Source: Chloroflexi bacterium HGW-Chloroflexi-10 (GTDB lineage: Bacteria; Chloroflexota; Anaerolineae; Anaerolineales; Anaerolineaceae). From it: a stretch of 64,000 nucleotides of DNA. The stretch is taken from positions 186,001 to 250,000 of the forward strand of contig PHBZ01000009.1 of NCBI GenBank assembly GCA_002840755.1. The letters run 5' to 3'. Shown here piece after piece: positions 1 to 64,000 of this stretch. Below the pieces are notes generated by a model. It was not told the origin of the DNA. It made no database searches and saw only the letters and a list, made by a program, of their open reading frames with translations. The position numbers and the translations under genes were made by a program. Within the stretch, counting starts at the first letter, position 1. Each line of letters starts with the position of its first letter.

Positions 1-613
1 ATAAAACACCCAATGTCCAGTTATCAGTGATTTCATTATTCTGAACAATTGTATTGGCAATATTATTAGCAAACTGAATTCCGGTGCGATTATCTGAAAT
101 AATGTTATTCAGGATAGAGTTTCCCTGCGCATTATTGATATACACACCATTACGATTGTGGGTAACGGTACAATTTTGGAGCACTGCCCCCGTAATACCC
201 TGGCTAAAAATAACACCCTGACTTTTTACAGTGGAATTCCAATCAGTCAAGTTATTACCATCGCGGGAAATGGTAAAGCCTTCAACAATCACGCCGTTCG
301 CACCAATGACAAGGGTATTAGAACTGCCGGTTTTTGGCCCAACTATGAAGGTTATATCTCTGCCAGCACCGATTAAGGAGAGATTAGTTTTATTGATAAC
401 CACATCTTCAGTATATGTCCCTGCGGCTACATTAATGGTATCCCCAGGAGCGGCAGCTGTGATTGCTGCCTGAATGGTGGTGTAATCACAACCACTTGCA
501 CAAACGGTAATTGTTGCAGCATTCACAGTACCGTTGGGAATTGCAAATAAACCACCAGCGATTAAAATCGCTAATAATAGATAAATTGCTTTTGAAAAGA
601 ATTTTTTCTTCAT
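1..613 (-). CDS. secreted right-handed beta-helix repeat protein, 5' part only
   Basis: Open from an ATG at 613 to the window edge, so the C-terminus is missing. The first about 32 residues form a signal peptide (basic MKKKFFSK start, hydrophobic core, processing likely after VNA). Next comes the segment CASGCDYTTIQAAITAA, the usual opening of parallel beta-helix proteins of the pectate lyase/NosD-like superfamily. Beyond it are regularly spaced short rungs rich in N, I, V and G (IIVEGFTI, AVLQNCTV, SILNNIIS, TIVQNNEI types). The protein is presumably exported and acts outside the cell, for polysaccharide binding or cleavage or adhesion; no catalytic residue can be assigned. The Shine-Dalgarno is weak (GGGGA about 12 nt upstream). 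It sits downstream of a promoter, structured RNA and terminator at 780-1036, which suggests control by readthrough. Confidence 0.8.
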   Translation of the reverse strand, partial: MKKKFFSKAIYLLLAILIAGGLFAIPNGTVNAATITVCASGCDYTTIQAAITAAAPGDTINVAAGTYTEDVVINKTNLSLIGAGRDITFIVGPKTGSSNTLVIGANGVIVEGFTISRDGNNLTDWNSTVKSQGVIFSQGITGAVLQNCTVTHNRNGVYINNAQGNSILNNIISDNRTGIQFANNIANTIVQNNEITDNWTLGVL

Positions 614-677
614 TGCTTTCGAGTCCCCATAAGTCTTCAAATTATTTATTTTTCCAATAAGTCAACAGATATTGACC

Positions 678-728
678 TCATCGAAAGATCATCCCTGATC
701 GATCGAACCAGTAACAAAAACAAACCAT
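678..728 (-). CDS. possible 16-residue leader peptide upstream of the beta-helix gene
   Basis: An AGGAGGT ribosome-binding sequence (complement of 738-744) sits 9 nt before an ATG at 728 that opens a 16-codon frame ending in TGA at 678-680. This is the best ribosome site in the region, better than that of the beta-helix gene 65 nt downstream. The peptide contains several aromatic residues and two Cys in its first half. It could be a leader peptide coupled to the terminator just upstream, or a chance match. Only the SD and the frame support it. Confidence 0.25.
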   Translation of the reverse strand: MVCFCYWFDRSGMIFR

Positions 729-778
729 TTCCGTAAGACCTCCTTTGGTTAATTTCATTTAAATCCGATTCTTGAAAT

Positions 779-818
779 TAAAAAAATAAACCGACAGCAA
801 ATAAATTTACAGCCGGTT
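779..818 (-). terminator. intrinsic terminator inside the leader of the beta-helix gene
   Basis: On the minus strand a 30-nt hairpin at 818-789 (arms beginning AACCGGC and ending GTCGGTT, about 13 of 14 positions paired counting G-U, very short loop) is followed at once by TATTTTTTTAATTT. This is a canonical Rho-independent terminator. It lies about 165 nt upstream of the beta-helix start codon, so it ends a small RNA or acts as an attenuator. Confidence 0.7.
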
Positions 819-1001
819 GCACCACTGGCTCCACAATATACTTGGTGCCCACGTTACGCAGCAGAAGAATAAGCCAATAGACTTATACCCCTGCATACGC
901 GCGCATATTGTTTCTTCGCCGCATGCCCCTATATCAGTTGTACTAAATGGGTGTTCAGTCTGACCTTTACGGTCTGACCAGTAGAGAAATTTCTCCCTAT
1001 G
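780..1001 (-). ncRNA. candidate structured small RNA or attenuator leader of about 220 nt
   Basis: The segment is bounded by a good promoter (1008-1036) and an intrinsic terminator (779-818) in the same orientation, with no convincing protein frame between. On the minus strand it can form a hairpin at 926-893 (7 bp, one G-U), flanked by a purine internal loop (GGG opposite AGGGG) and an outer TATA/TATA helix (933-930 with 887-884). A second hairpin pairs GCACCA with TGGTGC (about 848 to 822). Near the 5' end, GGTCAGAC occurs twice 14 nt apart and GAGAAATTTCTC is palindromic. I could not match it to a riboswitch class I know (no GEMM, B12 box, TPP or SAM core), nor clearly to 6S RNA. It could be either a stand-alone RNA or a regulated leader. 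Confidence 0.4.
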
Positions 1002-1007
1002 TTTTTA

Positions 1008-1036
1008 ATCTTAACGTATTTTTTACGCAGAGTCAA
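1008..1036 (-). promoter_or_regulatory. sigma-70-type promoter for the leader RNA and beta-helix gene
   Basis: TTGACT (complement of 1031-1036), a 17-bp spacer, then TAAGAT (complement of 1008-1013). Predicted start is near 1001, giving a transcript that reaches the terminator at about 780. Confidence 0.6.
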
Positions 1037-1208
1037 CCCAAATTCGACCTTTTATAACCAAATACTAACTTTTAATACTTTTGTCATATCGAGTCAATGA
1101 TTGAATGTTTTTTGAAGATTATCAAAAAATCATGGCTTTCAGACCGCTGATACTTATTCGGATATTATTTATCTATATACAAAACATTATACATTCCTGA
1201 TAAGTCAT

Positions 1209-1237
1209 TTGAAAATCTCCTGACAAACCGGTATAGT
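1209..1237 (+). promoter_or_regulatory. sigma-70-type promoter of the fasciclin lipoprotein gene
   Basis: TTGAAA at 1209-1214, a 17-bp spacer, TATAGT at 1232-1237; start expected near 1244. Immediately downstream, three copies of [GA]TACAAA begin at 1236, 1247 and 1259, about one helical turn apart, which may be a regulator-binding array in the 5' UTR. Confidence 0.6.
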
Positions 1238-1280
1238 ACAAACATCGTACAAAACTATATACAAACTTTGTGAGGAAAAA

Positions 1281-3038
1281 ATGAAACACTTATCTGTATT
1301 CTCCCTTTTAGTGGTATTTGCTCTACTCCTGGCAGCCTGTGCTCCGGCAACACCAGCCGTTATGCCGGTAACCGGAAATGAAACACCTACACCAAAACCT
1401 GAATCCACCGCAGTGCCTACCGAGGCGCCGCAAACCATCGTAGATATCGCCGCAGCCGATGGCCGCTTTACCACGCTTGTGGCCGCTGTTCAGGCAGCTG
1501 ACTTAGCAACAACACTCAGCGGCGAAGGTCCGTTTACCGTTTTTGCCCCTACCGATGACGCCTTCGCAAAATTACCCGCGGGCACCGTAGAAGCCTTACT
1601 GGCAGACGTTGATACCCTAACCAGTATCCTGCTGTATCACGTGGTTTCAGGCACGGTTATGGCTGCCGATGTGGTGGAACTAACCAGCGCCGACACCGTA
1701 AATGGTTTACCGGTTGATATCAAAGTGATGGATGGCAAAGTTTTTATCAACGAAGCTGAAGTCATTATTACCGATATCGAAGCCAGCAATGGTGTCATTC
1801 ATGTGATCGATACCGTGATCCTGCCCCCGGCAGACATTGTGGATACAGCGATTGCCGATGGCCGCTTCACCACTTTGGTCACCGCTGTACAGGCAGCCGG
1901 CCTGGTTGAGACGCTCAAGGGCGAAGGTCCCTTCACCGTTTTTGCCCCCACCGATGAGGCTTTCGCTAAACTGCCTGCCGGCACAATCGATGCACTCCTG
2001 GCAGACCCAGAAGCCCTGGCAAATGTATTGCTCTACCATGTCGTCGCGGGTAAAGTGATGGCAGCCGATGTTGCCGAGGTAGAATATGCCCTTTCCGCTC
2101 AGGGCGCTCCAATTGATGTGCTGGTGAAAGACGGTAAAGTCTTTGTCAATAACGCCGAAGTGATCCTCACCGATATCAAAACCGCGAATGGTGTTATCCA
2201 TGTGATTGATACTGTCATCCTGCCCCCGGCTGATATTGTGGATACAGCGATTGCTGATGGCCGCTTCACCACACTCGTTGCCGCTGTTCAGGCAGCCGGC
2301 CTGGCAGATGCGTTGAAAGGTGAAGGCCCCTTAACTGTATTTGCCCCAACCGATGAGGCTTTTGCAAAGTTGCCCGCAGGAACCGTTGACGCCTTATTGG
2401 CCGACCCGGAAGCCTTAGCCAATATCCTGCTTTACCATGTTGCTGATGGCCGTTTGATGGCAGCCGATGTGGTTGCCAGTGAAAAAATAGAAACACTGCA
2501 AGGTAAATCCGCTTCAGTAACCGTGGACATGGGTAAAGCCATGCTGGATAATGCCGAAATCGTCATCACCGATATCCTGACTTCCAATGGTGTCATTCAT
2601 GTGATTGACAGCGTGATCCTGCCGCAAAATGATATTGTCGAAACAGCCGTCGCCGATGGCCGCTTCACCACCCTGGTGGCAGCGCTGCAAGCCGCTGATC
2701 TGGTTGAAACATTACAGGGAGAAGGCCCCTTCACAGTATTCGCTCCGACCGACGATGCCTTCAAAAAATTACCGGCAGGCACCGTGGAAACATTGCTCCA
2801 ACCGGAAAATCTGGAACAACTGACCAATATTCTGCTCTATCATGTCGTATCAGGAAAAGTGATGGCCGCTGATGTCGTCACACTCACCAGCGCCGGCACC
2901 GTTTTTGGGCAGGATGTAACGATCAAAGTCATGGATGGCAAAGTGTATATCAATGAAGCACAGGTCATTATCACCGACATCGAAACCTACAATGGTGTCA
3001 TCCATGTGATTGACAGCGTACTCTTGCCGCTGGAATAG
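1281..3038 (+). CDS. lipoprotein with four tandem fasciclin (FAS1) domains
   Basis: 585 residues. The start is set by GAGGA five bases before the ATG. A lipoprotein signal peptide ends in the lipobox LLAAC with Cys20 as the lipidated residue, followed by a Thr/Pro/Glu-rich linker to about residue 50. Four FAS1 domains follow at about 52-183, 184-315, 316-449 and 450-585, each with the H1 motif (DGRFTTLV..) and the H2 region (LLYHV, then NGVIHVID). The repeats are about 400 bp long and very similar at DNA level, notably 1820-1960 against 2220-2350, which points to recent tandem duplication or gene conversion. FAS1 proteins are surface adhesion proteins; this one should be anchored to the outer face of the membrane. 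It is the only clear plus-strand gene here and is monocistronic, with a promoter at 1209-1237 and a hairpin after it. Confidence 0.93.
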
Positions 3039-3138
3039 CAAGCCCAAACGTTTATTGGTAGATTAGTGGTATCCGGGCAGGCTGTTCTAAGCCTGCCCTC
3101 TGCAATCATCTTCTCTCCTTCTGAGTACCAAATTTTTA

Positions 3139-3173
3139 AAAACATTACCGCCGGTAAACGGCGGTAATGTTTT
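3139..3173. terminator. bidirectional terminator hairpin after the FAS1 gene
   Basis: ACATTACCGCCG pairs with CGGCGGTAATGT around a GTAAA loop, with A-runs before and T-runs after. It therefore works as an intrinsic terminator for the plus-strand FAS1 gene and could also back up the nuo terminator on the other strand. Confidence 0.8.
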
Positions 3174-3185
3174 TAAACAGGACGA

Positions 3186-3217
3186 ATTAAAAAGGCGGCC
3201 TATAAATGGCCGCCTTT
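3186..3217 (-). terminator. intrinsic terminator of the nuo operon
   Basis: On the minus strand AAAGGCGGCC and GGCCGCCTTT form a perfect 10-bp stem with a 7-nt loop (3191-3217), followed by TTTTTAATTC. It lies about 22 nt past the nuoN stop codon. Confidence 0.85.
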
Positions 3218-3238
3218 GGTGAACAATACAGAATGGAA

Positions 3239-4610
3239 TTATTGCAACAACAAAACCGCTTGAGAAGCGAGTTCCAATAAGGCGCCAGGCACAAGGCTGA
3301 GCAAAACCACGGCCAGCGCGGTTACACCAATCACCAGGCTAACCCAGATATTGGGAGTTACCTTATTCTCACCTGGTTTCATGAACATATACACGATAAC
3401 ACGTAAATAGTAATAAGCTGAGACCACCGAAGTGAGCAAACCGATGATGGCCAGGGAGACATATCCGGCGTCCACGGCGTTGCGGAAAAGGTAGAACTTA
3501 CCCCAGAATCCCATTGTCAGCGGAACACCGGCAAAAGATAGCATAAAGACCAGCATGGCAGCACCCAGCCAGGGATGAGATTTCCCCAAACCGGCCAGAT
3601 CTTCCAGAAGCAGCCCTTTTGCATTTTCTTTTTCCACGGCAATGACCAATGCCCAGGCGCCAAAACTGGCGAGACCATACGCCACCAGATAAAACAGTGT
3701 AGCGGCGACCGTATTACTGACCACTTCACCATTGCCGTAAGCAACAAAGGCCATCAGCAAGTAACCGGCATGGGCAATAGATGAATACGCCAGAAGGCGT
3801 TTGAGATTGTTCTGCGCCAGGGCAACCACATTCCCTACCAGCATGGTTAATGCCGCCAGAACCCATAAAACCGGGGAAAATTTATCTCCCAGCGTGGGGA
3901 AGAGCACCAGGAAAACACGCAGCAATGCAGCAAAACCAGCCGCTTTGACCGCCACCGACATAAAGGCTGTGATAGGGGTGGGCGCGCCCTGGTAGACATC
4001 CGGTGTCCACATCTGGAAAGGCACCGCAGCCACCTTGAAGCCAAAACCCACCAGGAGCAAGGCTGCGCCAACCACAAACAGAACCGGGTTAGCCATACCA
4101 CCATTCAGGGCGCCTACAATTCCGCTGAAATCAATATGCCCGGTAGCGCCAAAGATCAGAGCAATACCGTACAATACGAAACCGGAGGCAAATGTTCCCA
4201 GCAGGAAATACTTGAGCGCGGCTTCTTCCGAATCGAGGCGGGGACGGGCAAAACCGACGAGAATATAGAGGGGAATAGAGAGCAATTCCAATGAGATCAC
4301 CCCGCTCAATTTTCATGCGTTTCAGGTAATCATACGCGAGAGCCACGGCAGCAATGCCGCAGGCCAGGAAAAGTACCTGCAGAAAAGTAGCAAACCCATC
4401 GTGCACAACCATATCGTTGAAGCCTGTGGTATAGGCTCCATTCAAAGCCAGGTTGGTACCCATTGCGGCTGCCAGCCCAACTACAGCCAGCAGAGCCGTG
4501 ATGCCTTTGCGCTCGCGTGGGACCCACAAATCAATCAGCAGCAGGAGCACGCCCCAGCCAACGACAATCAGAACAGGTAAGATGGAAAGGATATCATTCA
4601 TTTGGATCAT
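3239..4610 (-). pseudogene. nuoN: NADH-quinone oxidoreductase subunit N, disrupted by internal deletion with frame change
   Basis: NuoN is a proton-pumping, antiporter-like membrane subunit of complex I. The 5' part (4610 to about 4300) encodes a normal NuoN start, ending at LKRMKIERG. The 3' part (about 4298 to 3239), in another frame, resumes at VISLELLSIPLYILVGF and runs to a normal C-terminus with the antiporter-family Lys/His helices. Between these two motifs NuoN proteins normally have about 25-30 residues, including a transmembrane helix (the LL..GMMLM..A.DL..LFL stretch). These are absent, and the reading frame shifts, so the missing length must be 2 modulo 3 (for example 80, 83 or 86 bases). 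A simple frameshift would not explain the missing helix. The start is taken at the ATG at 4610, preceded by GGAG at 7-nt spacing. Either the gene is truly broken in this genome or the assembly lost about 83 bases at 4295-4304; the intact state of the other 13 genes makes the second explanation attractive. Confidence 0.85.
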
Positions 4611-4622
4611 AAACACGCTCCA

Positions 4623-6128
4623 CTAGTGAATTACCATCGCAGCCGTTTGCACCAACTGTACCAGTTGTTCCACTGCCGGGTTGATCAGGTCGAAGAAAGG
4701 TTTGGGATAAATCCCAATCCAGAAAATCATTGCCACCAACGGCACCAGGGCTACCAGTTCACGCAGGCTTAAATCTGCCAACTTGCGGTTTTCCTCGTGT
4801 GTCACCGGTCCCAAAAACATCTTTTCAAACATCTTCAAAAGATAGACTGCCGCTAAAATCACGCCCAGTGTTGCCAAACCGGCAAACCAGGGTGTAAGCA
4901 AAGCCTCAGAACCAAAAGCACCTACCAGGATAGTGAACTCACCTACAAAACCATTCAGGCCGGGCAGCCCCATTGAAGAAAGGGTGACCACCAGGGCTAA
5001 ACCGGCATAAACCGGCATCACCTTCCACAAACCGCCAAACTGATCCAGTTCGCGGGTATGGCGGCGTTCGTAAATGAAGCCAACCAGAAGAAAGAGCGCG
5101 CCTGTAGACAGACCGTGGTTAACCATCTGCAAGATACCACCCGAGAGACCCTGCGCATTGAGTGCAAAAATACCCAGCATAACAAAGCCCAGATGCGCCA
5201 CCGAAGAGTAAGCCACCAGTTTCTTAGCGTCTTTTTGCGCAAAGGCCACCGCTCCACCGTATAGAATGCCGATGACAGCCAGAACCGCCATGTATGGCGC
5301 GGCCTTGAGGCTGGACTCGGGGAAGAGCGGCAAATTAAAACGCAGGAAACCGTAAGCGCCCATTTTCAACAGCACACCGGCCAGGATAATAGAGCCAGCA
5401 GTTGGCGCTTCTACGTGCGCATCCGGCAGCCAGGTATGCAGCGGGAAGACCGGCACTTTGATGGCAAAAGCCAGCGCAAACGCCAGGAAAAGCAGCATCT
5501 GCGCCCCGGCATAGGCACCGCGATTGGCCATCAACTCTGGTTGGGAGAAACTGCCGGCCTGTAACCCCAGGTAAAGGATCGCCAGGAGCATCAACACGGA
5601 ACCTGCCATGGTGAAGAGGAAGAATTTAACAGCAGCATAAACGCGCTTTTTTCCACCCCACACGCCAATCAGGAAGTACATGGGGATGAGCGTGAATTCC
5701 CAGAAGATGTAAAACAATACCAGGTCGAGCGCTAAAAAGACACCCAGCATACCCACTTCCAATAAGAGGAAGAAGAGCATAAAACCTTTTACCTGCTCCT
5801 CTACGGCTTTCCAGGTAGAAAGAATAGAGATTGGCGTCAGAAAAGTAGTTAAAAGCACCATCAAAATGCTCAACCCATCCACACCCATATAGAATTGGAT
5901 GGTGACACCGGCCAGTTTCAGCCAGGGTAGTTGAACCGCCATCTGGGTGGCCCGGGTTGGGTCAAACTGCGCCAGTACCCACAGGGACAGCCCAAAGGTT
6001 ATCAAAGAAGTCACCAGGGCTGTCCAGCGAATAGCGTTTTTTTGCTGAGCGTTGAGCAGTATGAGAACCAACACGCCAACCAGCGGGAAAAAGGTCATCA
6101 GCACCAGGGGATTGATCCCAAATTCCAT
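4623..6128 (-). CDS. nuoM: NADH-quinone oxidoreductase subunit M
   Basis: 501 residues, the usual length for the family. It is an antiporter-like proton channel subunit of the complex I membrane arm, with about 14 hydrophobic helices. Recognisable marks include the Glu-containing helix in LLLEVGMLGVFLALDLVLFYIFWE, split by family convention into LLEVGML and FYIFWE, and the PLHTWLPDAHVEAPTAGS signature near residue 225. An AGGATAGG ribosome site precedes the ATG. The gene lies 12 nt upstream of nuoN and about 77 nt after nuoL. Confidence 0.97.
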   Translation of the reverse strand: MEFGINPLVLMTFFPLVGVLVLILLNAQQKNAIRWTALVTSLITFGLSLWVLAQFDPTRATQMAVQLPWLKLAGVTIQFYMGVDGLSILMVLLTTFLTPISILSTWKAVEEQVKGFMLFFLLLEVGMLGVFLALDLVLFYIFWEFTLIPMYFLIGVWGGKKRVYAAVKFFLFTMAGSVLMLLAILYLGLQAGSFSQPELMANRGAYAGAQMLLFLAFALAFAIKVPVFPLHTWLPDAHVEAPTAGSIILAGVLLKMGAYGFLRFNLPLFPESSLKAAPYMAVLAVIGILYGGAVAFAQKDAKKLVAYSSVAHLGFVMLGIFALNAQGLSGGILQMVNHGLSTGALFLLVGFIYERRHTRELDQFGGLWKVMPVYAGLALVVTLSSMGLPGLNGFVGEFTILVGAFGSEALLTPWFAGLATLGVILAAVYLLKMFEKMFLGPVTHEENRKLADLSLRELVALVPLVAMIFWIGIYPKPFFDLINPAVEQLVQLVQTAAMVIH

Positions 6129-6205
6129 AACCTATCCTCAATCATTCATTTCGTTTCGGATACCCAATCACCAGTATTGGTGTAAACGACACAATCAGGC
6201 CCGGA

Positions 6206-8188
6206 TTAATTAATTAATAAATAAGCCAGGATTAAGACCACACCCGCCACAATGACCAGGGCGTAAGAACGGGTAAAGCCGTTCTGCAACCGGCGTAACC
6301 AGGTGGCACCATTGTTCACCAGGGACGCCATACCATTGATAGAGCCATCAATCACACCCTGATCCACCGGATTGGCAAAGAAATCTGCCAGACGGGTATA
6401 AGGCGCAATGATCAACCAGTTGTAGAACTCATCCACACGGAATTTTTGATTCATGATGCGGAAAAGACTACCCAATGTTTTCGACAACGGGTCGGCTGTT
6501 TTGGCATTGGCCAATGGGGTGCGACCATACAGGACATAGGCAATCGCAATTCCCACCAGCGCTACCAACAGGGAACCGCCGGCCACCAGCGGCAGGAATT
6601 CGGCCGGGTGTTGGATTTCCAGCGTGTGCTCCAGCCAGTGTTCCAGTGTGTGCAAGCCAGGGAAATTCAAGCCGCCGCCTAAAGCTGCCAGCGCTGCCAG
6701 GATCATCAGCGGAATAGTTACCAGCAGGCTGCTTTCTTTGGCATGTTTGGCGGCATCGGTACGCGCTTCGCCAAAGAAGACCATCAATACCTGACGTCCC
6801 ATATAAAAGGCTGTTAGAAAGGCCGCCGAGAGCAGGATAATGAAGATGGGTAAATTGTTCTGGCTGGCCGCAACGAGAATCTCATCCTTCGAGAAGAAAC
6901 CGGCCAGCGGAGCAATCCCAGCTAAAGCCAGTGCGCCGATCAGATAAACGACAAAGGTCACCGGCATCTTTTTACGCAGCGCGCCCATGTTGCGCATGTC
7001 CTGGGGATCTTCATGGTGACCATTCTTGCTTTTGTGTCCGTTCTCCAGGCCATGTTCCATGCCCAGAATAACCGAACCGGCAGAGAGGAACAGCAGCGCC
7101 TTAAAGAACGCGTGGGTTACCAGATGGAACATGGCCGCCACTTCAGCGCCAAGCCCAACTGCGGCCACCATAAATCCCAACTGACTGATGGTGGAATAGG
7201 CCAATACTTTTTTGATATCAAACTGCGCTACGGCTATCAGCGCGGCAAATATTGCCGTAAGTGCACCCACCCAGGCAACCACACTTTGCGCGGCAGGCGC
7301 GGCGGCATATAAGGCCTGGGAACGGGTCATCAGGTAAACGCCGGCTGTCACCATTGTGGCCGCATGGATCAGCGCCGAAACCGGCGTGGGGCCGGCCATG
7401 GCATCCGGAAGCCAGATATACAAAGGAATCTGCGCCGATTTACCGGCTACACCCAACAGCATGAAGAGGGTAATCGCCAGCAGCACACCCGGTTGGGCAG
7501 CGGCCATCGCAGGTACCTGCTCAAAGACTTCGATGAAATTGAGTGTGCCAAACTGCCAGAAGATAAGGAAAATGGCAATTAGCAGACCAAAATCACCCAC
7601 CCGGTTGACAGTAAAGGCTTTCTTGGCTGCGCGGGCATTGCCCAGGCCGCCTTCGCCTTTTTCAAACCAGAAGCCAATTAACAAATAAGAACAAAGGCCA
7701 ACCCCTTCCCAGCCTACAAACAGCATTAAGAAGTTATCCGCCGAGACCAGGATCATCATCGCGGCAATAAACAGGTTAAGGAAGATAAAGAAACGCCGGA
7801 AGCGCTTGGGGTCACCCTGATGACGCACATCTTCATGCATGTACCCGATTGAATAGATATGGATCAGGGTACCAACACCACTGACCACCAGCATCATCGT
7901 CACTGAGAGGGTATCGACACGGAAAGCCCAATCCAGGTTTAAACTACCCACCGAAATCCAATTGAAAAGGGGTACCACTACGGCTTCGTGGTCGCGTCCC
8001 AGGGCCAGCATGAGCAGCGCCGAAACAACAAATGAGCCGCCGGCAGCCAGGCTGGCTACAGCGCCAATTCCTTTTTCACCCAGATATTTTCCCAGCAGCC
8101 AATTGAGCAAAATGCCAACCAGCGGCAGGAAAACCACCCAGGGTACCAACCGGAAAGTGGGGTCTGTGATAATTTCGCTTAACATCAT
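6206..8188 (-). CDS. nuoL: NADH-quinone oxidoreductase subunit L
   Basis: 660 residues, the normal length of this largest antiporter-like subunit of complex I; it includes the long C-terminal lateral and anchoring helix region. Signatures visible: LFVGWEGVGLCSYLLIGFW (helix with the key Glu), IPLYIWLPDAMAGPTPVSAL, and the HAATMVTAGVYL motif. A hydrophilic His/Lys/Asp-rich loop (about residues 375-395) precedes KKMPVTF. Two in-frame ATGs open the gene (8188 and 8185); either can be used with the upstream AAAGGGGTAGGG. The start follows the nuoK stop by 5 nt. Confidence 0.97.
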   Translation of the reverse strand: MMLSEIITDPTFRLVPWVVFLPLVGILLNWLLGKYLGEKGIGAVASLAAGGSFVVSALLMLALGRDHEAVVVPLFNWISVGSLNLDWAFRVDTLSVTMMLVVSGVGTLIHIYSIGYMHEDVRHQGDPKRFRRFFIFLNLFIAAMMILVSADNFLMLFVGWEGVGLCSYLLIGFWFEKGEGGLGNARAAKKAFTVNRVGDFGLLIAIFLIFWQFGTLNFIEVFEQVPAMAAAQPGVLLAITLFMLLGVAGKSAQIPLYIWLPDAMAGPTPVSALIHAATMVTAGVYLMTRSQALYAAAPAAQSVVAWVGALTAIFAALIAVAQFDIKKVLAYSTISQLGFMVAAVGLGAEVAAMFHLVTHAFFKALLFLSAGSVILGMEHGLENGHKSKNGHHEDPQDMRNMGALRKKMPVTFVVYLIGALALAGIAPLAGFFSKDEILVAASQNNLPIFIILLSAAFLTAFYMGRQVLMVFFGEARTDAAKHAKESSLLVTIPLMILAALAALGGGLNFPGLHTLEHWLEHTLEIQHPAEFLPLVAGGSLLVALVGIAIAYVLYGRTPLANAKTADPLSKTLGSLFRIMNQKFRVDEFYNWLIIAPYTRLADFFANPVDQGVIDGSINGMASLVNNGATWLRRLQNGFTRSYALVIVAGVVLILAYLLIN

Positions 8189-8193
8189 AGGCC

Positions 8194-8493
8194 CTACCCC
8201 TTTAAACTGCTCATCTGATCAATATCGATGCTGTGTTTGCTGCGGAAAATCGCAACCATCAATGCCAAACCCACAGCAACTTCGGCAGCGGCAACTGCCA
8301 TGACAAAAAACACGAAAATCTGGCCGGTGAGCAGCTCATAATAACTGGCAAATGAAACAAAAGCCAGGTTGGCTGCATTAAACATCAGTTCCAGAGACAT
8401 AAAGATCACCAGGGCATTACGGCGTGTCAATACCCCCAAAACCCCCAGGGTAAACAGAACAGCAGATAATGCCAGAAAATAACTGAGTGGCAT
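8194..8493 (-). CDS. nuoK: NADH-quinone oxidoreductase subunit K
   Basis: 99 residues, the standard length. Three transmembrane helices, with the conserved membrane Glu in [17 protein letters not shown] and the second in [12 protein letters not shown]; both Glu residues belong to the proton-transfer axis. A GGGAGG ribosome site is 3-4 nt before the ATG. It sits between nuoJ (11 nt) and nuoL (5 nt). Confidence 0.97.
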
Positions 8494-8504
8494 ACAACCT
8501 CCCT

Positions 8505-9044
8505 TTATTCCTTGCCCTGCGGCAAATAATTGGCAACTTTCTTTTCCGGTTTGGTCAAAATAATTGCACCAACCGTAGCCGAAAGCAAAATAATCCCAAT
8601 AATCTCCAATGGAAGCAAATACTGGGTGAACATCGTCACACCAATATTATGAGGACTTCCAAATTCCAGAGATACCTCCGCTATTGGCCCCACCACCTGG
8701 TTGCGGAATACGAGGAACAAAACAACCTCCACCACAAAGATCAGGGCCATGATCATGGCAGCTGTACGATGTCCTTTGAGCGGTTCTTTTCCAGGCAGCA
8801 TTTCTGCGCCCAGTAAGGTGATCACAAACAAGAACAAAACCATGATCGCCCCGGCATATACCGTAATCTGGGTTAGCGCCAGGAAAGGCGCGCCCAAAGC
8901 CAGGTACAAAATGGCCACCGTGGCGAAATTCAGCACCAACATCAACGCCGCATAGATCGCATTGCGATTCACCAGCATACCAACCGCTGTTGTCACAGCA
9001 ACCACTGCCAGGAAAGCGTAAAAAATAATTCCTATAACCGGCAT
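8505..9044 (-). CDS. nuoJ: NADH-quinone oxidoreductase subunit J
   Basis: 179 residues with five predicted transmembrane helices. The conserved glycine/tyrosine region [19 protein letters not shown] identifies NuoJ, whose third helix contains the pi-bulge that moves during the complex I cycle. The start is placed at the ATG at 9044, preceded by AAGGGAGAG; an upstream in-frame extension would overlap nuoI and add a hydrophilic Arg-rich stretch not found in the family. Confidence 0.95.
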
Positions 9045-9057
9045 AATCTCTCCCTTC

Positions 9058-9549
9058 CTAATCCGTGGGGTCCTGCATGAGCGGCACCGAGCGGTCAAAT
9101 TCGCCCGGTTCCGTTTTTTGCGGGGTGAGTTGTGCGTCACCCGTTACGGGTTCCAATAGTAAATCTTTGGTGTAAATCGAGGAGGCCCGGTCGGTATACG
9201 ACATCTCGTATTGATCACCCAACACAATCGCTTCAGTTGGACAGGCATCTTCGCAATAACCGCAGAAGATGCAGCGCAGCATATTAATTTCATAGGTGGA
9301 TGCATAGCGTTCACCGGGTGAAAAACGTACATCATCGGTGTTTGCCGAAGCTTCCACAAAAATGGCATCTGAGGGGCAGGCTGCCGCACACAAAGCGCAG
9401 CCAATGCATTTCTCCAGGCCATTTTCATAGCGTTTGAGGGTATGACGCCCCTTGAAACGGGTACGCACCGGACGCTTTTGTTCCGGATACTGAATGGTGA
9501 CCGGAGTTTCGAACGCAGCCTTGAAAGTGGTCCATAAACCTTTAAGCAT
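9058..9549 (-). CDS. nuoI: NADH-quinone oxidoreductase subunit I, 2x[4Fe-4S] ferredoxin-like
   Basis: 163 residues. Two cluster motifs, CIGCALCAAACP and CIFCGYCEDACP, bind clusters N6a and N6b, which pass electrons from NuoG to NuoB. The start is the ATG at 9549 with AGGAGG 9 nt upstream; a longer frame back to 9639 would overlap nuoH and begins with a Cys-rich stretch that is not part of NuoI. The C-terminus after the second motif is somewhat long and acidic, ending about 13 nt before nuoJ. Confidence 0.96.
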   Translation of the reverse strand: MLKGLWTTFKAAFETPVTIQYPEQKRPVRTRFKGRHTLKRYENGLEKCIGCALCAAACPSDAIFVEASANTDDVRFSPGERYASTYEINMLRCIFCGYCEDACPTEAIVLGDQYEMSYTDRASSIYTKDLLLEPVTGDAQLTPQKTEPGEFDRSVPLMQDPTD

Positions 9550-9563
9550 TTTTTGTAAACCTC

Positions 9564-10574
9564 CTACTTTCCGATCACCGCAACAACAATTGCTGTCACC
9601 ATGACGTTTAATAAAGCCGCCGGGAAAAGAATTTTCCAACCCAGGGCCATTAAACGGTCATAACGAATCCGCGGCCAGGTGGCGCGCACCCAGATCAAAA
9701 TGCCCAACCAAATGATAATTTTTCCAAGGAAGTAGATTGGGCCGAGCCAGGGCAACTGCCCCACAAAGGGTCCATCGAAACCACCCAAAAACAGGGTTAC
9801 TCCAATGGCCGAGATGGCAATCATTTTGATATATTCAGCCATAAAGAACACAGCAAACTTCATTCCGGAATATTCCGAAAGAAAACCAGCCGTCAGTTCC
9901 TGCTCCGCTTCGGGCATGTCGAAGGGTGCACGGTTAATTTCGGCGATACTGGCGAAGAAATAAATAATGAATGCGGCTATCTGCGGAATAACAAACCAGA
10001 GGCCATTTTGCTGTGTACGGACGATATCCACCAGGCTCAATGAACCAGCCAGAATAACCGGCCCCACAAATGAAAGTCCCAGGGCGAGCTCATAACTGAT
10101 CATTTGGGCTGTGGCGCGTAAACCACCCAACAAGGAGTACTTATTATTGGATGACCAGCCGGCCAGGGTGATCCCATAGACGGAAATGGAGGTGACCGCC
10201 ATGATATAGACAATACCAACGTTGATATCCGTAATAAACAGATCAATGGTACGGCCAAACAACTGCAATGATTCGCCCCATGGAACTACCGCCAGGACGA
10301 CCAATGCAGGTGTAACGGTGATAATCGGGGCAATAACGAAGATCAATTTATCCGCATTCGCCGGAATTAACTCTTCTTTAAAGATCAGTTTAACCGCATC
10401 TGCCACCGGCTGCAACAAACCAAATTTTCCAACCCGGTTCGGGCCAATCCGGTTTTGAATACGCGCCAACAGGCGGCGCTCATACCAGGTTACATAAGCA
10501 AAACCGACCGTTAAAAACAAGATTAAGATCAAGGATTTGATGATCCATTCCCAAATTAAGGCAGCATCTATCAT
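9564..10574 (-). CDS. nuoH: NADH-quinone oxidoreductase subunit H
   Basis: 336 residues, eight transmembrane helices. NuoH forms most of the quinone-binding cavity and links the peripheral to the membrane arm. Seen here: YERRLLARIQNRIGPNRVG near the N-terminus, the EINRAPFDMPEAEQELTAG loop with its acidic residues, and FLGGF. An AGGAAGAGG ribosome site precedes the ATG. The gene is 15 nt downstream of nuoG. Confidence 0.97.
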   Translation of the reverse strand: MIDAALIWEWIIKSLILILFLTVGFAYVTWYERRLLARIQNRIGPNRVGKFGLLQPVADAVKLIFKEELIPANADKLIFVIAPIITVTPALVVLAVVPWGESLQLFGRTIDLFITDINVGIVYIMAVTSISVYGITLAGWSSNNKYSLLGGLRATAQMISYELALGLSFVGPVILAGSLSLVDIVRTQQNGLWFVIPQIAAFIIYFFASIAEINRAPFDMPEAEQELTAGFLSEYSGMKFAVFFMAEYIKMIAISAIGVTLFLGGFDGPFVGQLPWLGPIYFLGKIIIWLGILIWVRATWPRIRYDRLMALGWKILFPAALLNVMVTAIVVAVIGK

Positions 10575-10589
10575 GAATCAACCTCTTCC

Positions 10590-13088
10590 TTAAGCTTCCG
10601 GTGCCAGAACCAGTCGCTGAATTTGAATATAAACCGGTGAAGCAACCGGAATACCGTTGCTGCGCGCCACCAGGGCCGCATCTTCGGACAGGCTTTCATC
10701 CAATTGAACACCACTTTCCATTTCCCAACCGGCGCCGGAAAGTTTCACCCGATCACCATCTTTCAACGCAAATTTATCGGCCAATTTGGGATGCATCTGC
10801 AGCACCTGCGCAGCGCGGCGCTGATCCAAAATATGGCTGTCCATGAGCATGCGGCCGCGGTCATACAACCTGGTCACCGGGACTACCTTTAATCCAGTGT
10901 TCACCGCTTGCGGTCCATCCGCCAAAATCAGCGCGCCCAACACAAGCTGCTCGCCGCGGTCTGCGGCACTGGGTAACTGCACCCCAAGACCATCATTATT
11001 GTCATAACCGGTCCCGGCATAATAAAGATCATTACGGCCCATTAATGGCCACTGCGGCGCTGTTTGCGCCATCGTAGTATAGGAAACGCCATGATAAGCC
11101 GGGGTCTTCTCGGCAATTCGTTTCATTACCAGGACGGGGGATTTTTCTTCCAACACCAGACCCAACTGACGCGCCAACTGGGCAGTAATGCTATAATCCG
11201 GACGGGCGCCTTCCAAGGGGGTCACCACAACCCCATAACGCTGTGCGCGGCGTTCTGCGGAGGTAAAACTGCCTTCGCGTTCAGGCTGGGCTAACACAGG
11301 GAAAACAACATCAGCTAATTCAGCGGTAGCCGTCATAAACAATTCATAGACCACCACAAAATCGGTCTCGCGCAGGGCATCTGCCAATACCGGATGGTCG
11401 CCGGCCGGGTCTGCTCCCGCCACCAGCAGCACATCCGCTTCACGCAGGGTGCCTTTCAAATTGCGATCCGGGTGGAAACCCAACTCCCAGGCGCCCTGAG
11501 TATTGGCTTTATCCCAGGCCGCCAGTAAACCGTTATTGGGTTTGCCATAGAAACCGCGTTCCATCACCAGTTTGGCACAGGCCTTGGCAACGTGTTCGCT
11601 ACCCACCAGGCCCAAACCATCGCTGCCATAAATGACCACACCATTTTGCGCGGCAGCCAAAGCGGCAGCGGCTTCCGAAGCAGGTGTGCCGAAGCCCGAC
11701 GCCGGCATAAATGCGGCCAGGGCTGCCGCTTCTTCACCATATGCATAACGCACCACGTGGCTGGCAAATTTATCCAACCGGGTGGGACGCCCATTGACAA
11801 CAATCAAAGTGGCGCCGCGTTCAACTGCCTGTTTTACGCGCAGCCACCATAAGGGCGCTTCCTGATGCAGGTCACAGGCGACCACCAGGATAACCGTCCC
11901 GACGCCCATCTGGCCAAAATCGGAACCAACACCCAGCCCCACCTGTGCCGTCAGATCACCACCAAACATCTGGCTATAGAGTACAGCCTTACCGTTCTGA
12001 GACTGCGTAAACTGCGCCAGATTAAACAAATCTTCATTTGAAAGGCGTCCACCAGCCAGGGTTACCAGGCGGGCCTGTTCGGCACGCAGCTGGTCTTCCA
12101 CTCTCTGGTACGCCTCTTCCCAACTGACCGGAACCAATTTTCCATCTTTGCGCATCAGGGGAGTATGCAGCCGTTCCGCGGATTCGACAAAATGGTAACC
12201 GAGACGGCCTTTATCACATAACCAGATCTCATTAACCTGTTCGTTCTGCCGCGGCATAGCGCGCTTGATCACGGTTTTACCACCACTCATGGCCTCACGG
12301 CGCACGTTATAGGTCATATTGCAGCCGACAGCACAATGCGTGCAGATCGAGGCTACCGGGGTCATTTCCCAGGGACGCGCACCAAAGCGAAAGTCAGAAG
12401 TGGTTAAGGCACCTACCGGGCAGATATCGGTCGTGTTTCCAGAGAAGATCGAATCAAAACCCGGGTCGGAATAGGTGCGAATTTCAAGAGAACGGCCGCG
12501 GTTGAAGAAATGAATCACCGGGTCATCCACGACATCATGTTCAAAGCGCACACAGCGTGCGCATTGGATACAACGTTCACGGTCAAGGAAAATCAATTCG
12601 CCTAAAGGAACCTGCTTGGCGAGATGTTTTTTCTCATCTACGATGAAACGACTCTGACCGGGGCCGTGTTCCATGGTGAGATTCTGCAGCGCACATTCAC
12701 CACCTTTATCACACACCGGGCAATCCAGCGGATGGGAAGTGAGCAAGAATTCCAAAATCTCTTTGCGACCTAATTTGGCAGCGGCCGTATCAGTGAGGAC
12801 CACCATCCCGGGCGTTACCGGCGTGGTACAGGCTGTTTCCAGCTTGGGAGACATACTAATCTTCGGTGTACCGTCTTCGTTCTTTTCCAGTTCGCCAGTG
12901 GTCCGATTACGCAGAGGGCGGCCCACTTCTACCAGGCACATACGGCACATGCCCACGGGCTCCATCTTAGGATGGTAGCAAAAGACCGGCACATCTACGC
13001 CTGCCAGTTTGGCGGCGTCCACAATCAAGGTGCCGGCGGGTACGCTGACCATCTGGTTATCGATCGTCAAAGTTATCTGTTCTGCCAT
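10590..13088 (-). CDS. nuoG: NADH-quinone oxidoreductase subunit G
   Basis: 832 residues. In order: an N-terminal 2Fe-2S ferredoxin fold (CYHPKMEPVGMCRMC, then CTTP), the His-containing cluster segment HPLDCPVCDKGGECALQN, a 4Fe-4S pair (CIQCARC, DICPVGAL), then the CTHCAVGCN motif that opens the molybdopterin-oxidoreductase-like domain (to about residue 700), and a C-terminal barrel-like domain. In NuoG the C-terminal region is structural and does not use molybdopterin. GAGGAG lies 8 nt before the ATG; the gene starts 5 nt after nuoF. Confidence 0.97.
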   Translation of the reverse strand: MAEQITLTIDNQMVSVPAGTLIVDAAKLAGVDVPVFCYHPKMEPVGMCRMCLVEVGRPLRNRTTGELEKNEDGTPKISMSPKLETACTTPVTPGMVVLTDTAAAKLGRKEILEFLLTSHPLDCPVCDKGGECALQNLTMEHGPGQSRFIVDEKKHLAKQVPLGELIFLDRERCIQCARCVRFEHDVVDDPVIHFFNRGRSLEIRTYSDPGFDSIFSGNTTDICPVGALTTSDFRFGARPWEMTPVASICTHCAVGCNMTYNVRREAMSGGKTVIKRAMPRQNEQVNEIWLCDKGRLGYHFVESAERLHTPLMRKDGKLVPVSWEEAYQRVEDQLRAEQARLVTLAGGRLSNEDLFNLAQFTQSQNGKAVLYSQMFGGDLTAQVGLGVGSDFGQMGVGTVILVVACDLHQEAPLWWLRVKQAVERGATLIVVNGRPTRLDKFASHVVRYAYGEEAAALAAFMPASGFGTPASEAAAALAAAQNGVVIYGSDGLGLVGSEHVAKACAKLVMERGFYGKPNNGLLAAWDKANTQGAWELGFHPDRNLKGTLREADVLLVAGADPAGDHPVLADALRETDFVVVYELFMTATAELADVVFPVLAQPEREGSFTSAERRAQRYGVVVTPLEGARPDYSITAQLARQLGLVLEEKSPVLVMKRIAEKTPAYHGVSYTTMAQTAPQWPLMGRNDLYYAGTGYDNNDGLGVQLPSAADRGEQLVLGALILADGPQAVNTGLKVVPVTRLYDRGRMLMDSHILDQRRAAQVLQMHPKLADKFALKDGDRVKLSGAGWEMESGVQLDESLSEDAALVARSNGIPVASPVYIQIQRLVLAPEA

Positions 13089-13092
13089 ACGA

Positions 13093-14346
13093 TCAACTCC
13101 TCACATGCTGTTCAAAATCGGCATGGAAACGATCCACGGCCGTTACCACTGCTATTGTGGCGAATTCACCCAGTGCGCACAGGCATTTTCCCTGCATTTG
13201 TATGGCTACATTGCGCAATAAATCAATATCAGAAAATTCCGCTTCATTTTTCACAATACGGCGGGTCAGGTTATTCATCCAATACGTGCCTTCCCGGCAG
13301 GGGGTGCATTTTCCGCAGGATTCGTGTTTAAAGAAATTGATGGTCTTATCCACCAGCCAGGCCATATCGACACTTTCATCCAAAACAATAACGGAAGCCG
13401 AGCCTAAGGGAGCATTCAGGCGTTCTGAGCAGGTTTCATATGCCAATGGTGTCGTCATGGTGTGCTCATCGGCAATGACCACATCCGACGAAGCGCCGGC
13501 AGACATAACCGCTTTTATCTTTCGGTCACCGGCAATGCCGCCGCCGTATTTATACACCAAATCCTGGTAGGTAACACCCAGGGGTAACTCGTAATTGCCA
13601 GGGTTTTTCACACAGCCAGAAAGGCTGAAAATTTTCACGCCAGGGCTTTGTTCGGTGCCAAAACCACGGTACCAATCCGCGCCGTGCTGGATGATGGGCG
13701 GCACATTGGTAAGCGTTTCCACATTGTTCACCAGAGTGGGTTTGCCATACAATCCTTCGACGGCCGGGAAGGGCGGACGCAAACGCGGCTGGCCCATCTT
13801 ACCTTCAAGAGATTCAAGCAGAGCCGTCTCTTCGCCACAGATATAGGCACCGGCGCCCAGGTGGGTGTAAATGTGCAGAGAATACTCACTCCCCAGAATT
13901 TTCTCACCCAAAAGGCCGGCAGTTTCCAGATCTTTTATCTTCTCATTGAGCAGTTCAGCCACCTGCCAGAATTCGCCGCGCAGATACACATAAGCGCAAT
14001 TCGCCTGAACGGCAAAAGAGGCCAACATCAGCCCTTCCAGGAATTGGAAGGGATTGCTTTCCATAATCTCGCGGTCTTTAAAAGTGCCCGGCTCGGATTC
14101 GTCGGCATTGGCCACCACGTAATGCGGCCAACTGTTGCTGGGTAAAAAGCCCCACTTAATACCGGTAGGGAAACCGGCGCCGCCACGGCCGCGCAAGCCC
14201 GACGCCTTCACCTCAGCCATCACATCGGCCGGTTTCATGGTGTTGAGCGCTTTTTCAAAAGCCACAAAACCATCGTGAGCGCGGTATACCTCCAACTGAT
14301 CAATCTGAGGCACATCACGGTGGCGCAGGAGGATATACTTATCCAT
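13093..14346 (-). CDS. nuoF: NADH-quinone oxidoreductase subunit F, FMN and NADH binding
   Basis: 417 residues from the ATG at 14346 (MDKYILLRHRDVPQ), which has GGAGG 7 nt upstream and overlaps the nuoE stop by 8 nt. An alternative start at 14391 would add a basic, unconserved stretch. NuoF takes hydride from NADH. Visible: the glycine-rich NADH/FMN region (ASGLRGRGGAGFPTG), YVVANADESEPGTFKDR, and the C-terminal cluster motif CGKCTPCREG with a later Cys (CLCALGEF) for the N3 cluster. Confidence 0.97.
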   Translation of the reverse strand: MDKYILLRHRDVPQIDQLEVYRAHDGFVAFEKALNTMKPADVMAEVKASGLRGRGGAGFPTGIKWGFLPSNSWPHYVVANADESEPGTFKDREIMESNPFQFLEGLMLASFAVQANCAYVYLRGEFWQVAELLNEKIKDLETAGLLGEKILGSEYSLHIYTHLGAGAYICGEETALLESLEGKMGQPRLRPPFPAVEGLYGKPTLVNNVETLTNVPPIIQHGADWYRGFGTEQSPGVKIFSLSGCVKNPGNYELPLGVTYQDLVYKYGGGIAGDRKIKAVMSAGASSDVVIADEHTMTTPLAYETCSERLNAPLGSASVIVLDESVDMAWLVDKTINFFKHESCGKCTPCREGTYWMNNLTRRIVKNEAEFSDIDLLRNVAIQMQGKCLCALGEFATIAVVTAVDRFHADFEQHVRS

Positions 14347-14863
14347 GGTTCGCCTCCTCTTTGGTGGATGCTTTCTGGCGTAATCCTTCAATAATTTGCA
14401 TGGTCAATTCCACGCTCTGGTTTTCGTAATACTTAATTTCGCCATCTCCCTGTAACTGGAACATGGGCGCACGGTGACAGGCTGCCAAACATTTGACAGC
14501 CTCCACAGTAAACAGACCGTCAGGGGTGGTTTGACCGTCCGAAACGCCCAGCTGGGCGCACAATTCCTGCATATAAGCCTCAGAACCACGCAAAGCACAT
14601 GGCAAATCGGTGCAAACCTGGATGCGGTAACGCCCACCAGGTTCCTCGTGGAACAGGGTATAAAAACCGAGCACCGCAGCGATATCTGTTTCAGAAGCAC
14701 CAGTGATCTCGGCAATGTGAGTCAGTGCTTCCCGGGGAACATAAGCGCTGTCTCGCTGCGCCAGGAAGAGCAGAGGCATAATCGCTGAGCGTTTCTGGTC
14801 GGCAGGATAACGGCTCAGGATTGTCGTTATTTCTTGTTCGTATTTTTTGTATAATTCGTTCAC
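14339..14863 (-). CDS. nuoE: NADH-quinone oxidoreductase subunit E, thioredoxin-like [2Fe-2S]
   Basis: 174 residues. The family motif is complete: CTDLPC (first two Cys) and KCLAAC (last two) ligate the N1a cluster. The start is a GTG at 14863 that overlaps the nuoD stop in GTGA, indicating translational coupling. NuoE partners NuoF and NuoG in the NADH-oxidising module. Its presence argues that this complex I uses NADH rather than ferredoxin or F420 as donor. Confidence 0.96.
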   Translation of the reverse strand: MNELYKKYEQEITTILSRYPADQKRSAIMPLLFLAQRDSAYVPREALTHIAEITGASETDIAAVLGFYTLFHEEPGGRYRIQVCTDLPCALRGSEAYMQELCAQLGVSDGQTTPDGLFTVEAVKCLAACHRAPMFQLQGDGEIKYYENQSVELTMQIIEGLRQKASTKEEANHG

Positions 14864-16089
14864 CGGTCCGCATCTCCCAGAACAATATCAATCGAACCAA
14901 CGACACCCACCACATCGGCGATAAACAAACCGCGTGACATGAGTGGCAAAGCCTGTAAATTGGCAAATGAAGGCGTTACCAGGTGTACCCGATAAGGGTT
15001 CGGCCCGCCATCACTTTCCATATAACAGCCCAATTCACCACGCGGTGATTCGGTAACGGCATAGACATGCCCCGCTGGCGGGCGAAAACCTTCGGTCCAC
15101 AACTTGAAGTGATGGATGAGCGCTTCCATACTCTTACCCAATTCCGAACGCGGCGGAGGAACGTATTTGCGGTTATTACTGCGCACCGGACCAAACGGCA
15201 GTTTATTGAGCGCCTGCTCAATAATGCGTAAGGACTGGGTCATTTCTTCCACGCGCACCCGGTAACGGGAAAAAACATCACATCCACTATGCACCGGAAT
15301 GTCAAAATCATACTGTTCATAACCCATGTAAGGTTGTTTTTTTCGAAGGTCGTGGGCAATACCACTACCGCGAATAACCGGGCCGGTAAGACCATACTGC
15401 ATACATTCTTCGGCAGAGATAATTCCGATACCTTTGGTGCGATCCACAAACAATTCATTGGAGAGCAGTAAGTCCTCATACATCTGAATCCGTTTGGGCA
15501 TAATGGCGAGGAAATCCCGCACTGTTTTTTCAAATTCCACCGGGACATCCCGCCAGATCCCACCAGGGCGAATGTAAGTCGTCATCATACGCTGACCGGA
15601 AACCAGTTCAAAGATATCCAGAATGATTTCACGTTCGCGCATACAATACAAGAATGTGGACATAGCGCCCAGATCTAAGGCGTGTGTTCCCAACCATAAA
15701 AGGTGAGAAGAAATCCGTTGTAATTCCGCCAGAATCACCCGAATTCCCTGCGCGCGCGGCGGCACATCCAGTTCGGTCAGTTTCTCTACCGCCAGACAGT
15801 ACGTCAGGTTATTGCCCATTGGGTTAAGGTAATCCAAACGGTCGGTCAGGACCTCGGACTGGGCATAGTTTTTCGATTCACAGGATTTTTCAACACCGGT
15901 ATGCAAAAAACCAATATCCGGCACCATATTGACGATGATTTCACCATCCAGTTCCAACAATAAGCGCAACACGCCGTGTGTACTGGGATGCTGCGGCCCC
16001 ATATTCAGCAACATGGTTTCGCCGCTCATAGCCCGATCTGAAACCAAGTGCTTTAGTTCATCTACAGAGACTTCACGAATATCCGTCAT
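14860..16089 (-). CDS. nuoD: NADH-quinone oxidoreductase subunit D
   Basis: 409 residues, evolutionarily related to [NiFe]-hydrogenase large subunits but without the metal-binding Cys pairs. NuoD helps form the quinone site. Signatures: GPQHPSTHGVLRL with the quinone-site His, DIGFLHTGVEKSCE, DYLNPMGNN, and GELGCYMESDGG near the C-terminus. GGGAGAAA precedes the ATG. It lies 24 nt after nuoC. Confidence 0.97.
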   Translation of the reverse strand: MTDIREVSVDELKHLVSDRAMSGETMLLNMGPQHPSTHGVLRLLLELDGEIIVNMVPDIGFLHTGVEKSCESKNYAQSEVLTDRLDYLNPMGNNLTYCLAVEKLTELDVPPRAQGIRVILAELQRISSHLLWLGTHALDLGAMSTFLYCMREREIILDIFELVSGQRMMTTYIRPGGIWRDVPVEFEKTVRDFLAIMPKRIQMYEDLLLSNELFVDRTKGIGIISAEECMQYGLTGPVIRGSGIAHDLRKKQPYMGYEQYDFDIPVHSGCDVFSRYRVRVEEMTQSLRIIEQALNKLPFGPVRSNNRKYVPPPRSELGKSMEALIHHFKLWTEGFRPPAGHVYAVTESPRGELGCYMESDGGPNPYRVHLVTPSFANLQALPLMSRGLFIADVVGVVGSIDIVLGDADR

Positions 16090-16113
16090 AACTGTTTCTC
16101 CCTATCCACCGGG

Positions 16114-16626
16114 TTAATCTTTAGGATGCGGCTTGTTGGCCATAATTTCATCAAAGTTGAAGGTAAACTGAACTTCTTCATATCCCAGGGGATAGTCTTT
16201 CCGTAAAGGATGCCCAACCCAATCCTGCGGCATCACAATCCGGCGCGGATCGGAATGATTATTGAATGTTATGCCAAAGAGGTCATACACTTCGCGTTCT
16301 TTCCAGTTAGCGGTCGCAAAAACTTTCTCGACCGAAGCGAGCGCGGGCGCATTTCCATTTAAAGGAACACGCACCTGAACACGCACATTGTGCGGCATGG
16401 AATATAGCTGGTAGACCACATGAAAACGGGGAGTCTCCTGTGGATAATAATCCACAGCGGTGATATCCATCAGCATGTTATATCCAAATTCATCCCTTAA
16501 TTGTGTCAGGACGGGGATAATCTGTTCGGGGTCGACAAACACAGAAAATTCCCCGCGGAATTCTTCCAATTTTGCTGCAAAGCGCTCTTGAATGGCTTTT
16601 ACTGCTGTTTGTATAGACTCGCTCAT
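16114..16626 (-). CDS. nuoC: NADH-quinone oxidoreductase subunit C
   Basis: 170 residues, a stand-alone NuoC and not the NuoCD fusion found in enterobacteria. The 30-kDa subunit motif is seen as ANWKEREVYDLFGITF followed by RRIVMPQDWVGHPLRKDYP. It is part of the peripheral arm connecting module next to NuoD and NuoB. It starts one base after the nuoB stop. Confidence 0.96.
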   Translation of the reverse strand: MSESIQTAVKAIQERFAAKLEEFRGEFSVFVDPEQIIPVLTQLRDEFGYNMLMDITAVDYYPQETPRFHVVYQLYSMPHNVRVQVRVPLNGNAPALASVEKVFATANWKEREVYDLFGITFNNHSDPRRIVMPQDWVGHPLRKDYPLGYEEVQFTFNFDEIMANKPHPKD

Positions 16627-16627
16627 A

Positions 16628-17110
16628 TTATGCCCAATCCTTTAAACGATCACGTTTCACTTTTTCATGCAGGGTTAACACGCCATGGATGACGGCTTCC
16701 GGGCGCGGCGGGCAGCCGGCTATATACACATCTACCGGTAACAGCTCATCCACACCCTGCAGAATGGCGTAGTTGTTAAATACACCGCCGCAGGAAGCAC
16801 AATCTCCGATGGCAACCACCCATTTCGGGGCAGGCATCTGATCATATAAACGGCGAACCACGGGCGCCATCTTACGCGAAACACGCCCGGCGACAAACAT
16901 TAAATCAGCCTGACGTGGGCTGGCACGGTTCAACTCCATCCCAAAACGGCTCATATCGTAGTTGGCAGCCTGGGCACCCATCATCTCGATGGCGCAGCAA
17001 GCCAAACCAAACAACACCGGCCACATTGATCCTGTGCGCGACCAGTTAACTACACTTTCAAGCGTGGTGGTAACCACGCCCATATTCCCCATTTTTTGCT
17101 CTACTCCCAT
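16628..17110 (-). CDS. nuoB: NADH-quinone oxidoreductase subunit B, N2 cluster
   Basis: 160 residues. The N2 [4Fe-4S] ligands are visible as LACCAIEMM (tandem Cys), GDCASCGG and GCPPRPE. NuoB hands electrons from the cluster chain to quinone. The start overlaps nuoA by 10 nt and has GGAG 7 nt upstream. Confidence 0.97.
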
Positions 17111-17457
17111 TCAAGTGCTCCTTTCTTCCAGGCGTAAATATGCGCTACCTCTAATACCAGCACAAAAATGATCATAAAGGCGACTCCGGTCATCCCGATT
17201 TCCCGGATGACAACCGCCCAGGGTACCAGAAAAACGACTTCAATATCAAACAGAATGAACAAAACCGCTATCAAATAATAACGCACCGAAACGCGGCGTT
17301 TACCCGGGCCATACGGCACCATACCGGATTCATAAGGGGCGTTTTTTCTTTGACCCGGTCTGCGCGGGCCAAAAATAACACCCAATGTAATCGCTATGGA
17401 ACCAATCAAAATGGCCATTAATAATATTATCAACAGGGGAAGATATTTCATTAACAT
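17101..17457 (-). CDS. nuoA: NADH-quinone oxidoreductase subunit A
   Basis: 118 residues with three transmembrane helices; family marks are [16 protein letters not shown], with the conserved ESG, and [12 protein letters not shown]. Start at the ATG at 17457, which is 6 nt after AAGGA; the in-frame ATG at 17463 directly abuts AAGGA and is less likely. It is the first gene of the operon, with a promoter 40-70 nt upstream. Confidence 0.95.
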
Positions 17458-17497
17458 AGGCATTCCTTACAACGAAGGTCTTATTTGTAGTTTTTGA

Positions 17498-17526
17498 AGT
17501 ATAACATACGAGTCGCTTGGTGGCAA
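17498..17526 (-). promoter_or_regulatory. promoter of the nuo operon
   Basis: TTGCCA (complement of 17521-17526), exactly 17 bp, then TATACT (complement of 17498-17503). The predicted start near 17491 leaves a short 5' UTR of about 35 nt before nuoA. Confidence 0.7.
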
Positions 17527-17879
17527 TTTTCACAAAGCTGGACAAAAATTTTTCCTGAGCACCTCGCAGCAATGAAATATAAATGGGGAATTTAAAAGAA
17601 AAACTTCAAACCCCTATCCACCATTATACAGGCTTCAAGAGTTTTGAGTAAAGAATTAGGTGGTTTTTTCCAATAAAAAATACATGCCAATAATAAAATA
17701 CCAGTACCAGAGAACTTGAACTATAGTGTACAACATTCAAGATTGTCTTACAAGTAAAAACCGGAATCAATTGTCGGAATTGGGGTTTGGGTAAGGCGGG
17801 TCTGGTTAAGGGAGAAACATGATCCGTCATTGTCCGATCCCCCCGAGTTGATAAGGATATGGAATCAGGAATCCTGCAT
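17527..17879. other. intergenic stretch between nuo promoter and the GT-C-like gene
   Basis: About 350 bases, AT-rich. No frame here has a recognisable protein or a good ribosome site, and I see no strong hairpin with a T-run. The nuo promoter is at its left edge. Confidence 0.5.
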
Positions 17880-19748
17880 TTAGCGGAGGATCCTGTAAAT
17901 CTCCACGCCATCCACCTGGTAGAGTAAATCCAAACCGGTGCAGCCGCTCAGTGCGTCTGGCTGGAGTGTGCCGCGTCCCTGGTGCAGATACAGATGATCC
18001 AGACCGGCGTCCTCCACCAACGCCCAAAAATCAGCATCACAGCTCTTAACCCGGCTGGCTCTTTCCATCCAACCCTGCCATTGCCGGGTCGTTTCACGCT
18101 CAGCGTAGCCATACAAACCCGGCATTGCCAGAGAAAAGCGCCGCGTGATGGGTGTGATCCAGTAAGCGCCATCCACACCGCGGTAAACATTATATTGCCA
18201 GACAGTGGTGTTGGCAAAAAAGCGCGCATCTTCCGGGATATACTGCGTGATCCAATCCAATGCCTGGGCATCGGCAGCATCCGCCAGCACCGTGACCGGG
18301 TTGAGAATATCGCGTGTCTGCCAGCCGCCCCACGCCAGCGCACCCACACCCAGCAGCACAAACAGCACGATTCCGACCCACTGGCGTGTATGTGCACTTA
18401 CCCAATCTGCCAGCCAGACCAGCCCCCCACCCAATAAAACCGATGCCGGAATAAATAACACAATCGCCATGTGATCCGGGCGAAATGGCCCCAGGCGTAG
18501 CCCCCAGGGAACAGACAGAACGGCCATCAACAATGCCCACAGCGCAAATCCGCGCGTACGGCGCACAATGAGCGCCGGCACGAGCGCCGCCGCCGCAATG
18601 CCAAAGAGGATATGGTTATATTTGGGTCCGACCAGATAAAGGATATAGCGCAGCGAATCCTGAAACGCCTGCCAGTCCGGCACATTCAGGCGAACAGCCG
18701 CCGAACCGGGGTTCACGGACAGCATGCGTAAAAGCCAGGGCAGGCTAAACAGAATCCCGCCCAACGCCGCAGCCGCTGTCCAGCAGCAGGCGCGCCAGAG
18801 TTCCTTCTTTAATAAGGCATCTTTCTGACGCAAAAATGCGACAAAACGTTCCAGCAGCAGCAGCGCGCACCATAACCCCAAAAACAAGAGCGCCATGTAA
18901 TGCACCAGGGCCAGACCGGCGGTTAACACCAGCAAACGCAGCGCTGCCTGCCAGCTTGGCGGATGGTATAACAACTCCACCACCGCCGCCATAGCCGGCA
19001 GCAGCACCAGCAGACCGGTGATCAGGGTATAGCGCCCCCAGGTGAGGTAATAGGCCGGCATTTGAAAGGCAAAGGTTACCAGCAGAGCGGCCAACAGCGC
19101 GGCGCGCGCATCCCGCCAGATACTGCGCACCAGGCGGTAAACACCCAGCCCGATCAAGGCGCTGAGTACCTGCCCGAGCCATAAAACTGCCTGCACCGCC
19201 GGGATACGCGTAATGGCGGCAAACATCGCCGCCAGGATGTGAAAACCGTAGTGATAGACCATGCGCACATCCAACTCAGGCGCCAGCGTGGCTGGAATTC
19301 CAGCCGCATCGATAATCTTCTGTGTCACCAATACATGGTGCACCGAATCGACCCAGGCCGGGAGCATCAGCGTGCGCGCCTGGTAAAAACGCCAGGCCAA
19401 CGCTCCACCCAGAACCAGGAAAAACAGCAGCAAGCCCCACAGCCCAAAGCGCGGCAGTTCGCCTCGCCCTAACAGCAGCGCCGCGGCCACCGCAACGAAC
19501 GAAACACTAAAAAGAATAAAAACAAGGAGGCCGGAAAACTGCCCGCCGGTGAAAAAGAAAATCATCCCGGCAATGGCGGTCAATGCCACTGACAGCCCAA
19601 TCGCATCGGCAATACCTTCGATAAAATCGCGCAGCACCGTCCCCGTCCTGGGCAGCCACAGTTCCCAGACTGCGCCGGGAAGCAATAACACCAGCGCCGC
19701 CGCAGCCAGCAGCATCAATTGTTCCGCCGGGGAATAGGAAAGGATCAT
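17880..19748 (-). CDS. polytopic membrane protein resembling GT-C glycosyltransferases
   Basis: 622 residues. The N-terminal about 450 residues contain at least ten hydrophobic helices, then a mostly soluble C-terminal domain of about 170 residues. The first long extracytoplasmic loop has WVDSVHH (about residues 132-138), with an acidic residue in the position where GT-C enzymes carry a catalytic Asp or metal ligand, followed by YHYGFHI. This layout (Asp in the first outer loop, many helices, C-terminal extracytoplasmic domain) fits lipid-phosphate-sugar-dependent glycosyltransferases such as the PMT/ArnT clan, but I cannot name a family or acceptor. It is monocistronic by spacing and unrelated to its neighbours. 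Confidence 0.6.
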   Translation of the reverse strand: MILSYSPAEQLMLLAAAALVLLLPGAVWELWLPRTGTVLRDFIEGIADAIGLSVALTAIAGMIFFFTGGQFSGLLVFILFSVSFVAVAAALLLGRGELPRFGLWGLLLFFLVLGGALAWRFYQARTLMLPAWVDSVHHVLVTQKIIDAAGIPATLAPELDVRMVYHYGFHILAAMFAAITRIPAVQAVLWLGQVLSALIGLGVYRLVRSIWRDARAALLAALLVTFAFQMPAYYLTWGRYTLITGLLVLLPAMAAVVELLYHPPSWQAALRLLVLTAGLALVHYMALLFLGLWCALLLLERFVAFLRQKDALLKKELWRACCWTAAAALGGILFSLPWLLRMLSVNPGSAAVRLNVPDWQAFQDSLRYILYLVGPKYNHILFGIAAAALVPALIVRRTRGFALWALLMAVLSVPWGLRLGPFRPDHMAIVLFIPASVLLGGGLVWLADWVSAHTRQWVGIVLFVLLGVGALAWGGWQTRDILNPVTVLADAADAQALDWITQYIPEDARFFANTTVWQYNVYRGVDGAYWITPITRRFSLAMPGLYGYAERETTRQWQGWMERASRVKSCDADFWALVEDAGLDHLYLHQGRGTLQPDALSGCTGLDLLYQVDGVEIYRILR

Positions 19749-19898
19749 GCGGCTATTGTAATACGAAAGGCCGGGGAATGGGAAAGGAATAGGTAGCCCT
19801 CCCCGCCGAATGCACCCAACCTAGAAGTTGGATACTTTTGTAGGGATTGATACGAATAGGAGAGTTATCTGCTATTTTGGAACTCAGAAAGATAAAAC

Positions 19899-19956
19899 AG
19901 GAGTGCGACCTGCCTGTCCTGGATGCATTTTCCAGAGAGCGCCTAGTCTCCCGTTG
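19899..19956. repeat. dispersed repeat family B, copy 1 (partial)
   Basis: The run from AGGAGTGCGACCTGCCTGTC to the GCGCC after TTTTCCAGAGA matches 28681-28743 closely. It marks the left edge of the accessory island, just before the terminator at 19959. Confidence 0.6.
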
Positions 19957-19958
19957 AC

Positions 19959-19994
19959 AGAGCAGAGAGTACGGGCTGTTCTCTGCTCTTTTTT
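19959..19994 (+). terminator. plus-strand terminator-like hairpin
   Basis: AGAGCAGAGA (19959-19968) pairs perfectly with TCTCTGCTCT (19980-19989) and is followed by T-runs. No plus-strand gene ends here. It may block transcription entering the island from the left or be a relic. Confidence 0.5.
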
Positions 19995-20066
19995 CTTTGC
20001 CCTGTCAAATGAGTAAGTGCGGCAAACTCGGACAACTTATTATGATTAGAGTGATTCACGCATCAA

Positions 20067-20558
20067 TCAATTGTTCTTTTGAGCCTCCTCGGTTAAATAT
20101 TTTATTTGCCCTGGAAACCAATCATCATAGTTTTGTGTGGAACCTACTCGAAACAATTCATTATATTGAAAGTTAATGCTAATTTCAATCACTTCGTCTC
20201 CTCTAAAATCATAAAAGACATTAAGATTATACCCACCTTCTTGTTTAACAATCCTTGATTGATAATCAGACAACTTATCTTGCACCATTTCGTAACTACT
20301 ACCTTTTGGAAATGTTCTTCTAATAGCTCCCAAAAATTCATCTGCATAGATTTCTTCACCACTGCATAGAGATTTTCGTTCACCCACCCTTATATCCAAC
20401 TTCTCACATAGATCATTTACAACACTTTGTTCTAGAGGGGACGTTAAACTATACCAGGGAGGTTCTTTTTTTTGTTGAAACTTTGGTATCACTAAAAACG
20501 CTACACAACAAATAGTGAGAATTATAAAAACAATAAATAGTGTTTTTTTCTTATTCAT
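20067..20558 (-). CDS. unrecognised membrane-anchored protein, candidate immunity partner of the upstream Rhs tail
   Basis: 163 residues: a short basic N-terminus, one hydrophobic segment at about 6-24 with two Cys, then a soluble acidic/aromatic domain with two further Cys (LCEKLDIRV and SLCSGEE). It could be a membrane anchor or an uncleaved signal. It starts 19 nt after the stop of the Rhs C-terminal domain at 20578-21357 and is in the same orientation, the position an immunity gene takes in polymorphic toxin loci. No family recognised; role inferred from position only. Confidence 0.5.
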   Translation of the reverse strand: MNKKKTLFIVFIILTICCVAFLVIPKFQQKKEPPWYSLTSPLEQSVVNDLCEKLDIRVGERKSLCSGEEIYADEFLGAIRRTFPKGSSYEMVQDKLSDYQSRIVKQEGGYNLNVFYDFRGDEVIEISINFQYNELFRVGSTQNYDDWFPGQIKYLTEEAQKNN

Positions 20559-20577
20559 AAATATTTATCCTTATGTC

Positions 20578-21357
20578 TCAATAACCTAGTTTTATAGAGT
20601 AACTGTAAATAAAGATGGGATTGGGGCTAATCGCAACATTAATTATATTTGCAAGGTCATTCGGTTGGATTACCCCTATACTGATCCTCATCCCAATTTC
20701 ATTCCCTATAGCCGAAAGATAGAAATCCTTATAACTACCTATTGTCTCTGGGTCGCTATCAAAAAATGGTTGAATTTCATGTGCAGCAGCACCTTGCGTA
20801 TATAAAACCACTAACACAATAGAATAAATTCCATATTGAGCATTTTCTTCCAAAAAATTCGTCCGAAATGTTGAATTTGCTAACGCTGCCCAAAAGTGAC
20901 GTACTTGGTTTGAATTATCCACGGAATAATTATCAAAGCCTCCATCTTCATAACCAGTATCCTCTCCATATTTATGGGCGTCCCACATACTGGAAGGGCC
21001 TAAAGTTGGAGTACCCAGAAAAACATCGTTCAGTGTCATCATCATAGCATCATTATTTCCATTATAGTAACGCACTGCTGCCTCAATGGTTTGGACCATG
21101 GCTTTTACATCGTTTGTTCGTTTGAATTTGGCATTTATAGCCTCAAGTGACCGAAGGAATAGAGTTTGTTTCCGATACACAAGACAATCATTTCCATCCT
21201 CATTTGTTCCGCATGAATCCATATGCCCCTTCGGATCGACTCGATTTATCGGATTTTTCCGGACGTAAGCAAACTTATCCCAGCTTCGTGGATCACCTGG
21301 ATTTGATATAATGGTGTCAGCATGGACGAAGCGATTATATAAAACCCTTTTATATGA
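20578..21357 (-). pseudogene. Rhs tail fragment with intact unrecognised C-terminal (toxin-like) domain
   Basis: The frame is open from just after a TGA at 21358 to a TGA at 20578, 259 codons, with no proper start before the ATG at 21222. Its beginning is the Rhs-core end: NRFVHADTIISNPGDPRSW, then AYVRKNPINRVDPKGH, the hallmark that precedes variable toxin domains in Rhs proteins. The 214-residue C-terminal domain (from 21222) has NQVRHFWAALANS, GAAAHEIQPFF and YLSAIGNEIGMRIS, with conserved-looking His, Glu and Asn; I do not recognise the family. The upstream Rhs body is missing, so it is an orphan tail: silent, or usable only by recombination into a full Rhs gene. ATG 21222 could also give a stand-alone domain, but the ribosome site (AAGGGG) is too close. 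Confidence 0.65.
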
Positions 21358-21396
21358 TCATAATTGAGTGTATTCCTTGTATCCACAGAAGCCATT

Positions 21397-21900
21397 TTAA
21401 ATACTAGAGGATGGGGGGATAAATTTATTGTTTCTGATCATCTCACCATATGGAAAGGGAATAATACCAGTTTCGACACGAGATATGATATCAATGGGAC
21501 TCCAAACAACAAGATACTCAAGTGTTTTGTATTGTTCATCCAAAAAAGATCCTATTTTAATGAAATTGCTTCCGTTATATAAAAACCAACTTTTAACCTC
21601 ACCAGTTTTATCATCCCAATGTGCACTGATGAACTTTGGGTAAATAAAATCAGTCACGGGTCTTTTCCCGATCACAATCCATAGGCCCTTCCGGATAGCA
21701 GCTTTCAAGCCGGTTATGACTGGTGGAAACATATAACCCTTTTTCACAGCATCTTCAACATTCATTTTTTGTTTATTTTCAATATAATCAAATACCTGAA
21801 TGAATGGACCATTCTTATTATCCCTATAAACATAATGACCAATAGCCGTTCTGTGATCAGAAAGCGTTATTTCGAAAAGATCTCCAATTTTTATCATCAC
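21397..21900 (-). CDS. Imm26-like immunity protein
   Basis: 167 residues from a GTG at 21900 (or the ATG at 21897); GGAGAATAG lies just upstream. The N-terminus MIKIGDLFEITLSDHRTAIGH resembles the opening of Imm26 family immunity proteins (a small all-beta domain beginning K.GDvf.I.L..g..g.gr), and the late VVWSPIDIISRVETG fits the family's end. It begins 10 nt after the stop of the GIY-YIG-like toxin remnant, the expected place for its antidote. The family assignment is from memory of the pattern and is moderate. Unlike the toxin, the gene is intact. Confidence 0.5.
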   Translation of the reverse strand: MMIKIGDLFEITLSDHRTAIGHYVYRDNKNGPFIQVFDYIENKQKMNVEDAVKKGYMFPPVITGLKAAIRKGLWIVIGKRPVTDFIYPKFISAHWDDKTGEVKSWFLYNGSNFIKIGSFLDEQYKTLEYLVVWSPIDIISRVETGIIPFPYGEMIRNNKFIPPSSSI

Positions 21901-21909
21901 CTATTCTCC

Positions 21910-22360
21910 TTATTTCGGTATCAATCCTATCTGTTGCAGGATGTAGGTACCTCGTTGGACTGCTTGGACATACAACTCATTCGATGGAGCGATGCTGTTG
22001 ATTTTATTATATAAGTTTGGCAATCCCGAATTTTGAATTAAAACTTGTTCAACAGCTCTTGCATCATACCGACTTAATCAATCAAGCCAGGGATTTTTTC
22101 TATAGTCCAACCTTTGACATTGATATGCTCTGCGGCCCTACGATCGAAATCGTTTGTTATCCCGTAATATTTCACCACACCATTTTCAACATATCGAAAC
22201 ACTACATTCAATCCAGTATTTATTGTTGTGGCTGCTTGGTGTGAGATCTGCCGCCGGTATAGCGAATTTCACCAAACGGACAATTCCTGGTCTCAGACAC
22301 CTTGTTGCCATCCGCATCCACCACCAGCACGATCGAGACGCCTGCTCGGAGATCACGCGA
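21910..22360 (-). pseudogene. Rhs core fragment fused to frameshifted GIY-YIG-like nuclease toxin
   Basis: Two decayed parts. From about 22357 to 22250 the minus strand reads RDLRAGVSIVLVVDADGNK and VSETRNCPFGEIRYTGG, an Rhs core segment. After a frame change, 22240 to about 22080 reads TGLNVVFRYVENGVVKYY then GITNDFDRRAAEH, the GIY-YIG nuclease core (YYG, then Arg and His at the usual spacing), ending at PGLID before a stop. After a further frame change, SRYDARAVEQVLIQNSGLPN and NKINSIAPSNELYVQAVQRG run to a TAA at 21910-21912. The same order of motifs is known from C-terminal toxin domains of Rhs-type proteins. At least two frame breaks mean no active toxin is made from this copy. Confidence 0.7.
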
Positions 22361-22461
22361 ACCGCCTCTGAGCGGCATAAAAGGCCGCGATAAGGGGACG
22401 TGAAGTATTCACCTTCCTGGCTCATGGCGGTCACGGGTCCGAGGGAGCCGGTTTGAGGAAG

Positions 22462-22540
22462 GTTGAAATCGATGAAGGCATTATGGCGTCCCGCACTCAT
22501 GGGTTAAATATAGCAGAATTTATGAGAGCCCGGAGATAAA
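22462..22540 (-). repeat. cassette-border repeat A, copy 1
   Basis: 22462-22514 matches 29272-29324 with only a few differences. On the minus strand it carries TATATT, seven bases, then ATG AGT GCG GGA and a frame beginning MSAGRHNAFIDFN. In this copy the sequence beyond the start codon side diverges after about 22515 and the -35 region is poor. Confidence 0.65.
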
Positions 22541-22637
22541 TCTCCGGGTCGAAGGCGGCTGTTGTATCGGGTTTGAGAGGGTGCAGTTTTTTTGAAAAGA
22601 TAGAATGTCATACACAGGGTTTTTTCAGAAAAACCCA

Positions 22638-23156
22638 TCAATGTTCTGAATAGAATCCACATTCCCATAATTCTTTATGTTTCGTAAAAGCACAATATCT
22701 TCTTTCTGGATAATATCCAACGGCATAAATATAGTAATCACTCAGCTCATATATAATTTCATAACCTTCACTCGTGTACGGTAATTCAGGAAGATAATCA
22801 GGGATCAGATCATTTATAGTACCCGGATAATGTCCAAAATCATCATAATATTTTTCAACAGCATCTACAACTACATACACTTTTTCTTTACCTTTTTTGA
22901 TGGAATCAATGGTTAAAATAATCGCCGGGCTGTATGTAATAGTAGGCGAAGGAGTTTCTTTTATATCAATAGTCGATACTACTGGATGATACGTAGGAGT
23001 AAGCGTATGGGTTTGTTTTATTTCATCAGTCGAAACAACCGGATGAATGGGTTCGGCTATCGTTTGCGTTGGCATAATACGCGTACTGTCACAGGATGAG
23101 AAAGAAAGAACCAGAAATCCAAGAACAAGCATCAAGAGTTTCGGTTTCATTTTCAT
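22638..23156 (-). CDS. small lipoprotein with pseudopilin-like segment
   Basis: 172 residues. Signal peptide with a lipobox-like VLSFSSC (Cys at about 23), then a Thr/Pro-rich linker with two near-repeats (HPVVSTDEIKQT and HPVVSTIDIKET). The C-terminal part, VVDAVEKYYDDFGHYPGTI followed by DLIPDYLPELP, resembles the conserved loop of type II secretion pseudopilins, but there is no pseudopilin N-terminus. It is probably a surface-exposed lipoprotein. Its ATG overlaps the TGA that ends the toxin-like remnant upstream (ATGA), suggesting it was once the coupled partner gene of that tail. Confidence 0.6.
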   Translation of the reverse strand: MKMKPKLLMLVLGFLVLSFSSCDSTRIMPTQTIAEPIHPVVSTDEIKQTHTLTPTYHPVVSTIDIKETPSPTITYSPAIILTIDSIKKGKEKVYVVVDAVEKYYDDFGHYPGTINDLIPDYLPELPYTSEGYEIIYELSDYYIYAVGYYPERRYCAFTKHKELWECGFYSEH

Positions 23157-23376
23157 TCTATATATCCTTCAAGATAATTAACGGTGAAATATGCATTAAC
23201 GCCTGGGCAATCCGTACTATTATACTTATTTTGGCCGCCAGCGTCATCGATTCCCAACAGCAGCTGCTTCATTTCTACATTCCCCAACCATACAAGCAGT
23301 GCCTGTCGCCACTCCCAACGCTGACGTTCCAATGGCGGCAACTACCACAGTTGCTACTGTAACTCCACCTGCAAAT
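23153..23376 (-). pseudogene. remnant of an Rhs-type pre-toxin/C-terminal segment
   Basis: From 23376 the minus strand reads FAGGVTVATVVVAAIGTSA then GVATGTACMVGECRNEAAAV, a Gly/Ala/Val-rich hydrophobic stretch of the kind that often lies between Rhs cores and toxin domains. It hits a stop, while a second frame continues IDDAGGQNKYNSTDCPGVNA and ends at a TGA overlapping the next gene's ATG. No full domain remains. Confidence 0.45.
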
Positions 23377-23380
23377 CTTT

Positions 23381-24373
23381 CTATTTCCAAACATCGAGCG
23401 GTGACTCAAAACAAGAGGAAATCTGGTTATGTTTAAAAAGTTGAGTAAACATATCAATAGTTATTCCTGTTGCTTCTTCGAGTGCAATAACCTTATGATA
23501 GTCTGATCCAAAGATTTCATCCTGTGTTTCCAGAGCCAATGTGCTACCCGGTCCAACTGAAACCAAATGAATGTTTGTAATTTCACCTTCATGCTGTATT
23601 CTGGGACAGATATGATAAGTTGGGGTAAATTTAATAACCCCATCATAGCGTATCATAAAGCCTTGGTTATCATAAAATAACCATAAGAAATATCCTACAT
23701 ACCCAGTATTTCTTACATCGTAAGGTGTACTACTAAGGAATATACGAGAAGGTTTTTCATAATCAGAAATTATTCTTTCAGGAGAATAGCCTTCCCAAAG
23801 ACGGGGGAACTCAACTGGGATTTCTCCACCCATACCTTCTACGTCTATCAAATCAATTACATCTTGATCTTGGGTTGAAAATGTAAAGAAGTTGTAAATA
23901 TGTTCAACTGATGCACCCCTGGCACTGGCGTCGAATGAAAGAGTATAATTTATTACCGCCTTTGATTTATTATCGAATATTGCTCCCATTCTTATAAAGA
24001 ATCGGGTAGCATCTGTCCATATGGATTCTCCTGGTGTAAATCCCCAGACACACGGGAGTTTACAATCAGCATTGGTGGTTCTTATAAGCTCTTCTATAAC
24101 CACCCCCCGTTCTGTATTATTCAGCGTTGGAATAGAGGTAGGTGTAAATGTATGAGGTAATTTTGTTGAGGTCGGAGTTAGTGTTGGTTGAGAAGTAATG
24201 GAAGGAGATGTAGTTTCAAACGGCTGTTTCGTATAAGCTATTGAGGAGATGGTTGGACTTGTATTACTTTCTTGTGTTTTCTGTTGTAATACCGACCAAG
24301 AATTGCAGCCTACGCAGTAAATAGTTAAAAGCAATAATAGAAGTAATTTTTTGAGGAACCTACCCCATTTCAT
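23381..24373 (-). CDS. lipoprotein of unknown function
   Basis: 330 residues. Signal peptide LLLLLLLTIYCVGC with Cys23 as the likely lipidated residue, then a long Ser/Thr/Pro linker to about residue 90. The folded part starts at NADCKLPCVWGFTPGESIW, a Cys-pair/aromatic motif I associate with lipoproteins common in Chloroflexota, and continues with beta-rich sequence ending in a further Cys (SSCFESPLDVWK). It should be anchored at the outer membrane face. It lies immediately downstream of an Rhs core remnant (24378-24440), so it may have been carried in with that cassette. Confidence 0.65.
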   Translation of the reverse strand: MKWGRFLKKLLLLLLLTIYCVGCNSWSVLQQKTQESNTSPTISSIAYTKQPFETTSPSITSQPTLTPTSTKLPHTFTPTSIPTLNNTERGVVIEELIRTTNADCKLPCVWGFTPGESIWTDATRFFIRMGAIFDNKSKAVINYTLSFDASARGASVEHIYNFFTFSTQDQDVIDLIDVEGMGGEIPVEFPRLWEGYSPERIISDYEKPSRIFLSSTPYDVRNTGYVGYFLWLFYDNQGFMIRYDGVIKFTPTYHICPRIQHEGEITNIHLVSVGPGSTLALETQDEIFGSDYHKVIALEEATGITIDMFTQLFKHNQISSCFESPLDVWK

Positions 24374-24377
24374 AATT

Positions 24378-24440
24378 TAAGACCAGTAATATCTCTCATT
24401 GTAATCCATCGAACCAAAATTCTTGTGCGCCGTATCAGAA
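24378..24440 (-). pseudogene. short Rhs core remnant
   Basis: The minus strand reads HKNFGSMDYNERYYWS before a stop; it matches the FGLMDYNARYYSDQ segment of the better preserved Rhs fragment at 27179-27433. Only about 20 codons survive. Confidence 0.6.
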
Positions 24441-24559
24441 CTCTTCGCATACATAGCAACCATACCCTTTCAATAAGAACATGAATTCAAACAGCATTAA
24501 TGCCAGGCTGATATTACAGTCTCAGCCTTCAGCGAAAAGATCGATACCAACATCCATTC

Positions 24560-24640
24560 CCACACGCATGGGTTAAGTATAGCCAATTAAATTAATTCAA
24601 TCCAAAAAATCACCCCTGCTTTCTCAAACCGGGATTATGA
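24560..24640 (-). repeat. cassette-border repeat A, copy 2, with promoter-like element
   Basis: About 80 bp nearly identical to 29300-29381. On the minus strand: TTGGAT, 18 bp, TATACT, then a start codon a few bases on (frame MRVGMDVGIDLFAEG, quickly stopped). It lies between a lipoprotein gene upstream and an Rhs remnant downstream. The remaining bases 24641-24845 hold nothing I can identify. Confidence 0.65.
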
Positions 24641-24845
24641 AACCCTGAACACAACTTTGCAATGGGCGAAGTTCCACTGGCTAACCGCAATGTCTTGAAC
24701 ATTTTTTTGTGCGGGTGGGATTCTCAACGCAGCCAGGAGCATGATTTGTCCCTACGAAAAAGGAATAGACCATACGATTATTGAATTCATACTACCGGTA
24801 ATTATGAAAAGAATGAATGGATAAACGAATCACAAAAAACCAATT

Positions 24846-26099
24846 CTATGGAACCGGGCAACTAAAATAATCGCCGTTATTTTTCGTATTAATTACATGA
24901 AACAGCCCCAATTTTTTATCAAATTGGGAATTCTTCATTTCACCAATACTACTGTCATATATGCGAATTCCCGGGTAGCCATCACTGACCATAATAGCTG
25001 CGGTATCATTAAATAATATGGGGTACAAACCGCTATCCAAAGGATATTGAGATTTCTTCTCACCGGTTTTAATGTCATACCAAACAATCATATTGCCCGC
25101 TTCTTTCAGGACCACTAAGCCGGTATTACCTATTCCCATTATTTCTACTTCCAATTCCTGTGTTTCTTGATAAATCCATTTTATCTCCTTTGATTCCAAA
25201 CCCAGCACCCCCAATGCCCTGGTTGTACCGAAAAATTGATTATCATTGTTTATCGCCTGACCAGATAGAAAAACAATATTTTTTGAGTCTTTAGACCATT
25301 CAAAATCAAATACATACATCTGCGATCCAGTGTGACCCAAATCGGTTATTACTTCTTTTACACCTGCAATCGGATCATATAGAAAAATTTGCTGATTTCC
25401 ATCAACGTCAAAATCAGTATACGCCAGATATTGTCCATCTGGAGACCAAGCTATCTCGGCAAACCATGCGCCGCTATTTTTGGTTAATTTAACAGCTTCT
25501 ACTTCCTTATCAAATTCTACAGGTAAAATGAAAACATCTTGTTTTTGACTATCCGCAATCCCATATAGATTTTCCCATTCCTTGGCCTGTTTATAAGCTA
25601 TCCAATCCATGTTTGGTGAAATACGTATATTATAAGTATCATCCGAAGAATGAGGAAAAACAACACCTTTGGAATCTACAGACTCTCCTCTCAAATTTTT
25701 CCATTCAATATTAAAACCTTCTGATTGATTAAGATCATCATTTTTTCCGTAGTGATGGGTGATATCAACAATGAGGCAACTCTCAGGGTCCAAAAAACCA
25801 TCCAAAATAAAATCGGGAAATTGATTAATAAGTTTTAGATCATCCCCCAAAACATACACGATCTGTCCATCTGACTGGCTATTGATCAACCAATGCGCTA
25901 CTTGGGGTTTAGTTATTGACTCCTGAATTCCGGTGAATAAGTGTGCAGGTGTTTCTGCAAGAGCAGCTGTCTGCGTTATTAATGGAGTAATTTGAGAACC
26001 AACCTGAACAGTTACGGAAGAAATTGAAGGGCTTACCTCAAAATCACACCCGATCAGGAAAACAAGAAAAAACAGGCCAAAAAAGCACTTTATTCTCAT
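24846..26099 (-). CDS. lipoprotein with TolB/PD40-like beta-propeller repeats
   Basis: 417 residues from the ATG at 26099, chosen because GAGAGGAG lies 7 nt upstream and MRIKCFFGLFFLVFLIGC is a clean lipoprotein signal peptide. The mature part contains PD40-type blades, for example IAWSPDGQYLAYTDFD and SKDSKNIVFLSGQ, with Asp-box-like turns. Such propellers bind partners or ligands outside the cytoplasm; no enzymatic motif is seen. The gene lies within the island and has the same AT-rich composition. Confidence 0.7.
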   Translation of the reverse strand: MRIKCFFGLFFLVFLIGCDFEVSPSISSVTVQVGSQITPLITQTAALAETPAHLFTGIQESITKPQVAHWLINSQSDGQIVYVLGDDLKLINQFPDFILDGFLDPESCLIVDITHHYGKNDDLNQSEGFNIEWKNLRGESVDSKGVVFPHSSDDTYNIRISPNMDWIAYKQAKEWENLYGIADSQKQDVFILPVEFDKEVEAVKLTKNSGAWFAEIAWSPDGQYLAYTDFDVDGNQQIFLYDPIAGVKEVITDLGHTGSQMYVFDFEWSKDSKNIVFLSGQAINNDNQFFGTTRALGVLGLESKEIKWIYQETQELEVEIMGIGNTGLVVLKEAGNMIVWYDIKTGEKKSQYPLDSGLYPILFNDTAAIMVSDGYPGIRIYDSSIGEMKNSQFDKKLGLFHVINTKNNGDYFSCPVP

Positions 26100-26280
26100 T
26101 TTTTTGCTCCTCTCTTCCCCTAAAGGATAGTGCCATGACACATGATATTGCAACCACTTCCATTAATCGCCACGGATGCTTACCCAAAAATGGTCCAAAA
26201 AAAATGTAACGAAAAACACGCGATGTTGTATCCAATTGGCTGACCAAAAGAGGAAGAAATCTCATAGTTTTTTTCTCCGG

Positions 26281-26480
26281 GTAATCCTACCGCTGCTGGC
26301 GTTCTAAAATGTGGGTGAGATCAAGAGGGTGGGGCAACGCAGGAGTACAACCCAAGCGCCCACGAGTGCCAAAGCCAGGGCAGAGGGATTTACATTCGGA
26401 AGAATGCGGTACATTTCGCATGGGTCTCTGCTCTTTGCTTTCTGTCCTGGCTTTTGGCTGAAAAGCGATAAACTCATTGA
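26281..26480. repeat. dispersed repeat family B, copy 2
   Basis: The first about 80 bases (from TAATCCTACCGCTGC through GGGCAACGCAGGAGT) align with 28621-28700 at roughly four in five positions, and AAGCGATAAACTCA at 26463-26476 corresponds to the end of copy 3. The middle has diverged or been replaced. It fills most of the gap between 26100 and 26564, in which I see no gene. Confidence 0.6.
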
Positions 26481-26564
26481 AATTTAAAGGTTCATCAACA
26501 ACAATCGGAAATACTACAGCTTGTTGAACGACTTCATGATGTTAAGACCACTATTAGATGGATT

Positions 26565-27182
26565 TCATGGGCCTATCATATATTCAAAACGGAAGTTCGT
26601 AAATTTATAACGGTTTACGATTCTAGGAAGAACTTCATTACAAAAATTTATCCTTGGGTAAAGTTGAAAATCTCTAAATATGTCTGATTTATCCCAGCTT
26701 CCTGGAATGATTTGTAAACCAATAGGTACTCTTGGTTTTGTTACCAAGTGGTGGCACTTTGGGCAACACCGAACCACCTCTAAGCCATTAACTTTCAAAT
26801 CTATTTGACAAGTCCCATCAATTTCAACTCGGTAATATTTAGGAGAACTCTTTTCCATCAGTGTTTTTGATTTCGATCTTATTTCTGAAATCCCAATGTT
26901 GAAAGTATGGAAAGCAGAAATCCTTTCAGCTACAAGAGTCGAAATAACCCTTTCGGAAAAAATGAGAAACGGGTATGCTCCACAACCTAACACATCGGGG
27001 AATTCAGAACCTTTTTCAAGAACAACATCAAAATCACCAGAGGGATAATTTTCAGCGGCGTTACAATCACTACATCGCTGATTGACCATTTCTGAACGAG
27101 GAATTATGCTCGTTGCCCATGTAAACCTCCTAGAATAAATTGTATTATCCGAAAAGATAAAGAATGAGTCACTATCTTTCAT
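26565..27182 (-). CDS. double-CxxC protein resembling SitI6-type immunity proteins
   Basis: 205 residues. Two Cys pairs, CSDC at about 36 and CPKC at about 145, with CGAYP between, and a central segment on the pattern SERVISTLVAERISAFHTFN. The layout matches the double-CXXCG family first noted as paralogs in myxobacteria, some of which are immunity proteins (SitI6); here the Gly after each pair is not kept. The ATG overlaps the stop of the Rhs core remnant upstream (ATGA), with no toxin domain between, so it looks like an orphan immunity gene left after its toxin was lost. Zinc binding by the Cys pairs is likely. Confidence 0.5.
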   Translation of the reverse strand: MKDSDSFFIFSDNTIYSRRFTWATSIIPRSEMVNQRCSDCNAAENYPSGDFDVVLEKGSEFPDVLGCGAYPFLIFSERVISTLVAERISAFHTFNIGISEIRSKSKTLMEKSSPKYYRVEIDGTCQIDLKVNGLEVVRCCPKCHHLVTKPRVPIGLQIIPGSWDKSDIFRDFQLYPRINFCNEVLPRIVNRYKFTNFRFEYMIGP

Positions 27183-27433
27183 TGAAACTCTCCGCTTGCT
27201 AATAATTGGTCAGAGTAATATCTCGCATTGTAATCCATCAACCCAAAGTCCTCGCTTCTTTGCCCAGCGAAGTCCCCTGAGCGCAGCAATGAGGTGAAGT
27301 AAGTCTTATCCGTTGGGGAATTCCCGCCCGTATATAGCACCTCGCCAAGCGGGTAATAGCGCGTCTCAGACACCTTGTTGCCGCTCGCATCCACCACCAG
27401 CACGATCGAGACGCCTGCTCGGAGATCACGCGA
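27179..27433 (-). pseudogene. Rhs core fragment
   Basis: The minus strand reads RDLRAGVSIVLVVDASGNK, VSETRYYPLGEVLYTGGNSP and SEDFGLMDYNARYYSDQ, the classical Rhs core just before the variable tail. The open frame extends upstream to 27484, but the first 15 or so residues are unrelated, so the fragment is cut off on both sides. Positions 27363-27433 are nearly identical to 22291-22360. It stops at 27179 overlapping the double-CxxC gene. Confidence 0.75.
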
Positions 27434-27516
27434 CATTTTCAAATCACTACCATATCTTGCACCAAACAAACTTATTAACGACATGCTAATCTTTCACAAT
27501 AATCATGGTCTATTTA

Positions 27517-28572
27517 TCAAGGTAGACTGGAACGCCAAGCTAAAGAAATCTTTTCTATATTATTTTTAGTAACCTTAATCAATTTTTCTCCATCCGAGCG
27601 AATAAGATAAATATCAAAATTATCATCAGCAATTTCTACATACGCAATCCAATTTTCAGTCGGGGACCAGGTTTGTTCCCCCTTCCAAAAGTTATTACCC
27701 CGGGTAATTGCTTTCTCTCCGGTGCCATCTGGTCGTATCATATATAAATCACTTGTGTTATTATTTTTTTGTAGTTCTTTTCTAAACACAATCCATTGGC
27801 CATCTTGAGAATAATGGGGATCAATATGATCTTCAAGCTGGTTAGTTATTTGCTTGATATCCGTTCCATCTAGATTTGCAATAAATATCTGGTCATACCC
27901 ATTTTCGTCTGAATGAGTAAAGGTGATTTGTTTGTTATCGGATGACCAAAAAGGATATAAAATATTAGTAAAGGATGATGCAGCTTCTTGGAATAATTGT
28001 GATTTATTTTTGCCATCCGGAGATATCGAGATGATCTTAAATGCTCCGGAAGAATCATCAGGTTTCGCTATATAGATAATAGATTGACCATCAAGTGACC
28101 AAACAGGTTCCCATTCGTTATTTGGGCTATTTGTAAGATTTGTCCATTTCTTTCCAGCCCAATCCCCTAAAAAGATATCCCCTCTTCCATTGTTTCCAGT
28201 AGCTGAAACAACAACTTGCTGGCCGTCAGGTGACCAACTGCCAGACGAAACAAAATAATTTGGACCTTCGCCATCTTTTTCTATTTTGAACAATAATTGT
28301 GTTTCACCAATGCATGGATTTTCAGTTTCCAAGCAACCAATTTCTATTGCATACATGCATTGAATATCAGTTCCACAATCGGAAAAATATGTCAATTCAT
28401 ATTTAATGTCTTTTCTAATTATTGTCGATTCTGTTGATGTAGGTAATAATGTCGGAAGTGAAGAAGATATACTTCGCCCAGTTTGGCTTGAAGATAACTG
28501 ACAAGATACCAGCAAACTCAAACAAAAAAATATTAGTGAGAACATCTTTTGATTACTATTCAATATCATCAT
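27517..28572 (-). CDS. lipoprotein with TolB-like beta-propeller
   Basis: 351 residues from the ATG at 28572 (GGAGGG 8 nt upstream). Lipobox LLVSC, then a Ser/Thr-rich linker. At least five PD40/TolB-type blades are visible, among them SGSWSPDGQQVVVSA, PVWSLDGQSIIYIAK, PFWSSDNKQITFTHS, PHYSQDGQWIVFRKE and QTWSPTENWIAYVE. The protein should be outside the membrane. It is a distant relative of the product at 24846-26099, so the two may be paralogs brought by successive cassettes. Confidence 0.75.
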   Translation of the reverse strand: MMILNSNQKMFSLIFFCLSLLVSCQLSSSQTGRSISSSLPTLLPTSTESTIIRKDIKYELTYFSDCGTDIQCMYAIEIGCLETENPCIGETQLLFKIEKDGEGPNYFVSSGSWSPDGQQVVVSATGNNGRGDIFLGDWAGKKWTNLTNSPNNEWEPVWSLDGQSIIYIAKPDDSSGAFKIISISPDGKNKSQLFQEAASSFTNILYPFWSSDNKQITFTHSDENGYDQIFIANLDGTDIKQITNQLEDHIDPHYSQDGQWIVFRKELQKNNNTSDLYMIRPDGTGEKAITRGNNFWKGEQTWSPTENWIAYVEIADDNFDIYLIRSDGEKLIKVTKNNIEKISLAWRSSLP

Positions 28573-28620
28573 CACTTTGCCCTCCATTCCTGCAAATTAC
28601 AATTATAATCCTGGACACCC

Positions 28621-28752
28621 GTTATCCTACCGCTGCAGGCGTGTTGCAATCCGGGTGAGATCTGGAGGGAAGGGCAACGCAGGAGTGCGACCTGCCTGTC
28701 CTGGATGAACTTTCCAGGTAGCGCCCAAGAGTACCGTTGCAGAGCGATAAAC
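28621..28752. repeat. dispersed repeat family B, copy 3 (longest)
   Basis: Runs from TATCCTACCGCTGCAGGCG to GAGCGATAAACTC. Its left part is shared with 26281-26360 and its right part with 19899-19956. It lies upstream of a lipoprotein gene as copy 2 does. Confidence 0.65.
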
Positions 28753-28786
28753 TCAAAGCATGATCTGTGAGACAACAACTGCTTTC

Positions 28787-29173
28787 CTATTCGTCAAGAA
28801 CTAGAATCTCAAGGGTCTCAACAGGTGGTAGTTTTTTTACTTGAAGAAGATCCTCCCGAAAGATTTCTAATTCATCGATAAAACCATCGACTACGATAAG
28901 CAAAAAATGTATTTTTATACTATCAAGGTCATATCCTTCAGCCTCAACCGGAACTGTTTTGATAACCTGAGCTGCTTCGGCTTTTGAGTGTTCAATGGCA
29001 AATCCAATACTTGAACAATCTTCACATTCTTCGTTTACGTGAAGTAAATTCACTTGCTTCCTCAAATTAGCAACAGCGGGAAAATCTAAAGAAAGCAAAT
29101 GCTTTAGTAAATGATGTTCATATGATTTTAGTTCACGAGTTGGAATTACTTGGCGATAAGTATGCGGGCTCAT
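28787..29173 (-). CDS. unrecognised small protein, possible immunity-like family
   Basis: 128 residues, no signal peptide or membrane segment. An N-terminal helical part (IPTRELKSYEHHLLKHLLSL then DFPAVANLRKQV) is followed by CEDCSSIGFAIEHSK and a beta-rich acidic C-terminus. The N-terminal pattern is reminiscent of small DUF6984-like proteins that turn up in polymorphic toxin loci, but I cannot be sure. It is the first gene of the island in transcription order, just downstream of repeat A copy 3. Confidence 0.5.
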   Translation of the reverse strand: MSPHTYRQVIPTRELKSYEHHLLKHLLSLDFPAVANLRKQVNLLHVNEECEDCSSIGFAIEHSKAEAAQVIKTVPVEAEGYDLDSIKIHFLLIVVDGFIDELEIFREDLLQVKKLPPVETLEILVLDE

Positions 29174-29271
29174 TTCAACTCCTCGGGATAAAATGTGTCT
29201 ACGTTTATAACATTATTTCCAACAGGATAAGCGCGTTACTCAATCACCCATCCATCTATCGTGAGAGGAAT

Positions 29272-29381
29272 GTTGAAATCGATGAAGGCATCATGCTGTC
29301 CCGCACTCATGGATTAAGTATAGCCAATTAAATTAATTCAATCCAAAAAAATCACCTCTGCTTTTTCATACCGAGGTTATC
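29272..29381 (-). repeat. cassette-border repeat A, copy 3, with promoter-like element
   Basis: Shares 29272-29324 with copy 1 and 29300-29381 with copy 2, so it is the fullest copy. On the minus strand TTGGAT, 18 bp, TATACT, then ATG of a short frame MSAGQHDAFIDFNIP that stops after about 23 codons. It marks the right border of the island. The rest of the gap 29174-29484 shows no gene. Confidence 0.65.
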
Positions 29382-29484
29382 CGGTGCTGCTGTGCAGCCG
29401 CAGAACTTCAGCCCCTGGCAACCCTAAAATCACGGTTTTCCCTTATCCGGCTGACAATGATGAACCCTTGCTTACCGCGATTCT

Positions 29485-30144
29485 CTACGGATATGGCGTT
29501 TCTCCGGGAGGTACGCTGGTCGGTGGCGGTTGGTAGGGTACCTCAGTCGGCGGCACTGGGGTGGGCGGCACCGGGGTCGGTGGTACGGCGGTGGGCGGCA
29601 CTGCCGTGGGTGGAACCGCTGTGGGCGGTACGGCAGTTTCTATTGGCGGGCGCCTGGTTTCGGTTGGCCCGGGCTGTGTGCGGGAAGGGAGCACAACCAC
29701 GGTATTAGCCAATGAAACTGTTGATGTAGGCGATTGTGTTGCTGTTGGGGTAAATACAGCAGTTTCACCCGGTTGGGTAGGCCCGGAGGCTGTGGCGGTA
29801 CGCGTAAAGACTACCAGCGTTGGGGGAATTCCGCCGGGGGTACCTAACCCGGGTGTGACAGTGGGCACCGGGGTGAGCAGCTGCCGTAAAATCTCCTGCG
29901 AGTCCTGGGTAGTTTGCCGGTCCCGGATGGAATCTTCAATAATGCGCAATGCCAATGGCGGCAATCGCAGTATTGAACGCAAATCAGCGCTGTAATCCGC
30001 AAACAATGGAGAACGCAGCGAAATAGCCAGCACCTGGGAGCCGCCAAAACTGCGCACCGGGTCCAGCCACCATAAGAGCATGGCGGATAAAAACACAATG
30101 CCAAAACCGAGCAGAACCATCGGGGGAATTTTTTGGTGCTTCAC
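29485..30144 (-). CDS. membrane-anchored protein with proline-rich pentapeptide repeats
   Basis: 219 residues from a GTG at 30144 (AGGAGCG upstream). One transmembrane segment at about 9-27, a short helical domain to about residue 90, then an extended Thr/Pro-rich tail ending in six PPT[APE]V pentapeptides. The tail probably spans part of the cell envelope; no enzymatic domain. It starts 11 nt after the cyclase gene and is likely cotranscribed with it, so it may be an accessory of that sensor. Confidence 0.65.
   Translation of the reverse strand: MKHQKIPPMVLLGFGIVFLSAMLLWWLDPVRSFGGSQVLAISLRSPLFADYSADLRSILRLPPLALRIIEDSIRDRQTTQDSQEILRQLLTPVPTVTPGLGTPGGIPPTLVVFTRTATASGPTQPGETAVFTPTATQSPTSTVSLANTVVVLPSRTQPGPTETRRPPIETAVPPTAVPPTAVPPTAVPPTPVPPTPVPPTEVPYQPPPTSVPPGETPYP
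29543..29632 (-). repeat. 15-bp tandem repeats encoding PPTxV
   Basis: Six 15-bp units inside the preceding gene, encoding PPTAV three times, PPTPV twice and PPTEV once. They keep frame and are GC-rich. Copy number is expected to vary by slippage. Confidence 0.8.
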
Positions 30145-30155
30145 AGCTTGCGCTC

Positions 30156-32399
30156 CTAGAGCGAAACTTCCAGTTTAGGCGCTGACGTATGCGCCCATAA
30201 ACGATAAACCATCAGCCGCTCCTCTTTCCCCTTCACCGAATACAGCCCTACCGGTTCCAGGTTGAGGCGGTCTTTATTCTCCCCCAGCGCCACATAGGTG
30301 GCCTGGCTGACTAAAATACCACTTTCCTCGAATACTTCACGGGTAAGGCCTTCAATCCTTTGGGAGGTATTTACCGTATCCCCAATCACTGTGTAATGAA
30401 TACGGTCCCGGGTTCCCAGCCCGCCGGCCATTACTACCCCGGTATGCACTCCAATCCCGGTCGACAGGGGTGGATCACCGCGGCGTTTCCGTTTGCGGTT
30501 TAACGATTCTACGGCATTATACATACTGATAGCGGCTTCACATCCGGCCATCGCGCTCTTCTTGGGGTTAAGCATACGCGGCAGAATTCCAAAAAATGCC
30601 AGAACGGCATCTCCGTCCAATTTGTTGACTACACCGCCATGTTCGGCAATGATGGGGAGCAGTTCACCAAAATACTCGTTCAACCATTCAAAAATGGTAG
30701 CCGGATCAGATTTTTCAGAGAGTGTAGTAAAACTGCGCACATCCGCGAACAAGACTGTAGCAACGGCTTCCTGCCCTTCCAGACGCAGGGTGCCGCTGGA
30801 AAAGGTTTGACGCAGTTGTTCACGCACTTCCGGTGAAACCGTGCGCCCCAACAGGTCGCGATAAATAGAGCCTTCCTGTAAACCGGCAATCATTGAATTG
30901 AATGAATGCGCCAGAACTGCCACTTCATCATTTCCACTTGAATCTACTTTTACATCCAAATTGCCATGAGCGACCAGTGTGGAAGCGCCCACCAGACGCA
31001 CCAAAGGACGGGTGATCAGATTGGACAGCCAGATACCGAGAATAACAACCAGCATAATCCCGGCCAACGCCAGCACAAAGACCTGCACCCGCGTCACCTG
31101 GCTGGTCTGCACCAGAAAGGCCTGCGGCAGGCTGACACCCAGAATACCCATATCCACCTGTCCCGAACGAGCCTCCCAGACGCCCAATAATTCGGTGTAA
31201 TCAATGGTGGTCAGGCTTAAATCACGCGTAATACTGGATTGTTCCTGGGTGGTGAGTACCTGGGCGGTCTGATCATCCGGCAGCGGAAGGTCGTCAAAGC
31301 CGCTAAACAGGGTTGAATTTAGAATTTTTCCGGTCAGATCATAAAAAGTGATGTAGGCCAGAGTTTCGGCGCGAATTTCTCTTGCCATGGTATTCAGCGA
31401 TTTTCCTACCAGCACCACACCCACCTGCGAATTATCCGCGGCAAAAATGGGGCCGGCCACATAAAAATAATTTCCCCAGGGTGCCAATGCTAATCCGCCA
31501 AACTTATCACCCTGTTCATCCACCAGGCCGGTCAGCACCTGGCGAACAAAGCCGGAATTCTGAAAGAACAAATCGCCCTTTTCAAATTGATATTGGCCCG
31601 GAGCGGCATCGTTCAGTAAACGCAGCGAAAGCAGACTGACCCCACCCATATCCAATATCTCTATATCCTCTTCATTGGCATTCACCGCCAATGGCAGCAC
31701 CAAATTGCGCAGTTCTTCAGCATTTGCCGATTGGACAGCCTCCGCGACACCCTGTGTGTTGGACACCAGGCGCAAAGTACTGAGCAGACGGTCTTCTTCA
31801 CGAACCATCCAATCACTGCTCTGTTTACCGGTGGCAACCAACTGGTTGAAATAGCGGTCCTGGACAGAATCAAAAACAATCTGGCTAACCACATAGGCCG
31901 CAGACAATGCAAATAAAACAGCCAGGATCAGATACGGCAGGGTAATTTTTAAGCGAACCGGGATTCTCACCCGCGGCATGGCGATGGGTTCTGCTGCCGC
32001 TGAGGCAGCGGTGGCGGATTGCGGTTTTACTAATTCGTCGGGTTCTTTCGACCGCAAAATTGCAGTTTCCACCCAGCGCCGCGTGAACGGCTGGCGCAAA
32101 AAAGTGTCCGCGCCTAATTCCCTGGCCTGCATTTCCCGTTTTAAATCCGGGTATTTGTTGGTCATGATGATATTGACTTCCGGATTTGTTTGGGTCACGT
32201 GGCGAATAAAACCCTGCCACTCCTCACCGGGGAAATGCAAATCCAGGAAGACCACATCCGGTTTTACCTGTTGTAACAACGCCTGAGCCTGCCCAAATTG
32301 CCAGGCTTCCCAAACTTCGGTATCGCGGTTTTTAACCAGACGTGCAAGCGTACGAGCGGTTTGGATATCCGTCTGTACGATTAATACACGTAACGTCAT
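30156..32399 (-). CDS. membrane class III nucleotide cyclase with N-terminal receiver-like domain and HAMP
   Basis: 747 residues. Order: receiver-like domain (1-125), transmembrane helix (about 150-175), extracytoplasmic sensor (about 176-430), second helix (about 435-460), HAMP (about 460-515), class III cyclase (about 560-730). In the cyclase the metal-binding Asp residues (LFADVRSF and LDGDAVLAF), the substrate Lys (NKLDGD) and YTVIGDTVNTSQR with Asp, Asn and Arg are all present, so an active, probably adenylate, cyclase is expected. In the receiver the phosphorylatable Asp53 is kept (FLDLHFPG) but one acidic-pocket residue is lost (VQTD) and the conserved Lys is Gln (LRQPF), so phosphorylation is doubtful. 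It would make a second messenger in response to an external signal. Confidence 0.9.
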   Translation of the reverse strand: MTLRVLIVQTDIQTARTLARLVKNRDTEVWEAWQFGQAQALLQQVKPDVVFLDLHFPGEEWQGFIRHVTQTNPEVNIIMTNKYPDLKREMQARELGADTFLRQPFTRRWVETAILRSKEPDELVKPQSATAASAAAEPIAMPRVRIPVRLKITLPYLILAVLFALSAAYVVSQIVFDSVQDRYFNQLVATGKQSSDWMVREEDRLLSTLRLVSNTQGVAEAVQSANAEELRNLVLPLAVNANEEDIEILDMGGVSLLSLRLLNDAAPGQYQFEKGDLFFQNSGFVRQVLTGLVDEQGDKFGGLALAPWGNYFYVAGPIFAADNSQVGVVLVGKSLNTMAREIRAETLAYITFYDLTGKILNSTLFSGFDDLPLPDDQTAQVLTTQEQSSITRDLSLTTIDYTELLGVWEARSGQVDMGILGVSLPQAFLVQTSQVTRVQVFVLALAGIMLVVILGIWLSNLITRPLVRLVGASTLVAHGNLDVKVDSSGNDEVAVLAHSFNSMIAGLQEGSIYRDLLGRTVSPEVREQLRQTFSSGTLRLEGQEAVATVLFADVRSFTTLSEKSDPATIFEWLNEYFGELLPIIAEHGGVVNKLDGDAVLAFFGILPRMLNPKKSAMAGCEAAISMYNAVESLNRKRKRRGDPPLSTGIGVHTGVVMAGGLGTRDRIHYTVIGDTVNTSQRIEGLTREVFEESGILVSQATYVALGENKDRLNLEPVGLYSVKGKEERLMVYRLWAHTSAPKLEVSL

Positions 32400-32423
32400 C
32401 TGATCTCACTTTTTCGATATGGG

Positions 32424-34094
32424 TCAGGACAGGTATTCACGTAAATGCCGGCTGCGGGTAGGGTGACGCAATTTTCGCAGGGCTTTCGCCTCAATCTGCC
32501 GGATTCGTTCGCGGGTCACATTAAAATAGCGGCTCACTTCTTCCAGGGTATGATCCTTGCCATCAATCAAGCCAAAACGCAGTTCCAAAACCTGGCGTTC
32601 CCGTTCCGAAAGCGCGCCCAGTGCATTTTGAACCTGTTCGCGCAGCATTTCCCGGGCAGCGGCATCCATTGGTTCAAGCGCGTCATCATCCTCAATAAAA
32701 TCACCAAGCTGACTGCTGTCTTCATCACCCACCGGACGCTCCAGGGAGACTGGCTCTTCAGCCGATTGCAGAATGCGCTGCACTTTGGCAGTAGCTGCCG
32801 ACCAGCGCGCCTGTAAATCCGAATTCAGGTCCACTTCCATTTCCTTGCAACGGCGAATTTCACGGATATCCTCGTGGGACAGGAAATCACCTTCCAGGGC
32901 TAATTCTTCATGGGTTGGTTCGCGTCCCAGTTGTTGGACTAACCCGCGCTGTACGCGCAGCAAACGGGTAATCGCTTCAAACAAATGTACCGGAATGCGG
33001 ATGGTGCGTGCCTGTTCGGCTATATAGCGGCTAATCGATTGGCGGATCCACCAGGTGGCGTATGTACTGAATTTAAATCCACGGGTAGGGTCAAATTTCG
33101 CGACGGCGCGCAGCAAACCAAGGTTGCCCTCCTGGATGAGATCAAGGAAAGAAATACCCCGGCCCAAATAACGTTTGGCGATACTGACTACTAAACGCAA
33201 ATTCGCGCGAATCAGATTCTGGTTGGCTTCTTCCGAACGCCAACGGATCATATCCAGTTCCTGACCGAGCACATCTTCATCCGGCATGAATTTGTCGAAG
33301 GAAGAGCGGCGCGGCAGTAATTTTTTCTGCTGCAAATAAGGAATCAGTTTACCGGCTGTATAGTCGGGAATGAGGTATAAACACAGGAATGATTTAAAGG
33401 CGTGTTGGGCCAATTGATCCCATAAACCGTCTTTACCCCACATACCGTTATCCAGGTAAGAGCGCAGGTAAGAAGGTTCATCAATCTGCCAGCGGTTCCG
33501 CAGCATTTGCGCTTCCAGGAGGACCAGGTCCACATCCATGGGATCACCCTGGGCCATAGACTCCGTGTTATCCATCAGGTTTTTCCAGGATTCGTATAGC
33601 TCATCAATGATGGAATTAAACAAGGCAATATAAAAACCGGTAGAACCTTTTTTGAACTTTGATTGTGTACTTAAATGCTCCACCAGCCGTTCGGCTTCGA
33701 TCCGAGCTGCCAGGCGAAACTCACTATCGGCATCCAACAGGTCAATGCGGCCTATTTCTTTTAAATATAAACGTACCGGATCCTCAGATAAATCCCCCGA
33801 AACAGCTGCTTCGAGTAATTCAATCGGGTCTTCGGCGACTTCCTCTTCCTCCTCCGCAGCGATATCCTCATCTGCGACACCGTCCTCATCCTTCCATTGG
33901 GGTGGATTGATCGGCTTTTTGGAAGTACGTTTGCCATTTCGGACAACACGTTTGGCCACTTTAGCAAGTTGAGGATCTTCTTCTACAACCTGCTTAAGCG
34001 AGGGGTCAAACTCCAGGTTCTCATTTAAAGATTCCTGTGAGTCCGGATTAATTTGGGGTGTGGTTTTTGTTATTTTTTTCTTCTTCTCGGGCAT
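32424..34094 (-). CDS. rpoD: RNA polymerase primary sigma factor
   Basis: 556 residues. An acidic/basic N-terminal extension is followed by region 1.2 ([17 protein letters not shown]), a non-conserved insert, region 2 ([19 protein letters not shown] and [11 protein letters not shown], which contact the -10 element), region 3, and region 4 with the helix-turn-helix ([16 protein letters not shown]) for the -35 element. The many TTGACA/TATAAT-like promoters in this window fit it. The start is set at the ATG at 34094 (MPEKKKK) although it lacks a clear SD; a TTG at 34127 overlapping dnaG is the alternative. It follows dnaG as in the classical macromolecular synthesis operon, without rpsU. Confidence 0.95.
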
Positions 34095-34119
34095 AAGATA
34101 AATATACCATAATTTAAAA

Positions 34120-36024
34120 TTAATCAAGTTGAATCGGACGTCCTAATGCATTGTCCAAACGACCACGCAAAAGGGTGTATTGCAATATTAAGTCCTGGTA
34201 GGGGTTTATACCGCTTTCGCCTTGCTCCTGCATATCCTCCAGGAGAAAACGCATTTGCTGTAAACCGGCGTTAACCCGCACTAATCTTAACTTCATTATC
34301 GACCGAATTAAATCCTCCTGAAGGCGTTGCTGCAACTTTTCTTGCGAGACTGGCTCCTTGATCAATGACTGATAAAGGGGTTGTAAATTCTCGGGGATAT
34401 GGGCCTGTAAATATGGTTCCGGTTCCACCTCATCCTGTTCCAAAGATTGCATCACCGAGCGGGCCAGGATCTGAAAATCGGCCTGCTCAAAATCGCTCAC
34501 GTCCAGACGGGAAAGATGCAGCTTTTGCAACCCCCGATCCAGAATATGCAGCCATTCCGGTTCCTGTACCAGGACATGAATGGTGTGTCTTTCCAAAGAA
34601 AACGCCAATTGATTCGCAGAAATCGCTTCCGTTTTATGAGGGGCGACACCCTGTTGAATATTTTTGGGTTTCCGGCGGGCGGTTGTTTTTCCTGCGCCGC
34701 TGCCTACCAGGGTACGTTCATCCACTTTGATCATGCGCGCCAAACGCTGGCGGTAGGCATCCCGTTCCACGGCATTGGGCACATCTTCAATCAACGGCAG
34801 AATTTGATCCACAATTTCGCGTTTGACCTTTGGATCATCCAGATCTTTTTGGGCTGCCAGTGTTTCCATCACATGCACCACGACCGGTTTAGCCGCGGCA
34901 AGAATACGCCGCCATTCTTCCGGGTCCCGCAGCACCACTTCATCCGGGTCCATTCCATCCGGGATCGTGGTTACGCGCACGTCGGCTTCCAGACGAGCCT
35001 CATGACGGATCAGGCCGCGCGGATCGAAACTGATCTCATCGCTGTGATCCATCGCCTGGCGGGCTACTTCCAAACCACGCAGCGTGGCTTTTTCACCGGC
35101 GGCATCGGCATCCAATGCCAGAATAATGCGGCGGGAATAGCGTTTGAGCAAGCGCAGGTGATCCTCGGTAAGCGCGGTACCCATCGGGGAAACCGTGTTC
35201 GCAAAACCAGCCTGGTGCGGCACGATCACATCCATGTAGCCTTCCACAATGACCACCTGATCTTCGCTGCGGATGGCTTTGCGCGCCAGATCCAGACCAT
35301 ACAGGAGGCGTCCTTTATCGAACAAGGGAGTTTGCGGAGAATTTAAATACTTGGGCACATCATCGGGATCCAGAATACGGGCGCCAAAACCGGCCATGCG
35401 GCCGTTGGGGTCGCGAATGGCGAACATCAGCCGGTTGCGGAAACGGTCATAAATGCCCCCATTATCCCGCTGGCTCACCAAACCAACGTCCAGCAAATCC
35501 TTCTCGCTGAACCCCTTTGCGGAAAAATGTTGAACAGCAGCTTCCCAGGAAGCCGGGGCATACCCCAATCCGAAACTTTCCATAGTTTCCCGGGTTACCC
35601 CGCGTTTGATCAGATAATCCAGCGCCGTTTTTCCCTGTGGAGTTTGCATAAGGTGATGACGGAAGAAAGTAACCGCCTCTTCCAGTAATTGGCGCAAACG
35701 GTCATATTGTTCATCGGCCTCTTTTTGGCCTTCAGTCTGCGGCTGCAACTCTACACCGGTGCGATCTGCCAGGTAGCGCAGTGTTTCGTTAAAATCCCAG
35801 CCTTCCTTCTTCATAATGAACTTAAAAATATCGCCCCCCTCATTACACTGACCAAAACAACGCCAGGTGCCCGAATCAGGAAAGACCACAAAAGCCGGTG
35901 TGCGTTTGTTATCATGGAAGGGACAAAAACCCGAATAGCTTTTACCGGACCGGCGCAGTTTCACCGATTCAGAAACTATATCGAGAATATCTATGCGATT
36001 TTTGATCTCATCAACAACCGTCAT
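34120..36024 (-). CDS. dnaG: DNA primase
   Basis: 634 residues. N-terminal zinc-binding domain with CPFH and CFGQC ligands, then the catalytic core with the TOPRIM motifs [10 protein letters not shown] (catalytic Glu) and [12 protein letters not shown] (metal-binding Asp pair), and a C-terminal helicase-binding region. It makes RNA primers for replication. GAGG lies about 6 nt before the ATG. Downstream rpoD is close enough for coupling. Confidence 0.96.
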
Positions 36025-36136
36025 CCAAGCCTCATATTGATTCTATACCAGAATCAAGTTTCCCGCGGTGTTTGAGGACCCGCATTGTAACAGGTTTAAC
36101 CCGCAAATGTCATTTTAGTGACGAAAACAAAATGTC

Positions 36137-36158
36137 AAAAAAACCCGCTTGCGCGGGT
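36137..36158 (-). terminator. intrinsic terminator after glyQS
   Basis: On the minus strand ACCCGC, a GCAA tetraloop, GCGGGT, then TTTTTT. It lies 13 nt past the glyQS stop codon and isolates it from dnaG. Confidence 0.85.
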
Positions 36159-36170
36159 CTTGTTCCAGTT

Positions 36171-39100
36171 CTAAAAACCTTCCAGTTGGGAGAAATCCGC
36201 CACCCCATTGGTTAGCGCAGCTACCTTCTGGAGCATCCCCAGGCGGTTTGAACGCACACCCGGATCATCAGCCATGACCAATACATCATTGAAAAACTGG
36301 TTAATCACCGGCATCAGCGGCATAAACACATGGAAGAAATCAGCGACCGAGCCTGAACGACGATCCACATTGACCACGGAATTGATCCCGGCATACAATT
36401 CCCGTTCGGAATCTTCCTGCAATTTGGAGGGGTCGATAGTATAAGCCTCTTTCAGATCACGGGTAATGCGCACACAACGGGAATACGTGGGTAAAATTTT
36501 TGCCCAATCGGAACGATTGGTCCAATCGGTTAAGGCCTTTACCGCTCGGAAAGCAGCAGCCGGGCTATATCCCTGGGCAGCCAGAACCGCGCCAACAATA
36601 TCATGCCGGTAACCTTTTTCTAAAAGCCAGTTTTGTAAACGGCCAACGATAAACTCAAGACAGGCCTGTTGACTCTCTTCAGAAACGGGCAGCGGCATGG
36701 TCTCGGCAGCTAATTTTAAGCCGCTGCGCAAATCAAAGTCCTGATCCCAGGCGACCAGCAATTGCACCAATCCCATGGCAGCGCGGCGCTGCGCAAAGGG
36801 GTCTTTGGTTCCGGTTGGCGCCAAGCCGGCAGCAAATAAACCGGTAATGGTATCCAGGCGATCTGCCAGGCCAACCAACATACCCGGTTTACCGGACGGC
36901 ATCTGGTCACCGGGAAAACGCGGCAGGTAATGTTCAAAGATGGTCTTGGCGACAGCATCCGATTCGCCGGAAGCCAGCGCATAATACCGTCCCATAATTC
37001 CCTGCAGCGCGGTCATTTCCACCACCATGTGGGTCATCAGATCTGCCTTGCACAGGAAAGCAGCGCGGCGGGTTGTGCGTGCTTCATTTTCATTCACATT
37101 AAACAGGGCAATCAATCCATTTACCTGTTTCTCAATACGCTCGGTTTTATCCAGCATTGAACCCAGTTTTACCTGAAAGGTCAGCGTAGAAAGCCGGGAG
37201 CGTACTTCTGCCAGGTTTTGTTTAAGGTCTTCCTTAATAAAGAAAGCAGCATCCGCAAAACGGGCACGCACTACTTGCTCATTTCCATCGGTAACGGTTT
37301 CCAGGTGCTGATCATCCCCGTTGCGCACGCCCACAAAGAAGGGCATCAGATTACCGGCCTGATCATAGATCGGGAAGTAACGCTGATGTTTTTTCATTAC
37401 GGAAACCAGCACTTCCGCCGGTAATTTTAAGTGATCCGGTTCAAATGATCCGATAAACGCCGTGGGTGCTTCCACCAGCATGGTCACTTCATCCAATAAA
37501 TCCTCATCAAAGCGGTTGATATCCGCTCCGGCAGAAAGCATGGCTGTTTTTACCTGGTTGGCAATCAGCGCTTTGCGTTCTTCTACATCTAATATGATAC
37601 TCTGGGTTTTTAAAGCCGCAAAATAATCCGCCGGATGGGATACTGCGATTGTTTCCTCAGCCTGGAAACGCAAACCACGTGTAAAACCGGCGGCGTTCAA
37701 ACCAGCATAGCTAAAGGGCAGCAATTGTTCACCAAACAAGGCCAGCAGCCAGCGGATTGGCCTTGAAAAAGCCACGCCGCTTTCATTCCAGCGCATTGGT
37801 TTGTCAAATTTCAGGGCAGCGATAATCCCCGGCAAAGCCTCGGAAAGCACCTGTACAGCCGGCCGGCCGGTCTGATGTATCTCCACGGTCACGTAACGGC
37901 CGCCGTCGATTTCACTCACCTGCAACGCACTGACGTCCACCCCCTTACCGCGGGCAAAGCCCTCGCCGGCTTTAGTGGGTGTTCCATCCGGGTTAAACGC
38001 GCGTTCAGCCGGAGGGCCTTTCACCACCTGTACCAGATCGATCTGACGTCCGGCCAAACCGGCTACCGCAACCACCAGACGGCGCGGGGTACCCAATACG
38101 CGGACTTCGCCAGCATGGTCCAGCCGCAGGTCTGCCAACATAGCGGAAAAACGTTCTTTCAGTTGAGCAATGGCCGATTTAAGATCTGCAACCGGCAATT
38201 CTTCGGTGCCTATTTCAAACAGGAAATCAGCAGGACCAGCGGAGACGGATGTGGATATGTCCGCTTGAGCCGTGGGAACCGGTTCGGTAGCGATGGCCGG
38301 CACCTCCCAGGGAAATTCCATTTCCTGACGCTGGTTATAATACGCCTCGGACACTCGCCGCGAAAGCTCACGCATTCGCGAGAATAGCGCCTGTCGTTCT
38401 GTCACACCCACTGCGCCGCGGGTATCCAGGACATTAAATGTGTGCGAACATTTTAATACATAATCATGCGCCGGCAAAACCAATCCCTGATTTAACGCCT
38501 CTTCAGCTTCGGCTTCAAACAGATCATACATCTGGCGCAAGCGTTCCACATTGGCTGTTTCAAAATAATATTTGCTGTGTTCCTGCTCACCCTTCAGGTG
38601 CACGTCGCCATAAGTGCGGCTGGGGCTCCATTGAATATCCCGGAAATTGCGTACATTTTGCAATGCCATGGCGATCCGTTCCAGACCATAGGTAATTTCC
38701 ACAGAAACCGGGTTCATCGGCATTCCGCCGGCTTGCTGGAAATAGGTGAACTGGGTAATTTCCTGACCATCCAGCCAGACTTCCCATCCCAACCCCCAGG
38801 CGCCCAGGGCCGGGGATTCCCAATTATCTTCCACAAAGCGGATATCGTGTTCAGCCGGATTTATGCCCAGCGCTTCCAATGATTTCAGATAGATTTCTTG
38901 CGGATTGCCCGGGTCAGGTTTCAGAATCACCTGAAACTGAGTATGCATCTGCAACCGGTTGGGATTTTCACCATAGCGCCCGTCATCCGGGCGAACAGAG
39001 GGTTCTACGTATGCCACATTCCACGGTTCAGGACCCAATACACGTAATACCGTGGCCGGGTTCATCGTGCCCGCACCTACCTGCGTATAATAGGGCTGCC

Positions 39101-39176
39101 AGATCAGACACCCCTGTTCATTCCAATATTGCTGCAATTTCAAAATAATCGACTGAAAATCTAAAGCGTTGCCCAT
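36171..39176 (-). CDS. glyQS: glycyl-tRNA synthetase, fused alpha and beta chains
   Basis: 1001 residues. Residues 1 to about 290 are the alpha subunit (GlyQ), the catalytic class II core with [20 protein letters not shown] and [18 protein letters not shown]. After a short Pro/Ala linker (about 295-310) comes the beta subunit (Gly[16 protein letters not shown], the HD-like and anticodon-binding domains). Most bacteria with this heterotetrameric enzyme have two genes; a fused form is known from a few lineages, such as Chlamydia. GGAGG precedes the ATG. The gene has its own promoter and terminator. Confidence 0.96.
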
Positions 39177-39261
39177 CGTTCCTCCACAATTCGGACCGTC
39201 TCCGAATCTTTTTAATTCCTAAGATAAAACCTATTAATGAAAGCAAAATAAATGTTCAGCA

Positions 39262-39270
39262 ATTATACCA
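39262..39270 (-). promoter_or_regulatory. extended -10 promoter of glyQS
   Basis: TGGTATAAT on the minus strand, a TG-n-TATAAT extended -10 element about 85 nt before glyQS; no good -35. The leader also has a small hairpin, ATTCGG with CCGAAT (complement of 39193-39211), just before the ribosome site. No T-box features are seen. Confidence 0.5.
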
Positions 39271-39323
39271 ATCAATTTATTGATACGGGATTTTACTGGC
39301 GAACACCCGCTTGCCGGTTTGTT

Positions 39324-40631
39324 TCATTCCAAAGTTACTGAGGCTGCCACATCTTCTGCCGTAGACTGCGAATCGCTGATTCGTACAGGAACCGCATACT
39401 TGCCTGGCACCACTCGCACATAATAGATCCACTCCAATAAAGGGGCTGTCATGAATGTGGTTGTGATGGCCATGAGAACCAGCATAGCGAACAATGCCGG
39501 TGAAATAACGCCTATCTCCAGACCAATATTCAACAGTACCAGCTCCATCAAACCGCGTGTGTTCATCAATACCCCCACCGCTCCGGATTCACGCCAGCTC
39601 AACCCGCTGTAGCGTGCCGCGGCTGCCGCCCCGCCAAACTTGCCGGTAATAGCAACCAAAATAATCAGCCCGGCAAATAACCATAAACCAGGTTCATTCA
39701 GTAAATTAATACTGGTGCGCAAACCGGTTAGCGCAAAGAAAATGGGTAAAAGCAAAACCACCGTCAGGTCGTTAAGTTTGTCAGTAATGGTTTGCACAAA
39801 ACCATGCTCTTTTGGTAATACGACGCCGGCAATAAACGCGCCAAATAATTCATGCACACCCAGCAGTTCGGTAAACCAACTGGAGATAATCACCAGCAGC
39901 AAAATCAAAGCCAGTGAATCGTGTGAAACCGAATTGGTATGCTGTAATCTTTTTCCCCATTTTTCAAAAAATGGGCGCACCAGAAACAACATGATACTCA
40001 AAAATACAAGCAGTCCCGCAACTGTTAACCACAACGGCAGCCCGGATTCAGAAGAACGCACCAGCAAAACCACAACAGCCAGTAAAAGCCAGCCGGTAAC
40101 ATCGTTTATTGCAGCGCTGGTAATTGAAATAGCCCCCAGAGGAGTATTTAATAATTTTCGCTCAATGAGAATACGCGCCAAAACGGGAAAAGCTGTAATA
40201 CTCATCGCCACGCCCAGAAAAATGGAAAAATGAATAAAGGAAACACTGTTGTCCGAAAGCCGCGGGTACAGAATCAGCGCCAACAATGATCCCAAGAAAA
40301 ACGGAAAAATAATACTGAAATGGCTGACCAGCAAAGCTGTGCTGCCACGCTCTTTCAAGGAGCGTGGATCCAATTCCAGGCCAACCAGGAACATAAATAA
40401 AATCAGGCCTAATTGACTGATTGCAGACAGCGCACCGAGACTTTCAATGGGAAAAAGCCAGGCAGAGAATTCCGGAAACAGCGTACCCATCAATGATGGG
40501 CCAAGAATGATGCCAGCCACCATTTCGCCAATCACTTGCGGTTGGTGTATCTTGCGGAACAGCTTCCCTATCAGGCGCGCTGCCAGCAAAATAACAACCA
40601 GTTGAACCAACAAAATTGGTATATGGCTCAT
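39324..40631 (-). CDS. CPA2-type cation:proton antiporter (Kef/NapA-like)
   Basis: 435 residues from the ATG at 40631, preceded by GGGGGT. About twelve transmembrane helices. Family marks: QPQVIGEMVAGIILGPSLMG near the N-terminus, FLVGLELDPRSL, and AINDVTGWLLLAVVVLL, where the Asp of the ND motif sits in the ion-binding helix. The short hydrophilic C-terminus has no TrkA-N domain, so regulation differs from Kef channels. It exchanges Na+ or K+ for protons. Its start overlaps the stop of the upstream small gene (TGATG). Confidence 0.88.
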   Translation of the reverse strand: MSHIPILLVQLVVILLAARLIGKLFRKIHQPQVIGEMVAGIILGPSLMGTLFPEFSAWLFPIESLGALSAISQLGLILFMFLVGLELDPRSLKERGSTALLVSHFSIIFPFFLGSLLALILYPRLSDNSVSFIHFSIFLGVAMSITAFPVLARILIERKLLNTPLGAISITSAAINDVTGWLLLAVVVLLVRSSESGLPLWLTVAGLLVFLSIMLFLVRPFFEKWGKRLQHTNSVSHDSLALILLLVIISSWFTELLGVHELFGAFIAGVVLPKEHGFVQTITDKLNDLTVVLLLPIFFALTGLRTSINLLNEPGLWLFAGLIILVAITGKFGGAAAAARYSGLSWRESGAVGVLMNTRGLMELVLLNIGLEIGVISPALFAMLVLMAITTTFMTAPLLEWIYYVRVVPGKYAVPVRISDSQSTAEDVAASVTLE

Positions 40632-41056
40632 CAGTAACCCCCATGGATTGGGTTTTCTTGAGAAACACGTTCCGCTGAAAATCTCAGTGTGTCGCAATCT
40701 AAACCGGAAATCTCGCCGTCCATCCGGTCAATAACCGACCCACCCTCCATCGATGCGCTTATGGATGTTTTTCCCCAGGTAATGCTGATATCATTTCCTG
40801 TGAGTGTCCCTATAAAATTTTGATCAGGCCGCATTTCATCACTGATCACAAGATGGGTGCCAGATTGAATAATATTCAATTTTCCCGATTCAAAAGGCCA
40901 ACAGGAGGAATTGATATCCAGCGGCTTTTCAAGAGAAACTTCCCAAACACCTTTGATAGAAAAAGGCGCCTGAAGGGTTTCACCCCATTGAAAAACACCC
41001 CATAAGGCAACCGCTGCTACAGCTATCGCAAAAATCATCGCTTTTAACGCTCTCAT
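40631..41056 (-). CDS. unrecognised membrane-anchored or exported small protein
   Basis: 141 residues. An N-terminal hydrophobic segment (about 6-22), then a beta-rich domain with repeated short strands (IKGVWEVSLEKP, GKLNIIQSGTHLVISD, FIGTLTGNDISITWG), similar in feel to lipocalin-like or DUF-type beta-barrel sensors of small molecules. Two Cys may pair. It is translationally coupled to the antiporter, hinting at an accessory or sensing role. Function unknown. Confidence 0.6.
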   Translation of the reverse strand: MRALKAMIFAIAVAAVALWGVFQWGETLQAPFSIKGVWEVSLEKPLDINSSCWPFESGKLNIIQSGTHLVISDEMRPDQNFIGTLTGNDISITWGKTSISASMEGGSVIDRMDGEISGLDCDTLRFSAERVSQENPIHGGY

Positions 41057-41160
41057 ACTATAAATCCGCTCTCAATAATCACTTAATATGAAGTTTTGCT
41101 GATTATACGATTTATGTAGAGAATATTTATCCGGATATAAAATGTTTATCCCCAGGAAAA

Positions 41161-41970
41161 TCAGTGAATTTCTTCTGAGCCAGCTGGTTTATCCGGATTC
41201 GTTGCTGTGTAACCTTTGCGCACCTCACGGATAAATGCCTGAGAATTGATATTCCGTTCCAATAGAAACGTCAGATACCATTGCATAATCGTTTCTACTT
41301 CCTGTTCCACCCTGGCAACAGGGCGGGCAGCCAGAGCCTGGGCATACGAGCTGCGTTGAAAATGACGCAGAAACTTTAACGCATCCATGCTAATCCTACG
41401 CGAATCTTCAACGCGATGTCCACAACGCGGGCAGAGAACACCGCCCTGCAAAGCCGAAAAATATTGATCTTCAGCTTTGATGGTCTCTCCACAACTGATA
41501 CAATCAAACAATTGGGGACGAAAACCCATCAAATCCAACAGGCGGAATTCATAAAAATGTAAAACGACAAAGACTGGCTCATCTTTTGCCAGGCGCTCTA
41601 ATGTCTCAACTAACAAGCGGTACAGGGTCGGATTGGGTCCATCATCGTACGTAAAACGATCAAGCAGTTCCAGAACGTAAGCCGCATAACCGGTTTTTTG
41701 CAGGTCATCCCGCAGCGGCAAAAACGCATCAATCGTATCCGCCTGAGAAACAATCCATAAATCCCGGCCCTGGGCCAGCATTAAAGCTGAACGCATAAAC
41801 GGTTCCAGGTGCCCGGCTTTACGTGACCGGGTTTTTCGCACTCCCTTGGCGATTGCGCGCACTTTACCCAATTCGCGTGCATATATGGTGAGCAGCCGGT
41901 CGGCTTCCCCCCACCGTTGGTGACGGATGATCACAGCATCCACACGCCGGGTTCGCTCGCGTTCGGGCAT
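41161..41970 (-). CDS. recO: DNA repair protein RecO
   Basis: 269 residues from the ATG at 41970, preceded by GGAGG at 4-nt spacing; an open frame upstream overlaps cdd and is not used. N-terminal OB-fold (VDAVIIRHQRWGEADRLLTI, then GKVRAIAKGVRK), helical middle, and a zinc finger formed by CISC and CPRC at about 168-205. RecO loads RecA with RecF and RecR at single-strand gaps. It is 11 nt downstream of cdd. Confidence 0.93.
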   Translation of the reverse strand: MPERERTRRVDAVIIRHQRWGEADRLLTIYARELGKVRAIAKGVRKTRSRKAGHLEPFMRSALMLAQGRDLWIVSQADTIDAFLPLRDDLQKTGYAAYVLELLDRFTYDDGPNPTLYRLLVETLERLAKDEPVFVVLHFYEFRLLDLMGFRPQLFDCISCGETIKAEDQYFSALQGGVLCPRCGHRVEDSRRISMDALKFLRHFQRSSYAQALAARPVARVEQEVETIMQWYLTFLLERNINSQAFIREVRKGYTATNPDKPAGSEEIH

Positions 41971-41981
41971 TTTTCCTCCGT

Positions 41982-42392
41982 CTAGTGTTGCGGTAAATCT
42001 TTCAGGGTAAAGGCCTGGGGCAGCAGTTCGGCCACAGTGGTCTCTTTTTTTATGACACCGTGTACATCCGCGATCAACACAATGGCATCCGGACCAAACT
42101 CCGCCATAATCTGACGGCAAGAACCACACGGAGAACCGGCATTTTCTGTCACCACGGCAATCGCATCAAAACTGCGTTCACCTTCTGAAATCGCTTTAAA
42201 AATAGCCACTCGCTCAGCACACATGGTGGTGGGGTAAGCAGCACTCTCTACATTGACTCCGTCATACACCTTCCCGGAACTGGTTAAGACCGCAGCACCA
42301 ACCGCATAATGTGAATAAGGAACATAAGCCCAATGGCGCACAGCAATGGCTGCTTCAATCAACAATTGTTGCTGCTCAGAGCTTAGCTTCAT
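41982..42392 (-). CDS. cdd: cytidine deaminase
   Basis: 136 residues, typical of the homotetrameric class. Zinc and catalytic residues are present: NVESAAYPTTMCAERVA (Cys-Ala-Glu) and SPCGSCRQ (Cys-x-x-Cys). It converts cytidine and deoxycytidine to uridine forms in pyrimidine salvage. Start at the ATG at 42392 with GGAGG 6 nt upstream, 17 nt inside the end of the upstream gene. Confidence 0.95.
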   Translation of the reverse strand: MKLSSEQQQLLIEAAIAVRHWAYVPYSHYAVGAAVLTSSGKVYDGVNVESAAYPTTMCAERVAIFKAISEGERSFDAIAVVTENAGSPCGSCRQIMAEFGPDAIVLIADVHGVIKKETTVAELLPQAFTLKDLPQH

Positions 42393-43650
42393 CTTTTTCC
42401 TCCAATTCCACATCACCCATAATCCGGTTAGCATGCACCTTCCGAATCCGGCGTCCGCTTACCTGTTCTACGGTTAGGATCCAGCCATTTACTTTAATTT
42501 GCTCGCCGCCAAGCGGCACCCGGCCGATCTGTCCATAAATATAGCCACCCAAGGTATCTGCCATATCGTTGGTCAGGTCCACACCCAAATAATCATCGAC
42601 ATCATCCAGGTTAATCAACCCCGAAAAGATAAATTCATTGGGAGAAATTTCCTGGAAAGCTAATTCTTCACCCTGATCATACTCATCGCGGATCTCACCA
42701 ACAATTTCTTCGACAATATCTTCCAGCGTTACCAATCCAGCCGTACCACCGTACTCATCCACAACTACCGCCATATGAATACCCTGCGCCTGCATTTCAC
42801 GGAGCAATTCATCCACATTTTTCGATTCGGGGATAAAGTAAGCCTTACGCAGTAAGGGACGAATATCTTTGATGGATATGTCCCGCGATTCACTGCGCAG
42901 TAAGTCTTTGGCATATAATAACCCGATAATATCGTCAATACTCTCTTCATACACCGGAACTCGTGAATGACCCGATTCGGTAAATACCTGAATAGCTTCA
43001 TGCACTGTGGTGGTAACATCGAACGCGGTGATATCAATCCGGGGGACCATAATTTCACGGCTGAGGGTTTCACCAAACTGAAAGATGGAATAAATCATCT
43101 CGCGTTCTTCTTTTTCAAGGCTGCCCTGAACCTGGCCCATTTCCACCCAATTTTTAATTTCTTCCTCAGTCACCGGCCCCAAACGCTGCTGCAGAACCTC
43201 CGGAGAGCCCAATAAAGCCATCATCAACGCAGCTAAAGGCGCAAACAAGATAGCCATTGCATTTCCAACCGGAGCAAGGCGAATCGCCCATTTTTCCGGG
43301 GCATGCAAGACCAATCCTTCCATAGTAAATTCCGCCAGCAAGACAATGACCGCCGCCAGAATGACGATCAGTAAAATCAGCCAGAATGGCGGCTGAGGCA
43401 CTAAACTGACAAGGCTCCAACCGACAGCCGAGCATACCAAAAAATGCATAAGTATCAGGCTGAGACGTAAAGAAACCCGTAGTCGTTTTTTCTCCAGAAT
43501 GGTTAATGCCCGTTCCACTCCCACCGGGTCGTGTTCACTCAGGCCAATTAACAATACCGGCCGGGTATTTAACAGGCTGGACCGGACTGCTGAAAACAAC
43601 ATGTCCAACGAAAATGTGACAATCAAAAAAATCCAATTTGCGCTACTCAA
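42376..43650 (-). CDS. CorC/HlyC-family membrane protein with DUF21, CBS pair and CorC domain
   Basis: 424 residues if translated from the TTG at 43650, which overlaps the glmU stop by 8 nt; an ATG at 43692 would overlap more. N-terminal membrane domain of about four hydrophobic segments (DUF21/CNNM), then two CBS motifs (IMVPRIDITAFDV and AQGIHMAVVVDEYGGTAGLV), and the C-terminal transporter-associated CorC_HlyC domain (INLDDVDDYLGVDL). Relatives act in magnesium/cobalt efflux. The membrane part is shorter and less regular than usual at the N-terminus because the start is uncertain. Confidence 0.88.
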   Translation of the reverse strand: MSSANWIFLIVTFSLDMLFSAVRSSLLNTRPVLLIGLSEHDPVGVERALTILEKKRLRVSLRLSLILMHFLVCSAVGWSLVSLVPQPPFWLILLIVILAAVIVLLAEFTMEGLVLHAPEKWAIRLAPVGNAMAILFAPLAALMMALLGSPEVLQQRLGPVTEEEIKNWVEMGQVQGSLEKEEREMIYSIFQFGETLSREIMVPRIDITAFDVTTTVHEAIQVFTESGHSRVPVYEESIDDIIGLLYAKDLLRSESRDISIKDIRPLLRKAYFIPESKNVDELLREMQAQGIHMAVVVDEYGGTAGLVTLEDIVEEIVGEIRDEYDQGEELAFQEISPNEFIFSGLINLDDVDDYLGVDLTNDMADTLGGYIYGQIGRVPLGGEQIKVNGWILTVEQVSGRRIRKVHANRIMGDVELEEKDEAKL

Positions 43651-44995
43651 CGTTTTCTTTCTTTCTAATCGGTCGGGCAGGAACGCCAACAACCACTTCT
43701 CCAGGTTTTACATCGTGTGTTACCACCGCACCGGCTCCGGTGCGTGCTTTATCCCCCAGGTTCAACGGCGCCACCAGCATCGTATCACTGCCAATGAAGA
43801 CTTCGTCGCCAATCACGGTGGGGTGTTTATGTTCCCCGTCATAATTACAGGTAATGGTTCCTGCGCCGATATTAACATCCTTACCAATGGTAGCATTCCC
43901 AATATAAGAAAAATGACCCATTTTGGTGCCGGCGCCCAGGTAAGAATCTTTAACCTCGCCAAAATTTCCCATGTGTACGTGCGGGCCAAGGTGAGCTCCC
44001 TTACGCAATCTGGCAAAGGGCCCCATATCAACACCATCTTCCACAACCGCTTTTTCCATTACCGCTGCCAGAATTACACAATCATTACCTACCTGGCAAT
44101 CCGTAATAATTGTGTTGGGTCCAATAATACAATTTTCACCAATCAAGGTTTTTCCATAAATAAATGTATTGGGCTGCAGGATCGTATCCTGTCCAATTTG
44201 AACACCAATCTCTACATATGTGCTGTCCGGGTTGATAACAGTGACGCCATCCAACATTAATTTTTCCATAATGCGCCGGCGCATTACTGCTTCGGCTTCG
44301 GCCAGGTGAATACGGGTATTAATTCCCATCGTCTCACGTTCATCCTGCACCGCAATCGCTTCAACCCGCTGACCATCAGCTACGGCCAACCCCACCACAT
44401 CCGTCAGATAGTACTCTCCTTTGGGAGAAAGTGGAATCCGCCGTAAGGCATCCCATAACCAACGCGCCTGAAAACAATAGGCCCCTACATTCAATTCCCG
44501 GATTGCCAAAATCTCCGGAGAAGCCTGTGCTTCCTCTACAATCGCCTGTACACTACCGTCCACACCCCGGACAATACGCCCGAATCCGCGTGGATCAATA
44601 GCAACCACTGTCAAAATAGTCATCGGGCCACTATTGCGGATCTGAGTTTCCAATAAGGCTTTCAGTGTTTCCGGGGTAAATAATGGCATATCGCCGCTGG
44701 TGACCAACACCAGATCAGCATCCTCAGGAATGGCAATTTGGGCGGATAACACAGCATGGCCTGTTCCTAATTGCTGCTCCTGTTCCGCATACAACACCTG
44801 ATCACCTAAAGTGGAACGCACCACATCCGCACCGTGACCAACGACAACAACTGGCTGTTCAACGCCCAGCGCTGTTACTGCATCAACCGCATACTGTAAT
44901 AATGGTCGTCCACAGATCTTGTGCAACACCTTAGGATAAGCTGATTTCATGCGGGTACCCTTCCCGGCTGCCAAGATTATGGAAGAAACTTTCAT
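43643..44995 (-). CDS. glmU: bifunctional GlcNAc-1-P uridyltransferase / GlcN-1-P acetyltransferase
   Basis: 450 residues from the ATG at 44995 (AGGAG about 7 nt upstream). The N-terminal nucleotidyltransferase has IILAAGKGTRMKS and LVTSGDMPLF; the C-terminal half is a left-handed parallel beta-helix of hexapeptide repeats (from about residue 250) with the acetyltransferase residues near GPFARLRKGAHLG and NYDGEHKH. It makes UDP-GlcNAc for peptidoglycan and other glycans. It begins the chain glmU, CorC-like, cdd, recO, whose overlaps suggest one transcript. A TATAAT box (complement of 45037-45042) lies about 45 nt upstream. Confidence 0.97.
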   Translation of the reverse strand: MKVSSIILAAGKGTRMKSAYPKVLHKICGRPLLQYAVDAVTALGVEQPVVVVGHGADVVRSTLGDQVLYAEQEQQLGTGHAVLSAQIAIPEDADLVLVTSGDMPLFTPETLKALLETQIRNSGPMTILTVVAIDPRGFGRIVRGVDGSVQAIVEEAQASPEILAIRELNVGAYCFQARWLWDALRRIPLSPKGEYYLTDVVGLAVADGQRVEAIAVQDERETMGINTRIHLAEAEAVMRRRIMEKLMLDGVTVINPDSTYVEIGVQIGQDTILQPNTFIYGKTLIGENCIIGPNTIITDCQVGNDCVILAAVMEKAVVEDGVDMGPFARLRKGAHLGPHVHMGNFGEVKDSYLGAGTKMGHFSYIGNATIGKDVNIGAGTITCNYDGEHKHPTVIGDEVFIGSDTMLVAPLNLGDKARTGAGAVVTHDVKPGEVVVGVPARPIRKKENVE

Positions 44996-45181
44996 CTGCA
45001 ATTCTCCTGATCCCATGTGGTTCGTATCTAAGTATGATTATACTCTGAAGACGATGAGATTAAAACCAAATGAGCCTTATGCCAATCACAAAGATTGTGC
45101 AAAAAGCCCATCCACGTTATTTGTATTCTTTTCGTTTTCCGTTTTTTACGCGTCGAACGCATACAAATCTTTCAAAAAAGG

Positions 45182-45253
45182 CTGGGGCGCCCGGGCTCGA
45201 ACCAGGATCCACAGATCCAAAGTCTGGTGTGCTGCCGATTGCACCACGCCCCA
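45182..45253 (-). tRNA. tRNA-Gln (anticodon UUG)
   Basis: Cloverleaf on the minus strand: acceptor TGGGGCG pairs with CGCCCCA, D stem GTGC/GCAC, anticodon loop CTTTGGA with TTG at the anticodon position, T arm CCTGG-TTCGAGC-CCGGG, discriminator G. The weak pair at the top of the anticodon stem and the U-A first pair are usual for tRNA-Gln. CCA is not encoded; a T6 run follows directly. Confidence 0.95.
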
Positions 45254-45394
45254 GTGCTCTTAAGGCCCGCATATTTTATCACATGTCACAAAAAACCGCC
45301 AGAGTTGTCTTTTTCTACTCCACTGGGGCAACCTTCACCGTATCATTCATCACTTTTCCCCGCTCCGTTCCACCAACGCATTTAGAGGCTATCC

Positions 45395-45428
45395 AATAAA
45401 AAAGGCAAGACAGAATAGTCTTGCCTTT
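45395..45428 (-). terminator. intrinsic terminator of the MglA/roadblock operon
   Basis: AAAGGCAAGAC and GTCTTGCCTTT form an 11-bp stem around a 6-nt loop, followed on the minus strand by TTTTTTATTGG. It lies 20 nt past the last gene of the cluster. Confidence 0.85.
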
Positions 45429-45447
45429 CATTATTCGTAAATTTAAT

Positions 45448-45918
45448 TTAAATATACTCGAAAGTTATTGTAGTATCTTTGTTATTTGCACCAATTTCAA
45501 GGTTAGCGCGAGTTTTTATTCCTGTACGAGCCAATGCAGCCAAACCAGCGCAAAGAAATGGATGGGCAAAAAACTTCGTTATTCCACGGGCCTGCAAAGC
45601 TTTCATCTCATTGATACCAATAGAATCTTTTAACAAGGTTACAACTGCATTGTCCTTCATTTCAACACTGACCGCGCCGCAAAGGCCAAACTCATTCACA
45701 AAAATGCGTCCCAGGTCAATCATAATCTTTTCGGGGCCCTCGCCGGCCAGTTTAAGTTGAAACATTTGCTCTGCCATAACCAGAATCTGTTCACCAATCA
45801 TTGGAGATAGAGAAGTAGCAGAATCTTCTACCATATCCCAAATTCCAATCGTCATACTTAATGCAGTTATCGCCCACATGTTAGCGCTATTTTGCGCTTT
45901 TTCTAAATCTGTACCCAT
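45448..45918 (-). CDS. unrecognised soluble protein at the end of the MglA/roadblock operon
   Basis: 156 residues, no signal peptide or membrane segment. Helical N-terminal half, then a beta-rich part (GLCGAVSVEMKDNAVVTLLK) and FFAHPFLCAGLAALARTG followed by strands to the end. The general pattern of a late Cys/Pro loop before terminal strands recalls V4R-like ligand-binding domains, but I cannot confirm it. It belongs to the operon by direction, spacing (60 nt) and shared terminator. Confidence 0.6.
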   Translation of the reverse strand: MGTDLEKAQNSANMWAITALSMTIGIWDMVEDSATSLSPMIGEQILVMAEQMFQLKLAGEGPEKIMIDLGRIFVNEFGLCGAVSVEMKDNAVVTLLKDSIGINEMKALQARGITKFFAHPFLCAGLAALARTGIKTRANLEIGANNKDTTITFEYI

Positions 45919-45978
45919 ATTATAAAACTCCTCAATCCATGTTTATGTTGTGTAGCTCAGAAAATAAATTCTTCTGAA

Positions 45979-46350
45979 TTAATGAAGGATAGCATCCCAA
46001 ATCCGCGGTTCATATTCTTTCATGATCATCCGGGCAGAGCCAAGAATAGCATCTCGTCGAATAGTCAGACCCCATATATACGAATGGTCGCCAACAAAAC
46101 GGGAAAGTATATATACTTTGTCGGTGGTAACCAGGTTATCATCCATAGCTCCCAATCCAAGTTTGTCGCTTACCTTTTCGGCCAGTTTCATTACCATCAC
46201 GGTACGGGCGGCGCCAGCAGCATCATCTCGTGTGGGGATTGCAGACATACTGGCAATTGCCAGGCCATCCATACCAATAACATCCATAGCAATGAAATCA
46301 GTGCCTAATTCCATTCGAATCTCTTGAAAAAGTTGATCTAATTTTTGCAT
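45979..46350 (-). CDS. roadblock/LC7 domain protein (MglB-like)
   Basis: 123 residues, a single roadblock/LC7 fold: helix, strand (FIAMDVIGMDGLAIAS), long middle helix (RTVMVMKLAEKVSDKL), then DNLVTTDKVYILSRFVGD and a final helix. Such proteins dimerise and act as activators or scaffolds for Ras-like GTPases. One of four roadblock proteins in this operon. Confidence 0.8.
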   Translation of the reverse strand: MQKLDQLFQEIRMELGTDFIAMDVIGMDGLAIASMSAIPTRDDAAGAARTVMVMKLAEKVSDKLGLGAMDDNLVTTDKVYILSRFVGDHSYIWGLTIRRDAILGSARMIMKEYEPRIWDAILH

Positions 46351-46377
46351 TTTTTACTCCCTGTTCTCGGTAATTCT

Positions 46378-47112
46378 TTATTTTTTTAAGACGTGGGCAA
46401 TCCGGTCGGTGTACAGTTTTACGACCAGGCGCAAATTACCTATATTCGCCAGTTTGCGGTCAGCTATCACAACCACATAATATTGCTTATCAGAAAGATA
46501 CTTCATCATCAGATAAGAATTCTCTGTCGATACCAGGTTATCAGATACTTCTCCTGCATTCATTTTCGTAATAGATGTATCCACCAATTTCAACAAGAGC
46601 GTCATTTGGGTTCCAACCAACTCAGGATCAAGTTTGGTCCGTGAATGGAAAGCGACATGAATACCATCCATACCGACCACCATACTGGCCTCGTAACCAT
46701 TCACTTCAGTACTTAACTCTTTTAAAATATCTTCAATTTTTTGTGCCATAGAAACATTCTCCATATTCAAAAATAAATCTGACTCAATTAAATTAAGTTC
46801 AGAATCGTCTTCATCCAAACGTTTCGCACCTTCCAAAAGCAGGTCCATCCAGGCGCGATGAATGGTAACTGCGGGTGCTTTAGTGCCGGTTTCAACAATA
46901 AAAGTCCCTTCAATCCAGGCCAAAGTCTGATAGACAACTTCCTCACCTTCCAGGTTCCCCAAAACAGCATGAACCATTTGTCCCCCTTTGAAATAAAGGA
47001 CAGCTGTTTCTCCGGAATGAGATATTGACAATGCCGCTGCTTTCTGGTCCTGACAAACATGTTGAACCAGATCAGCGACTGCCATATCGTGCAAACTACC
47101 TTGTAAACCCAT
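46378..47112 (-). CDS. DUF4388 (PATAN-like) plus roadblock/LC7 protein
   Basis: 244 residues. The N-terminal about 100 residues match the DUF4388 pattern (GLQGSLHDMAVADLVQHVCQ, then KGGQMVHAVLGNLEGEEVVY and a WIEGTF strand), a module common in gliding and two-component proteins. The C-terminal about 120 residues are a roadblock domain (ASMVVGMDGIHVAFHS, DNLVSTENSYLMMKYLSD). The fusion probably couples a signalling partner to the GTPase module. Spaced 23-27 nt from both neighbours. Confidence 0.8.
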   Translation of the reverse strand: MGLQGSLHDMAVADLVQHVCQDQKAAALSISHSGETAVLYFKGGQMVHAVLGNLEGEEVVYQTLAWIEGTFIVETGTKAPAVTIHRAWMDLLLEGAKRLDEDDSELNLIESDLFLNMENVSMAQKIEDILKELSTEVNGYEASMVVGMDGIHVAFHSRTKLDPELVGTQMTLLLKLVDTSITKMNAGEVSDNLVSTENSYLMMKYLSDKQYYVVVIADRKLANIGNLRLVVKLYTDRIAHVLKK

Positions 47113-47135
47113 ACCATACCTCTAATACAATACAG

Positions 47136-47525
47136 CTAGAAATTCCAATTCTGACGGATAGATTGGATGGCAACATTCGTCAGACGACGGTAAGTCTGTG
47201 ATTTATCTTTCATGGATACTGCCAAAATCATCTGATGATTGTTGGCTGAAAACATCCGGCAAACCAGGCGCTGCCCCTGGGTATCAAACAGGGAAATCTC
47301 ATCCGTTAATCCCAGCCCCAGTTGCTCATGCACATTGTTGGCAGTCCGTTGGACGAGAGCAACCACAGCAGCCTGTCTTTCGGTATCGTAATCCAATTTT
47401 GCAGCCGAAGCGATGGGGAAGCCTTCCATATCCGTTAACAACGAAACCAAAAAACCGCCTTCTTCATTCATCGTTGTTAATATTTTTGAAAACACACTCG
47501 AATCATTTTTTAAAGCCGTTGACAT
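47136..47525 (-). CDS. roadblock/LC7 domain protein
   Basis: 129 residues, a single roadblock domain: GGFLVSLLTDMEGFPIASAA, then the long helix AVVALVQRTANNVHEQL and DEISLFDTQGQRLVCRMF. It lies directly downstream of the GTPase gene (21 nt), the position taken by MglB relative to MglA in other bacteria in reversed order, so it is the best candidate for the cognate GTPase-activating partner. Confidence 0.8.
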   Translation of the reverse strand: MSTALKNDSSVFSKILTTMNEEGGFLVSLLTDMEGFPIASAAKLDYDTERQAAVVALVQRTANNVHEQLGLGLTDEISLFDTQGQRLVCRMFSANNHQMILAVSMKDKSQTYRRLTNVAIQSIRQNWNF

Positions 47526-47546
47526 AAATCCTCTTTATATTCGAAA

Positions 47547-48134
47547 TTAGCGCAGGTTTTTTTGAACCTGGAGCAAAACACCGTTAATAATGGTCTTGAA
47601 AGTATCAAAGACACCTTTACCCTCCAGGGCGGTGGCCTCAAATCCCGGGTATTTGGAAGATCCCAGAACATTTTTAATGTCAGAAACCGGTAAAGCATTT
47701 TCACAATCCCGCTTGTTATACTGAACAACAACCGGCATATTCTCTATTGGAAGGCTCAAATCATGGAGATGTTGAAACATATTTAGCCAGGCCAGTAAGT
47801 TATCATCCATTCTGGCAGAATTCGAGTCCGCGACAAAAACAACGCCATCGGTGCCCCGCAAAACCAATCGGCGGCTGGCTTCATAATAACTTTGTCCGGG
47901 AACTGTATATAAAGCAATATTGGGTGTTAACCCACAAATCTTTCCCAGTTCAAGTTGAAAAAAATCAAAAAAAAGCGTTCGGTCTTCGTTGGTTTTAAGG
48001 GACAGCAATTCACTTCGCCTGCCTGGGTCCACTCTTTGATGAATTTGCTCCAGGTTGGTAGTTTTGCCACTTAACGCCGGCCCGTAATACACCACCTTCA
48101 AGTTCAACTGGCGAGCCTGCCAATTTATCATCAT
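47547..48134 (-). CDS. MglA-like Ras superfamily GTPase
   Basis: 195 residues, the usual length of MglA. Motifs: P-loop GPALSGKTTN (G1), TPNIALYTVPGQSYYEASRR (G3, with PGQ), YNKRD (G4, NKxD). In Myxococcus and Thermus MglA controls polarity and motility and is switched off by MglB roadblock dimers. Its neighbours here are roadblock proteins and a response regulator, so it is probably the switch of a signalling or polarity module; no motility motor gene is visible in the window. Confidence 0.9.
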   Translation of the reverse strand: MMINWQARQLNLKVVYYGPALSGKTTNLEQIHQRVDPGRRSELLSLKTNEDRTLFFDFFQLELGKICGLTPNIALYTVPGQSYYEASRRLVLRGTDGVVFVADSNSARMDDNLLAWLNMFQHLHDLSLPIENMPVVVQYNKRDCENALPVSDIKNVLGSSKYPGFEATALEGKGVFDTFKTIINGVLLQVQKNLR

Positions 48135-48139
48135 AACGA

Positions 48140-48640
48140 CTATTCTTTCCAGACATCATCTAACAAGTCATTCATCATCAATTCCATGTCGCCGGATTGA
48201 AATTCATGCATTACATCATCTACATTTCCCGGATCAGACTCGATCACCCGGCTTATCTTTTCTGCCGATAGTTTTCCCAGGAAACGGACCCAACCAATTG
48301 GAACTTCACTGGAGATTTGCATCAACAAAACAAGGTAAGGACCCGCTTCAAAAATCAGGGTATGAAACTTAGACCCCTCCCGCATAATCATCTGGTTTTT
48401 TTGGTAATCACCGGAAACACGTGCAATTTCCTGGCTGGCCGCCAGGTCTCCGGCAACCAGTGAACCCAGGGCGACGATATCTGCTTTGCCACGTTCACCG
48501 CGGGCCGAGATAATCTGTCCGGATACATCTGTCAAAAGAATAAATCGAGCCGGCGCCTTTTCTAACAAATCGGTCAAAATTTGATCAAACGCTTTATCCT
48601 GCTCCGGAAAAATAGAGATGCCACAACGTAGATTAATCAT
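48140..48640 (-). CDS. roadblock/LC7-like protein, first gene of the MglA operon
   Basis: 166 residues from the ATG at 48640; an in-frame extension to 48703 adds an atypical hydrophobic stretch. The middle has the roadblock pattern (FILLTDVSGQIISARGE, then a helix, and MREGSKFHTLIFEAG with LLMQISSEV), followed by an acidic C-terminal tail (MHEFQSGDMELMMNDLL). It starts the six-gene operon, 5 nt before the GTPase. Confidence 0.7.
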   Translation of the reverse strand: MINLRCGISIFPEQDKAFDQILTDLLEKAPARFILLTDVSGQIISARGERGKADIVALGSLVAGDLAASQEIARVSGDYQKNQMIMREGSKFHTLIFEAGPYLVLLMQISSEVPIGWVRFLGKLSAEKISRVIESDPGNVDDVMHEFQSGDMELMMNDLLDDVWKE

Positions 48641-49178
48641 GTTTATTCTCACTCCAGCGTACATTAAAAATAACCTCTTTTTACCAATTGCCATCATTGG
48701 CATTTTTTTATTTTTCTTTTTCTACGAAAATTCACGTGGGTCTGAATGGTATCCATCCGAAATTTTAGCTTTTAGAAGTTTTTTTGTGAATACAAAAAAC
48801 AACCAAGAGAGATTAATCATCCTGGTTGAACATCCAAATTTTTATGAAATTTCAGACAAAGCAGATTAATTCTAAAAAGATAATTACCAATATTATTTTT
48901 TTTCAAACCGCTAAAACTTAATAATGATTATTGTTATCTGATCGTTTATATCATCTCAAAAATATATAGTAATGTATGATAATAGGCTTTAATGTGACAC
49001 CAAATACGGGGTAATCCTCCAGATTACTTACTTTTCTGGAATTTTATGCAGTACCAGTTTTCTGGCAACCATGTCTTATTGAGATGAATCAAACATCATT
49101 ATTAAGTAAATTATAAAGTCAATAAGTACTTACGTACCTTACAAACGCATAACAATATGTGACACAAACCCGTATTTG
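48641..49178. other. AT-rich intergenic region upstream of the MglA operon
   Basis: About 540 bases with no convincing gene. It contains two copies of ATGTGACAC (near 48990 and 49157), each close to a CAAATACGGG or CCCGTATTTG sequence, a possible paired regulatory site. The promoter of the MglA operon should lie near the left end; no single hexamer pair stands out. Confidence 0.4.
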
Positions 49179-50276
49179 TTACTCTTCTTCAGGCGCTAAA
49201 CCCAATTTAGCAGCCTGTTCATAGCTGATCACATCCGGGTTTTGTAAATCCACGGTGGAGTCATCGCCAGCTTTTTCCCAGAACTCGTCCACCGGGCCAA
49301 TAAACAGGTTTTCTCTGCTTTCGAATAAAGCGGCAAAATCATCCAAAACTTCTTCATCGTCTTCTGTCGTGTCTTCCAGAGTTTCCGGTTCGGCAGCAGT
49401 ATCCGCTTCCTGTGGTTCGATGGATAGGCCGGTTGTCAGCAGAACCCCCATTTGGTTGAGAATAGCATACAGTTCTTCCTGATAAGCGATCACTGTATCC
49501 AGAGCCAGCAATAAACGCATTTGGCCGCGTCCCTTGGAAAGAAGGACAACCAGGGCATAATCACCAACCGCTGCAACGATCACGTCCCGATTAACGAAAC
49601 GAAAAGTAATTGTCGCCTGCGAATGCGGCTTTTCCTGCATTACCTGAATAAATTTTTCTGATGCTGTCAGAACAGGCAAAATAGTGGGCACCAAACGCCG
49701 CTCAAAATCGGGAAACGGGTTTTCCCCCACCTGCGCCATCAAATGCCCATTTTCGTCCAAAATTGCCACCATTTGTGCGGCCACTTCCTGCCGCAAAGCT
49801 GCCAGCGTTTCCGAAAGATTTCCGATGGGAATATCTTCTTCTTCCTTAACTTCAAATGGGGCCTCAGGGATAAGGCCGACCATCTTTTCCTTTTCGACGG
49901 TAACCTCAATCCCTAAAAACGAACCAACCGCATCCAGAAACAAGGGAATATCCATCGGTTTGCGTAAAAAGAAGTTTGCGCCAGCATTACGCGCTTTTTC
50001 CTCCAGATCCCGATCGGTAAGACCTGTAATCATGATGATATGCACGGATGGGTCTTTCGCCCGGATTTTAGGAAGTAATTCCATACCGGATATGCCTGGC
50101 AAACGAACATCAGAGATGATCAGATCCAGATTTCCCCGGGTAATTTCCAGCATTGCTTCTTCGGCGGAAGGGACCACCTTTACATCAATTTTTTTATCCA
50201 GGGTCTGAATAGCCGCTTTTAAGACACGTGTGAGATCATAACTATCATCCACAATCAGTATTCGCTTTGACGCCAT
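49179..50276 (-). CDS. response regulator with C-terminal roadblock-like domain
   Basis: 365 residues. A canonical receiver at 1-120: acidic pair in LIVDDS, phospho-Asp in IISDVRLPG, Thr in IIMITGLTD, Lys in LRKPMD. The region 150-290 resembles a roadblock/LC7-type fold (QMVAILDENGHLMAQVGE, YALVVLLSKGRGQMRLL), then an acidic tail to the end. AAAGGAG lies 7-8 nt before the ATG. With no DNA-binding domain and the MglA operon downstream, it may link two-component signalling to the GTPase. Confidence 0.8.
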   Translation of the reverse strand: MASKRILIVDDSYDLTRVLKAAIQTLDKKIDVKVVPSAEEAMLEITRGNLDLIISDVRLPGISGMELLPKIRAKDPSVHIIMITGLTDRDLEEKARNAGANFFLRKPMDIPLFLDAVGSFLGIEVTVEKEKMVGLIPEAPFEVKEEEDIPIGNLSETLAALRQEVAAQMVAILDENGHLMAQVGENPFPDFERRLVPTILPVLTASEKFIQVMQEKPHSQATITFRFVNRDVIVAAVGDYALVVLLSKGRGQMRLLLALDTVIAYQEELYAILNQMGVLLTTGLSIEPQEADTAAEPETLEDTTEDDEEVLDDFAALFESRENLFIGPVDEFWEKAGDDSTVDLQNPDVISYEQAAKLGLAPEEE

Positions 50277-50350
50277 ATCCAGGAACTCCTTTCGGGTTTA
50301 CTATCTTGAAGTAAACCTATTATAGCAGAACCCGTGCCAGCAGGAATTTA

Positions 50351-50381
50351 AAAAGCCTGCCTGAAATTCAGGCAGGCTTTT
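50351..50381. terminator. bidirectional terminator between the opp operon and the response regulator
   Basis: AAAAGCCTGCCTGA pairs perfectly over 14 bp with TCAGGCAGGCTTTT around a 3-nt loop. It ends the first peptide-transporter operon (minus strand) 35 nt past its last gene. Confidence 0.85.
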
Positions 50382-50415
50382 GTACAGATTAATATTTTTA
50401 TGAAAAGGCGACTAA

Positions 50416-50619
50416 TTATTTTCCACGGTGAAAACGAACATACATGGCTGAGCCTATGATACCCAAAAAAGTTCCAGCCATTGATAGAAAGTAGGAAAAG
50501 AAATTCAAAAAGAAAGTCGATTCAAGCACCTTAACCACCATGAGCATAGGTAAAACAACCCCGGCTATGACCATCAACAGGCCTAATATGATCATGCGTA
50601 CAGGTGTAAAAAATCTCAT
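50416..50619 (-). CDS. small membrane protein at the end of the first opp operon
   Basis: 67 residues from the ATG at 50619, which overlaps the stop of the ATPase gene (ATGA). Two hydrophobic helices (MIILGLLMVIAGVVLPMLMV and FFSYFLSMAGTFLGIIGSAMY) and a basic C-terminus. Coupled to the transporter but of unknown role. Confidence 0.65.
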   Translation of the reverse strand: MRFFTPVRMIILGLLMVIAGVVLPMLMVVKVLESTFFLNFFSYFLSMAGTFLGIIGSAMYVRFHRGK

Positions 50620-51653
50620 TCGTACAACCAGCAAGAAACAAAATGATGTGGTTCCGGCTCGAATTCTACCGGTTCTTTCACCTCGCACACCCCTTTGATC
50701 ATACGCGGGCAGCGCGGGTGAAAACGGCATCCGGAAGGTGGATTGACCAGACTGGGGGGCTCTCCCGGGGGTACTTCTTTCATTACCGTGGCATTATGCG
50801 CATCCGGGTCTGAAGTCGCTTCCAGGAGTGCGTAGGTGTATGGATGCAAAGGATTGTTAACCAACAGGTCTACTTTCCCTTTTTCCACGATCTGTCCGGC
50901 ATACATCACGAAAATTCGCTCTGAGAAATAGCGCACGGTAGAAAGATCGTGAGTTACATAAATAACCGCCAGGTTATGCTCTACCTGTAAACCACGCAGG
51001 AGTTTCAGAATTTCCACACGCACCGAAGCATCCAGCATTGAAACCGGTTCATCGGCAACCAGCAATTTTGGTTCCAAAATCATTGCCCGGGCAATAACAA
51101 TACGCTGCTGCTGCCCACCACTGAGCATATGCGGGTATTTTGATAAGAACTCATTCACCGGAGTCATCTTTACTTCTTCCAAAACTTTGCTGATGCGCTC
51201 CAGCCGCTTTTCCTTATCTTTTACCCCATTAATGATTAATGGTTCTTCCAAAATGGTTTGAACATTCATAAAGGGCGGTAAAGCACCATAGGGATCCTGT
51301 TGTACAAAACCCACTCTGGCGCGATATTCTCTTAATGTTTTTCCTTTAAGATCATTCAGGTTGATGCCATCAAAAATAACCTCACCCTTCGTCGCTCTAT
51401 GTAACGCCAGAATGGTCTTCATCAAACTGGATTTTCCGCATCCGCTCTCACCAACGATGGCAATGGATTCTCCATGGTCCAACTCAAAGTTGACTCCATC
51501 CACAGCCCGCACGAAACCAGCATGTCCAAAACCAAATCGGCGCAATTCAAACCAGACTCTGAGATCTCGTACGGAAAGCAGAGACTTGCCTTTGTTGGCA
51601 TCACCTGCTCTACTAACTTGAATTTCTTTTAATTTTTGTTGTTCGCTCATCAT
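50616..51653 (-). CDS. peptide/nickel-type ABC transporter ATPase (OppF-like)
   Basis: 345 residues from ATG 51653 (tandem ATG codons). Walker A GESGCGKSSL, signature LSGGQQQR, Walker B LLVADEPVSML, switch His in VTHD; C-terminal oligopeptide/dipeptide extension with Cys residues (CRFHPRCPRMIKGVC), which in this subfamily holds an iron-sulfur cluster. One of two ATPases powering this transporter. Confidence 0.95.
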   Translation of the reverse strand: MMSEQQKLKEIQVSRAGDANKGKSLLSVRDLRVWFELRRFGFGHAGFVRAVDGVNFELDHGESIAIVGESGCGKSSLMKTILALHRATKGEVIFDGINLNDLKGKTLREYRARVGFVQQDPYGALPPFMNVQTILEEPLIINGVKDKEKRLERISKVLEEVKMTPVNEFLSKYPHMLSGGQQQRIVIARAMILEPKLLVADEPVSMLDASVRVEILKLLRGLQVEHNLAVIYVTHDLSTVRYFSERIFVMYAGQIVEKGKVDLLVNNPLHPYTYALLEATSDPDAHNATVMKEVPPGEPPSLVNPPSGCRFHPRCPRMIKGVCEVKEPVEFEPEPHHFVSCWLYE

Positions 51654-51667
51654 ATTATTCCCGCATC

Positions 51668-52624
51668 TCACGCATATAACCAGCATTTAACCAGATTTTT
51701 TCCAATCTGGATTGTTGGCGGCTCTTCAGAGCAACGCGCAAAACGTTTTGTGCAACGTTCTGCAAACCGGCAGCCAGTGGGCGGTGAAATCAAACTGGGG
51801 GGCTGTCCTGTTATGAAATCAGGTTCAACATTGCTGCGCAGCTTGGGTACACTGGCCATCAACTTGGCCGAATACGGATGATGCGGTTCACTGAAGAACA
51901 CACTTGCATCACTCAATTCCACGATTTGTCCGGCATACATTACCGCAACCCGGTCTGCTAATTCACTCGAAGTGGCTATATCATGAGTGATCAGGATAAA
52001 ACTGGCGGCTGTATGTTGTTTAATATTCTTAAGCAGGTTAAAAATGTTCGCCTGAGTTAATACATCCAGAGCAGAGGTAGGCTCATCCAAAATGATCAAG
52101 TCCGGGGAGGTAGCCAGGGCCATGGCCAGAGCTACCCGTTGGCGCATACCACCGCTCAACTCAAAGGCATAACGGTTGAGGAAATCTGCAGGCACACCTA
52201 CATGCTGGAACATCTTTAAGGCCTGGGACAGCGCATCTTCTTTTTTAGCGCCAAAGTGAACCATTAACGGTTCTGCAACCTGTTCACCCACTCTTAAGAC
52301 CGGGTTAAGTGCATTCATAGCTGCCTGAGGAACCAGGGACATCTTGACCCAGCGGATTTGCTGGCGAAATTCCTCTTCGGTCAATCCCATCAACTCATTT
52401 CCATTAAGAGACACATTTCCGGAATACTCATGCACATTGCGGGGCAGCAGGCGCAAAATTGCTTTTGCCAGCGAGCTCTTTCCACAACCCGATTCACCCA
52501 CAACCACTATGGCCTGGTTGTGTTCCACTATCAAATTAACACCATCAACGGCCTGCACCACGCCACGCATCGTTTTGAAATGCAGCTTCAGGTTATCAAC
52601 GTTTAACAGGTTTTTTTCTGCCAT
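51668..52624 (-). CDS. peptide/nickel-type ABC transporter ATPase (OppD-like)
   Basis: 318 residues. Walker A GESGCGKSSL, Q-loop region, signature LSGGMRQR, Walker B LIILDEPTSAL, switch His in ITHD, and the C-terminal Cys-bearing extension (CRFAERCTKRFARC). It pairs with the ATPase just downstream, 14 nt away. It starts 4 nt after the permease gene. Confidence 0.95.
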   Translation of the reverse strand: MAEKNLLNVDNLKLHFKTMRGVVQAVDGVNLIVEHNQAIVVVGESGCGKSSLAKAILRLLPRNVHEYSGNVSLNGNELMGLTEEEFRQQIRWVKMSLVPQAAMNALNPVLRVGEQVAEPLMVHFGAKKEDALSQALKMFQHVGVPADFLNRYAFELSGGMRQRVALAMALATSPDLIILDEPTSALDVLTQANIFNLLKNIKQHTAASFILITHDIATSSELADRVAVMYAGQIVELSDASVFFSEPHHPYSAKLMASVPKLRSNVEPDFITGQPPSLISPPTGCRFAERCTKRFARCSEEPPTIQIGKNLVKCWLYA

Positions 52625-52628
52625 AGGA

Positions 52629-53975
52629 CTATATACCTCTCAATCTTGGATTAAAGACGCGGTCAAGAGCAAAGCCCAACATAGCAAAACCCAGACCAGT
52701 AATCATGAGCAATACGGCAGGTTCCAGGATCCAATAATAATACCCCTTATAGAGCGCACCATTCACCTGGGCATCATTGATCATCTTTCCCCAGGTGGGC
52801 AGTACCGGATCCCCAAGACCCAGAACGGCCAGTGAAGCTTCCAGGAATACATATGCAGGAACGGCAGATACCAATGCAGGAATTAACAAAGGGATCATGC
52901 GGGGTATCAAGTAACGGAAGATAATGCGCATACTGCTTGCGCCGTATGCCCGCGCGGCTTCTATGTAGGTCGATTCTTTTACCTGCAAAAATATTGCCCG
53001 ATTGGTTTTAATGGCCCCTGTAAAGATACTCAGTAAAATCGTTACCCCCAATATGACCCAGATACTGCGTGAATAAAAAGTACCGATCATAATAAGAATT
53101 GCCAGAAATGGCAGTACCAGGTTGATTTCGGTAATGCGTTGGATTAATTCATCCAACCAACCTCCAAACCAGGCGCCAATGGCAGCAATGGCCATAGACA
53201 GGACCGAAGTACCCATAGCAGCCAGCAAACCAAATGCAATCGCTATGGGTGCGCCCCATAATAATGGCACCATCAGGTCGCGGCGGGCGTGATCGGTTCC
53301 GGCAAGACCATACGTCTGCCCATGCAAAACAAACTCAACATCAATATCCGAATCCTGTTCAAAGGTAAGTCCTTTGATTAACAACTGGTAGGTACCTTTG
53401 AGCGGTGCCATCGGATCAGAATCCGGAATGACGAACAAGCCTTTCATTACCTCCAAGCCTTTCAAGCGCCGGACCAATTTCTCATCCTGTGAAAAGCGGA
53501 AGGTTTGAGTCTGGCTTACGCCAAAATCGCTGACGCGAATTTCACGGTTGTCCGGGGTAATGAGGTAAACGGAAACAAAAGGTTGTTTTTCAGAATACTT
53601 GGTTTTAAAGTACAAAAACAATTCCTGGGGAAAATCATCATAGTCATAATCAAATGAATAGGTAAACTCAATTGTAGACGTATTCTGTTCTCCAGGAGTA
53701 ACTGTTTTGGTAATACCATCCTCACTCACTTTAACAGCGAAAGATTCGGACATTTTTTCTTTGCTGAACCAGTTATACCAGATTGGCGGCACATTTTTCG
53801 GGTTCTGATACCAGACTTCCTCACCACCGCGCCATAAGCGAATAGCCTCAGCGTAAGGAATTTTGGCCATTGCATAAATTGCCAGGACAACCAATCCTAG
53901 GATAATCACAAGTCCAAAAACAGCGGAAGGATAACGAAATAGCTCTGCAAATGGATTCTTCTTTGTCTTTTTCAT
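52629..53975 (-). CDS. ABC permease (OppC-like) with large extracytoplasmic insertion
   Basis: 448 residues against the usual about 290-310. After the first helix (about 17-35) comes a soluble insertion of about 170 residues (about 45-215), rich in beta-strand sequence (FTYSFDYDYDDFPQELFLYF, VYLITPDNREIRVSDF), before the typical permease core: a TDHARRDLM sequence equivalent to the GTDxxGRD motif, five helices, and the EAA loop (EAARAYGASSMRIIFRYLIP) that contacts the ATPases. The insertion may contact the unusual binding protein of the same operon. Confidence 0.9.
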   Translation of the reverse strand: MKKTKKNPFAELFRYPSAVFGLVIILGLVVLAIYAMAKIPYAEAIRLWRGGEEVWYQNPKNVPPIWYNWFSKEKMSESFAVKVSEDGITKTVTPGEQNTSTIEFTYSFDYDYDDFPQELFLYFKTKYSEKQPFVSVYLITPDNREIRVSDFGVSQTQTFRFSQDEKLVRRLKGLEVMKGLFVIPDSDPMAPLKGTYQLLIKGLTFEQDSDIDVEFVLHGQTYGLAGTDHARRDLMVPLLWGAPIAIAFGLLAAMGTSVLSMAIAAIGAWFGGWLDELIQRITEINLVLPFLAILIMIGTFYSRSIWVILGVTILLSIFTGAIKTNRAIFLQVKESTYIEAARAYGASSMRIIFRYLIPRMIPLLIPALVSAVPAYVFLEASLAVLGLGDPVLPTWGKMINDAQVNGALYKGYYYWILEPAVLLMITGLGFAMLGFALDRVFNPRLRGI

Positions 53976-53977
53976 AA

Positions 53978-55099
53978 TTATTTTCCACCCCCCACTTTTA
54001 CGCGTGGGTCAACCAGTACATAGATAAAATCGAGCAGGAATACGGTTAACGCCAGCATGTAAGCATAAATGATTGTTGAACCGACAATCACGGGTGTATC
54101 ATAAAAACCAATGGCTCTGAATAAAGTTCTACCCAAGCCAGGCCAAAGGAATATTGTCTCAGTAATAGTAGCGCCAGTCCAAAGACCAATCACCAGCAAG
54201 GCAAAATTGGTGATAATCGTTGGCAGCGTAGGCCGTAAGATATAGCGTCGCTCAATATCACGGGATGGCAGGCCTTTTGCCTTGGCCATATCCACATAGT
54301 CTTCGCTGGAATAAATCAAAAAGAATGTACGCCAATTATAAATACTAATAAATAAAGCACTGATAACCAGGGAACCGCCCGGTAAAATTAAGTGTTTTAG
54401 CACACTTAAGATGTAATCCAGGGTGTTTTCAGGTGGAGGTGAATCCACCATCCCGCCAAACGGCAAAACTTTAAACACTGCCGCAAAGATTAAAATAAAG
54501 AAGATACCGTAAAACCAGGCAGGCGCTGCGGAGGTTGGCGATAAAGTAATCACTAACTTATCCCAAAAACTTCCGTAGGAGCGGGATAATGTAAGTGCAA
54601 TAAAGACACTGAAGAAGAACAAAAACAGTTGAGAGGAGCCCATCAACAACAATGTTGCCGGTAAGCGTTCCAGAATGATGTTATTAACCTCTCTCGAACC
54701 ATTGTCGCTAATCATATTCAATGCACGCCCCAAATCAAGCCGTAACGCATTGGAAAGATACCGGAAAGAACGGACCATAAAGGGTGTATCCAGGCCTAAT
54801 CGATGTTCTTCGAGCGCAACCATCTCATCTGCCATGGTTCTACGCGCCTCCGGCGAGATTTGCGAATTAGCCGTCATGGCTGCCACACGCATATTCACTG
54901 TTTCGCGGATATTGTTGCGCATGATGTCATCTACATAACCGCCCATGTTAGCGATCATGATGGTGGTATATACACCAATCACGATGGTGATAAACAACAT
55001 GAGCACCCGTAAAGACATAAAACGTACCACCCGCGCAAACGCGGAAGAGGATGATTTCTTTTTTAAATCAGGAGTACCCGACTGAGGCTCTGATGTCAT
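53978..55099 (-). CDS. ABC permease (OppB-like)
   Basis: 373 residues. First helix at about 30-50, an outer loop of about 90 residues, then the permease core with the EAA-type loop (DYVDMAKAKGLPSRDIERRY) and the C-terminal DPRVKVG end typical of OppB. The ATPase gene order downstream is normal. TGAGGG lies before the ATG. Confidence 0.92.
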   Translation of the reverse strand: MTSEPQSGTPDLKKKSSSSAFARVVRFMSLRVLMLFITIVIGVYTTIMIANMGGYVDDIMRNNIRETVNMRVAAMTANSQISPEARRTMADEMVALEEHRLGLDTPFMVRSFRYLSNALRLDLGRALNMISDNGSREVNNIILERLPATLLLMGSSQLFLFFFSVFIALTLSRSYGSFWDKLVITLSPTSAAPAWFYGIFFILIFAAVFKVLPFGGMVDSPPPENTLDYILSVLKHLILPGGSLVISALFISIYNWRTFFLIYSSEDYVDMAKAKGLPSRDIERRYILRPTLPTIITNFALLVIGLWTGATITETIFLWPGLGRTLFRAIGFYDTPVIVGSTIIYAYMLALTVFLLDFIYVLVDPRVKVGGGK

Positions 55100-55122
55100 G
55101 TTCTACCCTCATATTTAGAATA

Positions 55123-55153
55123 GATAGGGGCAAGTTCAACACTCGCCCCTATC
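55123..55153 (-). promoter_or_regulatory. intercistronic stem-loop after the binding-protein gene
   Basis: GATAGGGGC and GCCCCTATC form a 9-bp stem, extended by AGT/ACT above a mismatch, with a 5-nt loop. There is no T-run. Such structures between a binding-protein gene and its permease genes stabilise the upstream message or trim readthrough. Confidence 0.6.
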
Positions 55154-55188
55154 ATCATAGTTACTTATTCAGACTTAAAAGTTCCGGC

Positions 55189-57783
55189 TTATGGAGCGGT
55201 AACGAATTCAACGTTTGTGAAAGTCGGTTGGCTGACAGTTAAAGGAACCACAGCAATTTCGAGCTTATTGGAACCAGCTTCGAGTTTGCCTGTCATTTCG
55301 GCATCCAGCACTACGCTGTATAAACCATCTTCAACAGCCACTGCTTCACCCACTACAACGATTTCGTTTTTGGCGTTGTACAATAAGAACTTCACCAATT
55401 TGATTTCGTCAGCCGGGTAAGCTGCATCTTCAAAGGTCACATATACATCAAACGTAGCTTCTTCACCAATCTTAACCTGGCCGGGGCCATCAAGTTCAAC
55501 CACAGCAAGTTTCGGCGTGCCGTAGTTAGACCAGCGATCGGAAAGATCAGGATAATCAGCAAATTGTTTGAGGGTCAGGCTCTTCTCGGTTAAGAAAGCT
55601 TTGTCCACATAGTAAGGACCAGTTCCAAGCCAGAAGTGATTGTGCTCTGCGTACCAGGCTTTGGTAGATTCATAGCGGGCGACAGCTTCTTCTGCGGTCA
55701 GGAATTCACTCATGGTCGGGGCGTATGGAATATAGGAATCAGCAATTGCCTGATCCAAATAGGTCGCCAGGATCTCAAGGCTCGGGCCGCCAATCCAACT
55801 GGTCTGTTCGATTTCAGCTTCACCAGCTTTATCAACCGAGTAAGCGACTTCGCCAGCAGCTTCAGCTAAATTGCTGACAGCGATCATCGACCATGCACCT
55901 TCACCATACGCATAGGTGGGGTAAAAGCCGAGGAGCGGGTTAGTGAGATTCAATTCGGCATCCAGTGAATAGGTATCACTGTAATAGTCGATTACGAGCG
56001 GTTCGGTGGAAACGATCTGGAAGCCCTTGAAGTTTTCCATAAAGGGCAGGTAAGCCGGTTCCGCTTGCGGATCATAAATGGCGCTGTCTGTTTTGGCACG
56101 ATCAAAGGTCATGATCATATTCATCACGAAGTCAGCGATGGACAGATTGCTGCCATCATGCCATTTTACGGTCTCGAAGATGTCTGCCGGATAATAGACA
56201 GTGGTCTTGCGTAAAGCGGTCACGCCTTCACCAGCCGGGATAAATGTCTGGGAAACAGCGTCCCAATCAGCCCAAGCGTCAGCAGGGACTACGATTTCAG
56301 GAGCAAATTCGAGGGTAACCCAATCCAGAGTACTTGTAACAGGCAGACCTTCCTGAACGACGACTTCAGCGCGTTCCATTCGCATTGGCCATACCAAACC
56401 GGTGTAAGGATCGTAAATGACCTCACCACTACCACTATTGGTAGCACGGATAGCGCCCTGATCGAAGGCCCAGTTAGAGCCGGCAATCGGGTTCCATGGG
56501 TCGCCAAACATTTCCTGGGTAGCCCAACGGAGTGTGCCGCCTTCTTCGTCTTTGAAGCGCAAGGTGAATGGCCAAATCTGGGCGCCTTCAACGCCGGCAG
56601 CCAGATCAGAGGTTGCAATGACGTTGTTGGCATACGGGATATAGTTTTTACCATCAATCAGGAAAACCTGTAAGGAGTCCTGAAGTGAGAGTTCGAGGGC
56701 GCGTGCCATCATATCATGGCGTTCTTCCATGTTTGCAAATTGAGCAGTTGCCAGTTTGTCGCCTAATTCCTTGAATTCAGGATCGGAGACATTCTGTAAG
56801 AATGCCGGGATACCCTGAGCGCTGGAATCCAGGTACATTTCCTGGAAGATGTTGCTCTGGTCGCGATCCAAAACAGTGGCGCTCCATGCAGCAGTATACA
56901 TGTGCCAGAGGCCATCTTTCGGGTCGGAGCCGATCCAAATCGGGGAGGCTTCACCACCGGTCTTGTATTGGCGATCTACGGTGAAACCAATCTCTTCCAT
57001 TTGTGCGGCAGCGTAATCACCCAACGGGATACGGGTGCCATCCGAGTCGTTACGGATAACGAAAATCAGGGTGACGGGTTCATCTTTATATGTCCATTTT
57101 CCATCTACCAGAGTCGCATCCATGCTTTCCATTTCAGCAGTGATGATTTCTCGGGCTTTTTCCAGGTCATAGGCATAATAGGATTCCAGTTTACGGGCTA
57201 CATCGGCCAGATCAGCATAGTCCGGGAATTGGGTTGTAATGGGGAAGAATTTGGCTAAACCGCCGCCTTCGTAAATTTCCTGGTTGAGGTAATCACGATC
57301 CATCAGCCAGTTCATCGCTTCGCGGATTTTGCGGTTTGAGAATGGATTGAATCTACCATCCACAAATTCGGGGCCAGCCGGGTTGAAGAGCAGATCGTAG
57401 TACAAGCCACTTGCAGTGGAGTAGCTCAATCCAGAATCTTTAATGGCGGGCAGATCTTTTGAAGACAGACCATTGGCATAAATGTCAATAGCGCCAGCTT
57501 CGAGTTGTGTAACAACAGAATCAGCACTGACCACAGAGAAAACGATCTCGTCCAACCAACCGCCCTTGCGGGTGGTTTGAACCACTTCTGGGGTGGGTTC
57601 TTCGGTTGGGGCAGCAACTTCAGTTGCTTCGGCAGGCATTTCAGCAGTCGGTTGCTCGGCAGTCGGTTCAACAGGCTGTTCTACAGGTGCTTCCGTAGGA
57701 ACAGCGGCGGGTTGGCAAGCGGACAGCACCATGCTGGCCACGATAACCAAACCCACAATCAACATTAGGGTATTACGTTTCAT
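55189..57783 (-). CDS. ABC transporter family 5 solute-binding lipoprotein, apparently circularly permuted
   Basis: 864 residues from ATG 57783 (GGAGGAGAAGG upstream). Lipobox VLSAC with Cys23, then a Pro/Glu/Thr linker to about 70. From 75 the sequence follows the later part of the SBP_bac_5 fold (IVFSVVSADSVVTQLEAGAI, then FSNRKIREAMNWLMDRDYL, to about 420). Only then comes the usual beginning (EGGTLRWATQEMFGDPWNPI, ETVKWHDGSNLSIADFVMNM) through GTGPYYVDKAFLTEKSLTL near 735. A C-terminal Ig-like beta domain (about 755-864) follows. The two halves are thus in swapped order compared with OppA/DppA. First gene of a five-component operon with strong promoter and operator-like repeat. Confidence 0.88.
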   Translation of the reverse strand: MKRNTLMLIVGLVIVASMVLSACQPAAVPTEAPVEQPVEPTAEQPTAEMPAEATEVAAPTEEPTPEVVQTTRKGGWLDEIVFSVVSADSVVTQLEAGAIDIYANGLSSKDLPAIKDSGLSYSTASGLYYDLLFNPAGPEFVDGRFNPFSNRKIREAMNWLMDRDYLNQEIYEGGGLAKFFPITTQFPDYADLADVARKLESYYAYDLEKAREIITAEMESMDATLVDGKWTYKDEPVTLIFVIRNDSDGTRIPLGDYAAAQMEEIGFTVDRQYKTGGEASPIWIGSDPKDGLWHMYTAAWSATVLDRDQSNIFQEMYLDSSAQGIPAFLQNVSDPEFKELGDKLATAQFANMEERHDMMARALELSLQDSLQVFLIDGKNYIPYANNVIATSDLAAGVEGAQIWPFTLRFKDEEGGTLRWATQEMFGDPWNPIAGSNWAFDQGAIRATNSGSGEVIYDPYTGLVWPMRMERAEVVVQEGLPVTSTLDWVTLEFAPEIVVPADAWADWDAVSQTFIPAGEGVTALRKTTVYYPADIFETVKWHDGSNLSIADFVMNMIMTFDRAKTDSAIYDPQAEPAYLPFMENFKGFQIVSTEPLVIDYYSDTYSLDAELNLTNPLLGFYPTYAYGEGAWSMIAVSNLAEAAGEVAYSVDKAGEAEIEQTSWIGGPSLEILATYLDQAIADSYIPYAPTMSEFLTAEEAVARYESTKAWYAEHNHFWLGTGPYYVDKAFLTEKSLTLKQFADYPDLSDRWSNYGTPKLAVVELDGPGQVKIGEEATFDVYVTFEDAAYPADEIKLVKFLLYNAKNEIVVVGEAVAVEDGLYSVVLDAEMTGKLEAGSNKLEIAVVPLTVSQPTFTNVEFVTAP

Positions 57784-57873
57784 TTCCTTCTCCTCCTTAA
57801 GGGAATTTATGGGAATGAAGATTTTAATGAAAGATTGCAGCACAAAATATCCACTGACAATCTTCCAACGACA

Positions 57874-57903
57874 GAATACAACCCCTCTGGCAGGGTTGTA
57901 TTC
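57874..57903 (-). promoter_or_regulatory. operator-like perfect inverted repeat at the opp promoter
   Basis: GAATACAACCC and its exact reverse complement GGGTTGTATTC, 11 bp each, separated by 8 bp. It directly follows the -10 box and covers the expected start point. A bound dimeric repressor here would block initiation; alternatively it is a 5' mRNA hairpin. No T-run follows it. Confidence 0.55.
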
Positions 57904-57905
57904 GC

Positions 57906-57934
57906 AATATAGCACATTGAAAATCCACTGTCAA
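57906..57934 (-). promoter_or_regulatory. strong sigma-70-type promoter of the first opp operon
   Basis: TTGACA (complement of 57929-57934), exactly 17 bp, TATATT (complement of 57906-57911). Start expected near 57899, inside the inverted repeat. Confidence 0.75.
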
Positions 57935-58035
57935 GCGACAGTTGTACTATCACATCCAAACAGGAAATTTGTCATAAACAAATTTTGAATTAATCATGAC
58001 GAAAATAGTGGATAATTTCACTTTCTTTTTACAGT

Positions 58036-59991
58036 TTATGGTACGGAACACCATTCAGCATATCCAAAATTTTCAATTGACCACAAAATACTGCGGGAAC
58101 TCACATCCAGCGTTTCCAATCCGCAAAAGTCACTTCGGCTTGCCGCGATTTTTAACTGGTAATACAAGGGTAAAACCGGTAGTTCCTCATTAAATATACG
58201 CTGAACTTCAAGGCTGGCTTCCGGGGAAGCTGGATCATCCTCAGAAATCCCAGTCCGGAGAACCCGGCAAGCCGCATCATATTCATCCGATTGGTATCCG
58301 GTGATATTCGCGCCTACCCACAGATTGGCTGCCGTTGGGATTTGCTGGCCGGAATAAAGAAAACAGGGGTTATCCCTTCCACTTTGCCAGGTAAACTGCG
58401 CCAGATCAAAATTACGCCCAAACATGACGCCATCCGGACCGGCTGCGTACAATTCCGTCGGGTTTACATTGCGAACAACCACCTCTATACCGCATTGTGA
58501 CAGGGATGTTGCCAAATCCATGGAAACAGCCACACGCAATTCGGCCTGGGTGGTTACGTAATCCAGAATTAAAAACGTGCCATCCGGCACACCCGGCACA
58601 CCCTGAGCCACCCGCGCCGTAGCTGGATTATCATCATCATCAATCCAACCCATTTCAGCCAGGAGAACCGCGCCCTGAAGTGGATCAAAGGGTAAGCTGG
58701 TCAATGTAGCATCAAAATCGGGGTGTGTCGGCGGGTAAAAAGTGGCTGGAACAATTGAACGATTGACAAAATACTTATTGGCAATACTCTCACGGTCACT
58801 GCAATAGGCAAAAGCCTGGCGCATGCGCACATCCGAAAATAAATCAGGGCGATCAGTTTCCGGTTGAAAGCCATCATCATAACTTGCCGGGGCAATCCCA
58901 AAATCCAAATGTTCCCATTCCGGTCCCTGGGCAAAATAAGCGCGATACAAACCCAGGTTGCTCGATTCAACAACTTCCACCAATTGCTCATCCAGATACA
59001 CATTTGAATCAATCAGATCACATTCCTGAATTTCGAGTGCTTTCAAATTACTGTCTGCATGTGCACCCAGAAATCGGTAGACCAGTTTTTCAAATTTTGG
59101 CAATCCTTCTGCCGCACGAAAATAATTGGGATTACGGGTCAGTTCAATATGGCTGCCTGCCACCCAATTTTCAATCTGGTATGGTCCCCATCCCAGGGGT
59201 GTCTGGTTGGCCATCGGAGCCGTCAATAAATCTACTGCCGACAAACTCTGCCAGGCATGCTGGGGGAGCGGGGACCAAAACAAGTCTTCAAAATGGGCTG
59301 TGGTATAACCTGGAATTCCTGTCCAGGTAAGCGATAATTCATCCTGGGCAGTGTAAGCTGCGGTACGCTCTACATAATAGCGGTTCACCGGTGTATTCGG
59401 GTCGCCGGCAAGCTGATAAGAATAAACTGAATCTGCCATGGTCAGCGGTGTACCATCAGACCATTGAATGCCTTCTTTTAATTGATACTGCAAACTGAGC
59501 TGTTCCATTTGCAGTTCGCTCTCTCCATCCCAGGTGATTGCACAAGACTGATCCCGACAACCAGCCGGGAATACAGTTGTATCTTTCAATAATGGGGTTA
59601 CCGTTCCGCTGCTATCCTGAACCAGGTCACCTAACAATACCGGCACTGTCGCTATCAGGGCAGCACCATTCGTGATGCTGGGGATATCATCTAGAATAAC
59701 CGGTTGAGGTTCAAAATTTACCATATCTACCGGGCCGTCATATATGGCTTCCAGGATGGACCACATGCCCCTGCTGTTGTTTCCATATAAGTATAAAGAC
59801 TGTGGTTCATCTCCCACACAAATAACCAGGCTCTTGGGTGGCTCCGGAGTTGCCGTAACGCTCGGCTGAACGCTTGTTGGAACCGCCTCGGTTAATTGGG
59901 TTTCCGGAGTCGTCTGTGGTGATTGACAGGCCGATAAAACCAACGCACCTGCCAAAACCATTCCAAATATTTTGGTGACCGTTTTCTTCAA
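58036..59991 (-). CDS. ABC transporter family 5 solute-binding lipoprotein
   Basis: 651 residues from a TTG at 59991, chosen because AGGAGGT lies 5-6 nt upstream and the protein then opens with a clean signal peptide ending in the lipobox VLSAC. The domain order is normal for SBP_bac_5: EPQSLYLYGNNSRGMWSILE, then LKEGIQWSDGTPLTMADSVY, GWGPYQIENWVAGSHIELTR, and DVRMRQAFAYCSDRESIA. Two Cys pairs may form disulfides. It is the last gene of the second operon, giving that operon two binding proteins. Confidence 0.88.
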   Translation of the reverse strand: MKKTVTKIFGMVLAGALVLSACQSPQTTPETQLTEAVPTSVQPSVTATPEPPKSLVICVGDEPQSLYLYGNNSRGMWSILEAIYDGPVDMVNFEPQPVILDDIPSITNGAALIATVPVLLGDLVQDSSGTVTPLLKDTTVFPAGCRDQSCAITWDGESELQMEQLSLQYQLKEGIQWSDGTPLTMADSVYSYQLAGDPNTPVNRYYVERTAAYTAQDELSLTWTGIPGYTTAHFEDLFWSPLPQHAWQSLSAVDLLTAPMANQTPLGWGPYQIENWVAGSHIELTRNPNYFRAAEGLPKFEKLVYRFLGAHADSNLKALEIQECDLIDSNVYLDEQLVEVVESSNLGLYRAYFAQGPEWEHLDFGIAPASYDDGFQPETDRPDLFSDVRMRQAFAYCSDRESIANKYFVNRSIVPATFYPPTHPDFDATLTSLPFDPLQGAVLLAEMGWIDDDDNPATARVAQGVPGVPDGTFLILDYVTTQAELRVAVSMDLATSLSQCGIEVVVRNVNPTELYAAGPDGVMFGRNFDLAQFTWQSGRDNPCFLYSGQQIPTAANLWVGANITGYQSDEYDAACRVLRTGISEDDPASPEASLEVQRIFNEELPVLPLYYQLKIAASRSDFCGLETLDVSSRSILWSIENFGYAEWCSVP

Positions 59992-60110
59992 ACAGACCTC
60001 CTTCAGAAAGTCATGATTTCTTTTTAGGTTTGAAACATCCCCCATTATAACCATGCCCCCCCGCTGAAGCAAATCAAATCGGCGTATTAGATCGTATACC
60101 TGTTTAAATA

Positions 60111-60142
60111 CTATGGCGGAGGTGTATTTTCCTCCGCCATAG
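60111..60142 (-). promoter_or_regulatory. intercistronic stem-loop before the second binding-protein gene
   Basis: CTATGGCGGAGG and CCTCCGCCATAG form a perfect 12-bp stem with an 8-nt loop; ACCTG (60098-60102) and CAGGT (60143-60147) can extend it. It lies between the permease stop and the TTG start. Weak T content downstream makes partial termination possible. Confidence 0.6.
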
Positions 60143-60174
60143 CAGGTTCTAAGCAGCAACGATGTTTACAATGC

Positions 60175-61188
60175 CTATTGCGTACCTTGTAATTTTGGAT
60201 CCAATGCATCACGCAATCCATCACCCAGGAAAGTAAACGCCAATACAATCATCGAAACGCAGATTGCCGGAGAAAGCAACAACCAGGGTTGTGCGTTAAT
60301 GGCTGTCTGGCCCTCCAGCATCAATGCACCCCAACTTGTAATGAAAAAGTCTGCCGGATCGGTGGAAGGGATTAACCCCAGTCCTAAATAACCCAGAATC
60401 GCTTCTGTAATGATCATACCCGGAACGGCCATGGCAATCAGAATGATCACCGGACCCAGACTGTTGGGTAATAAGTGTTTATACATGATGCGGGTATCGG
60501 ATGCGCCAATACAACGGGCTGCCTCAATAAATTCTTTCTCTTTCAGCGACAATACCTGCCCACGCACAATTCGGGCAAAACCAACCCAGTTAACAATGGC
60601 TAACGCGCCAAATAACATGAACAAACCATTCATTAACTGGCCTACAAAGGTCTGGCGTAATGTTACCATCACAATAATGAAGAAAAGCAAATCCGGAAAG
60701 GCGTACACCACATCGGTAAAACGCATTAACAGATTATCAATTCGGCCGCCATGATAACCAGCTAATAGCCCAACAAATACACCGATGAATACAATCATCA
60801 GGGTTGGCAGCAAACCTACCATCATGGAAGTTCGGGCGCCATAAATAACCCGGCTCAACACGTCACGTCCCAGCGTATCCGTTCCCAACAAATAATCCGA
60901 GTTGGGTAGTGCGCCATTGGGGCCTTCCGCGATCCACACCGGAGGCAGGAATTTCTGACCGGAAACGATGAGTAAAGGATTATGCGGCGCGACCACGTTG
61001 GCAAACAGGGCAACCACAGTGAAGATGAAGATGACAATCATGCCGATCACCGAGGCTTTATTGCGCACCAGGCGGAACCATGCGTCCTTCCATAAACTGG
61101 TTGGTTTAACCGAAAGTGTGGTCAGGTCGGCAATTTTATGCTCAGGTTTGACCGGTACGACGGGTTTTCCATCAATTGTTTTTATCAT
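60175..61188 (-). CDS. ABC permease (OppC-like)
   Basis: 337 residues. N-terminal OppC segment (SLWKDAWFRLVRNKASVIGM), the LLGTDTLGRDVLSRVIYGAR signature, five further helices, and the EAA loop (EAARCIGASDTRIMYKHLLP). Normal architecture, unlike the OppC-like permease of the first operon. It lies 8 nt after its partner permease. AGAGGTAAT precedes the ATG. Confidence 0.95.
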   Translation of the reverse strand: MIKTIDGKPVVPVKPEHKIADLTTLSVKPTSLWKDAWFRLVRNKASVIGMIVIFIFTVVALFANVVAPHNPLLIVSGQKFLPPVWIAEGPNGALPNSDYLLGTDTLGRDVLSRVIYGARTSMMVGLLPTLMIVFIGVFVGLLAGYHGGRIDNLLMRFTDVVYAFPDLLFFIIVMVTLRQTFVGQLMNGLFMLFGALAIVNWVGFARIVRGQVLSLKEKEFIEAARCIGASDTRIMYKHLLPNSLGPVIILIAMAVPGMIITEAILGYLGLGLIPSTDPADFFITSWGALMLEGQTAINAQPWLLLSPAICVSMIVLAFTFLGDGLRDALDPKLQGTQ

Positions 61189-61196
61189 AATTACCT

Positions 61197-62192
61197 CTAA
61201 TCCAGTTTAATCCGTGGATCCAGGAACACATAGATTACATCTACGCTCACATTGGCAATGGCCACGAGTACCGCATAAATAATGGTGGTGCCCATGATCA
61301 TGGAATAATCACGCTGCGTAATAGCGGTAACGAATGCCCGTCCCATACCCGGGAAACCAAACATCGTTTCGATAATAAAGGACCCGGTAACCAAGAAAGC
61401 CAGGGAGGGCCCCAACATGGTGACGACTGGGATCATGGAATTTTTCAACATATGCCGGAATATTACCAGTCCTTCCGCAAGGCCCTTCGAACGCGCTGTG
61501 CGGATATAATCCTGGCGCATCACTTCCAACATGGAACTGCGGGTCAGACGTGCCGTTCGGGCCATCGTATTAAAACCCAGAATAACTGCCGGCAGAATCC
61601 ATACATTAACTTGATCCCAGGATCGCGGCACAATATTTACCCAATGCAGTGTCGACGCGAAGATAATGATCAAGAAGATTGCCATAACAAAATTGGGTAT
61701 TGAAATGCCCACAGTAACGAAAAACAAACTGACATAGTCTATTAACGTGTTTTGTTTTAAGGCAGAGATGATGCCTGCGGGGATACCCAGAACTATTGCA
61801 AAGATGATTGCATAGAAACCTAACCGCATGGAATAGCCAAAGCGGCTGTAAAGAAAATTTTTGCCTTCAGGAGGCATGAACAGAATTTGTTGGATCGTCA
61901 TCCCACGTTGACGGTAGGAAGGTCCAAGATCACCACAAATTATTCCACAGTCAAACTTACTTTCTTTATCAATATCACCAATAATATAAGCGACAAATTG
62001 TCGCCAGAGCGGTTTATCGAGTCCAAAGTACTCGTCTAACATCCGCTGTGTACTTGGGTCAACCTGACGGGCACTCAAATCCCGATCCCAGGGGCCACCC
62101 GGTGCACTGTGCATCAAAATAAATGTGATTCCGGAAACAACCAGAATAACCGGTATAAGCCACAAAAAACGCCGAATTAGGAATTTTCCCAT
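61197..62192 (-). CDS. ABC permease (OppB/DppB-like)
   Basis: 331 residues. Typical start (FLIRRFLWLIPVILVVSGIT, then LMHSAPGGPWD), outer loop with FGLDKPLWRQF, six helices, the EAA loop (YIRTARSKGLAEGLVIFRHM) and the terminal VDVIYVFLDPRIKLD. AGGAAAG precedes the ATG. It follows the binding-protein gene with a strong stem-loop between. Confidence 0.95.
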   Translation of the reverse strand: MGKFLIRRFLWLIPVILVVSGITFILMHSAPGGPWDRDLSARQVDPSTQRMLDEYFGLDKPLWRQFVAYIIGDIDKESKFDCGIICGDLGPSYRQRGMTIQQILFMPPEGKNFLYSRFGYSMRLGFYAIIFAIVLGIPAGIISALKQNTLIDYVSLFFVTVGISIPNFVMAIFLIIIFASTLHWVNIVPRSWDQVNVWILPAVILGFNTMARTARLTRSSMLEVMRQDYIRTARSKGLAEGLVIFRHMLKNSMIPVVTMLGPSLAFLVTGSFIIETMFGFPGMGRAFVTAITQRDYSMIMGTTIIYAVLVAIANVSVDVIYVFLDPRIKLD

Positions 62193-62240
62193 AGTTCTTT
62201 CCTAAGAAACAAGATTTGAATCAATTTGATTCAGGTTGGA

Positions 62241-62286
62241 CATCTGGCAGGTTTCACATGTTTATGGGCAGGAAACCTGCCAGATG
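62241..62286 (-). promoter_or_regulatory. intercistronic stem-loop between binding protein and permease genes
   Basis: CATCTGGCAGGTTTC and GAAACCTGCCAGATG form a perfect 15-bp stem around a 16-nt loop, 26 nt after the stop codon, without a T-run. It occupies the same place as the hairpin at 55123-55153 in the first operon, suggesting that both operons set binding protein above permease levels this way. Confidence 0.65.
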
Positions 62287-62312
62287 CTTTATGACACTAC
62301 ATTACTACGAAA

Positions 62313-64000
62313 TTAAGGCATCATCGATGTGTCAACGGTGATGGTGGTCGGATCGTTATCGCCCACCCAGCCGGAATCCTGCGGGGTCTGGACAACGCCC
62401 TTCACCCACGGTTTTACCAGATAAGCATTGACGTTGTTCCACATGAAGGCAACCGGAGCGCTGTCTGTCAGCATACGCTGTGCATCAGCGTACAATTGCA
62501 TACGCGGTTCCGGATCGATGGTGGAATCGGCCTGTTGCAATAAATCATCCAATTCCAGGTTGCTATAGCCAATTCGCTCGCCAAAGGCGCCGGTCTTCCA
62601 GTAAACGGATAACCAGTTCTGCGGATCGGGGTAATCTGCACACCAACCCAGGATGAACATCTGCGGGGCAGTATTTACATCTTTGGTCAAAGCGGTGTAG
62701 GTGGTGGATTCAACCGGGTTGAGTTTGATATCGATTCCCAGAACTTCTTTCCACTTGGAAACCAGCCACTCATTGCGGGTACGGTTACGCGGTGTGTCAC
62801 TGAAGGTATCAGTAATTTCAATGGCAACGCCATCAGGTCCAATTAATTGACCGCCTTCAACAGTGTATCCGCCATCAGCCAATGACTGAACGGCTTTTTC
62901 GGGATCAAAACCCCAGCGGCTTTCATCGGCATCATAACCGGGATAGCCCTTGGGAATCCAGGTGAGCGTGGGAGAGCCAAGATTATTCAGCACATCGGTT
63001 ACCCAGGCTTCACGATCCAGTGCATAAGCGAAGGCTTCGCGCACTTTTTGATCGGTGAAGGGGGCTTTCAACTGATGGAACATGACGGCGAAGGTGCAGG
63101 AACCAGGATAAATATTGGCTTCGGCGTTCAAAGTCGCATCATTCTGAATGGTGGCCAGATCTTCGGCGCCAATCGGGACGATATCGAATTCATTATTCTT
63201 GTAAGCTTCAAAGGCTACCGCGGTATCGGTGATATAGCGATATTCAAGATCATACGCAGCAACATTGCGCCAGTAGTTCTGGTTGGGAACGAAATACGCG
63301 CGCACATAGGGTTCCAGATTTTGCAGAACGAATGGACCGTTACCAATTTGGAATTTGGAAGAATTCCACCAGATATCGCCGCCCTCGGCAATTAATTCTT
63401 CTTTAGCCGGGAAGGTTACCCACAGGGAAGCAACCGTGTGGAAATAAGGAGCAGAACGTTCCAAACCAATTTCCAGGAACAGACAATCGGTCTGTTCATA
63501 ATCTACACAGGCATTGCCAGCGGCATCCTTAGCATGCACTGCAACACCATCGCGCAGAGCGGCTACTTCTTCTTCACTCAATTCACTTGTATCCGTATAA
63601 CGCCAGGCACCTGCGCCTAAGATATCGTCGGTGATCGCAGCATATTCGCCAGCGGTGGCCGGGTCGATATTGCGCATCAGAGAATATTCAAAGCGTTTGG
63701 CGTTTAACAGGGAACCGTCACTGTAGGTCAGTCCTTCACGAATTTTGAAGGTCAATACAGTGGCATCCTCGTTATATTCCCAGGATTCTGCAGCAGCAGG
63801 AACGGTCACCAGATCGTTGTCCTGACGGGTCAAACCTTCGTACATCAATTTAAGGTGCGCAATTTCATTTACGAAGGATGATTTCTGAGGATCGATCGTA
63901 TCGGGATAACTACCCAGATTGACACGCAGCAGAGCATCTTTTTCCGGTTCTGCCATCTCTTCGGCGGATGGTGTGGCGGTAACAACAACTTCCACTACCT
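62313..64000 (-). CDS. ABC transporter family 5 solute-binding protein, N-terminus beyond the window
   Basis: The frame is open to the window edge (561 full codons plus stop seen), and the signal peptide and lipobox lie outside. Visible from the edge: a Val/Thr/Glu linker, LRVNLGSYPDTIDPQKSSFV (start of the mature domain), MYEGLTR, FKIREGLTYSDGSLLNAKRF, NGPFVLQNLEPYVRAYFVPN, and VREAFAYALDREAWV, in the normal order and most like peptide-binding OppA proteins. It is the first visible gene of the second operon. Confidence 0.92.
   Translation of the reverse strand, partial: VVEVVVTATPSAEEMAEPEKDALLRVNLGSYPDTIDPQKSSFVNEIAHLKLMYEGLTRQDNDLVTVPAAAESWEYNEDATVLTFKIREGLTYSDGSLLNAKRFEYSLMRNIDPATAGEYAAITDDILGAGAWRYTDTSELSEEEVAALRDGVAVHAKDAAGNACVDYEQTDCLFLEIGLERSAPYFHTVASLWVTFPAKEELIAEGGDIWWNSSKFQIGNGPFVLQNLEPYVRAYFVPNQNYWRNVAAYDLEYRYITDTAVAFEAYKNNEFDIVPIGAEDLATIQNDATLNAEANIYPGSCTFAVMFHQLKAPFTDQKVREAFAYALDREAWVTDVLNNLGSPTLTWIPKGYPGYDADESRWGFDPEKAVQSLADGGYTVEGGQLIGPDGVAIEITDTFSDTPRNRTRNEWLVSKWKEVLGIDIKLNPVESTTYTALTKDVNTAPQMFILGWCADYPDPQNWLSVYWKTGAFGERIGYSNLELDDLLQQADSTIDPEPRMQLYADAQRMLTDSAPVAFMWNNVNAYLVKPWVKGVVQTPQDSGWVGDNDPTTITVDTSMMP

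Follow-up and report, generated by a model that had tools for sequence, protein, structure and literature searches.

Introduction

Among the described systems closest to the locus reported here, the Escherichia coli importers DppABCDF and OppBCDF (PDB 8z1y and 8z21) have the same subunit plan and work with a binding protein whose halves follow each other in the normal order. The scoop of E. coli DppB joins TM1 to the next short helix and fills the cleft of the binding protein (PMC12136057). The best match to the binding protein of the present locus, both by sequence and by structure, is TkOppA of Thermococcus kodakarensis (PDB 7fi3), which is matched by both halves of our protein and which, unlike the latter, shows the normal half order; the title of this PDB entry names a bound pentapeptide. 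The three proteins scanned, i.e. the binding protein, OppC and OppB, find their best NCBIfam models among those of the Opp4 oligopeptide importers (NF045467, NF045472, NF045476). However, no model exceeds its curated cut-off, the Opp4 scores of 39.6, 146.7 and 140.3 bits being far below the respective 650, 450 and 350 bits.

A natural circular permutation of an ABC importer binding protein has been described for the lipid-anchored TpMglB-2 (Tp0684) of Treponema pallidum, designated “Cluster Bc”, whose authors propose the permutation to be an adaptation to tethering (PMC4990184). This protein, which we regard as having undergone a comparable change independently, is described by its authors as sugar-binding and of the cluster B (type I) fold, in contrast to the present protein with its matches to OppA-type proteins, and the accessible portion of the report mentions no altered permease, whereas both OppB and OppC are remodelled in the present system (PMC4990184). 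Within the literature on permuted peptide-, solute- and substrate-binding proteins the T. pallidum case is the only natural one that we found, the remaining papers being represented by their titles and the openings of their abstracts.

Results

Organisation of the operon

The window, i.e. the whole analysed stretch of 64,000 nucleotides from Chloroflexi bacterium HGW-Chloroflexi-10, harbours an operon which as a whole extends from position 50616 to 57783 (Table 1). Both Opp/Dpp-type permease genes give the Pfam family BPD_transp_1, and SBP_bac_5 is the only Pfam family found in the binding protein (93.9 bits, the gathering score being 32.4). The span 52629-57783 and the 864 residues of the binding protein agree with the first-pass annotation of this DNA. 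Promoter-like sites such as the one upstream of the operon number 15 in the region, which is no excess over the shuffle mean of 13.1, and the count of terminators likewise shows no excess.

Table 1. Features of the operon, numbered from the first nucleotide of the window.
Feature	Position	Strand	Basis
OppF-like ATPase	50616..51686	-	ABC_tran 3.7e-33, oligo_HPY C-terminal region 4.6e-16
OppD-like ATPase	51668..52624	-	ABC_tran 2.7e-28, oligo_HPY C-terminal region 1.5e-15
OppC-like permease with extracytoplasmic insertion, 448 aa	52629..53975	-	BPD_transp_1 and model
OppC beta-sandwich (jelly-roll-like), residues 79-218, between TM1 and TM2	53322..53741	-	AlphaFold2 model
OppB-like permease, 373 aa	53978..55099	-	BPD_transp_1 2.5e-26; best NCBIfam model Opp4B, below cut-off
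OppB scoop (lengthened TM1-TM2 outer segment), residues 50-100, 51 aa	54800..54952	-	Segment-length comparison
Permuted OppA-type binding protein, 864 aa	55189..57783	-	Profile matches and structure model
Extra C-terminal beta domain of binding protein, residues 761-864	55192..55503	-	Model strands 761-863
Half B, residues 414-757, canonical first half (GGTLRWATQ to past TGPYYV), now second	55513..56544	-	Profile match
Half A, residues 74-413, canonical second half, now first	56545..57564	-	Profile match and structure alignment
Promoter-like site TTGACA-17-TATATT, 11/12 positions, upstream of operon	57906..57934	-	Sequence motif

A binding protein with swapped halves

The binding protein is a probable lipoprotein, as its signal carries the motif LSAC at residues 20-23 (a lipobox recognisable in the sequence) and is followed by a linker rich in Thr, Pro and Glu which reaches to about residue 73. 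Half A, which adjoins this linker, comprises the remainder of domain I together with domain III of OppA-type proteins. The SBP_bac_5 match is confined to residues 77-309, corresponding to profile positions 148-355 of 368. Comparison of the single protein with 7fi3_A by phmmer (1.8e-15 over the whole sequence) yields two swapped stretches, residues 490-741 matching chain residues 62-303 and residues 143-303 matching chain residues 400-569. The same arrangement is seen with a profile of 41 aligned rows (P0001 plus 40 of 44 binding proteins, with L017, L025, L029 and L062 left out and two kinase fusions trimmed to their binding-protein portion): half A (positions 75-311) aligns with chain residues 329-584 at 3e-30 and half B (positions 482-736) with residues 63-307 at 1.1e-19. 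Once the halves of this profile are put back into OppA order, a single collinear stretch results in which positions 75-594 match residues 62-583 of 7fi3_A with an E-value of 2.5e-47. When compared with 44 ordinary local binding proteins, half A matches 17 of them and half B none.

In the structure model of the protein (pLDDT 90.8, pTM 0.86) half A comes first; two lobes in normal order, the outcome which the first-pass annotation had named as speaking against its proposal of a permuted SBP_bac_5 protein, are not seen. Residues 68 to 413 superimpose on residues 332 to 755 of 7fi3_A (Z 26.8, rmsd 3.0, 339 residues aligned), so that half A is folded in the model like the canonical second half of OppA. 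Foldseek gives the model low TM-scores against 7fi3 (0.34 and 0.41), as is to be expected if only half of the protein can be aligned in order. Every structural neighbour listed is a protein of the OppA/DppA/NikA type or of another SBP_bac_5 type. At about residues 761-864 the model also displays the additional C-terminal beta domain claimed earlier, and the half boundaries originally proposed (75-420 and 430-745) lie close to those in Table 1. On the grounds of sequence and model for half A, and of sequence for half B, the 864-residue protein is thus an OppA-type binding protein (cluster C) in circularly permuted form, which may explain why Pfam marks these proteins only in part.

Half A precedes half B in all of the 132 distinct relatives, which were gathered using the permuted protein itself as query. 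With three candidates scored per genome, 301 genomes of the phylum yielded no collinear relative at 1e-15. The phylum searches scored the best three or the best nine first-look candidates of each genome, which means that weaker relatives could escape. All family members within this 301-genome sample are permuted and, within the resolution of the alignments, share one cut site; we regard the permutation as having been fixed early.

The insertion of OppC

The soluble insertion of about 170 residues ascribed to OppC in the first-pass annotation was recovered as well. The shared core of the permease begins at residue 225, compared to residue 84 in E. coli OppC (8z21_B), and at residue 224 compared to residue 58 in the Opp4C model, which corresponds to 141 and 166 extra residues, respectively, part of which may represent a longer N-terminus. 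With its core starting at residue 84, E. coli OppC offers no space for the inserted domain; the model of our OppC otherwise superimposes on 8z21_B with a Z of 17.4 (rmsd 4.4, 249 residues aligned). The whole OppC model is of middling quality (mean pLDDT 68.1). Within the predicted beta-sandwich, pLDDT values averaged over blocks of ten residues amount to 75-92 for residues 91-220 and to only 60-66 for residues 71-90. Structural neighbours of the insertion comprise CBM6, CBM61 and CBM36 chains (Z 7.8-8.2), interspersed with unrelated jelly-rolls, as well as MAM-type chains in the range of Z 7.8-8.4. Z values near 8 lie in the range that a common arrangement gives. The alignment of OppC contains 27 of 29 rows, one frame having been left out as out of frame (L107, 9570-10891) and another as a near-copy (L099, of L098).

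Of the 301 phylum genomes, 30 contain the homologous insertion, and the permuted binding protein occurs in 29 of these 30 and in none of the 271 genomes devoid of the insertion, in line with the paired occurrence suggested earlier; owing to relatedness, the 29 genomes stand for far fewer than 29 independent events. The sole exception (G296) has an insertion-bearing OppC with no binding-protein gene adjoining the operon. Insertion beside a normal binding protein, which would have spoken against the pairing, was not found in the searched phylum genomes or at 12 test loci with an ordinary-type binding protein, none of which has a homologous insertion. These 12 loci were chosen for an OppC in a large open frame and matched only the transmembrane start of the insertion model; four of the long frames are OppC-OppD fusions and several appear long since the frame opens inside OppB. 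The supposition that any enlarged OppC accompanies a permuted protein was therefore rejected. Two unrelated enlargements illustrate the point: the genome of the window itself harbours an OppC of 411 aa with a core from residue 185 next to a binding protein of ordinary order (L223, one of the 12 loci), and genome G053 an OppC of 584 aa (L105) with a partial ordinary-type protein upstream (L184, taken as lying on the same contig). Enlargement of OppC per se is not diagnostic of a permuted partner.

Of at least 224 confirmed places, the best 80 were named as loci, and 74 of these 80 have an enlarged OppC within 6 kb downstream of the permuted protein. Among the other six, OppC is apparently split or cut at a contig end in two, two stop at the contig edge and two are without OppC. 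Five of 19 permuted loci have no recognised importer genes downstream while a sixth reaches the contig edge, and further such cases appeared in other searches; hence, the permuted fold is not tied to an enlarged OppC in every use. A fused OppB-OppC bearing the insertion lies away from any recognised binding protein in six of the 30 genomes, each of which also has a separate insertion-bearing OppC.

The scoop of OppB and co-divergence

Scoop length and co-divergence were analysed in 65 complete operons, i.e. that of the window and those of 64 of the 80 named loci. The scoop of OppB comprises 51 residues in 63 of these 65 family operons, 64 of which derive from the best 80 of at least 224 loci, and 52 and 26 residues in the other two. 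In ordinary OppB it measures 26 to 37 residues (n = 30, including some near-copies). With the divergence of OppD, OppF and the OppC core regressed out, divergence of the OppC insertion correlates with that of half A (r 0.59), a value reached by none of 2000 label shuffles. The signal is unspecific in that OppB (0.41), half B (0.42) and the beta domain (0.40) likewise lie above all 2000 shuffles.

We would like to note that the alteration of OppB is absent from the first-pass annotation and that the pairing is thus larger than reported there.

Discussion

We consider it likely that the operon encodes a variant type I importer of the Opp/Dpp class, probably for oligopeptides, in which a permuted binding protein is combined with two permeases whose TM1-TM2 segments are both remodelled, all three outer faces having changed in concert. 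The Opp-type operon and the closest relative of solved structure make an oligopeptide the most likely substrate. By analogy with E. coli DppABCDF, the long scoop of OppB and the beta-sandwich of OppC would most likely take hold of the permuted protein, open it and close off the outer cavity. An altered docking geometry, as originally suggested, appears plausible since both permeases are changed in their TM1-TM2 outer segments and that of E. coli DppB occupies the cleft of the binding protein (PMC12136057). Nothing observed speaks for an unusual substrate, the other possibility raised in the first-pass annotation, as the closest solved relative has a pentapeptide bound. A farther-reaching reading, to which we give slightly less than even credence, holds that one ancient permutation gave rise to a separate class of Opp importers. 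With its new chain ends the binding protein would have gained a docking surface, freed or newly created, and a new grip would have co-evolved in OppC (the beta-sandwich) as well as in OppB (a scoop of 51 compared to about 29 residues). Docking, opening and sealing would consequently differ from those of the solved Opp/Dpp systems, and the permuted module would later have found further use, both as the external sensor of Ser/Thr kinases and within proteins with S-layer domains.

The sole other natural permutation of a binding protein that we found, in literature largely represented by titles and abstract openings, concerns a glucose binder; here, an event of this kind is met in the large peptide-importer fold, where it has been kept in many genomes with matched changes in both permeases. 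By comparison of natural pairs, it becomes directly testable what the outer TM1-TM2 segments do in Opp permeases.

That we are dealing with an ordinary binding protein whose permutation is feigned by an alignment, assembly or frameshift artefact might be suspected from the partial Pfam match, but this explanation was rejected and its probability is negligible: the protein is encoded in one open frame which is collinear across many genomes, it gives both the swapped and the restored matches, and its model is of high confidence. A different question is how the swapped order arose. Gene split and rejoining, or fusion of the halves of two proteins, in place of the tandem duplication and trimming proposed in the first-pass annotation, could account for the fact that no duplicated intermediate was seen and for the unequal affinities of the halves towards ordinary local binding proteins (none of 44 matched by half B, 17 by half A). 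Yet both halves share their closest solved relative and in restored order form one stretch on 7fi3, which argues for one ancestral protein, and we deem this set of origins rather unlikely, while split-and-rejoin as such and tandem duplication with trimming are equally possible.

The function of the system may also be read differently. If the jelly-roll of OppC were a glycan-binding module, the substrate would be an oligosaccharide or glycopeptide, and the insertion would present it or grip the envelope without docking the binding protein. The CBM chains among its weak structural neighbours are compatible with this, as are the binders of mannan, chitin and cellobiose which appear in the structural matches among solved proteins of the binding protein's fold. 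A Z of about 8, however, fits a common arrangement, a pentapeptide is the ligand of the solved protein closest in both sequence and structure, and glycan binding would leave the change of the OppB scoop unexplained, which renders this interpretation improbable. We regard it as still less probable that the permuted protein is chiefly a sensor domain with a secondary link to transport. Two relatives fused to a Ser/Thr kinase, two forms with S-layer domains and several copies devoid of importer genes nearby might be taken to indicate such a role; in the literature on kinases with solute-binding domains no such case was found. Opposed to it are the enlarged OppC downstream of the permuted protein in 74 of the best 80 of at least 224 loci and the situation in genome G135, whose kinase and stand-alone copies share one starred clade with the operon copy of the same genome, as expected for paralogues of a transporter protein.

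Two minor observations concern copies departing from the protein of the window. The extra C-terminal beta domain is missing from the copies of 740-777 aa in genome G435 and from one kinase fusion (L060). In the plasmid collection the OppC insertion was not matched, and for the second-half region the plasmid and phage collections together gave three matches, all of them partial, with 24-29% identity.

Sequence and fold of the permuted binding protein

The operon comprises five closely packed genes, in order those of the 864-residue binding protein, of two permeases resembling OppB and OppC, and of two ATPases. The genes of binding protein and OppB are separated by 89 bases, the next two junctions measure 2 and 4 bases, and OppD and OppF overlap. 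As both ATPases carry the oligo_HPY region typical of peptide importers, the operon is of the Opp/Dpp type.

Pfam SBP_bac_5 matches the binding protein (residues 77-309) by the second part of the model alone. Compared with solved structures, the single protein matches the Thermococcus OppA chain 7fi3_A as two stretches in swapped order, as does its 41-row profile (1.1e-19 and 3e-30). When the halves of six members are rearranged into OppA order, this restored profile aligns with 7fi3_A in a single stretch (75-594 on 62-583, E 2.5e-47). Separate models of the two halves place half A (residues 74-413, the canonical second half) ahead of half B (414-757, the canonical first half) in all 82 proteins of the named loci and all 68 in the tree, together 132 distinct proteins. 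Of 44 ordinary local binding proteins, 17 are matched by half A alone and the other 27 by neither half, so that not one matches both.

The predicted structure (mean pLDDT 90.8, pTM 0.86) has 7fi3_A as its best match, model residues 68-413 superimposing on 332-755 of the chain (Z 26.8, rmsd 3.0, 339 aligned). Foldseek also places 7fi3_A first, with TM-scores of just 0.34 and 0.41, as expected if about half is alignable in order. Half A thereby adopts an OppA-like fold in the model, while the likeness of half B is indicated by sequence comparison. An extra C-terminal domain (about 761-864) is modelled as almost entirely beta. The permutation proposed in the first-pass annotation is thus borne out.

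Among 301 genomes of the phylum, the restored profile reaches 1e-15 in 30, with swapped-order pieces in 25 of these. Half A alone passes in G236, G371 and G433, half B alone in G435. In G211 a 577-residue frame is matched over 301-559 at 4.1e-16, spanning the junction; we read it as a binding protein of the ordinary kind and distantly related. With the three best candidates of each of the 301 genomes scored, nothing collinear with most of the restored profile was seen. In the literature searched, mostly freely accessible papers, the one natural permutation of a binding protein to turn up is TpMglB-2 of Treponema pallidum; none of the OppA type was encountered. Since TpMglB-2 is described as having another fold, the present family is taken as an independent case.

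Altered permeases and their linkage to the permuted protein

Both permeases are altered. The shared core of the window OppC starts at residue 225 versus 84 in E. coli OppC, the extra part being modelled as a beta-sandwich at 79-218 (the model is otherwise middling, with a mean pLDDT of 68.1 for the whole). In structural comparison this part falls next to jelly-rolls (Z about 8), a likeness which may just reflect a common arrangement. The outer segment between TM1 and TM2 of OppB comprises 51 residues in 63 of 65 permuted-operon OppBs (52 and 26 in the other two), versus 26-37 in 30 ordinary OppBs, which were drawn from the examined loci and the window and include mutual near-copies. The corresponding segment of E. 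coli DppB forms the scoop, which occupies the cleft of the binding protein according to PMC12136057.

These changes are linked to the permuted protein. By a count of the match rows, its profile yields strong matches (<=1.2e-91) in 29 of the 301 genomes, the next best being 1.5e-13, and all 29 fall inside the 30 genomes harbouring the 36 matches of the insertion profile (<=1.1e-57; next best 5.6e-10, to the TM start alone). The sole further genome, G296, possesses OppB, enlarged OppC, OppD and OppF, with no binding-protein gene beside them. Six of the 36 insertion matches are second copies, long OppB-OppC fusions, with no binding protein recognised in the surrounding 19-kb stretches. In 74 of the 80 named loci (the best 80 of 224 confirmed places), an enlarged OppC lies no more than 6 kb downstream of the permuted protein. 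At L121 OppC is split over two frames, which we read as a frameshift; L188 retains 380 residues of OppC at a contig end, L162 and L164 run out at contig edges, and L123 and L185 have no enlarged OppC within 6 kb downstream.

In 65 complete operons no part is as poorly conserved as the insertion (mean identity 0.42; OppC core 0.73). With OppD, OppF and the OppC core regressed out, its divergence correlates most highly with half A (0.59); the values for half B, OppB and the beta domain are 0.42, 0.41 and 0.40, and 2000 label shuffles equalled none of the four. Such co-divergence fits a contact between insertion and binding protein without proving it.

Proposed working

In the most likely mode of action, an oligopeptide would be bound in the cleft of the permuted protein, which would then dock onto OppB/OppC. 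The long scoop of OppB would insert into the cleft, the jelly-roll of OppC would prop one lobe or close off the cavity, and import would be powered by ATP as in other type I importers. For the T. pallidum protein, PMC4990184 proposes that permutation is favourable for a tethered protein. By analogy, this advantage could apply to the OppA-type proteins too because most operon members resemble lipoproteins: a simple pattern detects a lipobox in 59 of 65 operon binding proteins, and the window protein, as read from its sequence, has LSAC at residues 20-23 of its signal, followed by a T/P/E-rich linker. The existence of members with lipobox-less signals and of S-layer-domain forms suggests that lipid tethering is not needed.

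Breadth and variants

Matches at <=5.9e-38 occur in 80 of the 201 genomes of the order (counted from match rows); the tally of 154 at 0.001 includes many matches to signal and linker only. Relatives among the matches listed bear names like Anaerolinea, Longilinea and Bellilinea, in line with an assignment of the window's genome to the Chloroflexota; a Symbiobacterium, a Spirochaetaceae and a Bacillota bin are also among them, by bin title alone and possibly misbinned. In the tree a distant group of seven proteins is set apart (support 100). Its OppCs (472-498 residues) bear the insertion, and in the four members with N-termini examined half A starts shortly after the signal, like in other members.

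In genome G135 a single starred clade unites the kinase fusion with two stand-alone copies and the copy from the operon, for which reason a transporter binding protein may have been recruited as kinase sensor. Around the S-layer form of L203 no importer genes were recognised; downstream of the L204 form the contig ends after just 1 kb. Of the permuted proteins with no OppB or OppC recognised nearby, those of L058, L061 and L207 belong to a six-member starred clade whose other members, L059, L208 and L209, lie close to contig edges. About 100 additional residues near residue 520 are present in the permuted proteins of L062, L109, L200, L202 and L205.

Coordinates of the operon, variants and neighbouring features (L, locus; G, genome)
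Feature	Locus	Position	Strand	Remark
Permuted operon	window	57783-50616	-	
Permuted protein	window	55189-57783	-	
Ordinary Opp gene cluster	window	58036-63995		directly upstream of operon; two normal-order binding proteins
Ser/Thr kinase fusion, 1202 aa	L047	14758-18363	-	Pkinase 2.6e-38; hydrophobic segment between kinase and permuted protein
Ser/Thr kinase fusion, 1165 aa	L060	7817-11311	-	Pkinase 2.7e-55; hydrophobic segment likewise
Permuted protein with three C-terminal SLH (S-layer) domains, 1018 aa	L203	2088-5141	+	
Permuted protein with three C-terminal SLH (S-layer) domains, 1007 aa	L204	1036-4056	-	
Permuted proteins, no OppB/OppC recognised nearby	L047	6984-12143		also L055, L058, L061, L096, L185, L207
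Fused OppB-OppC with insertion, 872-1056 aa	L046	7410-10154	-	window's own genome; also L194-L198; no binding protein recognised nearby
Fused OppB-OppC with insertion, 872-1056 aa	L107	7724-10891	+	after normal operon, also L149, L190; TPR repeats ahead of L107 fusion
Enlarged OppC and OppB	L193 (G296)	8470-10956	-	other-strand 236-aa OppD-like frame in expected binding-protein place
OppC enlarged before core	L223	8931-10163	-	window's own genome; no match to studied insertion
OppC enlarged before core	L105 (G053)	2577-4328	+	no match to studied insertion

The genome of the window comprises 6.57 Mb in 101 contigs. Among the 80 named loci, 28 have relatives of the 707-residue protein of the ordinary Opp cluster within the flanks examined.
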